From contig JAFRFB010000038.1 in assembly GCA_017434555.1 (NCBI GenBank), forward strand, positions 1 to 64,000: 64,000 bases of DNA. The letters run 5' to 3'. Source of the DNA: Methanobrevibacter sp. GTDB lineage: Archaea > Methanobacteriota > Methanobacteria > Methanobacteriales > Methanobacteriaceae. Below are positions 1 to 64,000 of the stretch, piece by piece. The notes beneath the pieces are model-generated. The model was given only the letters and a program-made list of their open reading frames with translations, had not been told where the DNA came from and made no database searches. A program made the position numbers and the translations under genes. How positions within the stretch are numbered: the stretch's first letter is position 1; every line of letters begins with the position of its first letter.

Positions 1-1
1 A

Positions 2-127
2 ATGGCATAATTCTTTATGTAATTTATTGTTTTTTGATATTGATTTTAATTTGTCTTTAAAATAAGTTTTTAATGGTTTTAAGTTGGTAATATATTGTAT
101 AAATCTTGTTTTATCCCACAAAATATT
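2..127 (-). other. Open coding-like fragment running off the left edge
   Basis: Just after the early stop of the DUF2142 gene, the minus strand shifted by +1 stays open for about 42 codons to the window edge. It begins with N-I-L-W-D-K-T-R-F-I-Q-Y and continues as a basic, lysine-rich stretch. It does not resemble the membrane-spanning C-terminus that the DUF2142 paralogue at 3700-5232 has at this place, so it is probably the edge of another gene or a mobile-element remnant rather than a simple frameshift. No start codon is visible. I do not recognise the family. Confidence 0.2.
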
Positions 128-1313
128 TTACATTGCCATTAAATAAAGGAAATGAATCATTTTTAATATAAAGTTTACTTAAATTATTTACTAAATGTGG
201 TATTTGATCTCCCATGTGTAAAAATGGAATAATCCCTTCTAATGGATTGTTTAATATATGTTGCATTTGTAATGTAGCATTTACATTATTTTGCTCAAAA
301 ACTATACTCCTCCAAGAGTGGAGGAGGCTATTCATTGCAAAATATTTACTCCAGATTAAGGTAATTCCAAAAATAATTGTGAGAGATAGGAATGATAATA
401 AATAATATTTTTCATTTTTATAGTTTTCTTTTGGAATAAAAAATAATAATAGGATTAACGAAGCAAAAGTTATTTTTGATATAGCTAAAATTAATACTAA
501 TGATGTATAAATAATAATATTTCTTTTCGATAGATTTTTGGATTTATACATGTGAAATAAATAAGCTAAAGCTATAAAAGTAAAAGAGAAAATAAAGCAA
601 TCACAACTTATTGAAGCGGCTTGCGATATTGATAATGGGAAACAAGCAACAATTGCCATTGGTAATTTTAGCATAGGTGTTTTTTTAATTGCTATTCCAC
701 ATAAAGTAGCATACATCAACAAATTACATATACGGCCTAACCATAAAAGCCAAATATTATCTAGATTAAGTAATTTAGCTAGTCCTATACCAATTGCAGG
801 TGCAATATATGCATAAAATGGATTTTGCTCAAATGATGATGCTATTAAAACTTCAGTTTCATTAATTTTTCCACTATCCCAATCGGTTTCATAAATACTT
901 ATATATTTTGGGGAATTTTTAATTGAGTCAATACTTATAAAACCACTTTCATTTCCTTGTGTTATATATTCTGGTACTAGAACACCTCTTGATGTAATTT
1001 CAGACCTTATAAGATGTTCTTTTTCGTCAGATATGGAATTTATTGGAGATAAAAAAACAAACATAATACCAAATAACAATATTATAATTACCGCAGTTCT
1101 ATGAATACTCTTTGTTTTAAAATAATAAAGTAATGAAATTACTCCACTTATAATTACATAAATCAAAACTAGTAATTCTTTATATGGAAATAGATAGTTT
1201 TTAATTGAAAATACTGAGAAAGTAGCTATTAAAGTAATTATAATAAATGAAAATATTGCTAAATTTTTTTGAGAATTAATGTGTATGATAGATTTTAAGT
1301 TATTTATAGTCAT
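111..1313 (-). CDS. DUF2142-type membrane protein, C-terminally truncated
   Basis: This is a 400-residue polytopic membrane protein paralogous to the 510-residue protein at 3700-5232. Shared blocks are SDE.EH..R.EITSRG, EQNPFY.YI and the run IW.LWLGRI.N..MYA. Proteins of this type resemble the DUF2142/GT-C-like membrane proteins common in glycan loci; a polyprenyl-linked glycosyl transfer role is inference. The ATG at 1313 follows a GGGG motif. The alignment to the paralogue breaks near residue 375 and the protein stops about 110 residues early, losing the last group of membrane helices. The gene is therefore probably truncated by a rearrangement and may be non-functional. Confidence 0.75.
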   Translation of the reverse strand: MTINNLKSIIHINSQKNLAIFSFIIITLIATFSVFSIKNYLFPYKELLVLIYVIISGVISLLYYFKTKSIHRTAVIIILLFGIMFVFLSPINSISDEKEHLIRSEITSRGVLVPEYITQGNESGFISIDSIKNSPKYISIYETDWDSGKINETEVLIASSFEQNPFYAYIAPAIGIGLAKLLNLDNIWLLWLGRICNLLMYATLCGIAIKKTPMLKLPMAIVACFPLSISQAASISCDCFIFSFTFIALAYLFHMYKSKNLSKRNIIIYTSLVLILAISKITFASLILLLFFIPKENYKNEKYYLLSFLSLTIIFGITLIWSKYFAMNSLLHSWRSIVFEQNNVNATLQMQHILNNPLEGIIPFLHMGDQIPHLVNNLSKLYIKNDSFPLFNGNVKYFVG

Positions 1314-1314
1314 G

Positions 1315-1655
1315 ATATCCCCAATAATTATAATATATATTTATTTTTTTATCACTATTAAATTTCTGTATTTCATTTTTGGGCAATGTTGAAATCAATT
1401 AAGTTCAATAAAAATCCATTAAAACACATCATGCTGAAAGTAGACGGATTAAGAATCCACACATTCAAAAAAGAAATACCTGTTGTTAAAGACGTAAAAA
1501 CTATTGTTGTATAGAAAAAGTACAAGACTTAAACATTAGTTTACAATATTTTTAGCAATAAAATTTCATAAATGATTCCAACATTGTTTTTTTTAACAAA
1601 TATTAAATATTTTGAGGTGTATATTGATAAATATAATCTGTAATAGGTGTTCTGT
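1315..1655. other. Intergenic remnant region
   Basis: About 340 bases lie between the divergent DUF2142 and GT2 genes. They contain one short gene fragment (1386-1514), AT-rich stretches usable as promoters in both directions, and the AGGTG ribosome binding site (1645-1649) of the next gene. Nothing else is recognisable. Confidence 0.5.
1386..1514 (+). pseudogene. Orphan 3' gene fragment of about 42 codons
   Basis: From ATG 1386 to TAG 1512-1514 there is a 42-residue frame beginning MLKSIKFNKNPLK and ending EIPVVKDVKTIVV. Upstream the frame closes after nine more codons, and no ribosome binding site precedes the ATG. Its GAC, ATC, CAC and TTC codons differ from the T-ending codons of the neighbouring glycosyltransferases. 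It looks like the tail of a lost gene. The family is not recognised. Confidence 0.25.
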
Positions 1656-3485
1656 TTGGTAAAAGTTTCTGTAGTCATTGCTGTTTATAATGTTGAAAAT
1701 TATTTAAAAAAATGTTTAGATAGTGTTATTAATCAAACTTTGGAAGATATTGAAATTATCTGTGTCGATGATGGTTCAACTGATAATTCACCCAATATTT
1801 TAAATGATTATAAAAACTCTGATAATAGAATTCAAGTTATTAGACAAGAAAACCAGGGACGCAGTGGTGCTACTAACACGGGTTTGAAATACGTCACCGG
1901 AGATTACATATTTTTTGTTGATAGTGATGATTGGATTGAATTAACAGCATTAGAAAAATTATATAATAATGCTATTGAAAATGATAGTGATTTAGTTTTA
2001 TATGACTCAATCGAACATTTTTCAGAAAATCAAACTAATATACGGGATTTTTATCTTTTAAAAGATTTAACCAATGAAGTTTTCACATATAAAGATGAAA
2101 AACAGTTAGTTTTAAATAGTTATTTTGTACCATGGGCAAAATTATATAAAACTTCTTTTTTTAAAAAACATAATCTGAAATTTCATAATTTTTTATTATT
2201 TGTGGATATTAGTTTAACTGTACCTGCTACATTGTTAGCTGAAAGAATTACTTATTTGCCTGAAGTTCTTTACCATTATAATAGATTAAATCAATCTTCA
2301 ATGCAAAATACTAAAATTAAATCTAATAGATCAAAAGTCATTTTTGAGTTAATTGATTTTGTTGAAAATTTTTTAAATGAAAATAATTTTTTCAAAGAAC
2401 TTGAATTAAATTTTTTGAAATTTAAAATATCCCAACCAAAAGTAATGTTTGATAATCTTAATGAAGACTCAAAAGATGAATTTTATCAATTGCTGAGAAA
2501 ATGCTTTTTTTCAATAGATTCTTCTGCAAAATTAATTTCAAAATTACCTTTAGAATTTTATTCATTTTTTATTCATGTTATTACATTTGATACGTATGAA
2601 CAATATAAAGTTGTAAATCATTATAAAAATAATATTAATGAGTTATTTTTTGAATATTTAAATAAAAATGATTTAGATCTTAAATTAAAAGATTTTAACA
2701 CTGTTGGTATAAATGATGAATCTGATATTATTGTATCTTTAACTTCATTTCCAGAAAGAATTAATGAAGTTCCATATACAATTTATTCCTTATTGAATCA
2801 GAATTTAAAACCAAAAAAAGTTATTTTATGGTTGGCTAGTGAAGAATTTCCAAATAAGGAAGATGATCTTCCAAGTATTCTTTTAAATCTTAAAAATAAT
2901 GGGCTGGAAATAAAATGGTGCGAAAATCTTATATCATATAAGAAATTAATACCCTCATTAAAGGAGTATCCAGACAATATAATTGCAACTGCAGATGATG
3001 ATGTTTTCTATGTGGATACTTGGCTCGAATCTCTTTATAATTCATATTTGGAAAATCTGAATTCAATTATTTGTACAAGATCTAGAAAAATAAAGATTAA
3101 TGATGACAATACGTTTGATAAATATGTTAATTGGCCAGTATCTGAAAGTTCAGAAGATGCTTCTTATTTAAATTTATTTACTGGCGTAGGTGGAGTTTTA
3201 TATCCTTCAAATTCACTAAATCATGAAGTTTTAAATTATGATGTGGCAAGTAAATTGTGTCCTCATGCTGATGATTTATGGTTTTGGGCAATGGCTGTTT
3301 TAAATAAAACTAAAATTGTTAAAATCGATTTTAAAAATCCAACTTCATTAAATATTTATCGTAGTTTAGAATTTAGTGATGATAAAAGATTATTCGAACT
3401 AAATATTAATAAAAATGATGAACAAATTAAAAATATTATTAATGAATTTCCTAAAATCCTTGAAGTAATTGGTGATGAAAAATGA
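1656..3485 (+). CDS. Two-domain glycosyltransferase (GT2 plus second GT-A-like domain)
   Basis: This 609-residue protein is predicted to transfer sugars in the cytoplasm. Residues 1-230 are a GT2 domain: it starts VKVSVVIAVYNVE, with DDGSTDNS as nucleotide-binding acidic motif and a VDSDDW DXD motif. A second domain covers about residues 355-560, opening with IIVSLTSFPERI and containing TADDDVFY and TGVGGVLYPS. That domain is also known as a stand-alone protein in bacterial LPS/EPS loci. I prefer the TTG start at 1656 because AGGTG at 1645-1649 is correctly spaced; a GTG at 1647 lies inside that motif. The next gene overlaps by 4 bases (ATGA), so the two are translationally coupled. Confidence 0.85.
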   Translation: MVKVSVVIAVYNVENYLKKCLDSVINQTLEDIEIICVDDGSTDNSPNILNDYKNSDNRIQVIRQENQGRSGATNTGLKYVTGDYIFFVDSDDWIELTALEKLYNNAIENDSDLVLYDSIEHFSENQTNIRDFYLLKDLTNEVFTYKDEKQLVLNSYFVPWAKLYKTSFFKKHNLKFHNFLLFVDISLTVPATLLAERITYLPEVLYHYNRLNQSSMQNTKIKSNRSKVIFELIDFVENFLNENNFFKELELNFLKFKISQPKVMFDNLNEDSKDEFYQLLRKCFFSIDSSAKLISKLPLEFYSFFIHVITFDTYEQYKVVNHYKNNINELFFEYLNKNDLDLKLKDFNTVGINDESDIIVSLTSFPERINEVPYTIYSLLNQNLKPKKVILWLASEEFPNKEDDLPSILLNLKNNGLEIKWCENLISYKKLIPSLKEYPDNIIATADDDVFYVDTWLESLYNSYLENLNSIICTRSRKIKINDDNTFDKYVNWPVSESSEDASYLNLFTGVGGVLYPSNSLNHEVLNYDVASKLCPHADDLWFWAMAVLNKTKIVKIDFKNPTSLNIYRSLEFSDDKRLFELNINKNDEQIKNIINEFPKILEVIGDEK

Positions 3486-3691
3486 CTAAAGACGAAAAAG
3501 ATTTAATTATCGAAAATTTAAGAGAATATTTATTAATATTAGAATTTAATGATTCTAAGAATAATGAACAAATATCTTCACTTAATGAAAGGATTTCTCA
3601 ACTTGAAAATGAAAATATTTCTTTAAAAAAAGAAATTGAACATTTCAAATCAACGAAAGCTTATAAATTATGGAATTTATATAAAAAATAG
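3482..3691 (+). CDS. Small coiled-coil protein, detached glycosyltransferase tail
   Basis: This 69-residue acidic/basic protein is almost entirely predicted coiled coil (heptad-like L/I spacing through ISSLNERISQLENENISL) and ends STKAYKLWNLYKK. The same layout, coiled coil then an S/T-K-x-W/Y-K tail, forms the C-terminus of the glycosyltransferases at 21755-22855 and 25160-26194 in this locus. It therefore looks like a free-standing version of that tail, possibly mediating assembly or membrane association of the upstream transferase. The ATG overlaps the upstream stop. The function is not known. Confidence 0.6.
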   Translation: MTKDEKDLIIENLREYLLILEFNDSKNNEQISSLNERISQLENENISLKKEIEHFKSTKAYKLWNLYKK

Positions 3692-3699
3692 AGGTTGCT

Positions 3700-5232
3700 A
3701 TGAAAGAATTAATGAAAATTAAATTCAATGATTTAGTTAAAAATCTGTTAAGTTCGTATAAATATTGGATTGTTTATTTAATTCTTATTTTAATAGCAAT
3801 GTTTTCAATGTTCAATATTGAAAATTACATACATCCAAAATTTGAATTAATAATTTTATTGTTGGTTTCAATTATTAGCATTTTTTCAATAGTTTACTAT
3901 TATAAACATGGAAAACATGAACTGTATAAGCTTACTTTTATACTATTGCTTTTGTTTGGTTTAATCTGTGCATTTACAGTACCTATTGATTCAGTTTCTG
4001 ATGAGTATGAACATTTTACAAGAGCAGAAATTACTTCAAGAGGAATTTTGTTTCCAGAGTATGTTGATGGAAATTATGAATCTATTTCTAGTTTAACTAA
4101 TTTTTATTTACCTTCACATGATAAGACGGTTTTTCAAGTTGATGGTGATAATCAAAAAATAAATACTTCTATTTCTTACCATGATTCGGCTTTTGAACAG
4201 AATCCATTTTATGGTTATATATTTTCTGCTATCGGTATTGGAATAGCTAAATTATTAGATTTGAATGTAATATGGATGCTATGGCTTGGAAGAATTTTTA
4301 ATGTAATTATGTATGCAGGATTAGTATCTCTAGCTATTAAAAAAACACCAATTTTTAAAATTAAGTTATTTGCAATATCTTGCCTTCCAGTTTGTCTTTT
4401 TCAAGCATTTTCATTAAGTATTGATTCATTTATAGCGGGATTGGGTATTTTTGCTGTGGCATATTTTTTTAAAATGTCCGTGAATAAATTCGATAGAAAG
4501 GACATAATAGTTTTTTCTGTATCATGCTTACTCATAGGATTATGTAAATTGCCTTATCTGGCTTTGATATTTTTAATTTTATTCCTTCCAAAAGATAATT
4601 TTAAGGAAGATAAGTATTATTTTTATTGTATTTTGTCAATTGTTCTGGTTTCAATTATTGGATTGTTATGGAATAATTTGATTGCTACACCAGCATTATA
4701 TCATTCTTGGAGAAATACTTATTTCATTCAAAATAATGTAAATGTTTCAAATCAGATAAATTATATTTTATTACATCCTTATGATTTTATCATTGAATTT
4801 TTACATCTATTTAATTCTATACCATATATTTTTGGAGGATTTTTCACTTTTTATTCATATACAATTGAAGGCGGGCAATATGTTGCGTCAGCTTTTATAT
4901 CATTTTTATTGACACTTTTTGTTGCATTCATATCTATTTATCCAGACAATACAAAAATTAATTTAAAATCAAGGATTGGAACATTAATTGTATTTATAAT
5001 TATTTATGTTGGCACATTCATTGTACAATTATTATCATGGAGCCCAGTTGGACAATTAACGCTTCAGGGAGCTCTTCCAAGATACTTTTTAGTATTATTC
5101 GCATTATTGCCTTTTATTTTTTCAAATTATATTGCAAATTATAAAAATCAAGAATTAGATAGATACACTTTTGTTTTGGTCTTATTTTTCATTTCTTCAA
5201 TGCTGATTTCATTTGCAGTAAAATACTACTAA
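3700..5232 (+). CDS. DUF2142-type polytopic membrane protein
   Basis: This 510-residue protein has about eleven hydrophobic helices and an extracytoplasmic loop after the second or third, which carries the conserved SDEYEHFTRAEITSRG and EQNPFYGYI motifs. The acidic D-E motif in the first large loop is typical of GT-C-fold transferases that use lipid-linked sugars; the exact reaction is unknown. GAGGT lies just before ATG 3700. It is the intact counterpart of the truncated gene at 111-1313. Its stop overlaps the convergent wecC stop by four bases, so there is no intergenic spacer. Confidence 0.8.
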   Translation: MKELMKIKFNDLVKNLLSSYKYWIVYLILILIAMFSMFNIENYIHPKFELIILLLVSIISIFSIVYYYKHGKHELYKLTFILLLLFGLICAFTVPIDSVSDEYEHFTRAEITSRGILFPEYVDGNYESISSLTNFYLPSHDKTVFQVDGDNQKINTSISYHDSAFEQNPFYGYIFSAIGIGIAKLLDLNVIWMLWLGRIFNVIMYAGLVSLAIKKTPIFKIKLFAISCLPVCLFQAFSLSIDSFIAGLGIFAVAYFFKMSVNKFDRKDIIVFSVSCLLIGLCKLPYLALIFLILFLPKDNFKEDKYYFYCILSIVLVSIIGLLWNNLIATPALYHSWRNTYFIQNNVNVSNQINYILLHPYDFIIEFLHLFNSIPYIFGGFFTFYSYTIEGGQYVASAFISFLLTLFVAFISIYPDNTKINLKSRIGTLIVFIIIYVGTFIVQLLSWSPVGQLTLQGALPRYFLVLFALLPFIFSNYIANYKNQELDRYTFVLVLFFISSMLISFAVKYY

Positions 5233-6458
5233 TTCAGTGAGTATAAATTTCCATAGTTATAAAGCTTGATTTTATCCGGAACCTTGTAAATTATATTTTT
5301 AGTATCAAAGATTACCGTATCTTCATGTATTAATGTATAATCAAGGTTTTTAAATTCATTATGATCACACAATATTAAAATTAAGTCCGCATCTTTAACC
5401 GCATCTTTAAAAGTAACGAAATCAGGATTGTCTATATGTGGGTCATGGATAGCTATTTCATAATCTTTACTTAAATTGGCTATAATTTCATATGCAGGAC
5501 TTTCTCTATCATCACCTGTATTTCCTTTATATGAAACTCCCAAAACTGCAATTTTACCTTTTTTTATTATTTTTCTTACATTTTCACATACGAATTCAGG
5601 CATTGAATTATTAGTATCTCTTGCAAGCTTGATTATTTTAGCAGTTTCCGGTGCTTTTGCGTAAATAAAGTAAGGATCAATTGCAAGGCAGTGTCCTCCA
5701 ACACCAGGTCCCGGAGAATGCAAATTAACTCTTGGATGTTTATTTGCCATTTTAATAACATCCAGGGCATTAACGCCTATTTCAGTACAGATTTTTGCAA
5801 GTTCATTAGCCAGTGCAATGTTAACGTCTCTGAAAGTGTTTTCCATACATTTTGATAACTCTGCAGTTTTTGCTTCGGTTAACATTAATTCGCCTTCTAC
5901 GAATTGACCATATACTTCACTTGCCTTTTTAGAACATTTTGGAGTTACCCCTCCGATAATGCGGTCATTATGAATCAATTCTTCTATTATTTTTCCAGGC
6001 AGAACCCTTTCAGGGCAATGTGCAAGATATAAATCTTTCCCGATTGTAAAACCTGCTTTTTCAAATATTGGTTTTATAACATCGTCCGTTGACATCGGTG
6101 CAATGGTGGATTCAACAATAATTGTATTTCCCTTTTCCAAGTAGGGAATTATTGATTCACACGCACTTACAACATAACTTAAATCACAGCTATAATTTTC
6201 AACAATATATGGGGTAGGAACTGTAATGATGAATGCGTCCGCCTTTTCAGGTTTTAAGGAGGCTTTATAAACTTTATTTTTTAAAGCTTGTTTTATTATA
6301 TCAGATATTCCAGGCTCTTCGATGTGTATGATTCCATTATTTAAGTTTTCTATCATTTTTTCATTAACATCAACTCCAACAACTTGGCAGTGATTTCTTG
6401 CGAATAATGCTGCTGTTGGAAGTCCGATATAGCCTTGTCCAATAATACACACTTTCAT
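5229..6458 (-). CDS. wecC: UDP-N-acetyl-D-mannosamine dehydrogenase
   Basis: This 409-residue NAD-dependent enzyme oxidises a UDP-hexosamine at C6 to the uronate (UDP-ManNAc to UDP-ManNAcA), supplying an acidic sugar to the surface polymer. Visible features are the N-terminal Rossmann motif GQGYIGLPTA (residues 7-16), ESTIAP near 116, HCPERVLPG near 148 and the catalytic cysteine C257 in GVGGHCLAIDPYF. The length is normal for the UDP-glucose/UDP-ManNAc dehydrogenase family. No UDP-GlcNAc 2-epimerase (wecB) lies in the window, so that step must be encoded elsewhere. The start ATG is preceded by AAGGGGTG. It is divergent from rfbD across a repeat-bearing promoter region. Confidence 0.9.
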   Translation of the reverse strand: MKVCIIGQGYIGLPTAALFARNHCQVVGVDVNEKMIENLNNGIIHIEEPGISDIIKQALKNKVYKASLKPEKADAFIITVPTPYIVENYSCDLSYVVSACESIIPYLEKGNTIIVESTIAPMSTDDVIKPIFEKAGFTIGKDLYLAHCPERVLPGKIIEELIHNDRIIGGVTPKCSKKASEVYGQFVEGELMLTEAKTAELSKCMENTFRDVNIALANELAKICTEIGVNALDVIKMANKHPRVNLHSPGPGVGGHCLAIDPYFIYAKAPETAKIIKLARDTNNSMPEFVCENVRKIIKKGKIAVLGVSYKGNTGDDRESPAYEIIANLSKDYEIAIHDPHIDNPDFVTFKDAVKDADLILILCDHNEFKNLDYTLIHEDTVIFDTKNIIYKVPDKIKLYNYGNLYSLN

Positions 6459-6482
6459 ACAAACACCCCTTGTAATTTTAAA

Positions 6483-6531
6483 TATTAATATAGATATATT
6501 TAATTAATATAGATATATTTAATTAATATAT
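6483..6531. repeat. 19-bp tandem repeat in the wecC/rfbD divergent promoter
   Basis: The unit GATATATTTAATTAATATA occurs twice head to tail (6493-6511 and 6512-6530), preceded by a partial copy ending TTAATATA. The first 18 bases occur a third time at 25098-25115, upstream of the DUF616 gene. The repeats contain TATA-like sequences on both strands and fill the 91-base gap between wecC and rfbD, so they probably form the core promoters. Whether they also bind a regulator is unknown. Confidence 0.7.
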
Positions 6532-6549
6532 TAAATATTTGGGGATAAT

Positions 6550-7389
6550 ATGAAAATTTTAATTGCTGGTTCTAATGGTATGTTAGGCCATGATTTAATA
6601 GAAGTTCTAAAAGATAATCATGAATTAATATTAACAAACTCCAAATCATTAGATATAACTGATAAAGAGCATACAATTAATTTTATTAAGGAAAATAATC
6701 CTGATATTGTTATTAACTCTGCTGCTTATACTAATGTTGATGGATGTGAAGAAAATGTTGATTTGGCGTTTGCCGTTAATGGTGAAGGTCCAAAAAATCT
6801 CGCTTTGGGATGTAAGGAAGTTAACTGTCCATTAGTACATGTAAGTACTGATTATGTATTTAATGGTAAAAATACGCGCCCATGGCTTGAAGATGATGAA
6901 ATTGGTCCAATCAGTGTTTACGGTAAAAGTAAACTTGAAGGAGAAATTGGAATTCAGGAAACCATAGATAATTTCTTTATCATACGAACTGCATGGTTAT
7001 ATGGTATTAATGGAGGTAATTTCCCTAAAACAATGCTGGAACTTGCTAAAACTCATCCTGAAATCACTGTTGTTACTGATGAGGTGGGATGTCCAACTTA
7101 TACTTTGGATTTGGCTAAAGCTATTGGCCAATTAATTGAAACAGATTATTATGGAATTTATCATATAACAAATTCAGACAGCTGTTCATGGTTTGATTTT
7201 GCAAAATACATTTTTGAAGTGGCTGATGTGGATGTTAAAGTAACTCCAGTTACTGCATCAGAGTTTGCAAGACCTGCTCCAAGACCATCATATTCAGTTT
7301 TAGAAAATAAAAAATGGATTGATAATGGATTTGAACCTTTAAGAAGTTATAAAGAGGCCATAGTTGAATATATTAATTTAATCAGGTGA
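6550..7389 (+). CDS. rfbD: dTDP-4-dehydrorhamnose reductase
   Basis: This 279-residue SDR-fold enzyme performs the last step of dTDP-L-rhamnose synthesis, reducing dTDP-4-keto-L-rhamnose. Visible features are the nucleotide-binding motif GSNGMLG (7-13), the STDYVFNG segment (99-106) and the catalytic Y124-x3-K128 in VYGKSK. The length is normal. It is separated by about 5 kb from the other three rhamnose genes (12618-15070). GGGGATA precedes the start. Its stop TGA overlaps an AGGTGA ribosome binding site that serves the RNase gene four bases downstream, so rfbD and the RNase/inhibitor pair appear to be one transcript. Confidence 0.93.
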   Translation: MKILIAGSNGMLGHDLIEVLKDNHELILTNSKSLDITDKEHTINFIKENNPDIVINSAAYTNVDGCEENVDLAFAVNGEGPKNLALGCKEVNCPLVHVSTDYVFNGKNTRPWLEDDEIGPISVYGKSKLEGEIGIQETIDNFFIIRTAWLYGINGGNFPKTMLELAKTHPEITVVTDEVGCPTYTLDLAKAIGQLIETDYYGIYHITNSDSCSWFDFAKYIFEVADVDVKVTPVTASEFARPAPRPSYSVLENKKWIDNGFEPLRSYKEAIVEYINLIR

Positions 7390-7393
7390 GCTT

Positions 7394-7840
7394 ATGGATA
7401 AACGTTTTATTTTTATCTTTGCTATTTTTTTAATAGCCATTTTCGCAGGCTTATCTGTTATTTCATCAGCACATATTGATAAAGTTTCTATTAATAAGAC
7501 AGATATTAGTGAAAATGGTCAATATTGTACTGTAAATGAGGTAGCAGCTTATATAAAAGAATATCACAAACTTCCAAGCAATTATATAACGAAAAGTCAG
7601 GCTAAAGACCTTGGATGGAGTGGAGGCCCTCTTAAAAAATATGCTCCTGGAAAAAGTATAGGCGGTGATACTTTTACAAATAGACAGGGTGTCCTGCCAA
7701 AAAGTTCGGATAAATACATCGAATGTGATATTAATGCAAATGGAACAAACCGTGGCGCTGAAAGAATAGTATTTAACACAGGAGATTTTAGAGTATATTA
7801 CACAGGCGATCATTATAATACATTTGTTGAATTGAAATAG
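7394..7840 (+). CDS. Secreted barnase-like guanyl-preferring ribonuclease
   Basis: This 148-residue protein has an N-terminal hydrophobic segment (about residues 5-26, ending VISSA) that looks like a signal peptide or membrane anchor, followed by a full barnase/RNase N1-type domain. It keeps YHKLP.NYITK, PGKSIGGD.F.NR and GDHYNTF. The residues matching barnase K27, E73, R83, R87 and H102 are K67, E110, R120, R124 and H140, so the catalytic set is intact. In bacteria such RNases cleave RNA outside the producer or in competing cells. Four bases follow rfbD and the next gene is a barstar-like inhibitor. A secreted archaeal toxin is inference; nutrient scavenging is the alternative. Confidence 0.9.
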   Translation: MDKRFIFIFAIFLIAIFAGLSVISSAHIDKVSINKTDISENGQYCTVNEVAAYIKEYHKLPSNYITKSQAKDLGWSGGPLKKYAPGKSIGGDTFTNRQGVLPKSSDKYIECDINANGTNRGAERIVFNTGDFRVYYTGDHYNTFVELK

Positions 7841-7849
7841 GTGTTTTAA

Positions 7850-8089
7850 TTGAATTTAATAGAAATTGACGGTAAATTAATTAAAAAGGAGGGGCATGAT
7901 TATATTAAAGAGACATTAAATTTTCCAGATTATTATGGTAAAAATTTAGATGCTTTATATGATTGCTTAACTGAAATAGGCATTAAAACTCAAATAAAGT
8001 TAATTAATGCTGAATTAATTCCAAATGATTTATTAGAGACTTTTATTGATGCATCTGATGAAAATACTTTTTTAGAATTTGAATATTAA
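7850..8089 (+). CDS. Barstar-like ribonuclease inhibitor
   Basis: This 79-residue cytoplasmic protein of the barstar family would bind and block the upstream RNase. The diagnostic helix FPDYYGKNLDALYDCL (25-40) matches barstar FxxYYGxNLDALWDCL. D34 and D38 correspond to barstar D35 and D39, the residues that insert into the barnase active site. The TTG start at 7850 follows AGGTG (7839-7843), which overlaps the RNase stop codon, so immunity is translationally coupled to the toxin. It is slightly shorter than classical barstar (about 90 residues) at the C-terminus. Confidence 0.9.
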   Translation: MNLIEIDGKLIKKEGHDYIKETLNFPDYYGKNLDALYDCLTEIGIKTQIKLINAELIPNDLLETFIDASDENTFLEFEY

Positions 8090-8116
8090 AAGGTAATATT
8101 TTTATATTATCTTTTT
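8088..8116 (+). terminator. Stem-loop terminator after the barstar gene
   Basis: Arms 8088-8099 (AAAAGGTAATAT) and 8104-8115 (ATATTATCTTTT) pair over 12 positions with one G-T wobble around a TTTT loop, and the 3' arm itself runs into a T-rich stretch. It starts within the barstar stop codon (8087-8089). It would end the rfbD-RNase-inhibitor transcript before the exporter genes. Confidence 0.6.
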
Positions 8117-8169
8117 CAAATCATTAAATTAAGTTTAATTTTAAATAAATTGGTGGATTTGATTTATTA

Positions 8170-8955
8170 ATGTTTGACTTTAAAAATCATTATAGAACAT
8201 TTAAAAATTACAGTTTTTTACTAACGGAACTCATTAAAAGGGATATTAGTGGAAAATATAAAGATTCTACTTTAGGTCTTTTTTGGAGTTTTTTAAACCC
8301 TTTATTATCCATGATAGTATTAACAATAGTATTTTCTACATTTTTCGGAAGAACTATTGAAAACTTTCCAGTTTATTTGTTAAGTGGTAAATTGGTTTTT
8401 GATTTATTTGCAAATGCTACAACTGGAGCTATGGATTCAATTAAAGGTAATTCAGAGATTATCAAAAAGATTTATGTGCCGAAATATATGTTTGCTGTTG
8501 GTATAGTATGTTCTGAATTTATAAACTTTTTAATTTCATTAGTTGTTTTAATCGCTGTAATGATAGTTACTGGAGCTCCATTTTACTGGTCATTATTCTA
8601 TTCTCCAATTCCACTGTTTTTCTTGCTTTTATTAACAATGGGTGTTGGGTTAATCCTTGCTACATTAACTACATTTTTCACAGATATAAAATATCTTTAT
8701 GGAGTTTTAACAATGCTTTTATCATTCATGACTCCGTTATTCTATCCTATTGAAATTATTCCAGAAGAATTTTTATTCTTCTTTAAAATAAATCCACTTT
8801 ATGCTGCCGTATCAAGTTTTAGAGATATTGTTTTATATGGTGCTTTTCCACAAACAAAATTCTTATTGTATTTAATAATAACGTCAATTTTTGCTCTTAT
8901 CTTAGGTGTTTATCTGTTTTATAGATATCAAGATGAATTCGTAATCAATATTTAG
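8170..8955 (+). CDS. ABC-2 polysaccharide exporter permease (TagG/Wzm family)
   Basis: This 261-residue integral membrane protein has about six hydrophobic helices and the family's N-terminal cytoplasmic signature: LIKRDISGKYKDSTLGLFWS, followed by LNPLLSM. It would form the channel through which a lipid-linked polysaccharide crosses the membrane, powered by the ATPase encoded ten bases downstream. Its TagG/Wzm-like length is normal. GGTGGA lies upstream of ATG 8170. The pairing with an ATPase and a glycosyltransferase cluster supports an export role for the surface polymer. Confidence 0.88.
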   Translation: MFDFKNHYRTFKNYSFLLTELIKRDISGKYKDSTLGLFWSFLNPLLSMIVLTIVFSTFFGRTIENFPVYLLSGKLVFDLFANATTGAMDSIKGNSEIIKKIYVPKYMFAVGIVCSEFINFLISLVVLIAVMIVTGAPFYWSLFYSPIPLFFLLLLTMGVGLILATLTTFFTDIKYLYGVLTMLLSFMTPLFYPIEIIPEEFLFFFKINPLYAAVSSFRDIVLYGAFPQTKFLLYLIITSIFALILGVYLFYRYQDEFVINI

Positions 8956-8965
8956 GAGGAAGTTA

Positions 8966-10777
8966 ATGTCAACCCAAATGAGATATCCAAAAAATACATA
9001 TCAAGATTCTTCACATGACAGTGGAGAATGGAAAGATTTAGACAATATTTTAATTGATGACTGGGAATTACTTGCATGTTGTACATTGTCTCCTAATCAG
9101 AAACCTAATTCATTAGTAGTTACTAATTTTAAGTTCAATATTCCGCAGGATGCTATAATTCATGCTGTTGACATCAGACTGGACTTTCATAGAGACTCAT
9201 CCCAAAACAGTATTAATTTGGAACCTCCTACAGTAAGATTAATTAATGTTAAAGAGGATTATGAATCAAAGCCATTACATGGGCCGACTGTTTCTCCTAT
9301 TGAAAGATCAGTATTATTTGATGGAAGTAATATGTCTCCGGCAGAATTAAATAATCCTGATTTTGGTGTTGAAATCATTTTTGATGAAAATGAAAGCGAA
9401 TTTTCAGGCGATTTATTCTTCGATTTTGTCAGAATATCAGTTAATTATGAAGAACAGAGATTTGTCATTGGAAGTTTAAACGGTGAAGGTTTTCCAGTAA
9501 AAGAAAAACCGCTTCAAAAAGCAGTCGGTGAAACTTTTATTTACACAGTTTTATTCAATAACTCCAATGGAATTAATAAAGATCCACAGGACATAAAAAT
9601 TAATCTTCCTGAAGGCTTAGAAGTTATTAATCATTATTTCGGGTCTGATAAAAAAGGAAAAATTGAGGTTAATGAAATCGATTATGAAGAAGACAGATTT
9701 GATTTTGACATGTTGACTGGTGAACAGGAAATAATTTATGATGATGATGAAATTGATTTAGATACTCTTATTTGGCATACTGGTGTTAAAGGAATAGGAA
9801 TGAGTCGTTTAAGACTTGAATTAAAATGTGTTAGTGAAGGATTTAAAGAAATTTCAGCCTTTAATGAATTTTCTGGCACTGGTGCTCATTTTTATGTTGA
9901 AGTTCATCCTGAAGGTTATGAACATGAACCTAATGTTTATGAAGAGTCTCTTCTTAAATGGAAGAGCCAATTAGATGTTGACGAAGATTATCAAACTTTA
10001 AATAAAGAAGTAGTTATTGAAGTCAATAATCTTAATCGTGAGTTTGATAAGGCTCAGGAAAAAGTAGATAACTTAAAAGAGTATGTTATTAAATGGCTTA
10101 AACGTGATTTAAAGCCAAAAACTAAATTTAAAGCCCTAACTGATGTATCTTTTACTATAAATAGAGGTGAACGTGTTGGAATCATAGGTTTTAATGGCGC
10201 CGGTAAAAGTACTCTTTTAAAGATTTTATCTGGTGTATTAAGGCCGAATTCAGGATCAATTCATATTAATGGTAAGGTAGCACCATTGCTTGAATTGGGT
10301 GCTGGTTTTGACCATAATTATAGTGGAAGGGAGAACGTTTTCTTAAATGGAGCTATTCTAGGATATTCTAGAGAATTTTTAGAAGGAAAATATGATGAAA
10401 TAGTTGAATTTTCAGAATTAGAGGAATTCATGGAGCTTCCAATTAAAAATTATTCTTCAGGTATGATTGCTAAGTTAGGTTTCGCTGTTGCTACACTTGT
10501 TGAGCCGGAAATACTTATTTTGGATGAAATTCTTTCTGTAGGGGATGTAAGATTCCAGAAAAAAAGTGGAGATAAGTTAAAATCAATGATGAATACTGGA
10601 ACCACTGTTTTACTAGTTTCCCACTCTGTCGGTACCATAAGAGCAATGTGTAATAGGGTAATCTGGTTAGACCATGGTAAAATCGTTATGGATGGTTTAA
10701 CAAAGGATGTTTGTGATGCTTATGTAGAAGCAGCTAAAAAAGCTTCTGATGATGAATTAACTGGATTAGAAATTTAA
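8966..10777 (+). CDS. Polysaccharide ABC exporter ATPase with long N-terminal beta extension
   Basis: The C-terminal 225 residues are a TagH/Wzt-type ATPase: Walker A GFNGAGKST (408-416), signature YSSGM near 496, Walker B ILILDE near 516 and the H-loop LLVSHS. The first ~345 residues are unusual for the family. Residues 1-155 read as a beta-sandwich (NFKFNIPQDAIIHAVDIRLD), and 160-330 resemble an adhesin/DUF11-like repeat (TVLFNNSNGINKDPQDIKIN). No signal peptide or membrane helix is seen, so the extension should be cytoplasmic. By analogy with the C-terminal carbohydrate-binding domain of bacterial Wzt, it may recognise the finished glycan; here it sits at the opposite end. AGGAGG precedes the ATG. 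Confidence 0.88.
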   Translation: MSTQMRYPKNTYQDSSHDSGEWKDLDNILIDDWELLACCTLSPNQKPNSLVVTNFKFNIPQDAIIHAVDIRLDFHRDSSQNSINLEPPTVRLINVKEDYESKPLHGPTVSPIERSVLFDGSNMSPAELNNPDFGVEIIFDENESEFSGDLFFDFVRISVNYEEQRFVIGSLNGEGFPVKEKPLQKAVGETFIYTVLFNNSNGINKDPQDIKINLPEGLEVINHYFGSDKKGKIEVNEIDYEEDRFDFDMLTGEQEIIYDDDEIDLDTLIWHTGVKGIGMSRLRLELKCVSEGFKEISAFNEFSGTGAHFYVEVHPEGYEHEPNVYEESLLKWKSQLDVDEDYQTLNKEVVIEVNNLNREFDKAQEKVDNLKEYVIKWLKRDLKPKTKFKALTDVSFTINRGERVGIIGFNGAGKSTLLKILSGVLRPNSGSIHINGKVAPLLELGAGFDHNYSGRENVFLNGAILGYSREFLEGKYDEIVEFSELEEFMELPIKNYSSGMIAKLGFAVATLVEPEILILDEILSVGDVRFQKKSGDKLKSMMNTGTTVLLVSHSVGTIRAMCNRVIWLDHGKIVMDGLTKDVCDAYVEAAKKASDDELTGLEI

Positions 10778-10910
10778 TTTTTATTTTTCAAGAATAAATT
10801 GAGTGTTGGCGATATTATGACACTTTAATTAAAATTCGTTTTTTGCTTTTTAATCGGATTTTCATCATTTCTGAATTGCTAAGTCATTCTTTTTGTCCAT
10901 TTCATATTAA

Positions 10911-12419
10911 ATGTTAAATATAATAATTTATAACAAATTATATATGGCATTGTTAAATGGAAGTAGCGATGAAAAATTTGGAATTATTTTAACTATTATC
11001 GGATTAATTTTTTTGATTATCACAACTTACATCGGATTTACTACGTTTGGAGTTTGGAGTGATGAAATATTTTCTATTTTAATGATTAATCTTCCGTTTA
11101 AACAATTTTTAGCTAAAGGATTTACAGATGTCCATCCATTGTTATATTATTTTATTTATAAAGTTATTTTTAAAATTTCTTTATTATGGGGATATGATAA
11201 TCCGTTTATACTTGGAAAAATTCTTTCTTTAATTCCTATTTATTTGTTAGTTCTTTTTTCCTTTACAAAAATCCGAAAGAATTTTGGAATGTTAACAAGT
11301 GGAATATTTACTTTATGCATTTGTGCAATGCCTAGGATTATGATTTATGCTGTTGAACTTAGAATGTATTCCTGGGCGCTGTTTTTTGTGACAGCTAGTT
11401 ATATTTATCTTTATGATTTAATCGATTCACCGAATAGAAAAAGTTGGATTATTTTTACAATTCTTACTATTTGTTCTGCATATACCCATTATTTTTCAGC
11501 AGTCGCATCATTTTGTATTTATATATTATTTTTAGTTTATCTAGTCAAAAATAATAAAGAATTAAAAATTTGGTTTTTATCTGCATTAACTTGTATAATA
11601 GCTTATATTCCTGCTTTGTACATTGTTTCCATACAATTTACTCGGGTAAGCAATGGCTTTTGGATTGATCCTATTTCATTAAAAACTGTTATTAGCTATG
11701 TGTATTTTATCTTATCTCCTGCTAATGAATTTGTACCAGGCAATCAACTTATAAGCCCTACGATTATAGGTTCTTTATTGTTAATATCCATAATATATTT
11801 ATTTTATAAAAAACGAGATACTTATACTTCAATATCATTTTTAGTCGTAATTTTAGTCCCATTGATAGGAATAGTTATTTCATTTATTATGCATCCTTTT
11901 TTCCATCAAAGATATTTAGTTCCAGTTATAGGATGTTTATGGATCGGTTTTTCAATACTTCTGGCTAAATTTTGGGATGATAAAAAGATTTTTATTCCAG
12001 TAATATGTATCGTTTTAATCATATCTACTATGGGTTGTGTTGATTTTATAAAAATGGAGGAAAATGATTTAGCCAGTGATTCATACGAATTAAACGATTT
12101 AAATCTTAATATGGGTAAAAATGATATTATCATTCATGATCATATTTCATCATATAATAAATTTAGATTTTATATGATGAAAGAAAATGAAAATATTTAT
12201 TTCAATAATTCTCTTGTTGAAAATGTAAATAATACATTAAACAGTCAAAATATTCAACATAAGATAAATAATGGTTCAAAAGTATTTTTCATTGATGGAA
12301 AACATGAAAATGCATCTCAATTAAGAAATGCTGGTTTTAATTTAATTGAAATTAAAATTTACCAACCTACTTATGGGGAAGTTTATAAAGCATATTTAAT
12401 AGATACAAAAAGGGCATAA
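10911..12419 (+). CDS. GT39/ArnT-like polytopic membrane glycosyltransferase
   Basis: This ~500-residue protein has about eleven to twelve membrane helices and the hallmark first-loop motif WSDEIFSI followed by DVHPLLYYFIYK, with AVELRMYSWAL further on. These are typical of GT-C enzymes of the PMT/ArnT type, which use lipid-phosphate sugars on the outer membrane face. It may attach a side-branch residue to the exported polymer or glycoproteins. The start is uncertain: ATG 10911 or ATG 10944 (MALLNGSS); neither has a strong ribosome binding site. T-rich sequence at 10774-10790 probably ends the preceding operon. Confidence 0.82.
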   Translation: MLNIIIYNKLYMALLNGSSDEKFGIILTIIGLIFLIITTYIGFTTFGVWSDEIFSILMINLPFKQFLAKGFTDVHPLLYYFIYKVIFKISLLWGYDNPFILGKILSLIPIYLLVLFSFTKIRKNFGMLTSGIFTLCICAMPRIMIYAVELRMYSWALFFVTASYIYLYDLIDSPNRKSWIIFTILTICSAYTHYFSAVASFCIYILFLVYLVKNNKELKIWFLSALTCIIAYIPALYIVSIQFTRVSNGFWIDPISLKTVISYVYFILSPANEFVPGNQLISPTIIGSLLLISIIYLFYKKRDTYTSISFLVVILVPLIGIVISFIMHPFFHQRYLVPVIGCLWIGFSILLAKFWDDKKIFIPVICIVLIISTMGCVDFIKMEENDLASDSYELNDLNLNMGKNDIIIHDHISSYNKFRFYMMKENENIYFNNSLVENVNNTLNSQNIQHKINNGSKVFFIDGKHENASQLRNAGFNLIEIKIYQPTYGEVYKAYLIDTKRA

Positions 12420-12617
12420 AAAGAGTGTGAATAAAAACCAGAAATTTACCAAAAAAATAATAATTTCCTAAAATAAAAATAGCTGGAATAAAAACAATAA
12501 TAAAATTAAAATAAATCACACATATACCTTAACTTTAAAAAGTGTTTTTAAATAGTTATTTTAATTAATTATAAATTACAAAAAGTTATTCATAATTAAA
12601 AATTTTTAAGTGATTTT
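12420..12617 (+). promoter_or_regulatory. Promoter region of the rfbA operon
   Basis: This is a 198-base AT-rich gap. A TATA-like TTTTAAATA lies near 12545-12553, and the GTGATTTT motif just before ATG 12618 matches the GGTGAT-type ribosome binding site used throughout the window. It probably starts the long co-directional run rfbA-rfbC-rfbB-glycosyltransferases. No hairpin of note was seen. Confidence 0.4.
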
Positions 12618-13484
12618 ATGAAAGGTATTGTACTTGCTGGTGGTTCTGGAACTCGTTTGTATCCTATTACTAAAGCGGTTTCTAAACAGTTATTACCATT
12701 ATATGATAAACCAATGATTTATTATCCGATTTCAGTTCTTATGCTTGCTGGAATTAAGGAGATTTTGATTATTTCTACTCCTAGGGATTTGCCTATGTAT
12801 AAGGATTTGTTGGGTGATGGGTCTTCATTTGGTATTAGTTTTGAGTATGCTGTTCAGGAGCATCCAAATGGACTTGCTGAAGCTTTTATTGTTGGTGAAG
12901 ACTTTATTGGCGATGATAATGTTGCTTTAATCCTTGGGGATAATATTTTCCATGGCCACAGATTTACAGAAATATTGGAAAGGGCTACTGCACTTGAGGA
13001 GGGTGCGGTTATTTTTGGTTATTATACTAATAATCCTGAGGCTTTTGGTGTTGTTGAGTTTGATGATGACTGGAATGTTTTATCTGTTGAAGAAAAACCA
13101 GAAAATCCTAAATCAAATTATATCGTACCGGGATTATATTTCTATGATAATGATGTAATTGAAATAGCAAAAAATGTTAAACCGTCCGATAGGGGTGAAG
13201 TTGAAATCACTTCTGTTAATGAGGAATATTTAAACCGAGGTAAGTTAAAAGTTGAACTTTTAGGTCGTGGAATGGCCTGGTTAGATACAGGAACTCATGC
13301 AGGTCTTTTAGAAGCAGCTAATTTCATTGAAACAGTTCAAAAAAGACAAAGCTTATACATTGCATGTCTTGAAGAAATTGCTTACAATAAAGGTTACATT
13401 ACAGAAGAACAATTACTTGAAACAGCTGAAGAGCTTAAAAAGACAGATTATGGACAATACTTATTTAATTTAGCTAAAAGGTGA
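12618..13484 (+). CDS. rfbA: Glucose-1-phosphate thymidylyltransferase
   Basis: This 288-residue RmlA-type nucleotidyltransferase makes dTDP-glucose from dTTP and glucose-1-phosphate, the first step towards dTDP-rhamnose. Visible features are the N-terminal [13 protein letters not shown] signature, [16 protein letters not shown], the LGDNIFHG metal and substrate segment, and [11 protein letters not shown] followed by GLYFYD. The length matches the family. It is the first gene of the rfbA-rfbC-rfbB set, followed after seven bases by rfbC. Confidence 0.96.
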
Positions 13485-13491
13485 TTTTTTT

Positions 13492-14049
13492 ATGGGTCAA
13501 TTTAAATTTACAGAGTGTGATATTGAAGGCATGTTTATTGTTGAACCTGCGGTTTTCGGTGATAATCGTGGTTATTTTATGGAAACTTATAATGAGAATG
13601 ATTTTAAAGAGGCAGGTTATGATTTGACTTTTGTTCAGGATAATCAATCTTCTTCATCAAAAGGTGTTTTAAGAGGTCTTCATTTACAGTTAACACAGCC
13701 TCAAGGTAAATTGGTTCGTGTTTTGAAAGGTGAGGTCTTTGATGTTGGTGTTGATCTTAGAGGTGATTCTCCTACTTACGGTGAGTGGTTTGGAGCTATT
13801 TTATCTGATGAAAACAAAAAGCAGTTGTATATTCCACCTTGTTTTGCTCACGGATTTGTAGTATTGTCTGATGAGGCTGAATTTGCTTATAAATGCACTG
13901 ATTTTTATAATGGTCCTGATGAAAGCGGAATTATCTGGAACGATCCGGATATTGGTATTGACTGGCCTATTGATGATATTGATGAACTGATATTTTCCGA
14001 AAAAGATGAAAAATGGCAAACACTTGCTGAATCAAAAATCAAATACTAA
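13492..14049 (+). CDS. rfbC: dTDP-4-dehydrorhamnose 3,5-epimerase
   Basis: This 185-residue cupin-fold epimerase converts dTDP-4-keto-6-deoxyglucose to the L-rhamno form. The catalytic histidine is H64 in GVLRGLHLQ, and the conserved QGKLVRVLKGEVFDV and YIPPCFAHGF segments are present. The length is normal. AAGGTGATTTTTTT directly precedes the ATG and overlaps the rfbA stop, indicating translational coupling. rfbB follows 13 bases after the stop. Confidence 0.96.
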   Translation: MGQFKFTECDIEGMFIVEPAVFGDNRGYFMETYNENDFKEAGYDLTFVQDNQSSSSKGVLRGLHLQLTQPQGKLVRVLKGEVFDVGVDLRGDSPTYGEWFGAILSDENKKQLYIPPCFAHGFVVLSDEAEFAYKCTDFYNGPDESGIIWNDPDIGIDWPIDDIDELIFSEKDEKWQTLAESKIKY

Positions 14050-14062
14050 GGATGTTATTTTT

Positions 14063-15070
14063 ATGAGTACAATTTTAATCACTGGTGGAGCAGGATTTAT
14101 CGGGAGCAATTTCGTAAAATACATGCTTGACAAATATTCCGATTACGATATAATTAATTTGGACGCTTTAACCTACTGTGGAAACCTGGAAAACCTAAAA
14201 GATATTGAAGACATGGATAACTACACTTTTGTTAAAGGAGATATAAGGGATAAAGAATTAGTTGATGATTTGGTTTGTAAATGTGATTATGTCATTAATT
14301 TTGCTGCAGAAAGCCATGTTGACAGAAGCATAACCGATCCGGAAATTTTTATCAAATCCAACGTTTTAGGAACACAGGTATTGTTAAACGCAGCAAAAGA
14401 GTTCGGAGTTGAAAAATACATCCAAATATCAACCGATGAAGTATATGGAACATTAGGAGAAACAGGATACTTCTCAGAAACCACTCCTCTACAGCCAAAC
14501 AGTCCGTATTCTGCTTCCAAAGCTGGTGGAGACTTAATCACAAGAGCATACTTCGAAACATTTGATTTGCCAATAAATATTACTCGCTGTTCCAATAATT
14601 ATGGTCCTTATCAGTTCCCAGAAAAGCTAATACCTTTAATGATATCCAATGCACTGGAAGACAAAAAACTGCCTATTTATGGTGACGGTAAAAACATACG
14701 TGACTGGTTACATGTGTACGACCATTGCCAGGCAATAGACTTAGTTTTACATGAAGGAAAACTTGGAGAAGTCTACAACATTGGTGGACACAACGAAAGA
14801 CAAAACATCCAAATCGTAAAACTAATACTTGAAGCATTAGGAAAAGATGAATCATTAATTGAATTCGTAGCTGACAGATTAGGTCACGACAGAAGATATG
14901 CAATTGACGCTGACAAAATCCGCAATGAACTTGGCTGGGAACCTAAATACACCTTTGAAACAGGTATAAAAGAAACAATCCAATGGTATCTTGATAACCA
15001 AGACTGGATGGACCAAGTAAAAAGCGGAGAATACCAACAATACTACGAAAAAATGTATGCAAACAGATAA
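14063..15070 (+). CDS. rfbB: dTDP-glucose 4,6-dehydratase
   Basis: This 335-residue SDR enzyme carries out the second step of dTDP-rhamnose synthesis. It shows ITGGAGFIGSN (6-16), T124-D125-E126 in the active site and Y149-x3-K153 in PYSASKAGGD. The start at ATG 14063 is chosen because it gives the canonical STILITGGAG N-terminus and a GGATG motif lies upstream; an in-frame upstream codon at 14006 lies inside rfbC. From about codon 15 onward the gene uses many AAC, TAC and GAC codons, unlike rfbA and rfbC, which suggests a different ancestry or expression constraint. Confidence 0.96.
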   Translation: MSTILITGGAGFIGSNFVKYMLDKYSDYDIINLDALTYCGNLENLKDIEDMDNYTFVKGDIRDKELVDDLVCKCDYVINFAAESHVDRSITDPEIFIKSNVLGTQVLLNAAKEFGVEKYIQISTDEVYGTLGETGYFSETTPLQPNSPYSASKAGGDLITRAYFETFDLPINITRCSNNYGPYQFPEKLIPLMISNALEDKKLPIYGDGKNIRDWLHVYDHCQAIDLVLHEGKLGEVYNIGGHNERQNIQIVKLILEALGKDESLIEFVADRLGHDRRYAIDADKIRNELGWEPKYTFETGIKETIQWYLDNQDWMDQVKSGEYQQYYEKMYANR

Positions 15071-15083
15071 TGGGGTGTAAACC

Positions 15084-16217
15084 TTGGACGTTAAGATTTC
15101 AATAGTATTGCCTGTTTATAATGTGGCTAATTATCTTAGAAAGTGTTTAGATAGTTTGGTTAATCAAACATTTGAAGATTTTGAGGTAATATGTGTAAAT
15201 GACGGGTCTACAGATTTATCTTTGGGTATTCTCGAAGGTTATTCCTTAACTGATTCCAGATTTAAAATAATTACTCAGGAAAATCAGGGATTAAGTGGAG
15301 CTCGTAATACTGGAATCCAGCATGTTCAGGGAGATTATATCTTATTTGTCGATTCGGACGATTGGCTTGAAGAAACTGCATTGGAACAGTTGTATGAACA
15401 TGTGGAAGGTTTCAATTCTGACATTACAATGTTCAAATTCAAATATTACAATGAAAATTCATCAGAATTTAGTGAAGGGCCTTTTACAAATTTGGAAATT
15501 ATCGATCCATCTTTTTACACAGGTAATTTTTTTTATATGGATGTTTTGGATATTATATTTAAAATATCTCATGCTCCATTCAATAAACTCTATAAAACTT
15601 CATTTCTTAAAGATATAGATGCCCAATTCCTTCACGGTTCTTATTATGAGGATTTAGAATTTTTCTATAAGGTATTTTTAAAGGCTAAAAAAGTTTCAGT
15701 TTTACCAGAATATCTTTATTATTATAGAATTAGAGACCATTCAATATCAACTAGTGGGGATGAAGGTTCGTTTGATATATTTAACATACTGGAATTAACT
15801 AAGCAATATTTCATTGATGCTAGTGTTTATAATCAAATTAAACAAGATTGGTTAATGTTTACAATTGTTAATTTAAAATTTGTTTATTTAAGATTAAATG
15901 AAAAGTTTAAAAATCAATTTATTCAATTAATGAAAGAAAAATATTATGATTATTCTTTAAATGAGGTTGTTTATAGTGAAAATTGGCATTATGAAGATAG
16001 AGCATTTCATGAATCAATTTTACCGGCTGAAAACTATAAAGAATTTGATTTAAATTATGATAAAAATTGTTATGAAATTTTATATAAGCATTATGAAACA
16101 TTATCCAATGAATATAAAAAACAAATTGATATGTTAACTGATAAAAATAATCAATTAAAAGAAGAATTAAATGAAAGTTCTATAAAAAATAAATTTAAAA
16201 AAATAGTGAAATCATGA
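15084..16217 (+). CDS. GT2 glycosyltransferase
   Basis: This 377-residue protein has an N-terminal GT2 domain (VKISIVLPVYNVANYLRKCL, then VNDGSTD and VDSDDW as DXD), closely related to the first domain of the 1656-3485 protein. The last ~50 residues form a lysine/glutamate-rich coiled coil. The donor and acceptor cannot be told from sequence. The TTG start at 15084 follows GGGGTG (15072-15077). It overlaps the next gene by four bases (ATGA). Confidence 0.88.
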   Translation: MDVKISIVLPVYNVANYLRKCLDSLVNQTFEDFEVICVNDGSTDLSLGILEGYSLTDSRFKIITQENQGLSGARNTGIQHVQGDYILFVDSDDWLEETALEQLYEHVEGFNSDITMFKFKYYNENSSEFSEGPFTNLEIIDPSFYTGNFFYMDVLDIIFKISHAPFNKLYKTSFLKDIDAQFLHGSYYEDLEFFYKVFLKAKKVSVLPEYLYYYRIRDHSISTSGDEGSFDIFNILELTKQYFIDASVYNQIKQDWLMFTIVNLKFVYLRLNEKFKNQFIQLMKEKYYDYSLNEVVYSENWHYEDRAFHESILPAENYKEFDLNYDKNCYEILYKHYETLSNEYKKQIDMLTDKNNQLKEELNESSIKNKFKKIVKS

Positions 16218-17635
16218 AAACAGATTTAAGTGTTATTATCCCTGTTTATAATGTTGAATCTTATATTAGAGAATGTTTAGATTCAATTGTTAATCAAACT
16301 ATTGGAATAGAAAATATTGAAATCATTATAGTTAATGATAAAACACCAGATAATAGTATGGATATTGTTATGGAATATGCAGAAAGATATCCTTCTTTTA
16401 AAATAATTAATAATGAAGTTAATCAGGGATTGGGTGAAAGTAGAAATATTGGACTTAAACATGTCAATTCTGATTATGTTACATTTGTTGATAGTGATGA
16501 TTTTATTTCATTGAATGCTTATGAGGATGCATTAAATAAAATTAATGAATTTGATGTGGATTTGTTAATTTACAGTTGGGAAACATATGATGGAAATGAT
16601 GTTGTTCAGACAAATAACATTCACCATCAGTGCTATAGGGAAAACATGTTAATAGAGGATATTAATAATTTTCCTAAATTATTCTTTTTAACTTCGGCAT
16701 GGAATAAAATTTATCATAAAAGTTTATTTCCTCTTTTAAAGTATTCTAAAGGTTTTTATGAAGATAATTATGTCACATGTAATGTTTTATTAAATGCTAA
16801 ACGCATTTTCTATAGTAAAGATTCAACTTATTATTATAGAAAAAATATGGATTCAATCACTGAAAAAATTTCCAAAGATAATGTAATTGATTTGTGTAAT
16901 GTAATTTCCCAGTTATATGAATTCAATAATGATAATGTTAATTTATTAACTATTAATTTTATCAATGATGTAATATTCTGGATTTATTATTATGATTGGG
17001 CAATATGCGATGAAATATATTTTGTTGAAAAACTTCAGAAATCTTCAAAAAACATTAGACAATCTGACATTGAAAAATTTGTTGATTTCTTCCCAGATTG
17101 GAATTTTTACAAAGAAGATATTTTAAATTTACATAATTATGATGCAGAAACTTTTCTTGCTAAATATAAATATTTTAATCATTTTTCTAAAGTTGAAACT
17201 TTCGCCAACTTGTATGTAGATACGGGTAATGGATTTAATGAGGATGAAAAAATAGAAATTACTTATTCTCCTAAAAAAAATAATAATAAGTTAATCTTTG
17301 ATTTGTCAAAATTTAAAATAACTGAAAATTTACGTTTTGACCCATTAGAGGGAGAATTTATCAAGGCCAAAATAAATAATGTTAAAGTTTTAGAGGCGAA
17401 TTCCAATAATCCAGTCACTGATGATTATCAATATTTTTTAACCTTGGACCCTTTTTTTATTCTTGATGCAGAATTTGATGATAAGTTAATGATAGATTTT
17501 GATTTGGACTTTTTAACTAATGAGGAATTGGCTAACTTTTTCCATCAAAAAGAAATAAGCATTATTGAAAAAAATAATATTATAAATGAGTTTAATCAAA
17601 ATAATAAGAAAGGTAGATTTAATTTTTTTAAGTAG
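16214..17635 (+). CDS. GT2 glycosyltransferase with C-terminal extension
   Basis: This 473-residue protein has an N-terminal GT2 domain (DLSVIIPVYNVESYIRECL, with IVNDKTPDNS and VDSDDF as DXD). Residues from about 330 form a separate, probably beta-rich domain of unknown function (KLIFDLSKFKI..., LRFDPLEGEF), a layout seen in other cell-surface GT2 enzymes. It is translationally coupled to the previous gene through ATGA. The sugar specificity is unknown. Confidence 0.87.
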   Translation: MKTDLSVIIPVYNVESYIRECLDSIVNQTIGIENIEIIIVNDKTPDNSMDIVMEYAERYPSFKIINNEVNQGLGESRNIGLKHVNSDYVTFVDSDDFISLNAYEDALNKINEFDVDLLIYSWETYDGNDVVQTNNIHHQCYRENMLIEDINNFPKLFFLTSAWNKIYHKSLFPLLKYSKGFYEDNYVTCNVLLNAKRIFYSKDSTYYYRKNMDSITEKISKDNVIDLCNVISQLYEFNNDNVNLLTINFINDVIFWIYYYDWAICDEIYFVEKLQKSSKNIRQSDIEKFVDFFPDWNFYKEDILNLHNYDAETFLAKYKYFNHFSKVETFANLYVDTGNGFNEDEKIEITYSPKKNNNKLIFDLSKFKITENLRFDPLEGEFIKAKINNVKVLEANSNNPVTDDYQYFLTLDPFFILDAEFDDKLMIDFDLDFLTNEELANFFHQKEISIIEKNNIINEFNQNNKKGRFNFFK

Positions 17636-17642
17636 TGAAATT

Positions 17643-19178
17643 ATGGTAACTTTTAAAGATTTTTTAATAAAGTCAAAATTCAATGTTAATAAAGCTAAAA
17701 TTTATCAGGAAAGTTATGATAAGATTATGAAATCTGGCTTATTTGATAAAAACTATTATTTAAAAGCTTATCCCCATGTGGAAAAATCCGGCATGGATCC
17801 ATTGTTTCATTATTTGTTTTATGGTGCTGGGGAACATAAAAATCCTTCACCATCATTTGATCTTAAAAGATATTTGCAGGAATATCCTGAAATTGAAAAA
17901 AATAATTTAAACCCTTTAATTCATTATATTGACAATAATAACGACGGTTTTATTGTAGATAACAGTCCCTTTGTTTTAAAGAAGAAAAAGATTATAGATA
18001 CAAATAAATTATATTTATCAAACTATGAATTTGACAGTGAGCCTATGGTTTCAATTATTGTTCTGACTAGAAACGGAATAAATCATTTGAAACTGTTGTT
18101 TGAAGATTTTGATGAAAAAACCAACTATTCAAATTATGAAATAATTGTTGTTGATAATGCATCAACAGATGACTCTGTCAGTTTTTTAAAAAGTCTGGAC
18201 TTGCCAATTACCATAATTGAGAACTCTGAAAATGTCAGTTTTTCAAAAGGCAATAATGATGCAGTCAAAATTGCCAACGGTGAATATTTGCTTTTGATGA
18301 ATAATGATATTGAACCTACTTATGGATGGTTAAATGAAATGGTTGGATGCATGTTAAGTAATGAAAATGTAGGTTCAGTTGGTGCTAAATTGATATTTCC
18401 TTACTATGAAGATATGGAAAGTCAGGCACAGTCCTATACTATCCAGCATGCAGGCGTAAAATTCAGGGAAGAGCGAACTCCTTATATTTACGGGCCTTAT
18501 CATGAAAATATGTATTCCACATTAGTGTTTTCAAGTGATGTAAATCATCAAAAAGAAGTTCTCTCTAACACTGCAGCATGTATTTTAATCCCAAAGGATA
18601 TTTATTTTGAATTGGACGGTCTTGATGAAAATTATATTTATGGATATGAAGACATTGATTTTGCATTTAAATTGTATAAAAATAAGTATAAATCCATTTA
18701 CAATCCTTTTGCCTTAGCATTCCACCATGAATCTTCTACCCGTTATGAAAATGAGGCTAAAAAAAATAGACTCAATTATGAAAATATAATGCATTTCTAC
18801 AGTAAATGGGGAGATTTTATTTTCAAAGAAATATTAATCGATAAAATCAATCAAAATCATTTTATAACAGATAAAAAACTTGATATTTCAATTGTTTCAA
18901 AAAATAACAAATTTATAACTAAATTAGTAAAAGATTTAAATAATAAAGGATTCAATGTTAAATTAATTCCTGATTTGAACAATTTGGATATTGGCCAAAA
19001 TTGTGATATATTAATATCAAATGATAAAGATTATGATGTGGATAAATTAATTTCAAGATTAAATACAATTAAAGTTTTAATTTCTGATGATAATGATGCA
19101 CGATATGATATCTGCTTGGAAAAATGTGAAAATTATGCTGATAAGTTAATGGATGTAATCGAAGATAGGTATTTGTGA
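17643..19178 (+). CDS. GT2 glycosyltransferase with N-terminal HYL/G repeat module
   Basis: This is a 511-residue protein. Residues about 20-110 carry a repeated motif around FDKNYYLKAYPHVEKSGMDP and HYLFYGAGEHKNP, a module found in several proteins of this locus. A GT2 domain follows (MVSIIVLTRNGINHLK, VVDNASTDDS, MNNDIEP as DXD, and GYEDIDFAFKL). The last ~100 residues form a small alpha/beta domain. ATG 17643 is chosen because the alternative at 17586 lies inside the preceding gene. Its GT2 core is nearly the same as in 26195-27763, so the two are recent duplicates. Confidence 0.88.
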   Translation: MVTFKDFLIKSKFNVNKAKIYQESYDKIMKSGLFDKNYYLKAYPHVEKSGMDPLFHYLFYGAGEHKNPSPSFDLKRYLQEYPEIEKNNLNPLIHYIDNNNDGFIVDNSPFVLKKKKIIDTNKLYLSNYEFDSEPMVSIIVLTRNGINHLKLLFEDFDEKTNYSNYEIIVVDNASTDDSVSFLKSLDLPITIIENSENVSFSKGNNDAVKIANGEYLLLMNNDIEPTYGWLNEMVGCMLSNENVGSVGAKLIFPYYEDMESQAQSYTIQHAGVKFREERTPYIYGPYHENMYSTLVFSSDVNHQKEVLSNTAACILIPKDIYFELDGLDENYIYGYEDIDFAFKLYKNKYKSIYNPFALAFHHESSTRYENEAKKNRLNYENIMHFYSKWGDFIFKEILIDKINQNHFITDKKLDISIVSKNNKFITKLVKDLNNKGFNVKLIPDLNNLDIGQNCDILISNDKDYDVDKLISRLNTIKVLISDDNDARYDICLEKCENYADKLMDVIEDRYL

Positions 19179-19182
19179 TATT

Positions 19183-21753
19183 ATGGTATATGATAAGATT
19201 TATAAAACATATATGAAAGTTTCAGAAGAATATGTTAATAGACCATTATTCAATCATTCAACTGATTCTGCAGAAGAAACAATTGAAGATATTAAAAATA
19301 ATAAAATAGCTATTTACACGGCTTTCACGGGAGATTATGATACATTAAAGCAACCTGAAGTCATTGATGAAAATTGTGATTATATATGTTTTAGTGATAA
19401 TCCTAACTTAACATCCGATTTATGGAAAATTATTCCGATGGAAGACTCAACTTTGGACAATAACAGGAAAGCCAAACAATATAAAATACTTCCTCACAAA
19501 TACTTAAAAGATTATAAATACAGTTTCTGGCTGGATGGGACTTTTAAAATTAAAGGAAGCATCCGTGAATACATTTATAATAATATCCGTGCTAATTCCA
19601 ACATGTTAATTGTTGTTCACACCGAAAGGGATTGTGTTTATGACGAATATGACGCTTCTAAAATTATTCCACGTTATCCAAGGGCTGTAATGGAAGAACA
19701 GGTTGAATTTTACCGTTCACAGGGATTTCCCGAACATTACGGTTTAGGTGTTATGGGCGCTCTTTTCAGACAACATAATCATCCTAATGTTATTAAGCTA
19801 ATGGATGACTGGTGGGATGAAAATATTAAATACACTAATCAGGATCAGCTTAGTTTTGCCTTTGTATGTTGGAAAAATGATTTTCATCCTTCTGTAAGTC
19901 GTATTTTTTATTGGGAAAATGAATACTGGGTTAAAGAAGGCAAATATTACCATCATAATGTTATATTCTATACTCCAATCACTAGTGATAACTTAAGAGC
20001 CAAAATTGGTGTTGATGTCCAAAATATGAAACTTGGAGATACTATTGATTTGTCTCGTGAAGAGTTATATTTGCTTGTTAATGATGTTAAGGGAATGGCA
20101 GGTTATAGAATCGATACTGCCGGTCGTGCTGCTTATTTGAAAAAAGAGTATAATTCATTTCTGAATTCTAATTCAATGAGATTAACGAAACCATTAAGAC
20201 TTGCAGGTGATTTGGTTCGTAAAGTTAAGCGCAATGCTTATTATGAAGCTTTTAAAAATTCAAAAATAAAATTTCCTCTAAATTTAAAAAAATATAGGAA
20301 TATAAAAAATTTGGGACTTTTGGATGAGGAAGAATATGTTAAAAAACATCCTTGTAACAATCCTGCATTACATTACGTTGAAAAGGCATCAAAAACAGAT
20401 ACAATTGATGAGAAAATAAAATATATCAATCCTATTTTTGATATGTATTATTATATTTCTGAAAATGGAATTGGTGATGATGATCCGGTTCTTCATTATG
20501 TTAAAAGAGGATTTGGACAAAATCTAAAGTTTAATAGATTATATCCTAATTTTTTAACTAATTTAGATGAAAATATAGATGATCAGTTAGAAAAATTTAT
20601 AAATAATCGTATTGAAGATGAATTATCTTCAAATCATTATATCACGGATTCTAAGGTATTGATTGATTATATTGTTTGTGAAGAAAAATTTGAAACTGAT
20701 ACAATCAAGGTAGGTGTATTTTTAGAGGATAATTTTGATAATATGAATGCATGTCCATTTATAAGAATTCATACACTATTTTCTGAATTATCAAAAAATA
20801 ACAATTATCATTTCTTTATTTATGGAAAAGATATAATGCCTCTTTTAGATACTGAAAACATGATTAATGACCATATTTTTGATGTTATTGTTATACAAAG
20901 AGTCAATCCCTATTCAACTGAACTTTTAAAGAAAGCTAAAAAGCATAATATTAAGGTCATTTATGAAACTGATGATGATTTCCTGGATATTAATCCATCA
21001 AATCCTTCATATACCTATATTTTAGAACATTTTGATAAAATTCAAAAACTTGTAAAAAATGCAGATTACATAACTGTAAGTACTAATGAATTGAAAAACC
21101 GTTTAAACAGGTTAAATGTTAATAACGTTGAAATTATTAGAAATTATCATGTTAATGATTCATTGCCTATGAAACCATTTGAATATAGGGAAAATAACAT
21201 TATTAAAATTGGTTATTTCGGAACTTTAACTCATCAGGGCGATTTGGATTTGGTCCATAACGTTATTTTAAGATTAAAGGATATTTACTCTAAAAAAGGC
21301 ATAGAAATAATTTTTGAAATGGCAGGCGCTGCAATGATTGAAGATTCTGACTGGATTAATGTAATTAAGCTGCCATATTATCCGATGTCAGCCAATACAT
21401 TTTATAGATGGTTAAGTGAAAATTCTGATTGGGATATAGGTGTTATTCCATTGTTAAATACAGAATTCAATAAATGTAAAAGTGAGCTTAAATATATAGA
21501 ATTTTCCGCTTTGGGTATTCCTGTGGTTGCAAGTGATGTCAGTGCCTATAGTGAAACCATTCAAAATGGAGTTAATGGATATTTATCCAGTAATGAAGAT
21601 GAATGGGTTGATAAACTATCTGTATTAATCGATGACCCTATCTTTAGAAATGGTATCGTTAATAATGCTCGAAATGACGTTATTGAGAATTATAATTTAA
21701 AATCTCGGGTCGATCAATGGGATAATATATTTAAAAAAGTATTGGATGATTGA
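19183..21753 (+). CDS. DUF616-GT4 fusion glycosyltransferase
   Basis: This is an 856-residue fusion. Residues 35-290 are a DUF616 domain (IAIYTAFTGDYDTLKQPE, KYSFWLDGTFKIKG, TNQDQLSFAFV), a glycosyltransferase-like family. Residues about 370-500 hold the HY-type repeat module. Residues about 510-856 are a GT4 (GT-B) domain with VIYETDDDFLDI and a C-terminal LKYIEFSALGIPVVASD donor-binding segment. The same parts occur as separate genes at 25160-26194 (DUF616) and 22904-24430 (repeat plus GT4). The convergent gene starts one base after its stop. Confidence 0.87.
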   Translation: MVYDKIYKTYMKVSEEYVNRPLFNHSTDSAEETIEDIKNNKIAIYTAFTGDYDTLKQPEVIDENCDYICFSDNPNLTSDLWKIIPMEDSTLDNNRKAKQYKILPHKYLKDYKYSFWLDGTFKIKGSIREYIYNNIRANSNMLIVVHTERDCVYDEYDASKIIPRYPRAVMEEQVEFYRSQGFPEHYGLGVMGALFRQHNHPNVIKLMDDWWDENIKYTNQDQLSFAFVCWKNDFHPSVSRIFYWENEYWVKEGKYYHHNVIFYTPITSDNLRAKIGVDVQNMKLGDTIDLSREELYLLVNDVKGMAGYRIDTAGRAAYLKKEYNSFLNSNSMRLTKPLRLAGDLVRKVKRNAYYEAFKNSKIKFPLNLKKYRNIKNLGLLDEEEYVKKHPCNNPALHYVEKASKTDTIDEKIKYINPIFDMYYYISENGIGDDDPVLHYVKRGFGQNLKFNRLYPNFLTNLDENIDDQLEKFINNRIEDELSSNHYITDSKVLIDYIVCEEKFETDTIKVGVFLEDNFDNMNACPFIRIHTLFSELSKNNNYHFFIYGKDIMPLLDTENMINDHIFDVIVIQRVNPYSTELLKKAKKHNIKVIYETDDDFLDINPSNPSYTYILEHFDKIQKLVKNADYITVSTNELKNRLNRLNVNNVEIIRNYHVNDSLPMKPFEYRENNIIKIGYFGTLTHQGDLDLVHNVILRLKDIYSKKGIEIIFEMAGAAMIEDSDWINVIKLPYYPMSANTFYRWLSENSDWDIGVIPLLNTEFNKCKSELKYIEFSALGIPVVASDVSAYSETIQNGVNGYLSSNEDEWVDKLSVLIDDPIFRNGIVNNARNDVIENYNLKSRVDQWDNIFKKVLDD

Positions 21754-21754
21754 T

Positions 21755-22855
21755 TTAGAATAATCTTTCTTTTATATTCTTAATTTTATATTTAAACCAT
21801 CCTTTGGTAGTCTGAAGCGTTGCAACTTGTCTGGTCTTTTGGTCGAGTGCCACTTCAAGATTTTGTATTCTATTTACAAATAACTGGTAATCTCCCATCT
21901 GCATATATGCTTCATCTAAGTTTCCTTGAATAATTTGATTAATAATACTTTTAATTGCATTGTTTTCAGGATATGGTTCTATATTTTTCATTCTTTTAAA
22001 TATCGGGATTGATTTTTCAACCAATGCTTTTTTATCTTCAAGTGATATTGTTTCACTTAATGCAACATCGCTAAGCCAGCAGGTTAAATGCTGATTAAAA
22101 ATTCTATCATAATACCTGCATGCATTATTTTTCTCCAAAACATCAATTGTATATGTGTAACCTTCTATTAATCCATCTAAATAGTGTATTCCTTTTGATA
22201 AACTTGTCGATGTCTCATCCCTAGTTCTTAATCTAAAATTGTAAACAATATCATTAATAAAGATGATTTTTTCCGCATTAAGAAATGCATCTACCATAAA
22301 AGTCAAATCTTCTGCAAAAACTTCTTCTGGAAATGATATTTCATGTTTAAGCAAAAATTCTTTTGGAAATATCATTCTCCAAATATTATTCATTGAGAAA
22401 AAGAAGGGATTTTCATCTATTGAATTTAAAATCGTATCTTCAGTAATCCAATGTTCGGTTACAAGATTATTGTCTCCGAAATTTTGGTATTTGCCAATAG
22501 CAATGTCTGCATTATTCGTTGTAATTGCATTATATAATTTTTCTACAGTATCTGGAAGATATCTGTCGTCATGGTCAATGAACATTATATAATCTGATTC
22601 ACTATTTTTTATTCCTATATTTCTTGCTCTTCCGGGAGTTCCTGTTTTTTTGCCTGATTCATAGGTTTTAATATTTTCATATTCTTCGCAATATTTGTTA
22701 ATTAATTCTTGCGTTGAATCTGTTGAATAATCGTCGACAATTATCAATTCAATATTTTCAAAACCAATGCTTTGAGCTTTAATTGTTTCAATCGTTTCGT
22801 CTAAAAATTCAACACTATTATATGAAGGAATAATAACAGTTACTATATATGACAT
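21755..22855 (-). CDS. GT2 glycosyltransferase on the opposite strand
   Basis: This 366-residue protein has an N-terminal GT2 domain (IVTVIIPSYNSVEFLDET, QSIGFENIELIIVDDYS, FIDHDDRY as DXD) and a C-terminal coiled coil ending in TTKGWFKYKIKNIKERL. It is closest to the tandem pair at 29338-31435, which share QSIGFENI and the D-H-D-D motif. It is the only minus-strand glycosyltransferase in the run, and it is abutted at its 3' end by the DUF616-GT4 gene. A 48-base AT-rich spacer on its 5' side must hold divergent promoters for it and 22904-24430. Confidence 0.87.
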   Translation of the reverse strand: MSYIVTVIIPSYNSVEFLDETIETIKAQSIGFENIELIIVDDYSTDSTQELINKYCEEYENIKTYESGKKTGTPGRARNIGIKNSESDYIMFIDHDDRYLPDTVEKLYNAITTNNADIAIGKYQNFGDNNLVTEHWITEDTILNSIDENPFFFSMNNIWRMIFPKEFLLKHEISFPEEVFAEDLTFMVDAFLNAEKIIFINDIVYNFRLRTRDETSTSLSKGIHYLDGLIEGYTYTIDVLEKNNACRYYDRIFNQHLTCWLSDVALSETISLEDKKALVEKSIPIFKRMKNIEPYPENNAIKSIINQIIQGNLDEAYMQMGDYQLFVNRIQNLEVALDQKTRQVATLQTTKGWFKYKIKNIKERLF

Positions 22856-22903
22856 AAATATATTTTTATTTAAATGAATATATATAATTAAAGAGTTGAA
22901 ATA

Positions 22904-24430
22904 ATGTTTTTTTCTAAATCAATTAAAAAAAATCCTAAAATGTATATTACACTTAAATCAAAGGGTAATCCTCAAAAAATTTCCAAATATCAGGATGCTT
23001 ACTCACGTATTAAAAGTTTAGCTATTATTGATGAAGATAAATATTTGGAAGTTCACAATAATTTAAATGATTTAGACTACATTCTCCATTATTTATATTA
23101 TGGCATTAATGACCCGCTCGAAGTACAGCAATCATACATCTGTGATGTATTTGACCTTGAATTTTATAAAAATAATTATAATGCTGAATATCCTCTTTTA
23201 GATTATGTTTTAGATGGTTTTTTTAAAAAAAATCAAATCAATGTTTTAGATAATAATTATGTTAATACTCTTGAAGCGAAGCTTTATGAACAGTATGTCG
23301 CAAACCAAAAGTCAAGTGTCGAAAATATTGTTTCCAATTCTTATTATATTCATGATAAAAAAACAGTAATTCCTTATATTGAACGTGAATCTCCGATTGA
23401 TCTTGATACAGTTCGTGTTGGTGTTTTTACAAATGATCCATTTGTAAATTTGCCTCCATGTTCATATATAAGACTGCACGCAATATTTTCTAAATTGGCT
23501 GAAAGTGAAAAGTATACTTTTTTCATGTATGGTATGGATAGCTATGCAATACTGGAAATTGATGATATTTTAAAATGCAGGCTTTTTGACGTGGTGGTTG
23601 TCCAGAGAATACTTCCTTTTTTAGATGAATTGCGTGAGAAATGTGAAAAATATGACATTAAATTAATTTATGAAACTGATGATGATTTACTGGGTGTTGA
23701 AGAGGATAGTCCATCATATGAATATGTTAATAGAGTTTCTAAATCCATAATAGATTTTATTGATGCCAGTGAGGTCATTACAGTTACAACACCAACTTTG
23801 GCATCTAAATTTGATGAAAATAAGGTGGTCATCATACCAAATTACTATGTGGATTCCGTATTTGACATTAAAGAAAATATTAAAACTGAAGGTAAACTTA
23901 AATTAGGATATTATGGAACATTAACTCATTCTAAAGATTTATTCTTGATTAAAAATGTTATTTTAAAGTTAAAAGAAAAATATGATTTTGATTTTGAAAT
24001 CATTGGAGGATTTAACGCTTCGGATAATGTTGATGAGAATTGGTTTAATCCTATTGAACTTCCTCCAAACAATATGGATTTTGAGAAATTCATGAAATGG
24101 CTACCTGAAACAATTGATTGGGATATTGCACTTGTTCCCCTTGAAAATTCACCATTTAATCAAGGCAAAAGTGAGTTGAAATTCATTGAACTTGCTGTAT
24201 TAGGACTTCCTGGTGTTTATTCGGATATGTGTGTTTATAATAATGTGGTTGAAGATGGTGTTAATGGATTTTTGGCTTCAAATGAAGATGAATGGATTGA
24301 AAAAATTGAAATGCTTATTTTAGACAAATCTTTAAGAAAAACTATCCGTCAAAATGCTTTAGACAAAGTTTTGGCTGATTATACAATTGAAGATAGAATT
24401 AACAAATGGGATATTATTTTATCAAAATAA
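22904..24430 (+). CDS. GT4-like glycosyltransferase with N-terminal repeat module
   Basis: This is a 508-residue protein. Residues 25-110 are a degenerate HYL/G repeat module (YILHYLYYGINDP). From about residue 165 there is a GT-B fold of the GT4 type: VRVGVFTNDPFVNLPPCSYI, LFDVVVVQRI, LIYETDDDLLG and the donor-site segment SELKFIELAVLGLPGVYSD. It is clearly paralogous to the C-terminal half of 19183-21753. Its reaction is not deducible. No strong ribosome binding site is visible before ATG 22904 (GAGTTGAAATA). Confidence 0.85.
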   Translation: MFFSKSIKKNPKMYITLKSKGNPQKISKYQDAYSRIKSLAIIDEDKYLEVHNNLNDLDYILHYLYYGINDPLEVQQSYICDVFDLEFYKNNYNAEYPLLDYVLDGFFKKNQINVLDNNYVNTLEAKLYEQYVANQKSSVENIVSNSYYIHDKKTVIPYIERESPIDLDTVRVGVFTNDPFVNLPPCSYIRLHAIFSKLAESEKYTFFMYGMDSYAILEIDDILKCRLFDVVVVQRILPFLDELREKCEKYDIKLIYETDDDLLGVEEDSPSYEYVNRVSKSIIDFIDASEVITVTTPTLASKFDENKVVIIPNYYVDSVFDIKENIKTEGKLKLGYYGTLTHSKDLFLIKNVILKLKEKYDFDFEIIGGFNASDNVDENWFNPIELPPNNMDFEKFMKWLPETIDWDIALVPLENSPFNQGKSELKFIELAVLGLPGVYSDMCVYNNVVEDGVNGFLASNEDEWIEKIEMLILDKSLRKTIRQNALDKVLADYTIEDRINKWDIILSK

Positions 24431-24525
24431 GGATAATTTTATATACCATTTAATAATTAATAGTATTCAATGGAGAGGAATTTAATCGGAAGTAGTATTC
24501 CGGTATAGGAAGTTGGTGATTTAAG

Positions 24526-24792
24526 ATGTTGGAGCAATATTTACCATTTGTTGGGCTTATAATATTTGGAAATATTGAAAATTTAGTGCTTTCCTCACAA
24601 GGAGTTGTGGCAGGGGTCAATCCGGTTAAATTAGGAATTGCTAGTTTTATTGCAGTGGCTGCTTGGTTACTAATTGGTACATTTGGAACTCAAATCGCTT
24701 TGGCTTATGTTGATTTCATTGATTTTTTCGGCGGTTTAGTTATTTTTGTTCTAGGTGCACAGGCTATGTTGGAATCAATTAGGGGAGTATAA
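24526..24792 (+). CDS. Three-helix half-transporter-like membrane protein A
   Basis: This 88-residue hydrophobic protein has three predicted helices (about 5-25, 33-55, 63-85). The first carries FGNIENLVLSSQGV and the last GGLVIFVLGAQAMLES. The E-N motif and the GG...G.Q.M.E pattern recall one repeat unit of TerC/LysE/MntP-type ion carriers, which are built from two three-helix halves. A paralogue starts two bases after its stop. It is preceded by TTTATATA (near 24439) and GTTGGTGATTTAAG before the ATG. Ion transport is inference, not shown. Confidence 0.6.
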   Translation: MLEQYLPFVGLIIFGNIENLVLSSQGVVAGVNPVKLGIASFIAVAAWLLIGTFGTQIALAYVDFIDFFGGLVIFVLGAQAMLESIRGV

Positions 24793-24793
24793 T

Positions 24794-25078
24794 ATGCAAA
24801 GCGAATTAAAACCGTTTATAACATTAATTGTTTTTGGAAACATAGAAAACCTAATTTTAGCAGCACAAGGTGTAGGTGCTGGTGTTAATCCGGTTGGTTT
24901 AGCTATTTTAAGTTTCATCGCTGTTTTCTGTTGGTTTTTAATCGGTACATTAGGCACTAAAGTAGCTATCAAATATGCACGTCATATCAATTTCATTGGT
25001 GGACTTGCTATATTCATTTTAGGTATTCAGGCTATGCTTGAGTCATTACCGGGAATTTTACATTATTTTCACATCTAA
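24794..25078 (+). CDS. Three-helix half-transporter-like membrane protein B
   Basis: This 94-residue paralogue of the preceding gene shares FGNIENL, QGV.AGVNPV, LSFIAV and GGLAIFILGIQAMLES. ATG 24794 is chosen because GGGGAGT lies seven bases upstream and the frame upstream (from 24755) overlaps gene A. The two products probably form a heterodimer equivalent to one six-helix carrier. T-rich sequence follows the stop. The family is not firmly recognised. Confidence 0.6.
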   Translation: MQSELKPFITLIVFGNIENLILAAQGVGAGVNPVGLAILSFIAVFCWFLIGTLGTKVAIKYARHINFIGGLAIFILGIQAMLESLPGILHYFHI

Positions 25079-25097
25079 ATGATTTTTAATTTTTTTG

Positions 25098-25150
25098 GAT
25101 ATATTTAATTAATATCACATAGATATTAATTAATAATACATAATTTTTAG
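25098..25150 (+). promoter_or_regulatory. Promoter with third copy of the 18-bp repeat
   Basis: GATATATTTAATTAATAT at 25098-25115 is identical to the two repeats in the wecC/rfbD spacer. It is followed by AGATATTAATTAATAAT, which resembles a diverged second copy. The position, about 50 bases before the DUF616 start, fits a core promoter. Confidence 0.5.
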
Positions 25151-25159
25151 TTGATTTTT

Positions 25160-26194
25160 ATGAATTGTGATGAGAATCCCTATGAAGTAGTAAGAGCTAG
25201 ATTTGAATCAAATGTTGACAGTTTCATTTTAAGTGATTTATTTAATCCAAATCTTCAAACCGATGAAGAATTAATCAATGATATTAAAGATAACGAATTA
25301 GTAATTTACACGGCATTCACTGGGGATTATGATTCATTGAAAGAGCCGGAATTCATTGATGAAAATACAAAATATGTATGTTTTACTCAAATTCCTGATT
25401 TAAAGTCCGATACATGGGAAATTATTCAGATGGAAGATTCAATATTTGATGATAATCGGACTGCAAAGCAATATAGGCTTTTTCCTCATGTTTATTTTCC
25501 GGATTTCAAATACAGTTTTTGGCTTGACGGAACCTTTAAAATAAAAGGCAGCATTCGTGAATATATTTATAAATACGTTAATTCTCCGATGCTGGTTGTT
25601 GTTCATCCAGAAAGGGATTGTATTTATGATGAAGCAATAGAATCAATGCCTTTTGCAAGATATTCCAATTACTCAATGTCCCATCAGGTTGAAACATACG
25701 AATTTGAGGGCATGCCTAAGCATTATGGTCTTTTAGCTTCAGGAGCGTTATTTAGGCAACATAACAATCCGGAGATTATTTCTTTAATGGAGCAGTGGTG
25801 GGAAGAAATTATCAATCATACAAACCAGGATCAGTTAAGTTTTCCTTATGTAATGTGGAAAAATGATTTTCATCCCTCTGTTTCACCCGTTTACTACTGG
25901 GAAAATGAATACTGGACAAAAGAGGGCGATTATTTCCATCACAATTTTGAAGTTGAAGATTATATAACAAGCAGAAATTTAATCAAATCTCTTGAAGGCA
26001 ATATTAAAGAGACAAATACCTTAACAAAAGAAGAGATTACCTTACTTTTCAATGATATCGATGCTTTAAGGGAAGAAGCAAATATATTAAATTATAATAG
26101 GGATCATTGGGTTAGAGAAATCAACGATATTAGGGATTCTAAATCATGGAAGATTACTAGCAAGCTTAGGAAATCTAAAAATAAAGGTGATTAA
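25160..26194 (+). CDS. DUF616 glycosyltransferase-like protein
   Basis: This is a 344-residue protein. Residues 40-285 are a DUF616 domain with VIYTAFTGDYDSLKEPE, SFWLDGTFKIKG, HPERDCIYDE and TNQDQLSFPYVMW, very similar to the N-terminal half of 19183-21753. A C-terminal coiled coil ends DSKSWKITSKLRK, the locus-typical tail. ATG 25160 is preferred over TTG 25151 because the AGTTGATTTTT context matches the GGTGATTTTT sites used elsewhere in the window. The next gene begins at the adjacent base. Confidence 0.83.
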   Translation: MNCDENPYEVVRARFESNVDSFILSDLFNPNLQTDEELINDIKDNELVIYTAFTGDYDSLKEPEFIDENTKYVCFTQIPDLKSDTWEIIQMEDSIFDDNRTAKQYRLFPHVYFPDFKYSFWLDGTFKIKGSIREYIYKYVNSPMLVVVHPERDCIYDEAIESMPFARYSNYSMSHQVETYEFEGMPKHYGLLASGALFRQHNNPEIISLMEQWWEEIINHTNQDQLSFPYVMWKNDFHPSVSPVYYWENEYWTKEGDYFHHNFEVEDYITSRNLIKSLEGNIKETNTLTKEEITLLFNDIDALREEANILNYNRDHWVREINDIRDSKSWKITSKLRKSKNKGD

Positions 26195-27763
26195 ATGGGA
26201 ATCTTTTCCGCTTCAAATTTAAAATCTTCTATTAAAAACCGCAAATATTACAGTCAGATTAAAAGTTCAGGTTTGTTTGATTACGAATTTTATGAAAATA
26301 CTTATGATGATTTTGATGGAGATGCATTGACTCATTATTTGACCGAAGGTTTTAAGCAGGGAAAACTTCCCTCTTTAGATTTCGATCCTGATGTTTATTA
26401 TAGATTGTATCCTAATGTTGAAGTAGCCGGAATAAATCCGTTATTGCATTATATTGCTCATGGTAAAGCTGAAGGCAAATACATACAGCAATCCTATTCC
26501 ATTAGAAGAAAAGCGGAAATTTGTGAAACTAATTTGGCATTTTTATCAAATTATGAATTTGATTCAGAACCATTGGTATCCATCATTATTCTAACGAGAG
26601 ATGGTTTAACTCATTTGAAACGTTTATTTAAAGATTTTGACGCTAAAACAAATTATTCCAATTATGAGATTATAGTAGTGGATAATGCATCAAGTGACGC
26701 TTCTGTTGATTATTTAAAAAGTTTGGATTTACCAATAACGATTATTGAAAACTCTGAAAATGTCAGTTTTTCCAAAGGCAATAATGATGCAGCCAAAATT
26801 GCAAAAGGAGAATATCTGCTTTTATTGAATAATGATATCGAGCCGACATACGGATGGTTAAATGAAATGGTCGGTACAATAGTTTATAATGATGATGTAG
26901 CTTCTGTTGGTGCTAAACTTATTTTTCCTTTTTATTTCACTGCTAATAGAGAAATATCTTACAGCATTCAGCATAGTGGTGATATATTTGCTGAAAGAAT
27001 GAATCCTTGCTGTTTATATGCAAAAAACAGATCTGATTCTAGTTTAGATATCTTTGATTCATATTTAACTCAAAATAATCAATGTGTGGCCGTTACAGGT
27101 GCCGTTAATTTAATTGATAAAAAGGTTTATGATGAACTTTCCGGTTTGGATGAGGAATATATTTATGGTCTTGAGGATGTTGATTTCTGTCTGAAATTAC
27201 ATGAAAATGATTATAAAGTTTTATTTGCAGGAAATGCTGTCCTGTTTCATCATGAATCCAGTACTCGTGTTAAAAGTGAAAGCTATTTTGAAAATGACAA
27301 GCATAATTACGATGTTTTCTGGAAAAAATGGGGCCAATATTTATCAAGAAATCTATTTTTGGATAAAATCAATTCAATTAAATTTTTCACAGAAAAAAAC
27401 CTTAAAATCACTATCATTGATGAAAATAACCCTGTAAATAAGAAATTGATATCAGAAATTTCTCAAAAATTCAATGATTTAAACTATTATGTTGAATTAA
27501 TCACTGACATGAAAAATAATTATGTTGGCAATTCCGCAGATATTTTACTTTCATTTACCGATAATTATAATTTGGATAATCTTATTGCACGTGAGGATAT
27601 TGTAAAAGTCATTGTTAACCGGGATAACTTAAACACTGATGGCTATGATATTACTGTCTCATTGGATGATGATAAATCAGGTGATATTAATATAAATGAT
27701 GATTTTGCTTCAGAATTTTTAGAAAAGCTAGAAAATATAATAAAAGATGATTATGAGTTTTAA
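26195..27763 (+). CDS. GT2 glycosyltransferase with N-terminal HYL/G repeat module
   Basis: This is a 522-residue protein. Residues 25-105 hold two repeat units (YYSQIKSSGLFDYEFYEN, HYLTEGFKQGKLP, YRLYPNVEVAGINPLLHYI). A GT2 domain follows from about 125 with IIILTRDGLTHLK, VVDNASSDAS and NNDIEP. It shares long identical peptide blocks with 17643-19178 such as SLDLPITIIENSENVSFSKG, pointing to a recent duplication. The start follows AAAGGTGATTAA. The next gene overlaps its end by 17 bases. Confidence 0.88.
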   Translation: MGIFSASNLKSSIKNRKYYSQIKSSGLFDYEFYENTYDDFDGDALTHYLTEGFKQGKLPSLDFDPDVYYRLYPNVEVAGINPLLHYIAHGKAEGKYIQQSYSIRRKAEICETNLAFLSNYEFDSEPLVSIIILTRDGLTHLKRLFKDFDAKTNYSNYEIIVVDNASSDASVDYLKSLDLPITIIENSENVSFSKGNNDAAKIAKGEYLLLLNNDIEPTYGWLNEMVGTIVYNDDVASVGAKLIFPFYFTANREISYSIQHSGDIFAERMNPCCLYAKNRSDSSLDIFDSYLTQNNQCVAVTGAVNLIDKKVYDELSGLDEEYIYGLEDVDFCLKLHENDYKVLFAGNAVLFHHESSTRVKSESYFENDKHNYDVFWKKWGQYLSRNLFLDKINSIKFFTEKNLKITIIDENNPVNKKLISEISQKFNDLNYYVELITDMKNNYVGNSADILLSFTDNYNLDNLIAREDIVKVIVNRDNLNTDGYDITVSLDDDKSGDININDDFASEFLEKLENIIKDDYEF

Positions 27764-29336
27764 AAATAAACTTTTTGCTAAAATTCCCAGCAAATACATT
27801 TCATACAAAGTTAAAGACAAGGCTAAGGCTTCAGAAATTACTAAAGGTTATAAAGCCATTAGAAAAAATAATCTATTTGATGACGAGTTTTATTTAAAAA
27901 AGTATCCTAAGGTTGCAGCTTCCGGAATGGATCCTCTGCTTCATTATATTTTCTTCGGGTTTGAAGAGGGTAAAAAGCCAAATGATATATTTGACGGCGT
28001 TTTTTATAAAAATCATTATTCTGACGTTGATATTAATCCATTGATTCACTATGCATTATACGGCATGAATGAAAATAGGCTGATTAAAGTTCAAAACATT
28101 GATTTGTCCGAATTCAATATTGAAGATAAGAAGAATATCCTATTTGTTCTTCATGAAAAGGTAGGTACTGTTGGTGGGACCGGTTTTTTAAACATGGATA
28201 TCATTGATAATTTGCCTGATACTTATAATGCTTTTATTTTAACTTCGGATGGTGAAGATATTGAATTATGGAATGTAAATAACAATTTAGAAAAGATTGC
28301 TAATTATAATGTTTCTTTTAATACAAATTTTTCCGTAATTGATAATGAGGGTAATTTTATTTCACAGGACAATTTTGAAATGCTATTTTCCAATGAGAAA
28401 TTGGCTGTCATTTACGATGAAATTCTATCAAAATTAAATATATCTTTAGTTCATATCAATCATTTAATTAATCATACTTTTGATTTAATTGATATTATTA
28501 TAAAAAAATCAATTCCATTTCTCATCAATCTACATGACTTCTATTATTTATGTCCATCTATTCATTTAGTCGATAGGAACTGTCAATATTGCGGTTTCAA
28601 TTGCTCTGATTGTGGGGGAATAGCCCATAATTCGGATATTTCCAACGATATGATACTTGAAAGATGGCATAAGGAATGCTTTAAGCTTTTAAAAAATTCA
28701 CATGTTAATATTGCTCCGACTCAAAGTGTAGTTGATTTTTATAAAAAAATTTATCCGGATTTGGATAATTTTACTGTAATAGAGCATGGTGTGGAAATAA
28801 ACAAATCTTCATACAATGCAAAATTAACATCCGGACCGATAAAAATTCTAGTTCCGGGCCATGTTTCCTCTCATAAAGGTTCTTTGGTGATTAAACAATT
28901 AAAAGAATTGGATAAAAACAATAACCTTGAATTGCATTTAATGGGAACCACAATCCCTAATTTAAATAAATATGGAATTAACCATGGTAAATATAAACGA
29001 AGTGATTTTAATAAATTGGTGTGTGAAATTGAACCTTCATTTTCTTTAATTTTATCTACTTGTCCTGAAACATATTCATACACTTTAACTGAATCATGGA
29101 TGGCGGGACTACCGGTTATAGCCAGTAATTTGGGAGCTTTAAAGCAAAGAATTGATTCAACTGGTGGAGGATGGCTGGTTGATTATAAAAATGTAAATGA
29201 TATATATAACTTAATTATTAATATAAATCAAACTGAATATGAAAATAAACTTTCAAATATTTCAAAAATAACATTTAAAGATTTAAATGATGCATGCATT
29301 GAATATATTGCGTTATATGATAAATTAACTGATTAA
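27747..29336 (+). CDS. GT4 glycosyltransferase with N-terminal HYL/G repeat module
   Basis: This is a 529-residue protein. Repeat units fill residues 30-115 (DDEFYLKKYPKVAASGMDP, HYIFFGFEEGKKP). A GT4 domain covers about 125-525: a cysteine cluster CQYCGFNCSDC near 275, LVPGHVSSHKGS near 370 and the donor segment SLILSTCPETYSYTLTESW. The start is ATG 27747 or 27753, both inside the preceding gene's end. The cysteine cluster may bind a metal. Only one base separates the stop from the next ATG. Confidence 0.86.
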   Translation: MIMSFKNKLFAKIPSKYISYKVKDKAKASEITKGYKAIRKNNLFDDEFYLKKYPKVAASGMDPLLHYIFFGFEEGKKPNDIFDGVFYKNHYSDVDINPLIHYALYGMNENRLIKVQNIDLSEFNIEDKKNILFVLHEKVGTVGGTGFLNMDIIDNLPDTYNAFILTSDGEDIELWNVNNNLEKIANYNVSFNTNFSVIDNEGNFISQDNFEMLFSNEKLAVIYDEILSKLNISLVHINHLINHTFDLIDIIIKKSIPFLINLHDFYYLCPSIHLVDRNCQYCGFNCSDCGGIAHNSDISNDMILERWHKECFKLLKNSHVNIAPTQSVVDFYKKIYPDLDNFTVIEHGVEINKSSYNAKLTSGPIKILVPGHVSSHKGSLVIKQLKELDKNNNLELHLMGTTIPNLNKYGINHGKYKRSDFNKLVCEIEPSFSLILSTCPETYSYTLTESWMAGLPVIASNLGALKQRIDSTGGGWLVDYKNVNDIYNLIININQTEYENKLSNISKITFKDLNDACIEYIALYDKLTD

Positions 29337-29337
29337 T

Positions 29338-30387
29338 ATGTCTGATTATAAACTTTCTGTCATTGTTTCCACTTACAATACTGGTGATTATTTAAATGAG
29401 TTTTTAGACTCCATGAAATCACAGAGTATCGGATTTGAAAATATTGAGGTTATCTTTGTTGATGACAATTCAAATGATGAGTATACATTGGAGTTATTAA
29501 GAAAATTTAAAAAGGATTATGAAAATGTTAATGTTGAATTTTTGGATGTCAACTCCGGATTTCCGGGAACGGGCAGAAATACCGGTTTAAAATTATCCAC
29601 TTCCGATTATGTTATTTTTGCAGACCATGATGACACATATACAGAAAATGCCTTTGAAGTGATGTGTGATAAAATCGCAGATAATGACATGCTCATTTCC
29701 AATTTTAATCAGGTGTTTACAGATAAAACTATTCCATTCAAGTCAATTTTTAAGGATTCTGGTGAGATTAAAGTTTCAGATATAGATGAGGATAAAATGC
29801 TTTTAAGAGTTCCTGCAGCTATTTGGACAAGGTTATTTAGAAAATCCTTCTTAATTGAAAACGATATTAACTTTTTGGAGGGAATGCTTGCTGAAGATGT
29901 TTATGTTGCTACTTATTCCTGTTTAAAAGCAAAAGGAATTATTTACCTTAATGATTTTTATTCTTATAATTACAAAATAAGAGATAGCAAAGATGACAAA
30001 TCAACAATTCATGTAAGGAATAGAAAATATATTGAAGCTATTTTAAATGGCTATTATAAAATCGATGAGATGTTAATTAATTTAAATAAAACTTCATATG
30101 GTGAAACAATATTTAAAAGTCACCTTACTTCATGGTTATACACGATTGTTTTATCAAAAATCAGTGATGGCGATAAAAAAGAGTTGTTTATAAAGTCTCA
30201 TGAAATATTCAATAAATATTACAGCGAAGATCCTTACTTTAAAAAAAGATATGATAAATTGGTTGATTTAATATTAAACCAGAAATTTGATGATGCAGTG
30301 ATTGAATCTAATAGGCTGGAGAAAAAACAAGAAAATATGAATGATAGAAGTTTGTTTTCAAGAATTAAAAATAAATTGGTAAGATAA
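29338..30387 (+). CDS. GT2 glycosyltransferase, tandem copy 1
   Basis: This 349-residue GT2 enzyme has LSVIVSTYNTGDYLNEFL, QSIGFENIEVIFVDDNS and FADHDDTY as the DXD motif, with GFPGTGRNTG as nucleotide-site loop. It is followed one base after its stop by a close paralogue with the same motifs. The C-terminal 40 residues are basic and may touch the membrane. The acceptor is unknown. Confidence 0.87.
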   Translation: MSDYKLSVIVSTYNTGDYLNEFLDSMKSQSIGFENIEVIFVDDNSNDEYTLELLRKFKKDYENVNVEFLDVNSGFPGTGRNTGLKLSTSDYVIFADHDDTYTENAFEVMCDKIADNDMLISNFNQVFTDKTIPFKSIFKDSGEIKVSDIDEDKMLLRVPAAIWTRLFRKSFLIENDINFLEGMLAEDVYVATYSCLKAKGIIYLNDFYSYNYKIRDSKDDKSTIHVRNRKYIEAILNGYYKIDEMLINLNKTSYGETIFKSHLTSWLYTIVLSKISDGDKKELFIKSHEIFNKYYSEDPYFKKRYDKLVDLILNQKFDDAVIESNRLEKKQENMNDRSLFSRIKNKLVR

Positions 30388-30388
30388 T

Positions 30389-31435
30389 ATGGAAAGATAT
30401 AAAGTTAGTGTAATTGTTCCAACATATAATTCAGGTTTATTTCTCAATGCATTTTTTGATTCAATGATGTATCAAAGTATCGGATTTGAAAATATTCAGG
30501 TAATATTCGTGGATGACTGTTCCGATGATGAATATACTTTATATTTACTTGATTTATTTGATGAAAACTTTCCTAATGTCAAATCAATATTTTTAGATGA
30601 AAATAATGGTTTTCCAGGTAAAGGACGTAATGTTGGTATAGATTTATCAGATGCTCAATATGTAATTTTTTCAGACCATGACGATACATATGCTCCCGAT
30701 GCTTTTGAAGTGATGTATAACAGTGCAGTAGAAAATAATGCAGATATGACAATTACAAATTATTATAGGGTATTTCCGCATGAAAAGAAAAAAGTCAAAA
30801 CCGTTTTCAATGGGGAAAACATTGTCGTTGATAGTGTATTGGATGATAAACGTTTATTTAGCATTGACCCTGCAATCTGGTGTAAATTATTTAAAAAAGA
30901 ATTTTTAATAGACAATAATATCCGCTTTTTGGAAGGAATGTTGGCTGAAGATTTTTATTTCTTTATCGTATCATTGTTTAAGTCATCATGTACTGTTTAT
31001 TTGGATGATTTCTTCAGTTATAACTATTTTATCCGTAATGTTGAAGGGGATAAATCCACAATCCATATTAGAAATAAAAAATACTTGGGTAAAATGATTG
31101 AAGGATACTGGAAAGTTAATGAATTCTTGATTGAATCCAATTATGATGAATTTTATCCTGAAATTTTTAATATGCACCTGGTATATTGGATTACCAGTTT
31201 AATTATCAGTGATATTTCGGATGATGAAAAACGTCAGCTGATTATTTATGTTAATGAACTTCTAAAAAAAGATGTAAAGGTGAATCCGGGCTTTAATGAA
31301 AAAATTTATTCAAGTTTAACTAAACCGATACTGGAAAATGATTATACTAAAACTGTAAAAACTCTTAATTCAATCAAAAGATATCGGGGTATCTTATCGA
31401 TACTGAGCGATACTTTTTCAAGGTCCGGGAGGTAG
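30389..31435 (+). CDS. GT2 glycosyltransferase, tandem copy 2
   Basis: This 348-residue paralogue of the preceding gene shows YKVSVIVPTYNSGLFLN, QSIGFENIQVIFVDDCS, GFPGKGRNVG and FSDHDDTY. Conserved positions extend through FLEGMLAED and GDKSTIH.RN.KY in the C-terminal part. Tandem duplication followed by divergence suggests two successive, similar sugar additions. Glycerophosphotransferase-like 31439-32524 follows after three bases. Confidence 0.87.
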   Translation: MERYKVSVIVPTYNSGLFLNAFFDSMMYQSIGFENIQVIFVDDCSDDEYTLYLLDLFDENFPNVKSIFLDENNGFPGKGRNVGIDLSDAQYVIFSDHDDTYAPDAFEVMYNSAVENNADMTITNYYRVFPHEKKKVKTVFNGENIVVDSVLDDKRLFSIDPAIWCKLFKKEFLIDNNIRFLEGMLAEDFYFFIVSLFKSSCTVYLDDFFSYNYFIRNVEGDKSTIHIRNKKYLGKMIEGYWKVNEFLIESNYDEFYPEIFNMHLVYWITSLIISDISDDEKRQLIIYVNELLKKDVKVNPGFNEKIYSSLTKPILENDYTKTVKTLNSIKRYRGILSILSDTFSRSGR

Positions 31436-31438
31436 TAA

Positions 31439-32524
31439 ATGTATTTAAAACATAAAATATTTGGAAAATTATTTAATTTTTTCACTAAACTTCCTATAGA
31501 CAATAATTTAATTTCTTTTATTGTGGATTCCAATGAATCATTCAGCGGAAATCTGGAATATATTAAAGATGAATTCGAAAAAAGAGGAAATTTTAACTTT
31601 AATTTTTATTATAAGGATAAATTATCATTAGACTCTTTGAAAAAATTAGCTACTTCAAAATATATCTTTTTAAACGATAATTTCTTCCCCTTTGCTTTCA
31701 TGAAATGCAATAATCAGACAACTGTAATTCAGCTATGGCATGCGCCGGGAGCTTTTAAAAAGTTTGGTGGAAGTGTAGAAAATGCTTCAATGCTTAAAAT
31801 GATATCCAATAACACTGATTATTTAATAACTTCTTCAAAACATATTGAAAATTATTATTCAGAAGCATTTCAAATTGATAAATCTAAAATCAAGCCGCTG
31901 GGCCTTCCCAGAGCGGATTATTATTTCAAAAATCATGACGTTGATAAATTGAGGGATAATTTTAATAAGGAATATGGTGTGGATTCCAGTAAAAAAATCA
32001 TTTTATACGCTCCAACTTTTAGGGAAAATGAGGAATTCAACAACGTTTTCAATTATCTGGACTTGGAAAAATTCAATAAAAGACTTTCCGACGAATATGT
32101 TTTGGTGTTGAGACTCCATCCTAAAATAAAGAAATTCTACTCTTCAGAAATTTCAGTTAACGGTGACTATGTTGATTGCAGTGATTATAAAAACGAACAG
32201 GAACTCTTATTGTTGTCTGATATATTAATAACGGATTATTCTTCCATAATGATTGAATTTGGTCTTTTAAATAAACCTATAATATTTTTTGCTTATGATT
32301 TGGAAAATTATCTGTCCAATGAACGTGGATTTTACCTGGATTATAAAAAAGATCTTCCAGGACCAATTGTTTATACAAGCGATGAATTAATAGAATGCAT
32401 TGATGAAGGCATTGACTCTTCCAATTTGGATTCATTTGTAAAAACTCAATTTGATGAAATAAATGGCAATGCATCAAAAAGAATAGTTGATTTTGTTTTG
32501 AATGAGGGTGAAAAAAATGGATAA
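31439..32524 (+). CDS. CDP-glycerol glycerophosphotransferase family protein (TagB/TagF-like)
   Basis: This 361-residue protein matches the teichoic-acid type transferases, which move glycerol-phosphate or ribitol-phosphate from a CDP donor to a lipid-linked glycan. Diagnostic segments are VIQLWHAPGAFKKFG, ILYAPTFRENE, LRLHPK and ILITDYSSIMIEFG. The N-terminal ~60 residues are a short extension. GGGAGGT precedes ATG 31439. The locus lacks a visible CDP-glycerol synthase (tagD), so the donor is uncertain. It suggests a phosphodiester-linked or glycerol-phosphate-decorated polymer. Confidence 0.88.
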   Translation: MYLKHKIFGKLFNFFTKLPIDNNLISFIVDSNESFSGNLEYIKDEFEKRGNFNFNFYYKDKLSLDSLKKLATSKYIFLNDNFFPFAFMKCNNQTTVIQLWHAPGAFKKFGGSVENASMLKMISNNTDYLITSSKHIENYYSEAFQIDKSKIKPLGLPRADYYFKNHDVDKLRDNFNKEYGVDSSKKIILYAPTFRENEEFNNVFNYLDLEKFNKRLSDEYVLVLRLHPKIKKFYSSEISVNGDYVDCSDYKNEQELLLLSDILITDYSSIMIEFGLLNKPIIFFAYDLENYLSNERGFYLDYKKDLPGPIVYTSDELIECIDEGIDSSNLDSFVKTQFDEINGNASKRIVDFVLNEGEKNG

Positions 32525-33473
32525 TATCAAGATAAGCATAATATTGCCAGTTTTTAATGAGGAAGAGTATATTAAAGCGACTTTGGATTCAATTTTTAAT
32601 CAGGACTTTGATGATTTTGAAGTAATTGTGGTTGATGATGGATCTAGCGATAAAACTTTTGATATTGTTAAAGAAACTTTTGAAAATTCAGACATTAATA
32701 ATCAGATTATTCGCCAGGAAAATAGGGGAGCCGGTGCTGCAAGAAACAAAGGAATTTCTTTGGCTCGAGGTGAATATATAGTATTTGTCGATGGTGACGA
32801 TTATATTTTAACAAATCATTTAAAGGAACTCTATAATCCTCAATACGATTTTTCATTATCTCAGATGGTTAAAAAAGAAAATAACTATATTACGAATCCT
32901 CATATTTATGACGTTGATGAAATTACAACTAAAGAATTCATTAAACAGGAATTGGAGATGAAAATCCCTTTTAATTTTGTCCAATTATCTTATAAACTGG
33001 ATATCATTAAAAAACATAATCTTAAATTCCGTGAAGATGTAAGTTATGGTGAAGACACTGATTTTGCTTTAAGGGCATTGAGTTACGGCGATTCAATTAA
33101 AATTAGTAATGAAATTACCTATTATTATTTGCAGCATCAGGAGTCATTAATCAATACTTCCAAACTTAAACGTTTTGATTACATTCCTGTTTTAGAGGAT
33201 TTGGCTGATTTTTTCAAAAAGCAAAATCAAGATGATTTGGCCGAATTAATTCATACTTCCAGAATTCCAAGAGCTATTTTTGGTAATATGAACTTCTTTT
33301 TTTATCATAATTATGATTTTGATGATGTTATTCAAAGAATGAAAGAGTTAAATCTGTTTGATAAATTGTCTAAATTTGAAGGAGATGGGAAATTCGCTCT
33401 TAAAATTAGGTTATTTTTATTAAACCCTAAGTTATATTATATAATGTGGAAAAAATTTAAAAATTCTATTTAG
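32517..33473 (+). CDS. GT2 glycosyltransferase
   Basis: This 318-residue GT2 enzyme has IKISIILPVFNEEEYIKATL, VVDDGSSDKT, RGAGAARNKGI and FVDGDDYI as DXD motif, plus SYGEDTDFALRAL. ATG 32517 is chosen because GAGGGTG lies immediately upstream and the resulting start is typical. It overlaps the end of the previous gene by eight bases. The last 30 residues are basic and amphipathic, suggesting membrane contact. Confidence 0.87.
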   Translation: MDNIKISIILPVFNEEEYIKATLDSIFNQDFDDFEVIVVDDGSSDKTFDIVKETFENSDINNQIIRQENRGAGAARNKGISLARGEYIVFVDGDDYILTNHLKELYNPQYDFSLSQMVKKENNYITNPHIYDVDEITTKEFIKQELEMKIPFNFVQLSYKLDIIKKHNLKFREDVSYGEDTDFALRALSYGDSIKISNEITYYYLQHQESLINTSKLKRFDYIPVLEDLADFFKKQNQDDLAELIHTSRIPRAIFGNMNFFFYHNYDFDDVIQRMKELNLFDKLSKFEGDGKFALKIRLFLLNPKLYYIMWKKFKNSI

Positions 33474-33479
33474 ATTAAT

Positions 33480-34436
33480 ATGAAAGTTTCAGTGGTCACT
33501 CCTAATTATAATGGAGTTAAATTTTTAAAAAATTACTTTAATTCGCTTAATCAGGACAGTGAATTCATTGGTGAAGTTATAATTATCGATAACGGATCTG
33601 ATGATTCTAGTCTAGATTATATTCAGGAAAATAATTTTAATTTCCCTGTTGTTGTAATAAAAAATGATGAAAATCTTGGTTTTGCACCTGCTGTAAATCA
33701 GGGAATATTAAAATCAAAATACGATTATATATTTTCTCTGAATAATGACACTGAAATTGAAAAGGGCTCTATTAAGGCAATGCTTGATTTGATTCAGGAA
33801 GACGGTGTGTTTTCCGTTCAGGCAAAAATGCTTCAATCAGCTAATAAACAGTTGATTGATGATGCAGGAGATGAGTATAATTTACTTGCATGGACTAAAA
33901 AGATAGGTGAAAATCAGAATTCAGATAACTACTTAGAAGTTTTTGAAATCTTTTCAAGCTGTGCAGGGGCAGCATTATATAAAAAATCAGTATTGGAAGA
34001 AATCGGAAGTTTTGATGATAACTTCTTTGCATATATGGAAGACGTTGATTTGGCAATCAGGTCACAAATCTACGGATATAGGAACTTGCTTTGTCCCGAT
34101 GCGATTGTATATCATATTGGAAGTGCTACAAGCGGCAGCAGATATAATGAGTTTAAAGTAAAAATCGCCGCTAGAAACAATGTCTGGACGGTTTATAAGA
34201 ATCTTCCAATCCCGTTAAAGATAATCAATTTCATATTTTTATTTTTCGGTTTTCTGATAAAATACATATTCTTTTTGAAAAAGGGATTTGGTTCAATTTA
34301 TCTAAGTGGACTAAAAGATGGCCTAAATACGAAAAATAAACTTAATAAGGTATCTTTTAAAAAATCTAATTTAAAAAATTATTTCAGACTTGAATACAAA
34401 TTAATTATAAATACATTAAAATTTCTAAAAAAGTGA
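33480..34436 (+). CDS. GT2 glycosyltransferase, rhamnosyltransferase-like
   Basis: This 318-residue protein has an N-terminal GT2 domain of the WcaA/rhamnosyltransferase type: VSVVTPNYNGVKFLKNY, IIDNGSDDSS, SLNNDTEIE as the DXD segment and FFAYMEDVDLAIR near 180. A hydrophobic segment (IINFIFLFFGFLIKYIFF) near residue 250 should anchor it to the membrane. Since dTDP-rhamnose is made in this locus, rhamnose is a plausible donor. It lies six bases after the previous stop. Confidence 0.87.
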   Translation: MKVSVVTPNYNGVKFLKNYFNSLNQDSEFIGEVIIIDNGSDDSSLDYIQENNFNFPVVVIKNDENLGFAPAVNQGILKSKYDYIFSLNNDTEIEKGSIKAMLDLIQEDGVFSVQAKMLQSANKQLIDDAGDEYNLLAWTKKIGENQNSDNYLEVFEIFSSCAGAALYKKSVLEEIGSFDDNFFAYMEDVDLAIRSQIYGYRNLLCPDAIVYHIGSATSGSRYNEFKVKIAARNNVWTVYKNLPIPLKIINFIFLFFGFLIKYIFFLKKGFGSIYLSGLKDGLNTKNKLNKVSFKKSNLKNYFRLEYKLIINTLKFLKK

Positions 34437-34442
34437 ATTATC

Positions 34443-35300
34443 ATGGATTTATCGGTTGTAATAGTAAATTACGGAACGTTTGAATTAACTAAAAACACTA
34501 TTAATTCTATATTGGAATACTCTTATCCCTTTAGTGTAGAAATCATTGTCGTTGATAATGCATCTCCGGATGATAGTTTATCAAAACTAAGGCAATATTT
34601 CAATGACAAAGTTAAATTCATCGCATCAAAAACAAACAGAGGTTTTGCTGCAGGTAATAACCAGGCTTTAAAAATAGTTGATTCTAAATATATCCTGCTT
34701 TTAAACTCCGATACGATAGTCTGGGAAAATACGTTAGCAGACATTTACAATTACATGGAAAATAATCCTGATGTCGGAGCCTGTGGCTGTCAGGTACTTT
34801 TGGAAGACAATTCTCTCGATAAAGCATGCAAAAGAAGCTTTCCCAATGTAAAAAACTCATTTTTCAGATTATTCCACATTCCAACAAAGAGTAAAGATGA
34901 TAATTATAATTTAAATGACTTGGACGATGATGGCATTTATGAAATCGATTGTTTGACTGGTGCTTTTATTTTCACCCGAAAAAAGGTCTTGGATGATATC
35001 GGTTTGTTGGATGAGACATTTTTCATGTATGGTGAAGACATTGATTTGTGTTATAGGATTAAGGATGCAAATTGGAAAATAATTTACTATGGAAAGGATA
35101 AAATTACTCATTTTAAAGGCGCCAGCAGTACAAAACAAAAGCCGAAGCTTATTTATGAGTTTTACAGAGCAATGTATATTTATTATAAAAAACATCATGC
35201 TCATGAATCTAATTTTTTAACCAATCTGGTTGTTTATTTGGGAATCGTCGTATTGTGTGTTCTTAAGCTATTTTTGAATATTTTTAAAAAGAAAAATTAA
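34443..35300 (+). CDS. GT2 glycosyltransferase, rhamnosyltransferase-like
   Basis: This 285-residue GT2 protein is related to the preceding gene: LSVVIVNYGTFELTKNTI, VVDNASPDDS, LLNSDTIV as DXD, and FFMYGEDIDLCYRI. Its C-terminal hydrophobic helix (LVVYLGIVVLCVLKLFL) is probably a membrane anchor. Such enzymes often add rhamnose during O-antigen-like chain synthesis; the donor here is inference. It is the last gene of the long glycosyltransferase run before the initiating transferase, which has its own TATA-like element. Confidence 0.87.
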   Translation: MDLSVVIVNYGTFELTKNTINSILEYSYPFSVEIIVVDNASPDDSLSKLRQYFNDKVKFIASKTNRGFAAGNNQALKIVDSKYILLLNSDTIVWENTLADIYNYMENNPDVGACGCQVLLEDNSLDKACKRSFPNVKNSFFRLFHIPTKSKDDNYNLNDLDDDGIYEIDCLTGAFIFTRKKVLDDIGLLDETFFMYGEDIDLCYRIKDANWKIIYYGKDKITHFKGASSTKQKPKLIYEFYRAMYIYYKKHHAHESNFLTNLVVYLGIVVLCVLKLFLNIFKKKN

Positions 35301-35350
35301 ATATTAATGAAGTTTATATTATAATATTAACTAATTTTCGTGGTTAATAT

Positions 35351-36754
35351 ATGATAAGAGAAAATCAAAAATTATTAAATTTAATTCTGGTCTTAATGGA
35401 CGTGGCCGTTATTTCCATATCTCTGGCTATTTCCTGGTGGCTACGTTTTAAAACTACAATGTTTGGACCTATTGGGGGACATTTACCACTTCAACATTAT
35501 CTGTTCTTCTTAATATTGGTTATTATTCCTGTTTATTTAATTTTGTATTTTTCCTTTGGATTATATAAACCTCGCAGAACCTATAAAACGATTTTTTCTG
35601 AGGCTACTCAGATTATTAAAGTTAATATCGTGGCCTTTGTCGTGTTAGTTGCAATATTATTTATTATTAATGAGCCTAATTTCTCAAGAATCATGCTGTT
35701 TCTTTTAGGAATTACCTCTTCAGTATTCGGTATCATTGAAAGATTTATTGTTAGGAGTTTTCTTAAAAGAATACGTATTAACAATAGAAATCTCAAACAT
35801 ATCCTTATTGTTGGGGATAATGATTTAGCATTTACCTTTGCACGAAAGATTAGAAACAATCCGTATTTGGGTTTTGATATTAGTGGATTTTTAGGAAGAA
35901 GTAATCGTGTCGGCATGGAAATAGAAGGAAGTAAGATCATTGGTTCATTTCAAGATTTGGATAAAGTTTTAGATAACAATAATTATGACCGTGTTGTTTT
36001 GGCTATTCCATTGAAATATTATTATAAAATCAATGAACTTGTGGAAAGCTGTGAACGTGTTGGAATAAAGGCTGAAATCATTCCCGATTATATCAGGTAT
36101 TTTCCTGCTCAACCATCAGTTGACATGATTGAAGATATTCCAATTATTAATATAAGGTATGTTCCTTTAGATGATGCATTTAATAAAGCTATAAAATTGT
36201 TTTCAGATTATATTATCGCAATAATAGCCATTATTATAACTTCTCCAATTATGATTCTTACAGCCATTGCAATTAAATTAACGTCTCCGGGTCCGATTAT
36301 CTTTAAACAGGAAAGAATAGGATTTCACGGTAAACCTTTTGAAATGTATAAATTCCGTAGTATGAAGGTTCAAAGTCCTAGTGAAGAAAAATCAGAATGG
36401 ACTACAAGAGATGATCCTAGAAAAACTAAGGTTGGGGATTTTATTAGAAAAACCAGTATTGATGAGCTTCCCCAATTTTTCAATGTTTTGAAAGGGGACA
36501 TGAGTGTTGTCGGTCCAAGACCTGAAAGGCCATATTTTGTAGATGAGTTTAGAAAAGAAATTCCTAAGTACATGGTTAAGCATCAGGTTAGACCAGGCAT
36601 TACGGGATGGGCTCAGATTCATGGTTGTAGAGGCGATACGTCTATTAAAAAACGTATAGAATACGATATTGAATACGTAGAAAACTGGCATATTGGATTA
36701 GATATTGGTATAATGATAAAAACTGTCGTTAAGAAAAATCCCAATGCATATTAA
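35351..36754 (+). CDS. Polyprenyl-phosphate sugar-1-phosphate transferase (WbaP/WcaJ family)
   Basis: This 467-residue enzyme starts glycan synthesis by moving a sugar-1-phosphate from a nucleotide sugar to a membrane polyprenyl phosphate. It has four N-terminal helices, a middle nucleotide-binding-like region (HILIVGDNDLAFTFARKI, 145-165), a fifth helix near 285 and the catalytic C-terminus with KFRSMKV, SIDELPQFFNVLKGDMSVVG and RPGITGWAQI. The family is typical of bacterial EPS loci. A TATA-like TTTATATT at 35313-35320 lies about 30 bases before the start, so it may be independently transcribed. Confidence 0.92.
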   Translation: MIRENQKLLNLILVLMDVAVISISLAISWWLRFKTTMFGPIGGHLPLQHYLFFLILVIIPVYLILYFSFGLYKPRRTYKTIFSEATQIIKVNIVAFVVLVAILFIINEPNFSRIMLFLLGITSSVFGIIERFIVRSFLKRIRINNRNLKHILIVGDNDLAFTFARKIRNNPYLGFDISGFLGRSNRVGMEIEGSKIIGSFQDLDKVLDNNNYDRVVLAIPLKYYYKINELVESCERVGIKAEIIPDYIRYFPAQPSVDMIEDIPIINIRYVPLDDAFNKAIKLFSDYIIAIIAIIITSPIMILTAIAIKLTSPGPIIFKQERIGFHGKPFEMYKFRSMKVQSPSEEKSEWTTRDDPRKTKVGDFIRKTSIDELPQFFNVLKGDMSVVGPRPERPYFVDEFRKEIPKYMVKHQVRPGITGWAQIHGCRGDTSIKKRIEYDIEYVENWHIGLDIGIMIKTVVKKNPNAY

Positions 36755-36902
36755 TAATCATCACATTTTAATATATTTATTTAAGATTTAAGGCATTTTA
36801 AGCAATTTTAGTATCACCGAATACTCTTCAAATGCTCTCCCACATCACTTATATTATAGTAAAATACAAAATAATAATTAACTTTCTAATGAGGGGTTTG
36901 GT
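36755..36902 (+). promoter_or_regulatory. Glycan-locus boundary and rpa promoter
   Basis: This 148-base gap separates the glycan locus from core genes. A TATA-like TTATATTATA at 36849-36858 sits about 45 bases before the rpa ATG, and GAGGGG (36891-36896) is the ribosome binding site. No tRNA gene or clear attachment repeat marks the boundary. Confidence 0.5.
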
Positions 36903-39518
36903 ATGGAAAAAGAAATTTTAGAACAATATAATAAAGTCAAAGATATACTCTCTGAAGAAGAATTTTTAGCCGAAATGGATGAAGTTCGCCCTGATTTCGA
37001 AGATTTACCTTTTATGAATGAGGTAGACGTTGCTAAAGAAGTTGTTAAAAATCATATTGGTGCAGATGACATTTCAAAAACTGAAGATTCTCTAGAAGAA
37101 AATAATGATGATTCAACTTTTGAAGAAGTTGTAATGACAGATGAACTTTTGGAAAAATACGACCAAATTAAAGAATTCATTTCAGAAGATGAATTCTTGA
37201 ATGAAATGAACAAACTTAAAAAAGAAAATTTAAATGTTTCTTTCATGAATGAAGAAACCTTTGCTGATCAAATCATAGGCCGTTATGTTGAAAAGGAAAA
37301 TGAAGTTTTAACCGATAGGGAAGAATATTTAAGTGATGATATAGGATTGCTTGAAGATGGTGACAAAGATAAATCATTCATTGGTGTTGTAAAAACAATA
37401 AGTAATCCAAGATCATTTAAAACACGTAAAGGAAACTCCGGTAAAGTATGTAATGTTGACGTTGAAGATAAAACCGGTAAAATTCGTGTAGTTTTATGGA
37501 CTGAAAATATTAAACATTTAAAAAATATTTCCGAAGGAGACATAGTCCATGTTGCAGGTGTAGATATTAAAGACGGATACTCCGGTCTTGAAGCTACCAT
37601 GAGACCAAGATCAGTATTTGAAAAAGCAGTTGACGCTAATCCTGAAGATTATCCAATCTATGAAGAAGAAATTACTCCTATTAAGGATGTTGAAGCTGAT
37701 ACCAAAGTTAATATTATTGCAAGAATTACCAGAATCCCGCCAATCAGATCTTATAATAAAAATGGTAAGGAAGGAAAAGTTGCATCCTTAGAACTTCAGG
37801 ACGCTTCAGGAACAATTTCATACACATTATGGAATAATAATGTTGATTTAATCGAATCATTAGATTTAAATGATGGAGATACTGTAAAAATCCTTCAAGC
37901 CCAAGTAAGAGAAAGAAATGATGAAAAATCTTTAACCCATTGGGATGGAAGAATAATAAAAGGTGATTTTGAAGTTCCTGATTTTGAACATGAAATTTCA
38001 AAAATCGGTGATTTGGATGATGGTGACAGTGACATTGAAATCATCGGAGTTGTGACTAAAATCCAGGATATAAGAAAATTTATCAGAAAATCTGATAAAA
38101 GCGAAGGTCAGTTAAGAAACTTTAACATTACTGATGACACTGGCTCTATTAGAGTAACATTATGGGGAGACAGTGCAGATTTGGATATTAACAAAGGCGA
38201 TATTGTTAAATTAATTGGTGGAACTGTTGTCTATGATGAATATACTCAAGAAGGTCATTCTGTCAATACCAATTTCTCAACTCAAGTCAGTGTAAATCCT
38301 AAAAATTTATCTGATGAGGATTTATCAATATTTGATGCCATCAGAGAAAAATTACAACCGATGCCAATAGAACAAGTTGTATTGGGTGATGAAGAAAATG
38401 TCGATGTTGATGTAATGGGTAGAATAATGTCTGTAGGAGACATTAGAACCTTTGAAAGACCATCTGACGGCAGTCAAGGAAAAGTACGTTCCGCATCATT
38501 TTCTGATGGTACTGAAGTCATTCAATTATCTTTATGGGATGATAAATCTCAAATAGAATTGGAAGTTGGCAGTGCTTATTTACTTGAAAATGCAAGAGTC
38601 AGATTCAGTATGGATTCAATTAGCTTAAATATCGGATCATCCTCAAGAGTTATTAAATTATCTGAAGATGACGCTAAATTCTTACCGTCATTTGAAACAT
38701 TGGAAAAAATGATTTATGAATATCGTGAAATTTCTGATTTGGATGAATATGACGAAAATGTTTATGTCATCGGTAGAATATTTGAAGTATTTGAAGCTCG
38801 TGAATTGGAAAGAGATGACGGCAGCAAATACTTACTTAGAAATATAGAAATTGCTGATAATTCTCAAGCTATTAGAGTTTCCTTATGGGGAGATAATGCA
38901 AAAAGAGAATTTGATGAAGGAGAAGCAATTAAAATTCAAAATCCTAGAGTAGACTTATACAATGATCAGTTAACATTAAACATTGCGGGCTCAACAGCTA
39001 TTGTCAAACCTAGTGATGACGAATTAATGAATTTACCTTCTTTTGAAGAATTAAAAGAAGCTATCTATGTTCCAAAAGAAATCGAGGCAATTGAAGATAA
39101 TGATGTTAATGTTCGTGTTACTGGAACTCTTAAAGAGATTAATCCGGACAGGTTACTTCTTAGAAAATGTCCTCACTGTGGTAACAATATTGGAAACTTG
39201 GATGTTGACAGTGAAAGCATGTGTGATTTCTGTGGTGAAACCTTTGATGAACCAAGAACTACTATCATGATTCCTGCTACATTAGAGGATGAAACTGGCG
39301 AAATTACTCTAACATTCTTCGATAATTTAGTTGAAGATTTATTAGAAATGCCAAAAGAAGAAATTGTTAACATAGTTAGTGATGAGCCTGGTGCTTTAGA
39401 TGGAAGAATCGAAGATTTAGAAGGACTCACTGTAGAAATTATTGCAAATGTTAGTTATGATGAATATAATGAGGATAGAAAACTCAACCCAAGAAAAATT
39501 TTACAAAAATACTATTAA
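36903..39518 (+). CDS. rpa: Replication protein A, multi-OB-fold single-strand DNA binding protein
   Basis: This 871-residue protein coats single-stranded DNA during replication and repair. After a short acidic duplicated helical N-terminus (FL.EM..., repeated near 17 and 97), there are four or more OB folds with the recurring K.R..LWG/WT/WD pattern, for example RVVLWTENIKHL, RVTLWGDSADL, IQLSLWDDKSQI and RVSLWGDNAK. A zinc finger lies near the C-terminus (C756, C759, C774, C777), followed by another OB-like segment, as in euryarchaeal RPA. radA follows 22 bases downstream, linking ssDNA coating and strand exchange. Confidence 0.94.
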   Translation: MEKEILEQYNKVKDILSEEEFLAEMDEVRPDFEDLPFMNEVDVAKEVVKNHIGADDISKTEDSLEENNDDSTFEEVVMTDELLEKYDQIKEFISEDEFLNEMNKLKKENLNVSFMNEETFADQIIGRYVEKENEVLTDREEYLSDDIGLLEDGDKDKSFIGVVKTISNPRSFKTRKGNSGKVCNVDVEDKTGKIRVVLWTENIKHLKNISEGDIVHVAGVDIKDGYSGLEATMRPRSVFEKAVDANPEDYPIYEEEITPIKDVEADTKVNIIARITRIPPIRSYNKNGKEGKVASLELQDASGTISYTLWNNNVDLIESLDLNDGDTVKILQAQVRERNDEKSLTHWDGRIIKGDFEVPDFEHEISKIGDLDDGDSDIEIIGVVTKIQDIRKFIRKSDKSEGQLRNFNITDDTGSIRVTLWGDSADLDINKGDIVKLIGGTVVYDEYTQEGHSVNTNFSTQVSVNPKNLSDEDLSIFDAIREKLQPMPIEQVVLGDEENVDVDVMGRIMSVGDIRTFERPSDGSQGKVRSASFSDGTEVIQLSLWDDKSQIELEVGSAYLLENARVRFSMDSISLNIGSSSRVIKLSEDDAKFLPSFETLEKMIYEYREISDLDEYDENVYVIGRIFEVFEARELERDDGSKYLLRNIEIADNSQAIRVSLWGDNAKREFDEGEAIKIQNPRVDLYNDQLTLNIAGSTAIVKPSDDELMNLPSFEELKEAIYVPKEIEAIEDNDVNVRVTGTLKEINPDRLLLRKCPHCGNNIGNLDVDSESMCDFCGETFDEPRTTIMIPATLEDETGEITLTFFDNLVEDLLEMPKEEIVNIVSDEPGALDGRIEDLEGLTVEIIANVSYDEYNEDRKLNPRKILQKYY

Positions 39519-39540
39519 AACAAATTAAGGATGGATTATT

Positions 39541-40476
39541 ATGGTGGAATTAGAAGATTTACCAAGTGTCGGTGAAAAAACAGCAGAAAAATTAAGAGAT
39601 GCAGGTTTTGCAGATATGATGAGATTAGCTACTGCTACTCCAAAAGAATTATCCGTTAAAGCTGAAATAGGTGAAGGTGTTGCTGAAAAAGTTATTGAAG
39701 CTGCTCGTAAAGCTGAAGATATTGGTTTTGAAACTGCATTAGAAGTTGATGAAAGAAGAAAAGATGTTGGTCATATTTCTGTAGGAAGTAAAGGATTCAA
39801 TGATTTGATTGCAGGAGGTATTGAAACTCAAGCTATCACAGAAGTATTTGGTGAATTTGGATCTGGAAAAAGTCAAATTTCTCATGAATTAGCTGTAACT
39901 GTTCAATTACCTGAAGAATTAGGTGGTCTTGATGGAGACTGTGTTTTTGTTGATACTGAAAACACATTCCGTCCTGAAAGAATTAAACAAATTGCTAACG
40001 GTTTTGAATTGGATGTTGAAAGTGTTTTACAAAGAATTCATGTTGCCCGTGCATTTAATTCATCTCACCAAATATTAATGGTTGATAAAATTAATGAACT
40101 TATTCAAAACGGTACTAATGTTAAGTTAGTTATTGTCGATTCATTAATGGCTCACTTCAGAGCAGAATACGTTGGAAGAGAGTCTTTAGCTGTAAGACAA
40201 CAGAAATTAAATCAGCATTTACATTCCCTTCAGCAAATTGCTAATACATACAATGTAGCTGTATTTATTACCAACCAAGTTCAAGCTAAACCAGATTCAT
40301 TCTTCGGTAGTCCTACTAAAGCTATTGGTGGTCACGTATTAGGACACGCTTCCACTTACAGAATTTGGCTTAAAAAAGGACTTGCAGGTAAAAGAATTGC
40401 TCGTTTAGTTGACAGCCCTCATTTACCTGAAGGTGAATGTGTGTTCAAAATCACTAATGAAGGTATTGTAGATTAA
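39541..40476 (+). CDS. radA: DNA repair and recombination protein RadA
   Basis: This 311-residue archaeal RecA/Rad51 recombinase performs homologous pairing and strand exchange. It has an N-terminal helix-hairpin-helix domain ([19 protein letters not shown], 4-22), Walker A GEFGSGKS (104-111) and Walker [18 protein letters not shown]. The [19 protein letters not shown] segment near the C-terminus is typical of RadA. No intein is present. AAGGA lies before ATG 39541. T-rich sequence follows the stop. Confidence 0.97.
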
Positions 40477-40540
40477 ATATCTTCATCTATTTTTTCTTTT
40501 TCCTTTAATTTTAAATATTTTAATTGACTACTTTTTTAAT

Positions 40541-41446
40541 ATGAATGATATTGAAATTACTATTTTATCCATTGTTTTAATGATTGCTTTAGGCTATATT
40601 CTAAAGCGAATCAATTTCATATCCGTTAAAGATGTTGATGTGTTAAATGATATAGTAATTTATATTTTGCTTCCCTGCATGATTTTTACTGCTCTTCATT
40701 CAGCAGATTTATCTTTGATTTCTGAATTGGGAGTACTTCCATTTATTATTTTAGCTTCATCTATGGTAACTGGTATAATATCATATTTCATTTTGAAAAT
40801 GCTTAAATTACCTGATAAGAAATTATGGAGTGTTTTGGTAACTGTAATGATTGCAAATACTGCATTTATGGGTTATCCTATTAATTTAGGTATCTTTGGC
40901 CATGAAGGTTTTTTAAGAGCCATATTCTGTGATATCGCAACCATGATCATATTCTTGATATTGTCATTTGCTATTGTTTTAAAATTTGGGGGAAGTACAA
41001 AAACTGCAGTTAAAAAAATAGCGTTTTTCCCGCCATTATGGGCAATTTTCCTTGGAATTTCTTTTAATTTACTTAACATCCCTATTGGTCCGGTTCTGGA
41101 AAATACTATTGATTATTTGGGTGATGGTGCAATTCCTTTAATTATGTTATCCTTAGGTATTTCTATTGATTTGGAGGGTATTAAGCGTTCCAAGGCAATG
41201 ATTATCTTCACGTCCATTATGAAGTTAGCCTTTTTCCCATTAATTGCATTTATCATTGTTTCTTTTTTAGGGTTTGTGGATTTACAATTTGATGTTACGA
41301 TAATTGAAGCTGCTATGCCTTCAGGTATGTTATCCTTAATTTTGGCAATAACCTACAAGTTGGACTTTGAGTTGACCTCTGATTGCATATTAATCAACAC
41401 GGTTTTTTCCCTTGTAACTTTGCCCCTGATAATGATGCTAATCTGA
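40541..41446 (+). CDS. Auxin efflux carrier family (AEC) permease
   Basis: This 301-residue membrane protein has about ten helices and the AEC fold: an N-terminal half with LGYILKRINF and LPCMIFTALHSA, NTAFMGYPINLGIFG in the fourth helix region and PLIMLSLGISID in the second half. Archaeal and bacterial homologues transport malate or other organic acids, but many have no known substrate. No ribosome binding site is visible before ATG 40541, and TTTAAATATTTT lies about 28 bases upstream, so the mRNA may be leaderless. Confidence 0.85.
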   Translation: MNDIEITILSIVLMIALGYILKRINFISVKDVDVLNDIVIYILLPCMIFTALHSADLSLISELGVLPFIILASSMVTGIISYFILKMLKLPDKKLWSVLVTVMIANTAFMGYPINLGIFGHEGFLRAIFCDIATMIIFLILSFAIVLKFGGSTKTAVKKIAFFPPLWAIFLGISFNLLNIPIGPVLENTIDYLGDGAIPLIMLSLGISIDLEGIKRSKAMIIFTSIMKLAFFPLIAFIIVSFLGFVDLQFDVTIIEAAMPSGMLSLILAITYKLDFELTSDCILINTVFSLVTLPLIMMLI

Positions 41447-41692
41447 CATTTTTTTGTTAATTAATTTTTTTGCTTTCCTAAAAATTATTGATAAGAATAT
41501 ATTAAATTATAAAATAGCTCTTATAAAGCTTTATTTTTTAATTAAAGCTGTTTTTAGCATTATTTTATTTCATCATATATATACTTTACTCCAATATTTT
41601 TTCAGAAAGCTTTATAAATGTGTTCCAACTACATATTTAATATCTAACTCTATATGTTAGATAATTTCGCACACTTGTACAAGGTGAAAATT
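41447..41692 (+). promoter_or_regulatory. hdrA promoter and 5' leader
   Basis: T-rich sequence after the permease gene is a likely terminator (41451-41475). AAAGCTTTATAAATG at 41606-41620 is a strong BRE/TATA-like element; a transcript starting about 25 bases later would begin near 41640. AAGGTGA (41681-41687) is the ribosome binding site. A short in-frame stretch from 41454 has no coding character. Confidence 0.65.
41641..41663 (+). promoter_or_regulatory. 8-bp inverted repeat in the hdrA leader
   Basis: TATCTAAC (41641-41648) and GTTAGATA (41656-41663) are perfect complements around a 7-base spacer TCTATAT. The position is at or just after the predicted transcription start and 30 bases before hdrA. 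It could be a DNA operator or a 5' mRNA hairpin. Confidence 0.6.
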
Positions 41693-43681
41693 ATGGCAGA
41701 AGAAATAAGAGATAATAATGAAGAATTAAGGATAGGAGTTTACGTCTGCCACTGTGGTGTAAACATTGGTGGAGTAGTTGACTGTCCTGAAGTAGCTGAA
41801 TACGCTAAGACCTTACCTGGCGTTGTTCACGCAACTGATTACAAATATATGTGTTCTGACCCTGGTCAAGCTTTAATCCAAGAAGACATTAAAGAGAAAA
41901 ACTTGAACCGTATTGTTGTAGCAGCTTGTTCCCCTCGTCTTCACGAACCTACTTTCCGTAGATGTGTTGAAGAAGCAGGTTTAAACAAATTTTTATTTGA
42001 ATTTGCTAACTTAAGAGAACAAGACTCCTGGGTACACATGTCATTACCAGAAGAAGCTACAGAAAAAGCTAAAGACTTAACCCGTATGGCTGTTGCTAAA
42101 GCAAGATTACTCGAACCATTAGAAGCTACCAAAGTAGCAGTAGATAACAAAGCATTAGTTATCGGTGGTGGAGTAGCTGGTATTCAAACCGCTTTAGATT
42201 TAGGAGATATGGGATTCAAAACCTACATGGTAGAAAGAAACCCTACCATCGGTGGAAGAATGGGACAATTAGATAAAACTTTCCCTACTCTTGACTGTTC
42301 AATGTGTATTTTAGCTCCAAAAATGGTAGACGCATTCAAACATGAAAATATTGAATTAATTTCTTACGCTGAAGTTAAAGAAGTAGACGGATACATCGGA
42401 AACTTCAAAGTAAAAGTTGAGAAAAAACCAAGATATGTCGATGAATCTTTATGTACTGGATGTGGTGCATGTCAAGAAGCTTGTCCTATCGAAATACCTA
42501 ACTACTACGACGAAGGTGTCGGTATGGTAAAAGCTGCTTACATTCCTTTCCCTCAAGCTGTACCTTTATGCGCAACTATCGATAAAGACTACTGTATCGA
42601 ATGTAACTTATGTGTACAAGCTTGTGGACCAGACGCAATCGACCACAACCAACAAGCTGAAGAAATCGAATTAGAAGTTGGTACTATTATTGCAGCTATC
42701 GGTTACGATCCATTCGATCCTTCCAGTATTTACCAATACGGATACGGCCGTTACTCAAACGTAATTACTGCTATGGAAATTGAAAGAATGATTAACGCAT
42801 CAGGTCCTACTGGTGGACACGTTATCAAACCTTCCGATGGTATCGAACCTAAACGTGTTGCATTTATCCACTGTGTTGGTTCAAGAGATGAGCAAATCGG
42901 TAAACCTTACTGTTCCAGAGTATGTTGTATGTACTCCATGAAAAACGCTCAATTATGTATTGACCACGAACCTGATACTGAAGTAACTTGTTACTACATG
43001 GATATTCGTTCATTCGGTAAAGGATACGAAGAGTTCTACAAAACCTCTCAAGAAAAATACGGAATTGAATTTATCAGAGGTAGACCTGCACAAATCTTCG
43101 AAAATGATGATTTAACCTTAACTATCAGAGCAGAAGATACTTTACTCGGTAAAGTTACTGAATACACTTACGACTTAGTTGTATTAAGTGTTGGTCTCGA
43201 ACACTCTGCTGGATCTGACGAACTCAGACAAACCTTAGGTGTTTCCAAATCAGCAGACGGATTCTACATGGAAGCTCACCCTAAACTCAGACCTGTTGAC
43301 ACCTTAACTGACGGTGTTTACATTGCTGGTGTAGCTCAAGGTCCTAAAGATATTCCTGACTCTGTAGCACAAGGTTCAGCTGCAGCATCCAGAGCAGCTA
43401 TCCCAATGGCTAAAGGTCAAGTAGAAATCGAACCTATTGTAGCACGTACTGATGAAGGTATTTGTGGTGCTTGTGAAGTTTGTGTTGAATTATGTCCATT
43501 TGCTGCTATTTCCATTGTCGAAGACTCTGGAAGTCATCACGCAGAAATTAACACTGCATTATGTAAAGGATGTGGTACTTGTGTAGGTGCATGTCCATCC
43601 GGTGCTATGGATCAACAACACTTCAAAACCGATCAAATTATGGCACAAATCAGTGCTGCTCTTGAAGACATAGGAAAATAG
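41693..43681 (+). CDS. hdrA: Heterodisulfide reductase subunit A
   Basis: This 662-residue iron-sulfur flavoprotein is the electron-bifurcating subunit of the HdrABC-MvhADG complex that reduces CoM-S-S-CoB. It has [16 protein letters not shown] for FAD, a cysteine block [12 protein letters not shown] and four ferredoxin-type clusters: [36 protein letters not shown] and [15 protein letters not shown] 41693 is chosen for its AAGGTGA site; the longer frame from 41654 would start upstream of the ribosome binding site. Codons are strongly biased to C-ending AAC, TAC, TTC and CAC, unlike the glycan genes, fitting very high expression. hdrB/hdrC are not in the window. Confidence 0.97.
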
Positions 43682-43684
43682 ATT

Positions 43685-43740
43685 TAGAGATTATTTAATC
43701 TCTATTTCTTTTACTTTTTTTTAACTCACTATTTTTTTTA
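43685..43740 (+). terminator. hdrA terminator
   Basis: TAGAGATT (43685-43692) and AATCTCTA (43697-43704) form an 8-bp stem with an ATTT loop right after the hdrA stop, followed by a TTTCTTTTACTTTTTTTT tract. The arrangement resembles an intrinsic terminator. Confidence 0.7.
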
Positions 43741-43843
43741 CAGATTTTACTTTTTTTTAAGATGCCTATTTTTTCATAACTCTTATATTATAAGATAAAC
43801 AAAAATTAATACATAATATTTTAATAAATTTTAGGTGTAGTAA
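43741..43843 (+). promoter_or_regulatory. glyA promoter
   Basis: CTTATATTATAAG at 43782-43794 is a TATA-like palindrome about 50 bases before ATG 43844; AGGTG (43834-43838) is the ribosome binding site. Nothing else stands out. Confidence 0.5.
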
Positions 43844-45112
43844 ATGACTAATTATCATGATGAAATTTTAAACTTTGAAAAAATAGCTCAAGAACATACT
43901 GAATATATGAGAAACAGTATTAATTTGATTGCTTCTGAAAATGTTACAAGTGTTGAAGTAACAGAAGCATTATCCACTGATTTTGCTCACAGATATGCTG
44001 AAGGACAAGCTTTTGAAAGATTTTACGAAGGATGTCAATTTGTAGATTTAATTGAAGATAAAACCAAAAAGCTTTCATGTAAAGTTTATGACTGTGATTA
44101 TGCAAACGTTCAGCCTGTTTCAGGTGTAACAGCCAATCTCGCAGCATTCTTTGCTTTTGCAAAACCTGGTGAAAAAGTAATGGCTCTTGAAGTTCCTTCA
44201 GGAGGACACATTTCACACGCTGATGTAAGTGCTGCAGGTATCCGTGGTCTTAAAACAGTTTTCCACCCATTAAACAAGGACATTATGAACATCGACATCG
44301 ATGCAATGAATAAAAAGATTTTGGAAGAAAAACCACAAATTGTCTTATTCGGTGGAAGTTTATTCTTATTCCCTCATCCAATTAAAGAAGCCCGTGAAGC
44401 TGCTGATGAAGTTGGAGCTAAAATCATGTATGATGGGGCTCACGTATTAGGTCTTATTGCAGGAGGCCAATTCCAACAGCCGTTAAAAGAAGGTGCAGAC
44501 TTGATGATGGGAAGTACCCACAAGACTTTCCCTGGTCCACAGGGAGGTATTATCCTTTCACACCAAGAAAACGCAGAAATAATTGACAATGCAGTTTTCC
44601 CTGGTGTTGTAAGTAACCACCACTTGCACCATTTATTAGGTTTAGGTATTGCAACCGCTGAAATGTTGGAATTCGGTGAAGCTTATGCAAAACAAACTAT
44701 TAAAAACGCTCAGGCTTTAGGTCAGGCAATGTATGAGTTAGGATTCAATGTATTATGTGAAGAACAAGGATTTACCGAGTCTCACCAAATTGCAGTTGAT
44801 TTATCTGATATCAGATCAGCATCCGATATTGCTAAAGAATTGGCAGATAATAATGTTATTTTAAACAAAAACCTCTTGCCTGGTGATGATAGGGACAATT
44901 CCGATAATCCTTCCGGTGTAAGAATCGGTACTCAGGAAATTACCAGAAGAGGATTAAAAGAAAAAGAAATGAGTGAAGTTGCAGAGTTTATTAAACGTGT
45001 TGCAGTTGACAAAGAAGACATTGCTGATGAAGTTGCAGAGTTCATGAACCAATACACATGCTTGGACTATGCATTTTCAGACAGAGACGCATATCAATAT
45101 CATAAATTATAG
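43844..45112 (+). CDS. glyA: Serine hydroxymethyltransferase
   Basis: This 422-residue PLP enzyme interconverts serine and glycine with transfer of a one-carbon unit, in methanogens to tetrahydromethanopterin. The PLP lysine is K227 in [27 protein letters not shown] and [16 protein letters not shown] are also conserved. The length is normal. It forms a two-gene unit with dmrX six bases downstream, which is notable because DmrX reduces dihydromethanopterin, the precursor of GlyA's cofactor. Confidence 0.96.
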
Positions 45113-45118
45113 ATTACT

Positions 45119-45811
45119 ATGAGAATAGGGTTTGCCTTTACTGGAGCAGGTCATTTACTCAATGAATCTGTTCAGCTTGCTGAAAAATTAGCTAAAGATC
45201 ATGAAGTCACGATATTTCTTTCAGGAGCAGCTGAAGAAGTATTGAAAATGTATGGGCTTTATGAAAGAGTTACTAGATTAACTGGTGGTAAATATAGGGA
45301 GCTTGCCACAGATTCCAACCAAAAATTTTCATTTCCAATAACAGGCAGATTCTCACTTGGTAAATATGATTTACTGATAGTTTCTCCTGCTACTGCCAAT
45401 ACAGTTTCTAAAATCGTTTATGGTATTGCTGATACTTTAGTAACAAATGTTGTTGCTCAGGCAGGAAAAGGTGCTGTTAAAACATTCATGGTTCCAGTAG
45501 ATATTCATCCGGGACCTGTCGATACAGTTTTGCCTTCAAAAGTTGAAAAAGACAAATGCCAAAATTGTGATGATTGCGTTGCAGCCTTAGTATGTCCGGA
45601 GGGTGCAATTATTCCTCATGATGAAATTGACCTGACTAAATGTGTCGGGTGTGGACAGTGCAGAAATTCCTGTCCATATGATGCAATTTCTGAAGGTAAG
45701 ATTATTACTATTTATATGCGGGATATTGACATTGAAAATACCCGCAAATTATCTGAAATTGATGATATTCAGATATTTGAACATCCTGATGATATTTTAG
45801 ATAATTTGTAA
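45119..45811 (+). CDS. dmrX: Dihydromethanopterin reductase-like flavoprotein with two ferredoxin clusters
   Basis: This 230-residue protein has an N-terminal flavoprotein domain of the Lot6/PpcDC-like fold (IGFAFTGAGHLLNESVQLAE, LLIVSPATANTVSKIVYG, TFMVPVDIHPG). A C-terminal ferredoxin domain has CQNCDDCVAALVC and CVGCGQCRNSC. This matches the DmrX family, which in Methanosarcina reduces dihydromethanopterin to tetrahydromethanopterin using an iron-sulfur donor. The glyA neighbourhood supports that role. The assignment rests on domain layout and context; other archaeoflavoproteins are the alternative. Confidence 0.8.
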   Translation: MRIGFAFTGAGHLLNESVQLAEKLAKDHEVTIFLSGAAEEVLKMYGLYERVTRLTGGKYRELATDSNQKFSFPITGRFSLGKYDLLIVSPATANTVSKIVYGIADTLVTNVVAQAGKGAVKTFMVPVDIHPGPVDTVLPSKVEKDKCQNCDDCVAALVCPEGAIIPHDEIDLTKCVGCGQCRNSCPYDAISEGKIITIYMRDIDIENTRKLSEIDDIQIFEHPDDILDNL

Positions 45812-45817
45812 ACTCTT

Positions 45818-46108
45818 TTAAAAATCCAATCTATCACCAATTTTTAAATTTATAGAATTTTCTTTAACTTCAATAACGTATTTGGCTTTCTTTCTTGTTT
45901 TGTAATATCTCCAGGGCTTTAGGGTAATCTTATCAATAATAATCTTATTTTCATCCAAAAAGTAAACGTCTATTGTAAAGAGCATGAAACAGGTGTGAAT
46001 GCTTGATCCATATTTTAAAATGATTAACAATCCATAATCAATATCTCTTTTAAACATTAAACCAATGAGTCTTTTAAAATAATTATCGGCTATTTTTATT
46101 TTTATCAT
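45818..46108 (-). CDS. DUF192 family protein
   Basis: This 96-residue protein matches the DUF192 fold: RLIGLMFKRD, IHTCFMLFTIDVYFLDE and KAKYVIEV before a terminal GDRLDF. Members are often small secreted or cytoplasmic proteins of unknown function; this one lacks a signal peptide. It is convergent with dmrX across six bases. Confidence 0.8.
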   Translation of the reverse strand: MIKIKIADNYFKRLIGLMFKRDIDYGLLIILKYGSSIHTCFMLFTIDVYFLDENKIIIDKITLKPWRYYKTRKKAKYVIEVKENSINLKIGDRLDF

Positions 46109-46327
46109 GGATTATTGCTTATTTAATTCATTTATATTAAATTTAACTCATTTTTAAAAGCAATATTGCTCTTGTCCGGTAATTATCAAAAAAGAGGTAA
46201 GATTTCACAGCTCATTAAATTCATTTCACGGTTATTTAAAATGATGGATGATTAATGACTTATCATATTCTCAGCCATATAATCATTTTAATGTAATTTA
46301 GGATAAGAATCTCTAAAAACTTTTGGA
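46109..46327. other. Intergenic region without a clear gene
   Basis: These 219 bases hold no gene I can support. A plus-strand frame ending TAA near 46255 reads about 43 codons with a hydrophobic then basic end but has no start or ribosome binding site. AT-rich sequence near 46110-46140 is probably the DUF192 promoter. Confidence 0.4.
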
Positions 46328-47002
46328 TTAATGTGGATTAACAAAAGTCTTTTTTTCAATTTCCCCGCTTTTCATATCTTTCAGGGCACTTTCAAATTCT
46401 CCGGTTGAAAACACTCCCGGAATAATAAGCCGTTCTCCATTATGATTTAATATAAAGCAGGGAGTTGCAGTAATTCCATAGGAAACAGCTTCTTCTGCAT
46501 CAAGGTATACTTCAATATTGTAATAATTGTTTTCAAGAATTTTATTAGCTTCGGATTCTTCCAATCCACATGAAACAGCTATTTTACTTAAAATTTTAGT
46601 GTCTGCAATATTTTCGTTTTTAACAAGGTTCGCATAAAATATTTCCTCAACTAGTTTTAAAGTAACTTCAGGATGCATATTCTGACAGAATTTGGATAAT
46701 CTTAAAGCATTATTTGAACTTGTAAGTAGCATGTCCTTATAATTAATTTTTAAGCCGTCTTCTAGTGCGATTTCTTCTATTTCTCTAATTTTTTCTAATG
46801 CCTCATTTATGGATACTTCATTTTTTTCGCTGTATCTTTCAGCAGTGCTTTTTACATGCCTTTTTCCGGCTAAGGGTTCAAGTTCAAAAGCTTTCATTTC
46901 CCATTCAACATTAATATTTAATGTTTCAATAGCTTTTTTAAGTCTTTTAAGTCCAATATATGAATATGGACAGTTAAAATCAATCATATAAATAATATTC
47001 AT
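46328..47002 (-). CDS. DsbA/FrnE-family thioredoxin-fold protein
   Basis: This 224-residue protein matches the DSBA-like thioredoxin family: IDFNCPYSYIGLKRLKKAI at the N-terminus, SNNALRLSKF, and YGITATPCFILNHNGERLIIPG with the cis-proline TPCF near the end. The active site reads CPYS, not CPYC, so a classical two-cysteine disulfide exchange is unlikely; isomerase or glutathione-transferase-like chemistry is more plausible. There is no signal peptide. Confidence 0.85.
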   Translation of the reverse strand: MNIIYMIDFNCPYSYIGLKRLKKAIETLNINVEWEMKAFELEPLAGKRHVKSTAERYSEKNEVSINEALEKIREIEEIALEDGLKINYKDMLLTSSNNALRLSKFCQNMHPEVTLKLVEEIFYANLVKNENIADTKILSKIAVSCGLEESEANKILENNYYNIEVYLDAEEAVSYGITATPCFILNHNGERLIIPGVFSTGEFESALKDMKSGEIEKKTFVNPH

Positions 47003-47136
47003 TGTTAATCATCTTATCTGCTTGTGAATTTAAAAATCGTATAATTAATAATTTATATATATAATTTATGATATAATTAATTAATGAATATTTTATAATG
47101 TTGATATAATTATTTGAATTTAATATTGGTGATAGT
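47003..47136 (+). promoter_or_regulatory. Divergent DsbA-like/metK promoter region
   Basis: TTTATATATA at 47053-47062 is the best TATA element for metK, leaving a leader of about 50 bases. GGTGAT (47127-47132) is the ribosome binding site. I looked for a SAM riboswitch and saw no supporting helices. Confidence 0.45.
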
Positions 47137-48300
47137 ATGAACGAAATAGGTAGAACATTTACATCAGAATCAGTAACTCAGGGACATCCTGATAAAGTTG
47201 CAGACATTATTTCTGATGCTATATTGGATGCGTACATGGCACAGGATAAAAATTCACATGTTGCATGTGAAACTTGTGTAACAACTGATTTTTGTATGGT
47301 ATTTGGTGAAATAACCTCATCAGCTCATATCTCAGAAGACGAAATTGAAAAAATCATAAGGGATACAATCATTGAAATTGGTTATGATAATCCTGATTTG
47401 GAATTTGATGGTCATACTTGTAAAGTTGAAAACAGACTCCATGAACAGTCTGCAGATATTAATCAGGGAGTAGACCGTGGAGATGAAGAAACCGGAGCTG
47501 GAGATCAAGGAATGATGTTTGGTTTTGCAACCAATGAAACCGAATCATTAATGCCTTATCCAATTGATCTTGCCCGTAAATTAACTAATAAATTAACCGA
47601 ACTTAGAGAAACTGGTGAAATTCCATATTTAAGGCCTGACGGTAAGGCACAGGTATCAGTAAATTACGATAAAGACGGTAATGTCGTTTCACTCGATGCT
47701 GTTGTATTGTCAACCCAGCACGATGAAAGCGTTTCAGACAATCAGGAACAATTGAAAGAAGATATCCGTGAAAAACTCTTTAAGGCAGTCATTCCTGAAG
47801 GATTAATGACTGAAGACACTAAAGAACATATCAATCCAACAGGTAAGTTTGAAATAGGTGGTCCTCACGGAGATGCTGGTTTAACCGGCCGTAAAATCAT
47901 TGTAGACACCTATGGAGGATATGCAAGACACGGTGGAGGAGCATTTTCAGGTAAAGACTGTACCAAAGTAGACAGAAGTGCATGCTACATGGCAAGATAC
48001 ATTGCAAAAAACATTGTAGCAAGTGGACTTGCTGAAAAATGTGAAATCCAGTTATCCTATGCAATTGGAGTTGCAGAACCGACTTCAGTCATGGTAGATA
48101 CTTTTGGAACCGCTGCAGCAGATTTGGACTTTGATAAAATTGTACGTGAAAACTTCAAATTAACTCCTGATGGAATCATTGAAACATTAGGTTTAAGAGA
48201 CACTACTTATAAACAAACTGCTAAATACGGTCACTTCGGTATTGAAGGACTCCCATGGGAGAAAACCGATAAAGCCGAAGATTTAAAAAAATATATCTAA
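47137..48300 (+). CDS. metK: S-adenosylmethionine synthetase, bacterial type
   Basis: This 387-residue enzyme makes S-adenosylmethionine from ATP and methionine. Its motifs are those of bacterial/eukaryotic Met[51 protein letters not shown] and [17 protein letters not shown]. Archaea normally use a distinct AdoMet synthetase of about 400 residues with a different core sequence, so this gene was probably acquired from bacteria. The canonical P in GKDPTK is C here (GKDCTK). It is transcribed alone, followed by a terminator hairpin. Confidence 0.95.
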
Positions 48301-48311
48301 AATTAAACTAA

Positions 48312-48350
48312 ACTTTCCTCTTTCGAGGATAAGTTTTTAAATTTTTTTTC
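48312..48350 (+). terminator. metK terminator
   Basis: ACTTTCCTC (48312-48320) pairs with GAGGA-AAGT (48325-48334, one bulged T) around loop TTTC, followed by TTTTTAAATTTTTTTTC. This is a stem-loop with a U-tract just after metK. Confidence 0.65.
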
Positions 48351-48468
48351 TTGTTTTTATTTCGAAATTTTTCTATTTCTTTAAAATATTCATGATTGTA
48401 ATAACCTTTATTTATTATCTAAAACAAAAGTATAAATATTATAGATTATTAATTTTTGAGGAGTTACA

Positions 48469-51400
48469 ATGCCAATAAACGAGGCAGAAAAATCATACGA
48501 TCATGATAAGATAGAAAAGAAAGTACAAAAATTCTGGAAAGATGAAGATACTTTCAAAAAAGTCACAGAACTTAGAGAAAAAGGTCCTAAATACTCATTT
48601 TTAGATGGTCCACCATATTGTAGTGGAAAAATACACTTGGGTACTGCTTGGAATAAAGTTATTAAAGATTCATATTTACGTTATAAATCAATGAATGGAT
48701 TTAGTTTAAGAAGACAAGCAGGTTGGGATATGCACGGTCTTCCAATCGAGCATAAAGTAGAGCAATTAATGGGCATTAAATCCAAACAAGAAATCGAAGA
48801 TACAATTGGAATAGCCGCTTTTGTTGATAAATGTAGAGAATTTGCAATGGAAAATAAAGTGGCTATGGAAGAGGAATTCGACCAGTTAGGAGTTTGGATG
48901 GACTGGGATGACCCATATATGACACTTGATCCAAAATATATGGAATCTTCCTGGTGGACATTAAAAAGAGCCAATGACCAAAATTTGCTTGTAAATGACC
49001 AAAGAGTAATCAGCTGGTGTCCTCATTGTGGAACAGCACTTGCTGCTGCTGAAATTGAATATGAAGATAAAGTTGACCCTTCCATATTCATTAAATTCCC
49101 TGTCACAGGTGAGGAAAATACCTATTTCCTGGTATGGACAACCACCCCATGGACACTTCCAGCAAACATGGCAATCTGTGCTAATCCGGAATTTGATTAT
49201 GTTTATGTTTTAAAAGATGGTGAGACTTTAATTTTAGCTGAAAATCTTATGGAAGATGTTTTAGGCAAACAGGTTAAAATCCATAAAACCAAAATACCTG
49301 CTGAATCAGAAGACGAAGAAGACCAAATCATTGAAGAAAAAGAAGTCTTATATGAAGTAATTAAAACAGTAAAAGGTACTGACATTATTGGATTAAGTTA
49401 TGATTATATTTTAGCAGATGAAATTCCAAAACAAATGGAATTCGACTCAGAAATTGAAAAAGTCCACACAGTATTATCTGGTGACCATGTAGAACTTGGC
49501 GAAGGTACGGGTTTAGTTCATACCGCACCTGGACACGGTCCTGAGGACTTTGAAGTAGGTCAGGCCAATGGCCTTCCAATTTTCTGTCCTGTTGGTGAAG
49601 ACGGATGCTTCACTGAAGATGCAGGCAAATATGCTACTAAATTTACTAAAGATGAAAACCCTCAAATTATTGAAGATTTAGAAAATAAAGGTTTAATGTA
49701 TAGATCTGAGACCATCGAACACAGATACGGTGTATGCTGGAGATGTAAAACTCCAATCATATATATTGCAACCAAACAATGGTTCTTGAAAGTAACAGAC
49801 ATTAAACAGAAAATGTTGGATGAAATTGCTCGTGTCGAATGGGTACCGAAATGGGCTGGAGAAGGCAGATTCCATGATTGGGTAGATAACGCCCGTGACT
49901 GGACAATTTCAAGACAAAGATACTGGGGTATTCCTATTCCTATTTGGGAATGTCCTGACTGTGGTCAAATCAAAGTTATAGGCTCCTTAGACGAATTAAA
50001 ATCTGAAGCTTTAACAGATATCGATGTATCCGATGCAGAACTCATTCACAGACCGTATGTGGATGAGGTTGAAGTTAAGTGTGACGGCTGTGGAAAAGCT
50101 ATAAAAAGAATTCCTGACGTTTTGGATGTATGGATTGATTCAGGAGTTGCCGGTTGGGCTTCACTTTACTATCCTGAAGAAAAAGAAAAGTTCGAAGACT
50201 GGTTCCCATATGACTTCATTACTGAAGGTCACGACCAAACTAGAGGATGGTTCTACTCACAATTAGGTACTGGAGTAATTTCAATGGGTCAAAGTCCATA
50301 TCAAAAAGTATTAATGCATGGATTTGTATTGGATGATAAAGGAAATAAAATGTCCAAATCATTAGGTAATGTAGTGGCTCCAGAAGAAGTAATTGAAAAA
50401 TATGGTGCTGACGTATTAAGATTCTACCTCTTATGGGCTTCAAAACCGTGGGATGATTTAAAATTCGTATGGGATGAGCTCCTTAATATTAACAAAATGT
50501 TCAACATTTTATGGAATGTTTATGTATTTTCAACCACTTACATGTCCTTGGACAACTTCAATCCTGTTGATTTAACAGAAGATGATATTGTTTTAAGATT
50601 GGAAGATAAATGGATTATATCCAAAGCCAATACATTAGTTAAAGAAGTTGCTGAAGACTTTGAAAAACTATTCTTCCATAAGGCAACAAGAAAAATCAAT
50701 AATTTCATCTTGGAGGATTTAAGCCGCTGGTATGTAAGGCTCATTCGTGGAAGAACCTGGGTTGAAAGTGACGATCCTGATAAATTGGGCGCATATTACA
50801 GTTTATATACTGCGCTTATCAAATTGATTTCAGTTTTATGTCCAATAGCTCCTCATGTATCAGAGGAAATCTATGAAAACCTTGTAAAAGGCGTTAATCC
50901 TGATGCACCTGAAAGTATCCACATGAATGACTGGGGATATGATGAAGATGCAATTGATGAGGAATTGGAATCTAAAATGGATGTTGCACGTGAAGTTATC
51001 GATGCATCTATTAGAGCTCGTGACATTGCACAATACAAACTCAGATGGCCGGTATCCGATATTACCGTAGTATCTCAAGATGAAGATGTTTTAAAAGCTA
51101 TTGAAGAGTTAACTGATATTATTAAAGATCAATCTAATACTAAAGAGGTCTTATGCGCCAGTGAATTTGAAAAATTATCATTTAATGCAAAACCAAACCT
51201 TAAAACCTTAGGCCCAAGACTCAAAGGAGACATGGGTAAAGTGATGGGTGCTTTAAAGCAGGGTGACGGTAATCAAATTAAGGCAGACCTTGAAGCTAAT
51301 GGAAGTATAACCATCGAAGGACATGAATTGTCATTAGATGATATATTATTCGACTCAGAACTTCCTGATGATTTCGTTTCATCAGAGTTTGAAGGCGGAA

Positions 51401-51708
51401 ATGTATTTGTAAATACTAATGTCACATTAGAAATTAGACAAGAAGCTATGGCTCGTGAATTAATTAGAAGAATTCAGGACATGAGAAAAGATTTGGATTT
51501 GGATGTCGAAGCAAACATTAACGTTGATGTAGAAACATCTGCTGAATTTAAAGACTTAATCGTACCTCAGGCTGAGTTCATATCTCATGAAGTAAGAGCA
51601 GATAGCTTAATTATAACTGACAGTGAAGAATGCAGTAAAGACTCTAAAGATTATACCAAAGAATGGGATATTGAAGGAGAAAAAGTAATTATTTCAATTA
51701 AAAATTAA
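48469..51708 (+). CDS. ileS: Isoleucyl-tRNA synthetase
   Basis: This 1079-residue class I synthetase charges tRNA-Ile. The HIGH-type motif is [17 protein letters not shown], the KMSKS loop is [10 protein letters not shown] near residue 626, and [13 protein letters not shown] belongs to the editing domain. Cysteine pairs CPHCG and CPDCG suggest metal sites. The sequence has the eukaryotic/archaeal-like long C-terminal region with anticodon binding. GAGGAG precedes ATG 48469. It leads a run of four genes (ileS-purL-moeA-protease) with gaps of 9-23 bases. Confidence 0.97.
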
Positions 51709-51717
51709 GGTGTTAAC

Positions 51718-53856
51718 ATGACTTTAGCTGATTCTGAAATTGAATATATTGAAGGAATCCTTGGCAGGAAAATGAATGAATTGGAAGAAGGAATGCTTGA
51801 TGTAATGTTTTCAGAGCACTGTTCTTACAAAAGCAGCAGACCATTTTTAAGAGCTTTCCCAACAGAGGGAGAAAACATTATTTTAGGTCCGGGTGACGAT
51901 GCAGGACTTGTATCTGTAACCGATAAATATGCGTTGGCTGTAGGTATGGAATCTCACAACCACCCGTCTGCTATCGAGCCTTATGGTGGAGCAGGTACAG
52001 GTATTGGAGGAATTCTAAGGGATATTATTTCAATGGGAGCAATGCCTATTGCACTTTTGGATTCACTCAGATTCGGGCCAATGGAAGATGAAAAATCAAG
52101 ATATCTATTCGAGCATGTTGTAAAAGGAATTTCAGATTACGGTAACAGGGTTGGTGTTCCAACTGTTGCCGGTGAAATCGAATTCGACGAATCCTTTAGA
52201 ACAAATCCTTTAGTAAACGTAATGTGTGTAGGTCTTGTTGAAAAAGAAAACATTGTCCGTGCTCAGGCACCTAACTTTGGCGATGTATTCCTTTTAATGG
52301 GTGGAACTACCGGTCGTGATGGAATTCATGGAGTTACTTTTGCATCTGAAGAGTTAACATCTGATTCTGAAACTGAAGACAGGCCTGCTGTTCAAGTAGC
52401 AGATCCATTCACTAAAAAAAGAGTTTTGGAAGCATCACTAGAAATTTTAGAAAAAATTGATGTTAGCGGTGTAAAAGATTTAGGTGGTGGAGGCCTTACC
52501 TGCTGTATTTCTGAGCTTGTTGATGCTTCAAATAATGCAGCATTCGTTGATTTACGTTCTATTCCTTTAAGAGAAACTGGTATGACTCCATATGAAATTA
52601 TGCTTTCCGAATCACAGGAAAGAATGGTATTTGTAATTAATCCTGATGATGTAGAACTTGCCCAACAAATCTGTGATAAACATGAAATCGTCTCAGCTGT
52701 CATTGGTGAAGTTCGTGAAGGAAACAATATGATTATTTCAGATGACGGTGAGGAAATTGCAAACTTGCCTACTATTCTTTTGGCAGACCCACCTTCTATT
52801 GACAGACCTTTAGAAGAAATTCCTGAAGATTTGGAAAAAGTGGAAGTTGCTCATCCGCCTATCAAAGAGTCCTTACCTAAATTATTGTCTTCACCTAATA
52901 TTGCTTCAAAAAGTTGGGTTTACAAACAGTATGACCATGAAGTTCAGGTAAGAACCGTTGTAAAACCTGGCGATGACGCTGCTGTTTTAAGAATAGATGA
53001 TGAAACGGCTATTGCACTTACTACTGATTCCAATACAATTCACACTAAATTGTCTCCATTTGATGGAGCTGCAGGATGTGTTGCTGAAGCTATCCGTAAC
53101 GTTGTTTCAATGGGAGCTACTCCTTATGCAGTTGTTGACTGTCTTAACTTCGGTAATCCTGAAAAACCTGAAATATTATGGCAATTCAAGACAGCTATTG
53201 AAGGTATGAGTTTAGTTGCTGAGAAATTTGAAGCACCTGTTATCAGTGGAAACGTAAGTTTCTATAATGAAACTGAAGGAATTAAAATCAATCCTACTCC
53301 TGCTGTTGGAGTTATTGGAGTTGAAAAAATTGAAAATATCAGAACTATGGACTTTAAAAATGAAGGAGATAAAATTTTATTAATTGGAGAAACCTTTGAT
53401 GAGTTAACAGGTTCTGAATACCACCGTGCAATCCATGATTTGGAAAAAGGTGTTGCTCCAAGAATCAGGGTTGATGATGAAGTTGCTAATGCAAAAACTA
53501 TCTTAAACCTCTTGGATGAGGATGCAGATAAAAATATCACAGCAATACATGATGTATCTGCTGGTGGTTTAGCTATTGCACTTTCAGAAATGGTTATTTC
53601 TTCTGATAAAGGTTGTGAAGTAGAATTAACTAGTGATGAATTGGATGAAAATCAATTACTTTACTCAGAAAGTCACGCCAGATATTTAGTGACTGTTAAA
53701 GCTGATGCTTGTGATGAAATTTTATCAAAAATAGATGTTCCTGTAACTGTTTTAGGGGAAGTTAAAGGAGATGTCTTAAAAATCAATGATAATGAATTCA
53801 CAATTGATGAGTTAAATAACTCTTATCGCGGAGTTATTGAACAATATATGGCATAA
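51718..53856 (+). CDS. purL: Phosphoribosylformylglycinamidine synthase subunit PurL
   Basis: This 712-residue ATP-grasp-independent amidoligase of purine synthesis converts FGAR to FGAM together with PurQ and PurS. Typical elements are [35 protein letters not shown] cut across residues 75-95, [15 protein letters not shown] and [16 protein letters not shown]. The length (about 720) is that of the small, PurQ/PurS-dependent form. AAGGTGTTAAC precedes the ATG, nine bases after ileS. Confidence 0.96.
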
Positions 53857-53879
53857 ATAATTCGTTGGCTGGTGTTTAT

Positions 53880-55097
53880 ATGTTTTTATCAAAATTAGAC
53901 TCTTTAAATAATGCTTTAAAGCTTATTGATGAAAATCAAAAGCTTATGGATAGCGAAGAGATTCCATTAAATGAAGCACATAAAAGAGTTTTGGCAGAGG
54001 ATATTATAGCATATCATAACTCACCTCCATTTGACAAATCTGCAATGGATGGATTTGCACTTAAAGGGGAAAATACATTTGGTGCATCACAGTCCAATCC
54101 CAAAACATTAAAAATAGTCGATGCAATTGGTGCTGGAGATTTCTGTGACAAAACTATACAAGAAGGTGAAGCTATTGTTATTGCCACAGGCGCGCCGATT
54201 CCTGAGGGCGCAGATGCTGTTTTAATGAAAGAATACACTACAACAGATGGTGATGAGTTAACTATCTATTCTCAGGTTACTCCCGGAGAGAATGTTTCTC
54301 CAAAAGCTGAAGATATTGAAAAAGGATCTCAAATTCTATCTAAAAATACTTTTATCAGATACCAGGAAATGGGATTAATAGCTTCAGCAGGTTATAATAG
54401 TGTTAAAGTTTATAAAAAACCTAAAATCAAATTAATAATTACAGGTAATGAGTTAGTCGAACCTACAAAAGAAGAAATTGATAAAGCTAAAATCATTAAC
54501 TCTAATCACTATACAATTAAAGCTATGATTGAAGATGCAGGAGCAATCGTAAGTATTGCCCATGCAGGAGATACCTTTGAAGAAGTTCGTGAAGAAGTTT
54601 TAAAGGCAAGTAAAGAATATGATGTTATCATGACCACTGGCGGAACGGCCATCAGTAAAGGTGATGTTGTACTGGACGTAGTTGATGATTTAGGTGAAAT
54701 TCTTTTCCATGGTGTTGCTTTAAGACCTGGTAAACCGATTGGTGCAGGTATCATTAACGGTAAAATGATATTTACCTTTTCAGGCCAACCTGTAGCAGCC
54801 ATGTCTCAATTTGATGTTTTTGCCCGTAAATATTTATTTAAAATGCAGGGCAGGGACTTTGATTTCCATATTGTTAAAAGGGAAGCCAAATTAAAGATTC
54901 CTTCTCAGCTTGGAAGAACAGATTTTATCCGTGCATTTAGTGATGATGATTATGCAAGGCATATCTTAAACAGAGGTTCAGGCATTATCCGTTCAATGGT
55001 AGAGGCTAACAGTTATATTATAATTAATGAAAACGATGAAGGATATCAGAAAGGCGATATAGTTGACGTTGTCTTTTTCGATTCCCTGCTTTGGTAG
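53880..55097 (+). CDS. moeA: Molybdopterin molybdenumtransferase MoeA
   Basis: This 405-residue enzyme inserts molybdenum or tungsten into molybdopterin, needed for formylmethanofuran dehydrogenase in methanogens. It has the MoeA N-terminal domain (NSPPFDKSAMDGFAL), GAPIPEGADAVLMKEYT, the MoCF-binding core (IMTTGGTAISKGD) and GLPV-type loop FSGQPVAAMSQF. ATG 53880 is preferred over TTG 53865 because GGTG at 53871-53874 is correctly spaced. Confidence 0.95.
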   Translation: MFLSKLDSLNNALKLIDENQKLMDSEEIPLNEAHKRVLAEDIIAYHNSPPFDKSAMDGFALKGENTFGASQSNPKTLKIVDAIGAGDFCDKTIQEGEAIVIATGAPIPEGADAVLMKEYTTTDGDELTIYSQVTPGENVSPKAEDIEKGSQILSKNTFIRYQEMGLIASAGYNSVKVYKKPKIKLIITGNELVEPTKEEIDKAKIINSNHYTIKAMIEDAGAIVSIAHAGDTFEEVREEVLKASKEYDVIMTTGGTAISKGDVVLDVVDDLGEILFHGVALRPGKPIGAGIINGKMIFTFSGQPVAAMSQFDVFARKYLFKMQGRDFDFHIVKREAKLKIPSQLGRTDFIRAFSDDDYARHILNRGSGIIRSMVEANSYIIINENDEGYQKGDIVDVVFFDSLLW

Positions 55098-55114
55098 TTT
55101 ATAGTGGTGTTTGA

Positions 55115-56248
55115 ATGAATGGAATTTATTATTACGTGATTGCTTTTTTTGTTATATGGGCAATAGCATTAGTCTTTAATAATAAATTATCCAATTACGG
55201 TTTTGACATTGATTTTCCGATAATAATGTGGAGAACTGAAAGACTTCGAGGATTGATTAAGCGAATTTCTGACATCTCTCCCCGCTTTTGGAAATATTTC
55301 ATGACGTTGGGTATTGCAGTATCATTTGTTACGATGATAGGCATGGCATGGCTTTTAATATCATCAATTGAAACTATAACAACTACTCCTTCGGTATCTC
55401 TCGTTATACCTGGAGTTGAAATGCCCGGCTCATCGATTTACGTACCTTTAGGCTATGGATTAATTGGTCTGGCTACGGTATTGGTAATTCATGAATTTTC
55501 ACACGGTATTTTAGCCACAAGTGAAAAGATAAGCATTAAATCCATTGGGCTATTGCTTTTTGCAATAATTCCCGGCGCATTTGTAGAACCTGACGAAGAG
55601 GAATTAAAAGAGTCTTCCAAATTGTCACAGCTTAGAGTTTATGCTGCAGGTTCTATTGCAAACATGTCCCTTGCAGCTGTTGCACTGGTAATATTTTTGG
55701 TGATTTCATCATATGCAATTCCCGGAAATTTTTCTGAAAACGGAATTGAAATCAATCGTGTTGTTGGTGATTCTCCGGCCAGTGAACATCTAAAGGAAGG
55801 AATGATTATTGAATCAATAGACAATCACACAATTGACAATTCTACCAGCTATATGGACGTTGTCAGTTCATTTAAACCGGGTGATAATGTAACTGTCGGA
55901 ACGAATGAGGGATCCTACACGCTGACGCTGGATAAAAATCCGAATAATGAATCTGTAGGATACTTCGGTATACAGGCAGGCAAACATTATGAATTGAAAA
56001 GTAATGCTTTCGGGCCGCTGCCTTGGATATACTTTAGTTTATTGGAATTATTCCAATGGATGTTTATTTTGAATTTAGGAATTGGTACATTCAATTTACT
56101 TCCAATGAAACCTTTAGATGGGGGTAAAATGCTTGAAATCCTATTAAGCTATAAGCTTCCGGAAAATATCTACAAGCCACTTGTCAATTCAATATCAGTT
56201 ATCATGGCAATGATTATTGTTTTCAGTATTGTGGCCAGTTTCATATAG
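55115..56248 (+). CDS. Site-2-protease family (M50) intramembrane metalloprotease
   Basis: This 377-residue membrane protease has HEFSH (126-130) with the metal-ligand motif HExxH in a helix. The third ligand region NLLPMKPLDGGKML lies near the C-terminus. Between them a PDZ-like domain occupies about 205-290 (SPASEHLKEGMIIESIDN). Four to six hydrophobic helices are visible. Archaeal S2P homologues cleave membrane-bound regulators, but no substrate is evident here. It is the last gene of the ileS run. Confidence 0.88.
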   Translation: MNGIYYYVIAFFVIWAIALVFNNKLSNYGFDIDFPIIMWRTERLRGLIKRISDISPRFWKYFMTLGIAVSFVTMIGMAWLLISSIETITTTPSVSLVIPGVEMPGSSIYVPLGYGLIGLATVLVIHEFSHGILATSEKISIKSIGLLLFAIIPGAFVEPDEEELKESSKLSQLRVYAAGSIANMSLAAVALVIFLVISSYAIPGNFSENGIEINRVVGDSPASEHLKEGMIIESIDNHTIDNSTSYMDVVSSFKPGDNVTVGTNEGSYTLTLDKNPNNESVGYFGIQAGKHYELKSNAFGPLPWIYFSLLELFQWMFILNLGIGTFNLLPMKPLDGGKMLEILLSYKLPENIYKPLVNSISVIMAMIIVFSIVASFI

Positions 56249-56434
56249 ATTAACTTATTTTTATATTATTTTTTAATTTTATATTTATATTATTTTACAC
56301 ATTCATTAAATATTTTTTATAGTTTTGATATAAAACTATTAAATTATTGATGGTTATTTTAAGTAAATGATATCAAATGTTGGTGGGAAAATATATTTTT
56401 TTTAATTTGATGGTTCGGGTAAAAAAATAAAAAT
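56249..56434. other. Intergenic region without a clear gene
   Basis: This AT-rich spacer lies between convergent genes. It is T-rich after the protease stop (56258-56290), which fits termination of the plus-strand operon. No coding or RNA signal was seen. Confidence 0.4.
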
Positions 56435-56460
56435 AATTGAAAGAAATTAATCTTTCAATT
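56435..56460 (-). terminator. Rubrerythrin-operon terminator
   Basis: AATTGAAAGA (56435-56444) and TCTTTCAATT (56451-56460) are a perfect 10-bp inverted repeat with a 6-base loop. It begins within the rubrerythrin stop codon; on the minus strand it is followed by a T-rich tract (56407-56434). Confidence 0.75.
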
Positions 56461-56873
56461 TAGAAGTATCTTTCTAAAATACCTTCTAAGATTTTGTAGT
56501 GACGACCTTCGTCTTTGGAACTTTCTCTGAAGAAATCAGCAGCGGTTTCGATTCCAGCTTCTTGAGCTTTTTCGGAAGCTTCTCTTTTTTCAGCGTTAGC
56601 CATTTTTTCTCCGCCCATCATCCATTCGATGTTTGCTTTGAGGTCATCTTTAATGATTCCGTTCATTTCACAGAATCTTGCAGCATGTTCAGCTTCTTCC
56701 CATGCTAATCTTTTGAATACTTCAGCTAATTCTCCGTAACCTTCTCTGGAAGCTTGTCTGGACATAGCTAAGTAAATTCCTACTTCGTTGGTTTCACCTT
56801 CAAAGTTTCCTGCAACGAATTTTTCTACAGGAGTTCCTTTTGTAATTCCAATTTCATGTTCGTATTTTACCAT
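56460..56873 (-). CDS. rbr: Rubrerythrin-like ferritin-fold protein without rubredoxin domain
   Basis: This 137-residue four-helix diiron protein is predicted to act as a peroxide reductase. Metal-ligand motifs are EGETNE (about 25), [11 protein letters not shown] and [13 protein letters not shown]. The usual C-terminal rubredoxin-like CxxC domain of classical rubrerythrin is absent, so it needs an external electron donor. It lies 51 bases after fprA on the same strand, and both probably defend against oxygen together. Confidence 0.88.
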
Positions 56874-56924
56874 ATTAATAACTTCCTTTGGATATTAATT
56901 GTTTTATTTCAAAATCTATAAATA

Positions 56925-58151
56925 TTATAATTCTTTACAAGCTTGAGCTAATTTTTTACCTAATTCATAGCTTGCTTCGTTTTCATCTTCATTTGGTACA
57001 AAGTAGATTTCTTGGGATTCTACAACATCAAATCCGCAGTTGCCTAATTCTTCTGCGAGTTTATCTGGAGCTCCTCCTCTTCCACCCATGGAACCAAAGG
57101 TTACAGCTTTTCTTTCAATGCCGGTTCTGTTGAATAAAAGACCTTTTAAGTAGTACATAATGTCCCCGATACTTGGGTATGGTACATCATTAATGGTTGG
57201 ATCACCAATAGCTATTCCTTTACTTGTTAAGATACTTTTAACAATTTCTGATCTTTCATCTTCGTGTAAGAAGAAGATTTCAACATCATATCCTTCAGAC
57301 ATTGCACCTTCAGCAATTTCGTGAGCCATGGTTTGGGTTGAGTAGTGCATTGTGTCGTAAATGATTGTGATTTTGTCTTCACAAACACCGGTAGCCCAGT
57401 TTTGGTAAGCTCCGATTACTTGCATAGGGTCTTTCCAGATTTGACCGTGGGATGGTGCAATCATTTTGATTTGATCGAGTAAACCTAATTCAACTACTTC
57501 ATTTAATTTTTTAAGTACTAATTTTGAGAGTGGGGTGATTAAGTTTGCATAGAATTTTTGTGTTGCATCCATTAACACATATTCAGGGATTTCGTCGCTG
57601 AATCTTTGTGTGAAACATAAGTGTTGACCAAATGCATCGTTAGGGAATAAAATTCCGGTATCATCAGCGAGTAATGTGAACATGCTGTCTGGCCAGTGGA
57701 GCAAGAATGCATCTAAGAATGCTAAGGTTCTTCCACCAACGTCTAAGGTGTCACCTGTTCCAACGGTTATAAATTCAGCACCTTCTAATTTAGGGTAATG
57801 TTTTAAAAGACCTTTTACAGCGATTTCAGTACAGTAAATTGGTGCTTCAGGGAATCTTTTATGTAAATCATATAAAACACCAGAGTGGTCTTTTTCCACG
57901 TGGTTTTGAATGATGTAGTCGACTTTTACATCTCTTCCTTCTTGAGCGAATGCATCGTCGATACGTGCCATCATTTCAGCAGTTTTTCCAGGGTAAGCAT
58001 TATCAATAATTGCTACTTTATCTTCACCAAATACAATGTATGCGTTGTATGTGGTACCATCTAAGGTATATCCGTGGTAAGTTCTTAAATCCCAGTCAAG
58101 AACACCAATCCAGTATACTCCTTCAGCTATTTTTTGAGCGTTAGCTTTCAT
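56925..58151 (-). CDS. fprA: Coenzyme F420H2 oxidase (FprA flavodiiron protein)
   Basis: This 408-residue enzyme reduces O2 to water with F420H2. The N-terminal metallo-beta-lactamase-like diiron domain has H84-x-E86-x-D88-H89 in [19 protein letters not shown] and [12 protein letters not shown]-terminal flavodoxin domain (from about 255) has [20 protein letters not shown] and [13 protein letters not shown]. The length matches methanogen FprA. The gene is divergent from msvR. Its TATA-like region (58192-58205) lies next to a TACGAA half-site, suggesting repression by that regulator. Confidence 0.95.
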
Positions 58152-58174
58152 TTTTATTCCTCAAATAAATTTTG

Positions 58175-58190
58175 TTTCAATCTATACGAA
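58175..58190. promoter_or_regulatory. MsvR-box-like site at the fprA promoter
   Basis: TTTCAATCTATACGAA has a perfect right half-site TACGAA (58185-58190) four bases after an imperfect left half TTTCAA. It lies between the fprA TATA-like element and the predicted start of its transcript. Resemblance to the TTCGTA-N4-TACGAA-type box described for methanogen MsvR is from memory. Confidence 0.4.
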
Positions 58191-58254
58191 TGATATATAG
58201 ATTTACTGATATTTTTGTTTATGTGTATATATATAGATTATGATTAATGAAATT

Positions 58255-58274
58255 GTTCGTTTTTTAAATTGAAC
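58255..58274. promoter_or_regulatory. Inverted repeat at the msvR promoter
   Basis: GTTC (58255-58258) and GAAC (58271-58274) form an inverted repeat around a T/A-rich spacer, roughly 25 bases after the TATA-like TATATATATAG (58226-58236). It may be an autoregulatory site. Confidence 0.3.
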
Positions 58275-58389
58275 AGTTAGAAATATTTTTTTCAATCTTG
58301 TTTTCACTTTAAATATTTTTCAAAAAATTATGTTCTTAGTTAATTATATTAACTTAAAAATCAAAAATTATTTTAAGAGGTGTAATTTA

Positions 58390-59148
58390 ATGGGGGAAGA
58401 TAAACCGATACAAATATTCTCAAGTCCTGAAAAAAATATAGGTGTAAATGTAGTTAAAAGTCCAGTAAAACTTACCATTTTAGAAATGTTAAGAAGCAGC
58501 GAAATGGAATTCGATGAAATTGTTTCTAACACGGGTAAATCAAAATCTACGGTTTCTGTACACTTAAAATCATTAAGGGAAATGGGAATTGTGTCATTTA
58601 AAATCCATCCTAAAGATAATAGAAAAAAGATTTTTTATATTAATTCCAAATATTTGGGTTCTGTTAATCTTAAAGATCAAAAAGAGCTTGAAGAAACCCA
58701 AAAAGAATATTTGGTCAACAATATTATTAATGATAATGGAGATTTCACACTCTTATTATTCCATACATTAAGATCAATGCTTATTCAGGAAGGAATTAAC
58801 ATAGACCCCGTATTGCAGGCAACAGGAAACCAAATCGGAAAATCATTATTTGATTCTTTATATGATGAGGATTTAAACCAGTTCTTATCAAACATTGGCG
58901 AATTTTGGGAAAATCATGGATTAGGCAGAGTCTCATTTGAAATTGGAGACATAATTAAAGTTACTTCTTTTGATTGTTTTGAATGTGAATTATTACCAAA
59001 AACAGGTAAACCTGCATGTTTCTTAGATACAGGTATTTTTGAAGCATTATTCGGCGAATACTTCAATTCACCGGTTAGTGTAATTGAAATTCAATGTTAT
59101 ACTATGGGTGATGGCAAGTGTGTTTTCGAAATTGAACCATTAAACTAG
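58390..59148 (+). CDS. msvR: MsvR-type redox regulator (winged helix plus V4R domain)
   Basis: This is a 252-residue transcription factor. Residues 22-85 are an ArsR/MarR-type winged helix (VKLTILEMLRSS, SKSTVSVHLKSLREMGIV). Residues about 120-250 form a V4R domain with cysteines C196, C199, C210, C236 and C244 (DCFEC, PAC, QCYTMGDGKC) that can sense redox state. In Methanothermobacter the related MsvR controls the adjacent F420H2-oxidase operon, the arrangement seen here. ATG 58390 follows GAGGTG (58377-58382); the longer in-frame start at 58330 has none. Confidence 0.88.
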   Translation: MGEDKPIQIFSSPEKNIGVNVVKSPVKLTILEMLRSSEMEFDEIVSNTGKSKSTVSVHLKSLREMGIVSFKIHPKDNRKKIFYINSKYLGSVNLKDQKELEETQKEYLVNNIINDNGDFTLLLFHTLRSMLIQEGINIDPVLQATGNQIGKSLFDSLYDEDLNQFLSNIGEFWENHGLGRVSFEIGDIIKVTSFDCFECELLPKTGKPACFLDTGIFEALFGEYFNSPVSVIEIQCYTMGDGKCVFEIEPLN

Positions 59149-59167
59149 ACTCAATCATCTAGTTTAA
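59140..59167. terminator. Bidirectional palindromic terminator overlapping two gene ends
   Basis: TTAAACTAGA (59140-59149) and TCTAGTTTAA (59158-59167) are a perfect 10-bp inverted repeat with an 8-base loop CTCAATCA. The arms contain the last codons and stop of msvR and the last codons of convergent cbiL; the cbiL stop lies in the loop. Confidence 0.65.
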
Positions 59168-59852
59168 TAATGGTTGTAGTTAGATATGGTTTATCTTTTG
59201 AAAAACCTTCAATAATTTTTTCATTTTCACGAGTACAATTTTGAACGGAATAAATGTCGGTTGTACGTTTGTTATTTTCAATTTTTAATTCTAATTTACG
59301 CATATTTCTTGATGCTTTCATTAAAGCTATTGCATTACTGTGTTCTATTACCTCATCCAATCTTTCATCAATTTTTGGAACAACAGATAAAATATCATTC
59401 TGTTCGACTAATGCTTCATTACGGGCAGCTGCACAGGCAGTAAATGAAGTAATTCCAGGAACGGTTTCAATTTCATAAGCTCCTTTCAATTTCTTTTGAA
59501 CATAAGAATATGTACTGAAAATAGATGGATCTCCAAGTGTAATAAATGCAACGTCACGTCCTGTATCAAGATATTGTGCAATTAATTCAGAAGCGGATGT
59601 CCAGACTCTTTCAAGTTCCTCTTTATTTTCTATCATTGGAAATATTGGTTCTACCAACATTAATTTTTTGTAATCTTTTCTGCCTTCAATAACAGGTTTG
59701 ACAATTGAAAATGCTATACTTTCTTTTTCTTTTGAGGATTTTGGTGAAAAAACGACTGGAACTGTTTCTAAGATTCTAACAGCTTTTAAAGTCAATAATT
59801 CAGTATCTCCAGGTCCAACACCAATTCCATATAATTTTCCTCTTTCGGTCAT
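59151..59852 (-). CDS. cbiL: Cobalt-factor II C20-methyltransferase
   Basis: This 233-residue SAM-dependent methyltransferase belongs to the cobalamin/corrinoid pathway and methylates C20 of cobalt-factor II. It shows the family's GIGVGPGDTELLTLKAVRIL at the N-terminus, VVFSPKSSKEKES, FITLGDPSIFSTYSYV and VPGITSFTACAAA. The length is normal for CbiL/CobI. Corrinoids are needed for the methanogenic methyltransferase Mtr. It is divergent from the helicase gene. Confidence 0.92.
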   Translation of the reverse strand: MTERGKLYGIGVGPGDTELLTLKAVRILETVPVVFSPKSSKEKESIAFSIVKPVIEGRKDYKKLMLVEPIFPMIENKEELERVWTSASELIAQYLDTGRDVAFITLGDPSIFSTYSYVQKKLKGAYEIETVPGITSFTACAAARNEALVEQNDILSVVPKIDERLDEVIEHSNAIALMKASRNMRKLELKIENNKRTTDIYSVQNCTRENEKIIEGFSKDKPYLTTTIIKLDD

Positions 59853-59928
59853 ATTATCACTTATAAATATTTCTCGTCAAATGCTCTTATATAATTTATT
59901 TATACTATACATTACTAATATATTTTTG

Positions 59929-61758
59929 ATGTCAAATTCTATGTTTTGTCCAAATTGTGGTATGCTTAAAAGCAATTGTATTTGTAATAATAAGAAATCT
60001 AGTGAAAAAAAGGCTTCTGCTAATTTATTTAGTTTTTCAAAGCCAAGATCATCTTCAATTTTAGATGATGAGATTCCAGAAGTCTATTCTATTGAAGACC
60101 ATAAAATGCAGGTCAACAGATTTTTCGAACTTAAAGAGCAATACCCCAATATTGATGAGGATATAATTGAAAATTTTCCATTTTACGAACCTAGATTAGG
60201 TCAGTTTCAGATTATTCAGGATATTGATGATGCAATTAAGCAGGGATATAAATATATCATTCTGGAAGCCGGAACAGGTACTGGTAAGTCAGCTATTGCT
60301 ACAACTCTTGCTAAAATGTACGGTTCTGCTTATATATTAACAATGACGAAACAGCTGCAGTCACAATACAGCGATGAGTTTAAGTTCCCATTGGTTAAAG
60401 GAAGATCCAATTTCTCATGTCTGCATGATGGACTTGATGTTACCTGTGATATGGGGGCCTGTAAGACTTCTCCTACATCAAGTAACTTCTTCTGTGCTTT
60501 CGGAGTTGCTAAAAACCCTACTTTGGATGCTGAGATGGCTTTTGAGGATTCCTTTGGAGGAGCTGTATTTTACCAGTCATGCGACCACTGTCATTACTGG
60601 GAGCAAAAGGCAAATGCAATTAACTCCCCAATCACTTTAATGAACTATGATTATGCAATAGCCGAATTGAATTATGTTAAGCATTTCGGTACTCGTTCAC
60701 TCCTCATTCTGGACGAGGCCCACAATATTGAATCTAAATTAATGAATACGATGGAAGTTAATTTGTATAATCATCGTCTTGAAAAGGACATCAGTAAAGT
60801 CATTTCCAAAGAAACTCTCAATGACGGTGAACTTGAGGATTGGCTTATGGAAATAGCTGCAATCAGTGAATCATATGAGGACATTGAAATTAAAGACCTG
60901 TCCAAAAATAAGGCAGATAGGATAAGATCCACTATTTCAAGACTTAAAACCCTTAAGAAAAACCTTGAAAGTGAGCCTGAAAACTGGGTTATAGACACCA
61001 ATGAAAGTGGTGTTTCATTCAAACCATTAAGAGTCCATCATTATGCTAAAGACAGTTTGCTTAAATATGGGGACGTTGTCATTTTCATGAGTGCGACAAT
61101 TCTATCCAGCAATTTGTTTTCAAAATGGTTAGGTTTATCTCCGGATGAGGTCTATCATATTAAAGTGGACAGTCCCTTTTCTAAAGAGAAAAGACCTATT
61201 ATTTTAAATACCGTTGGAAAAATGTCTAAAAATAGGATTAAAAAGACTGCTCCTAAGACAATTCCAATTTTAAAAGAAATTCTTGAAAAACATAAGGATG
61301 AAAAAGGATTAATTCACACTAACAGTTATAAATGCCAGCATTTCATTAATAATAATCTGATTAATTCCAGGCTGATTTCACATAATTCCGATAATCGTGA
61401 AGGAATTCTGAATTACTTTGAAAAGGATGAAAACCCGCTAGTCTTAGTTTCCCCATCAATGAGTGAAGGTGTGGATTTGCCTTATGATAAATGCAGATTC
61501 CAGGTTATTTATAAAATTCCTTTCCCATATCTTGGAGACAAACAGATTAACATGAGAAGAAAAACAGATCAAAAATGGTATGCATATAAAACGGTAATGA
61601 CATTAATGCAGGCATATGGTCGTGGTATGCGTGCAGAGGACGATTACTGTTACACCTATATTCTGGATTCAGATATTAATATGGTGCTTAAAAGTCCGAT
61701 TTACAGGTCTTTGGTTCCGGATTTCTTTAAGGAAGCTTTGGTCAGGGTTAAAAAATAG
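59929..61758 (+). CDS. XPD/DinG-like iron-sulfur DNA helicase
   Basis: This 609-residue superfamily 2 helicase has Walker A GTGTGKS (115-121), DEAH (262-265), HTNSYKCQHF, SPSMSEGVDLPYDKCRF and a C-terminal QAYGRGMR. Cysteines in SCLHDGLDVTCDMGACK and YQSCDHCHYW match the iron-sulfur cluster domain of XPD helicases. An added N-terminal zinc-ribbon-like motif (C7, C10, C17, C19) is visible. ATG 59929 gives the motif; ATG 59941 is an alternative. A TATA-like TTATATAAT lies near 59888, leaving a short leader. Confidence 0.9.
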   Translation: MSNSMFCPNCGMLKSNCICNNKKSSEKKASANLFSFSKPRSSSILDDEIPEVYSIEDHKMQVNRFFELKEQYPNIDEDIIENFPFYEPRLGQFQIIQDIDDAIKQGYKYIILEAGTGTGKSAIATTLAKMYGSAYILTMTKQLQSQYSDEFKFPLVKGRSNFSCLHDGLDVTCDMGACKTSPTSSNFFCAFGVAKNPTLDAEMAFEDSFGGAVFYQSCDHCHYWEQKANAINSPITLMNYDYAIAELNYVKHFGTRSLLILDEAHNIESKLMNTMEVNLYNHRLEKDISKVISKETLNDGELEDWLMEIAAISESYEDIEIKDLSKNKADRIRSTISRLKTLKKNLESEPENWVIDTNESGVSFKPLRVHHYAKDSLLKYGDVVIFMSATILSSNLFSKWLGLSPDEVYHIKVDSPFSKEKRPIILNTVGKMSKNRIKKTAPKTIPILKEILEKHKDEKGLIHTNSYKCQHFINNNLINSRLISHNSDNREGILNYFEKDENPLVLVSPSMSEGVDLPYDKCRFQVIYKIPFPYLGDKQINMRRKTDQKWYAYKTVMTLMQAYGRGMRAEDDYCYTYILDSDINMVLKSPIYRSLVPDFFKEALVRVKK

Positions 61759-62322
61759 TTAATCCAATCTTCCATAATCATTCCAATTTCCATTCATTTT
61801 ATTATTTTTTGTATTTTTAATGAAGTTTTCAAGCATTCTGTTGAAGACATCGCTCTTTTTTCTTTCTTTTTGTATGTTGGATATTTTTACTCTTTGATAT
61901 AATTTTGGAAAATTATTGAAGTTATTCCATACTTCATCATCTTCTTTTAAAAATTTCAGCATGTCTTCATCAATTTCAAATTCCTTATCCAAATCAGGTA
62001 ATGCTTTAAATCCTTCTTCACTCATTAAATCATTTTTTATGAGCCATCTGCATCTTTCTTTGTTAAGTTCAGACCAGTGGCTGTTTTTTCGCCTTGGGCT
62101 GAATCTCTGCAATCTGATGCCATCCTTTTTTCCAAGGGTTGAATCTATCCATCCAAAGCATAGTGCTGTATAAACCGCATCAATATAATAGAAAACGGAA
62201 TCATCTTTCATTTTCCCACGTTTAAATTCTATCCAACATTCCTCTTGGCTTTTATGGTTGTTTTCCAGCCATTTTCTAAATTCTTCATTGTTCTTGCAAT
62301 TAAGAATGTTTTCGTATTTCAT
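61759..62322 (-). CDS. YdeI/OmdA family protein
   Basis: This 187-residue protein resembles the YdeI/OmpD-associated family: FRKWLENNHKSQEECWIEFKR, ALCFGWIDSTLGKKDG.R.QRF.PR and HWSELNKERCRWLIK. A C-terminal YdeI-like helical part follows (LYQRVKISNIQKERKKSDVF). Bacterial members are linked to bacteriocin or peptide resistance, but this function is not established for archaea. It abuts the helicase gene convergently with no spacer. Confidence 0.85.
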   Translation of the reverse strand: MKYENILNCKNNEEFRKWLENNHKSQEECWIEFKRGKMKDDSVFYYIDAVYTALCFGWIDSTLGKKDGIRLQRFSPRRKNSHWSELNKERCRWLIKNDLMSEEGFKALPDLDKEFEIDEDMLKFLKEDDEVWNNFNNFPKLYQRVKISNIQKERKKSDVFNRMLENFIKNTKNNKMNGNWNDYGRLD

Positions 62323-62355
62323 AGATGTCCTATTAAATAATTAGATAAAAAATAG

Positions 62356-62429
62356 CGGACCTGGAGGGATTTGAACCCCCGATTTCAGGATCCGAAGTCC
62401 TGTGTCATTCCTGACTAGACCACAGGCCC
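62356..62429 (-). tRNA. tRNA-Arg (anticodon TCG)
   Basis: The minus strand folds into a complete cloverleaf. The acceptor is GGGCCTG/CAGGTCC (one G-T pair) with discriminator G. The anticodon stem-loop is CAGGA-CTTCGGA-TCCTG with anticodon TCG, and the T arm GGGGG-TTCAAAT-CCCTC. No CCA is encoded. It lies 12 bases after the acidic membrane-protein gene on the same strand, so read-through from that operon is possible. Confidence 0.96.
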
Positions 62430-62441
62430 AAAGTATAAATA

Positions 62442-63413
62442 TTATTCTTTATTTTCTTTTAAATCTTCAACATCTGCAAAGATATCATCAATAGACTCGC
62501 CATCAAGTTGAGCTTGTTCATAGTCTTTTTCTTCAATTTCTTCTTTGATTAATCCTTTATTATCTGGGGATTTTTCACGTGCAGGAGGGAGATTTTCAAC
62601 ATCTATTTCCTCTGGTTCTGGATTTGATGGTTTTTCTGGTTTTTTTACAGTTTTAGAAAAAGAATTTTTTAAATTGCTTTTAAGCTCATCCATGTCGAAC
62701 TCACCGATTTTGTATGATTCTTTATCCAATGGAATGTTGCTTTTAGGAATAGTTGGGGTTTCTTGTTTATTTTCAACTTTTTTCAACTTTTGCTTTTCTT
62801 CATCATCATTCATTGATTCGAACATACTCTCAAATGGATTTTTAACATTCAATAGTTTAAATAATCCATAAATGATTAATAATGCTCCAATAATTATTAA
62901 AAATACAACTAAAAAGTTATTTTCACCAGAAACAACATTATCCACTATTCTATCGGTTCCTGCATTATAGACTACAACTGAAGCAACTATGAATATGATT
63001 CCTAAAATCAAGCTAATGATAGCTAAAATTGGTTTTTCACCAATTTTCATGTTAACCATATTGTCAAAGTTATCATTAATGGTGTCTTCGAAGTCTGAAT
63101 GCTCATTAATTACCTGTGATTGACCATCTATTTTTTCGTTAATATCAGTTTCAATAATGAAATTTTCATCAATTTCAGCTTCATCTTCCAGATTAATCGC
63201 ATCATGAGAATCTTTACCCGGACGATAAATATACTCGTCATCGATTTCGTAATCCTCTTGGTTTTCATTTAAAAATTGGATTAACTCTTCATCTTCTTCG
63301 ATGTCGTCATATTCATCTATTTCTAATTTTTCTTCTATTTCTTCATCATTCATATGATCAAACATATTTTTCAAATTAGAAATTCTATTTTCTTTTTCAG
63401 GTGAATCTTTCAT
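62442..63413 (-). CDS. Acidic membrane protein with two central helices
   Basis: This is a 323-residue protein of unknown function. It has an acidic N-terminal half, two hydrophobic helices near 155-205 (PILAIISLILGIIFIVASVV and a following LLIIYGLF segment) and a charged, proline-rich C-terminal tail. ATG at 63413 is chosen because GAGGA lies just upstream on the minus strand; the longer frame to 63515 overlaps the tfs gene. It follows tfs by about ten bases. Confidence 0.6.
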   Translation of the reverse strand: MKDSPEKENRISNLKNMFDHMNDEEIEEKLEIDEYDDIEEDEELIQFLNENQEDYEIDDEYIYRPGKDSHDAINLEDEAEIDENFIIETDINEKIDGQSQVINEHSDFEDTINDNFDNMVNMKIGEKPILAIISLILGIIFIVASVVVYNAGTDRIVDNVVSGENNFLVVFLIIIGALLIIYGLFKLLNVKNPFESMFESMNDDEEKQKLKKVENKQETPTIPKSNIPLDKESYKIGEFDMDELKSNLKNSFSKTVKKPEKPSNPEPEEIDVENLPPAREKSPDNKGLIKEEIEEKDYEQAQLDGESIDDIFADVEDLKENKE

Positions 63414-63423
63414 AATCGTCCTC

Positions 63424-63735
63424 TTAGTTATAGTTTCTCCATTTATGTCCGCATTTGGCACACTCAAATATTCTTGTAGGTGCTTCATCTGCACTACGGG
63501 TTTGTTTGAGTTCATAATATGCTCTGTCGTGACCGCATTCAGGACATATTTCGGTAATTTCTGATCTTAAATCTTCAGCTTCACCCATGTCAACAACACC
63601 TTGTTTTCCTTTCACTTCTTGTGAAACGGAATATTCGTTGTTGTCTGAAGATAAATCTTTTGTATATCCGCATGAACATTTAAGTTTATTGTCATTAGGA
63701 AGTAACATTGCTCCACAATCTGGGCAAAATTCCAT
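63424..63735 (-). CDS. tfs: Transcription factor S (TFIIS/RPB9-like)
   Basis: This 103-residue archaeal RNA polymerase cleavage factor has an N-terminal zinc ribbon (FCPDCGAML, LKCSCGY) and a C-terminal ribbon (CPECGHDRA, CAKCGHKW). The catalytic D-E hairpin is TRSADEAPTR, so it should rescue arrested polymerase by transcript cleavage. The length is that of TFS. It is preceded by GAGGTTG (minus strand) and followed by the acidic membrane-protein gene on the same transcript. Confidence 0.95.
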   Translation of the reverse strand: MEFCPDCGAMLLPNDNKLKCSCGYTKDLSSDNNEYSVSQEVKGKQGVVDMGEAEDLRSEITEICPECGHDRAYYELKQTRSADEAPTRIFECAKCGHKWRNYN

Positions 63736-63820
63736 TTTATCAACCTCAAATTTTTTCTTTATCTATTTTAAATTTTTATTTTAAATTATATAAAGTTATA
63801 TTTTTTATTGGTTATAATAT

Positions 63821-64000
63821 TTACCTAACAATAGAATTTAAACAATCATTTATAATTTTTTCATGGTCAAAAGCAAGATTTATTTTTTCCAAATCTTTTT
63901 TGGTAAAAACAGCTATATCACATGCATCATCTGCAGCTTTCATCTGACCCATATCTCCTTTTGCAGCATATGTAATACTTACTGTGTGCCCTCTAGGGTC
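63821..64000 (-). CDS. NUDIX hydrolase, C-terminal part (partial)
   Basis: Only the last 59 codons are in the window; the 5' part runs past the right edge. The visible start, DPRGHTVSITYAAKG, followed by KAADDACDIAVF, is typical of the C-terminal half of ADP-ribose pyrophosphatase-like NUDIX proteins. The NUDIX box itself lies outside, so the exact substrate cannot be judged. Confidence 0.75.
   Translation of the reverse strand, partial: DPRGHTVSITYAAKGDMGQMKAADDACDIAVFTKKDLEKINLAFDHEKIINDCLNSIVR

Follow-up and report, generated by a model that had tools for sequence, protein, structure and literature searches.

The 64,000-nucleotide stretch of Methanobrevibacter sp. DNA analyzed here (the window) contains two small genes, A and B, arranged in tandem, with glycosyltransferase genes on either side:

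22904..24430, forward strand: upstream neighbor, a GT1-type glycosyltransferase (Pfam PF00534)
24515..24520, forward strand: GGTGAT, from the sequence the likely Shine-Dalgarno element of A
24526..24792, forward strand: gene A (88 aa), the first half, an ORF with orthologs; three transmembrane helices (TM) predicted, N-terminus outside and C-terminus inside; GNIENL at residues 15-20
24782..24787, forward strand: GGGGAG within the end of A, from the sequence the likely Shine-Dalgarno element of B, suggesting translational coupling
24794..25078, forward strand: gene B (94 aa, from the ATG at 24794), the second half, an ORF; three TM predicted, N-terminus inside and C-terminus outside; GNIENL at residues 15-20
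25151..26194, forward strand: downstream neighbor, a TOD1/MUCI70 glycosyltransferase-like protein (Pfam PF04765)

A and B are real protein-coding genes under purifying selection. In a comparison of the window copy with 20 orthologous pairs, codon positions 1/2/3 differ 307/145/774 times in A and 263/112/705 times in B, and this excess at the third position indicates that both code for proteins. The initial annotation had recognized them as tandem paralogs of 88 and 94 residues sharing FGNIENL and GG...G.QAMLES, and this is borne out: the two ORFs lie where it placed them, their products are identical at 54 of 88 positions (61%; BLASTP, no gaps, E = 1e-37), and both carry FGNIENL and GGLxIFxLGxQAMLES. 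The three helices it had ascribed to each protein are also predicted for both A and B; the spacing of two bases is in fact a single base (24793). In all 230 proteins of the family, the G-N-I-E-N-L of TM1, a tryptophan and a glycine in TM2, and several isoleucine, leucine and glycine positions in TM1 and TM3 are identical.

A genome scan using exact peptide patterns, which reaches close relatives only, found the tandem pair in 104 of the 152 genomes of the class; hence, more distant relatives may exist elsewhere. The pair-bearing genomes belong to four of the 20 genera, all of one family, with the pair conserved across those four, and the named records among them are nearly all Methanobrevibacter and Methanosphaera. 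Genomes with matches have two to six copies, mostly two or four, which corresponds to one or two tandem pairs; none of them is listed with a single copy, and the viral, phage and plasmid collections contain no relatives of A or B. In a tree of the 230 single proteins, A and B are reciprocally monophyletic with one label change (support 0.92), which indicates that one A/B duplication predates the split of the four genera and that A and B subsequently traveled and multiplied together, their order being fixed. The genome of the window itself has a second A/B pair (G000:C111:169069-169618; L031:7070-7628), which occurs outside the glycan clusters beside unrelated genes, and in genome G123 a three-gene array, A-B-B (L066:6706-7736), has a single A followed by two B copies that differ from each other.

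Throughout the family, lysine and arginine residues of A concentrate in its TM1-2 loop and C-terminus, whereas B carries them at its N-terminus and in the loop between TM2 and TM3. On average the K/R bias of A is +3.6 and that of B is -2.5; the two are opposite, with the higher value in A, for 101 of the 102 pairs. The lone exception is best explained by the A-B-B array, where two B copies had been matched with each other. Taken with the positive-inside rule, this predicts that A is N-out/C-in and B is N-in/C-out, so that the two halves should insert antiparallel; the same charge test has been applied to UPF0016 pairs (PMC4067407). The prediction, with three helices in each protein and opposite biases, reproduces the 3+3 arrangement with inverted halves of MntP and the LysE superfamily. 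This bias is the strongest evidence for a putative antiparallel heterodimer of A and B, a complex that the initial annotation had proposed from gene order and spacing and which is further backed by the single A/B duplication and by a natural fusion. That fusion also answers the question, raised at the outset, of whether fused homologs exist elsewhere: in one Methanobrevibacter MAG (G113; L051 = L071), known from one assembly, a single ORF of 196 residues spans both A and B, which are joined by an acidic linker. Its order—A running out-to-in, the linker inside, and B in-to-out—agrees with the charge prediction, and it groups among unfused relatives in the tree and thus looks derived within the A/B family.

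None of the curated families in Pfam and NCBIfam accepts A, B, the fusion, the read-through pairs or the consensus sequences, and a sequence search of the PDB matches no solved structure. Below threshold, the Pfam profile of MntP (PF02659) matches one of 13 fused or read-through members (E = 0.0011) and that of TerC (PF03741), a family found nowhere in the class, matches residues 35-186 of the fusion (E = 0.082; 13.1 bits vs a cut-off of 27.8); the consensus sequences match neither. CadD (PF03596) gives no match at its cut-off with A, B, the fusion or the consensus. Nor do A and B match, in Pfam, UPF0016/GDT1 (PF01169), which is absent from the whole class and whose E-x-G-D-(K/R)-(S/T) motif is missing from A and B, with GNIENL in its place.

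For profile-profile comparison with hhalign, the only rows used to build the paired A-B model were the natural fusion and pairs read through in frame, mixed alignments having misplaced B rows on the wrong half; the read-through rows are a computing device and imply no biological read-through. Against 15 archaeal MntP proteins this profile gives a probability of 93% and an E-value of 2.8e-7. With a wider MntP set it scores 50.3, a value reached by none of 150 column shuffles preserving hydrophobicity classes (mean 14.3, sd 3.4, maximum 25.7), and with the halves swapped to B-A it scores 33.7. Of the two proteins, A is the better fit to the N-terminal half of MntP and B to the C-terminal half. 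In the panel of other families, which is small (eight), unrelated membrane families score 11-18, LysE 21, and reversed families 11-22.5. The MntP signal comes mostly from TM5-6, and removal of TM6 lowers it to 25.5, a score at the margin of the null. In the alignment, the invariant glutamate of NIEN (in GNIENL) is set opposite the conserved aspartate of MntP TM4; members of MntP have a fully conserved aspartate in TM1 and TM4, and all 230 proteins have an invariant glutamate instead. We regard the profile comparison as fair evidence for a distant homology of A/B to the LysE superfamily, as distinct from membership in MntP. The initial annotation had read each protein as half of a TerC/LysE/MntP-type carrier and pointed to a profile search against transporter families: what endures of this is the distant MntP/LysE profile similarity, with its 93% hhalign match, while A and B stay below the curated cut-offs and find no significant match in Foldseek.

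The AF2 model of the fusion (12 paired rows; pLDDT 80.6, pTM 0.74) has three helices in each half and a break in TM1 at GNI, and that of B alone (50 rows; pLDDT 81.6) has three helices with TM1 unbroken. Foldseek comparison with the PDB and viral models returned no significant match, a weak negative given that an MntP model was not included as positive control; ninth place went, without significance, to CcdA (LysE superfamily, DsbD branch).

Among known systems, MntP (PF02659, TC 2.A.107) shares with A/B the 3+3 TM arrangement, the in-register profile match of A with its N-half and B with its C-half, an acidic residue in TM1/TM4, a GG..I..G pattern in the last helix, and an acidic central linker, present in the A/B fusion. 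However, A/B are two genes rather than one, have the glutamate of GNIEN where MntP conserves an aspartate, and remain under every curated cut-off. CadD (PF03596) also has a conserved acidic residue in TM1/TM4, an aspartate shared with MntP, and in its TM4 an asparagine right after it, conserved at position 8 of the motif (PMC4608589), comparable to NIEN; but it has no sequence match to A/B, is one fused gene, and in this class occurs in only two other genera. The UPF0016/GDT1 family (PF01169, TC 2.A.106) likewise features tandem genes for 3-TM halves whose K/R bias is opposite according to gene position, and its fused versions have an acidic loop in the cytosol, comparable to the linker of the A/B fusion (PMC4067407, PMC7380456); it differs from A/B in its E-x-G-D-(K/R)-(S/T) motif, and no single-gene (dual topology) form of A/B was seen. 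The SMR pairs (EbrAB, ArnEF; PF00893) are also two small paralogs forming an antiparallel heterodimer, but have four TM rather than three, and their profile score of 16.2 is at the null level. Split 3-TM pairs (UPF0016) and small antiparallel pairs (SMR) are thus already known, and what is new is the uncatalogued A/B family, its likeness to MntP, and the presence of pair and fusion side by side; families with both are few, and only UPF0016 and DUF606 were named as such in PMC4067407.

An origin of A and B by fission of MntP was rejected, as the likeness of A to B far exceeds that of either to MntP. With A and B so alike and yet barely detectable against MntP, their duplication is their own and probably later. 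Hence, it is separate from the duplication within MntP and a parallel repeat of the same route. The idea that the pair mimics an ancestral unfused form accordingly fits as a parallel case and fails if A/B are taken for a relic of MntP.

The window has a large run of glycosyltransferase genes at 17586-35300, with TOD1/MUCI70-like domains (PF04765) at 19183-21753 and 25151-26194. When loci are sorted by the tree of pairs, glycosyltransferase neighbors accompany 32/32 loci of the window clade and 3/3 of the fusion clade, against 2/81 of the other clades. This position in glycan clusters recalls TMEM165/GDT1, whose Mn2+/Ca2+ transport is linked with glycosylation (PMC7380456). Second pairs, by contrast, have variable neighborhoods in which no conserved partner was found, and the pair therefore does not seem to need a fixed third protein. 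In most pair-bearing genomes an ordinary full-length MntP is encoded as well, so that a manganese role of A/B would be an additional one. On two Methanosphaera contigs (L084:11639-12187; L145:12103-12477), an MntP gene is situated 1-2 kb downstream of the A/B pair, a possible functional link.

On balance, we favor the reading in which A and B assemble into a fusion-ready 3+3 heterodimer that acts as a carrier of the LysE/MntP type. Each would supply one half of a small secondary carrier and cross the membrane three times, with the N-terminus of A outside and that of B inside, yielding an antiparallel, pseudo-symmetric 3+3 unit like the fused carriers of the LysE superfamily, of which MntP is the nearest. 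The invariant G-N-I-E-N-L of both TM1s would meet centrally as the substrate site, with the glutamate replacing the aspartate of MntP and CadD. The likeness to MntP, together with the acidic and amide side chains, would make a divalent cation the most likely substrate, and the pair may export such an ion (Mn2+-like) by alternating access. In the window clade, the carrier would serve the surface-glycan machinery encoded around the pair.

The consistent placement of the window and fusion clades among glycosyltransferases also speaks for the main rival reading, that the pair is a flippase or exporter of glycolipids or of lipid-linked sugars, built as an antiparallel heterodimer and working like ArnE/ArnF (SMR) or, within the LysE superfamily, like the GAP (peptidoglycolipid) branch. 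Peptidoglycolipid exporters are reported within that superfamily (PMC4608589), and one SMR subtype moves glycolipids (PMC9574504). Against this stand the three helices instead of four, the SMR score within the null, and the scarcity of glycosyltransferases near the loci of the other clades; moreover, the invariant polar GNIEN would better suit an ion, and we consider a flippase unlikely. Somewhat less probable still is that A and B are non-carrier membrane accessory subunits, such as assembly factors or regulators, of the glycan machinery: the absence of a fold or curated-family match to any carrier and the fixed place of one clade in glycan clusters are consistent with this, but the second pairs lack a conserved partner in their variable neighborhoods, the polar TM1 motif is invariant, and the profile is MntP-like with the halves in the correct order. 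SemiSWEET-like 3-TM halves forming parallel dimers, as SemiSWEETs do, would have the right size and draw on a weak NCBIfam match of SemiSWEET_2 to TM2-3 (E = 0.061), but that match scores 13.5 bits vs a cut-off of 80 and the opposite K/R bias points to antiparallel insertion, making this a very improbable explanation.

To return to the heterodimeric carrier, its fuller formulation has in our estimate about an even chance of being right: A and B would be uncatalogued, obligate antiparallel heterodimeric half-carriers, so far confined to host-associated Methanobacteriaceae, in which an MntP/LysE fold repeats the pair-to-fusion route of UPF0016, with a natural fusion present and one clade devoted to surface-glycan synthesis. 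Carriers with inverted repeats are thought to have originated from antiparallel pairs through fusion. The A/B family, whose close relatives carry the pair in dozens of cases and the fusion in one, makes that fusion step open to test, and, if the reading is true, it would add a glycan-synthesis-linked carrier to the main methanogens of the gut.
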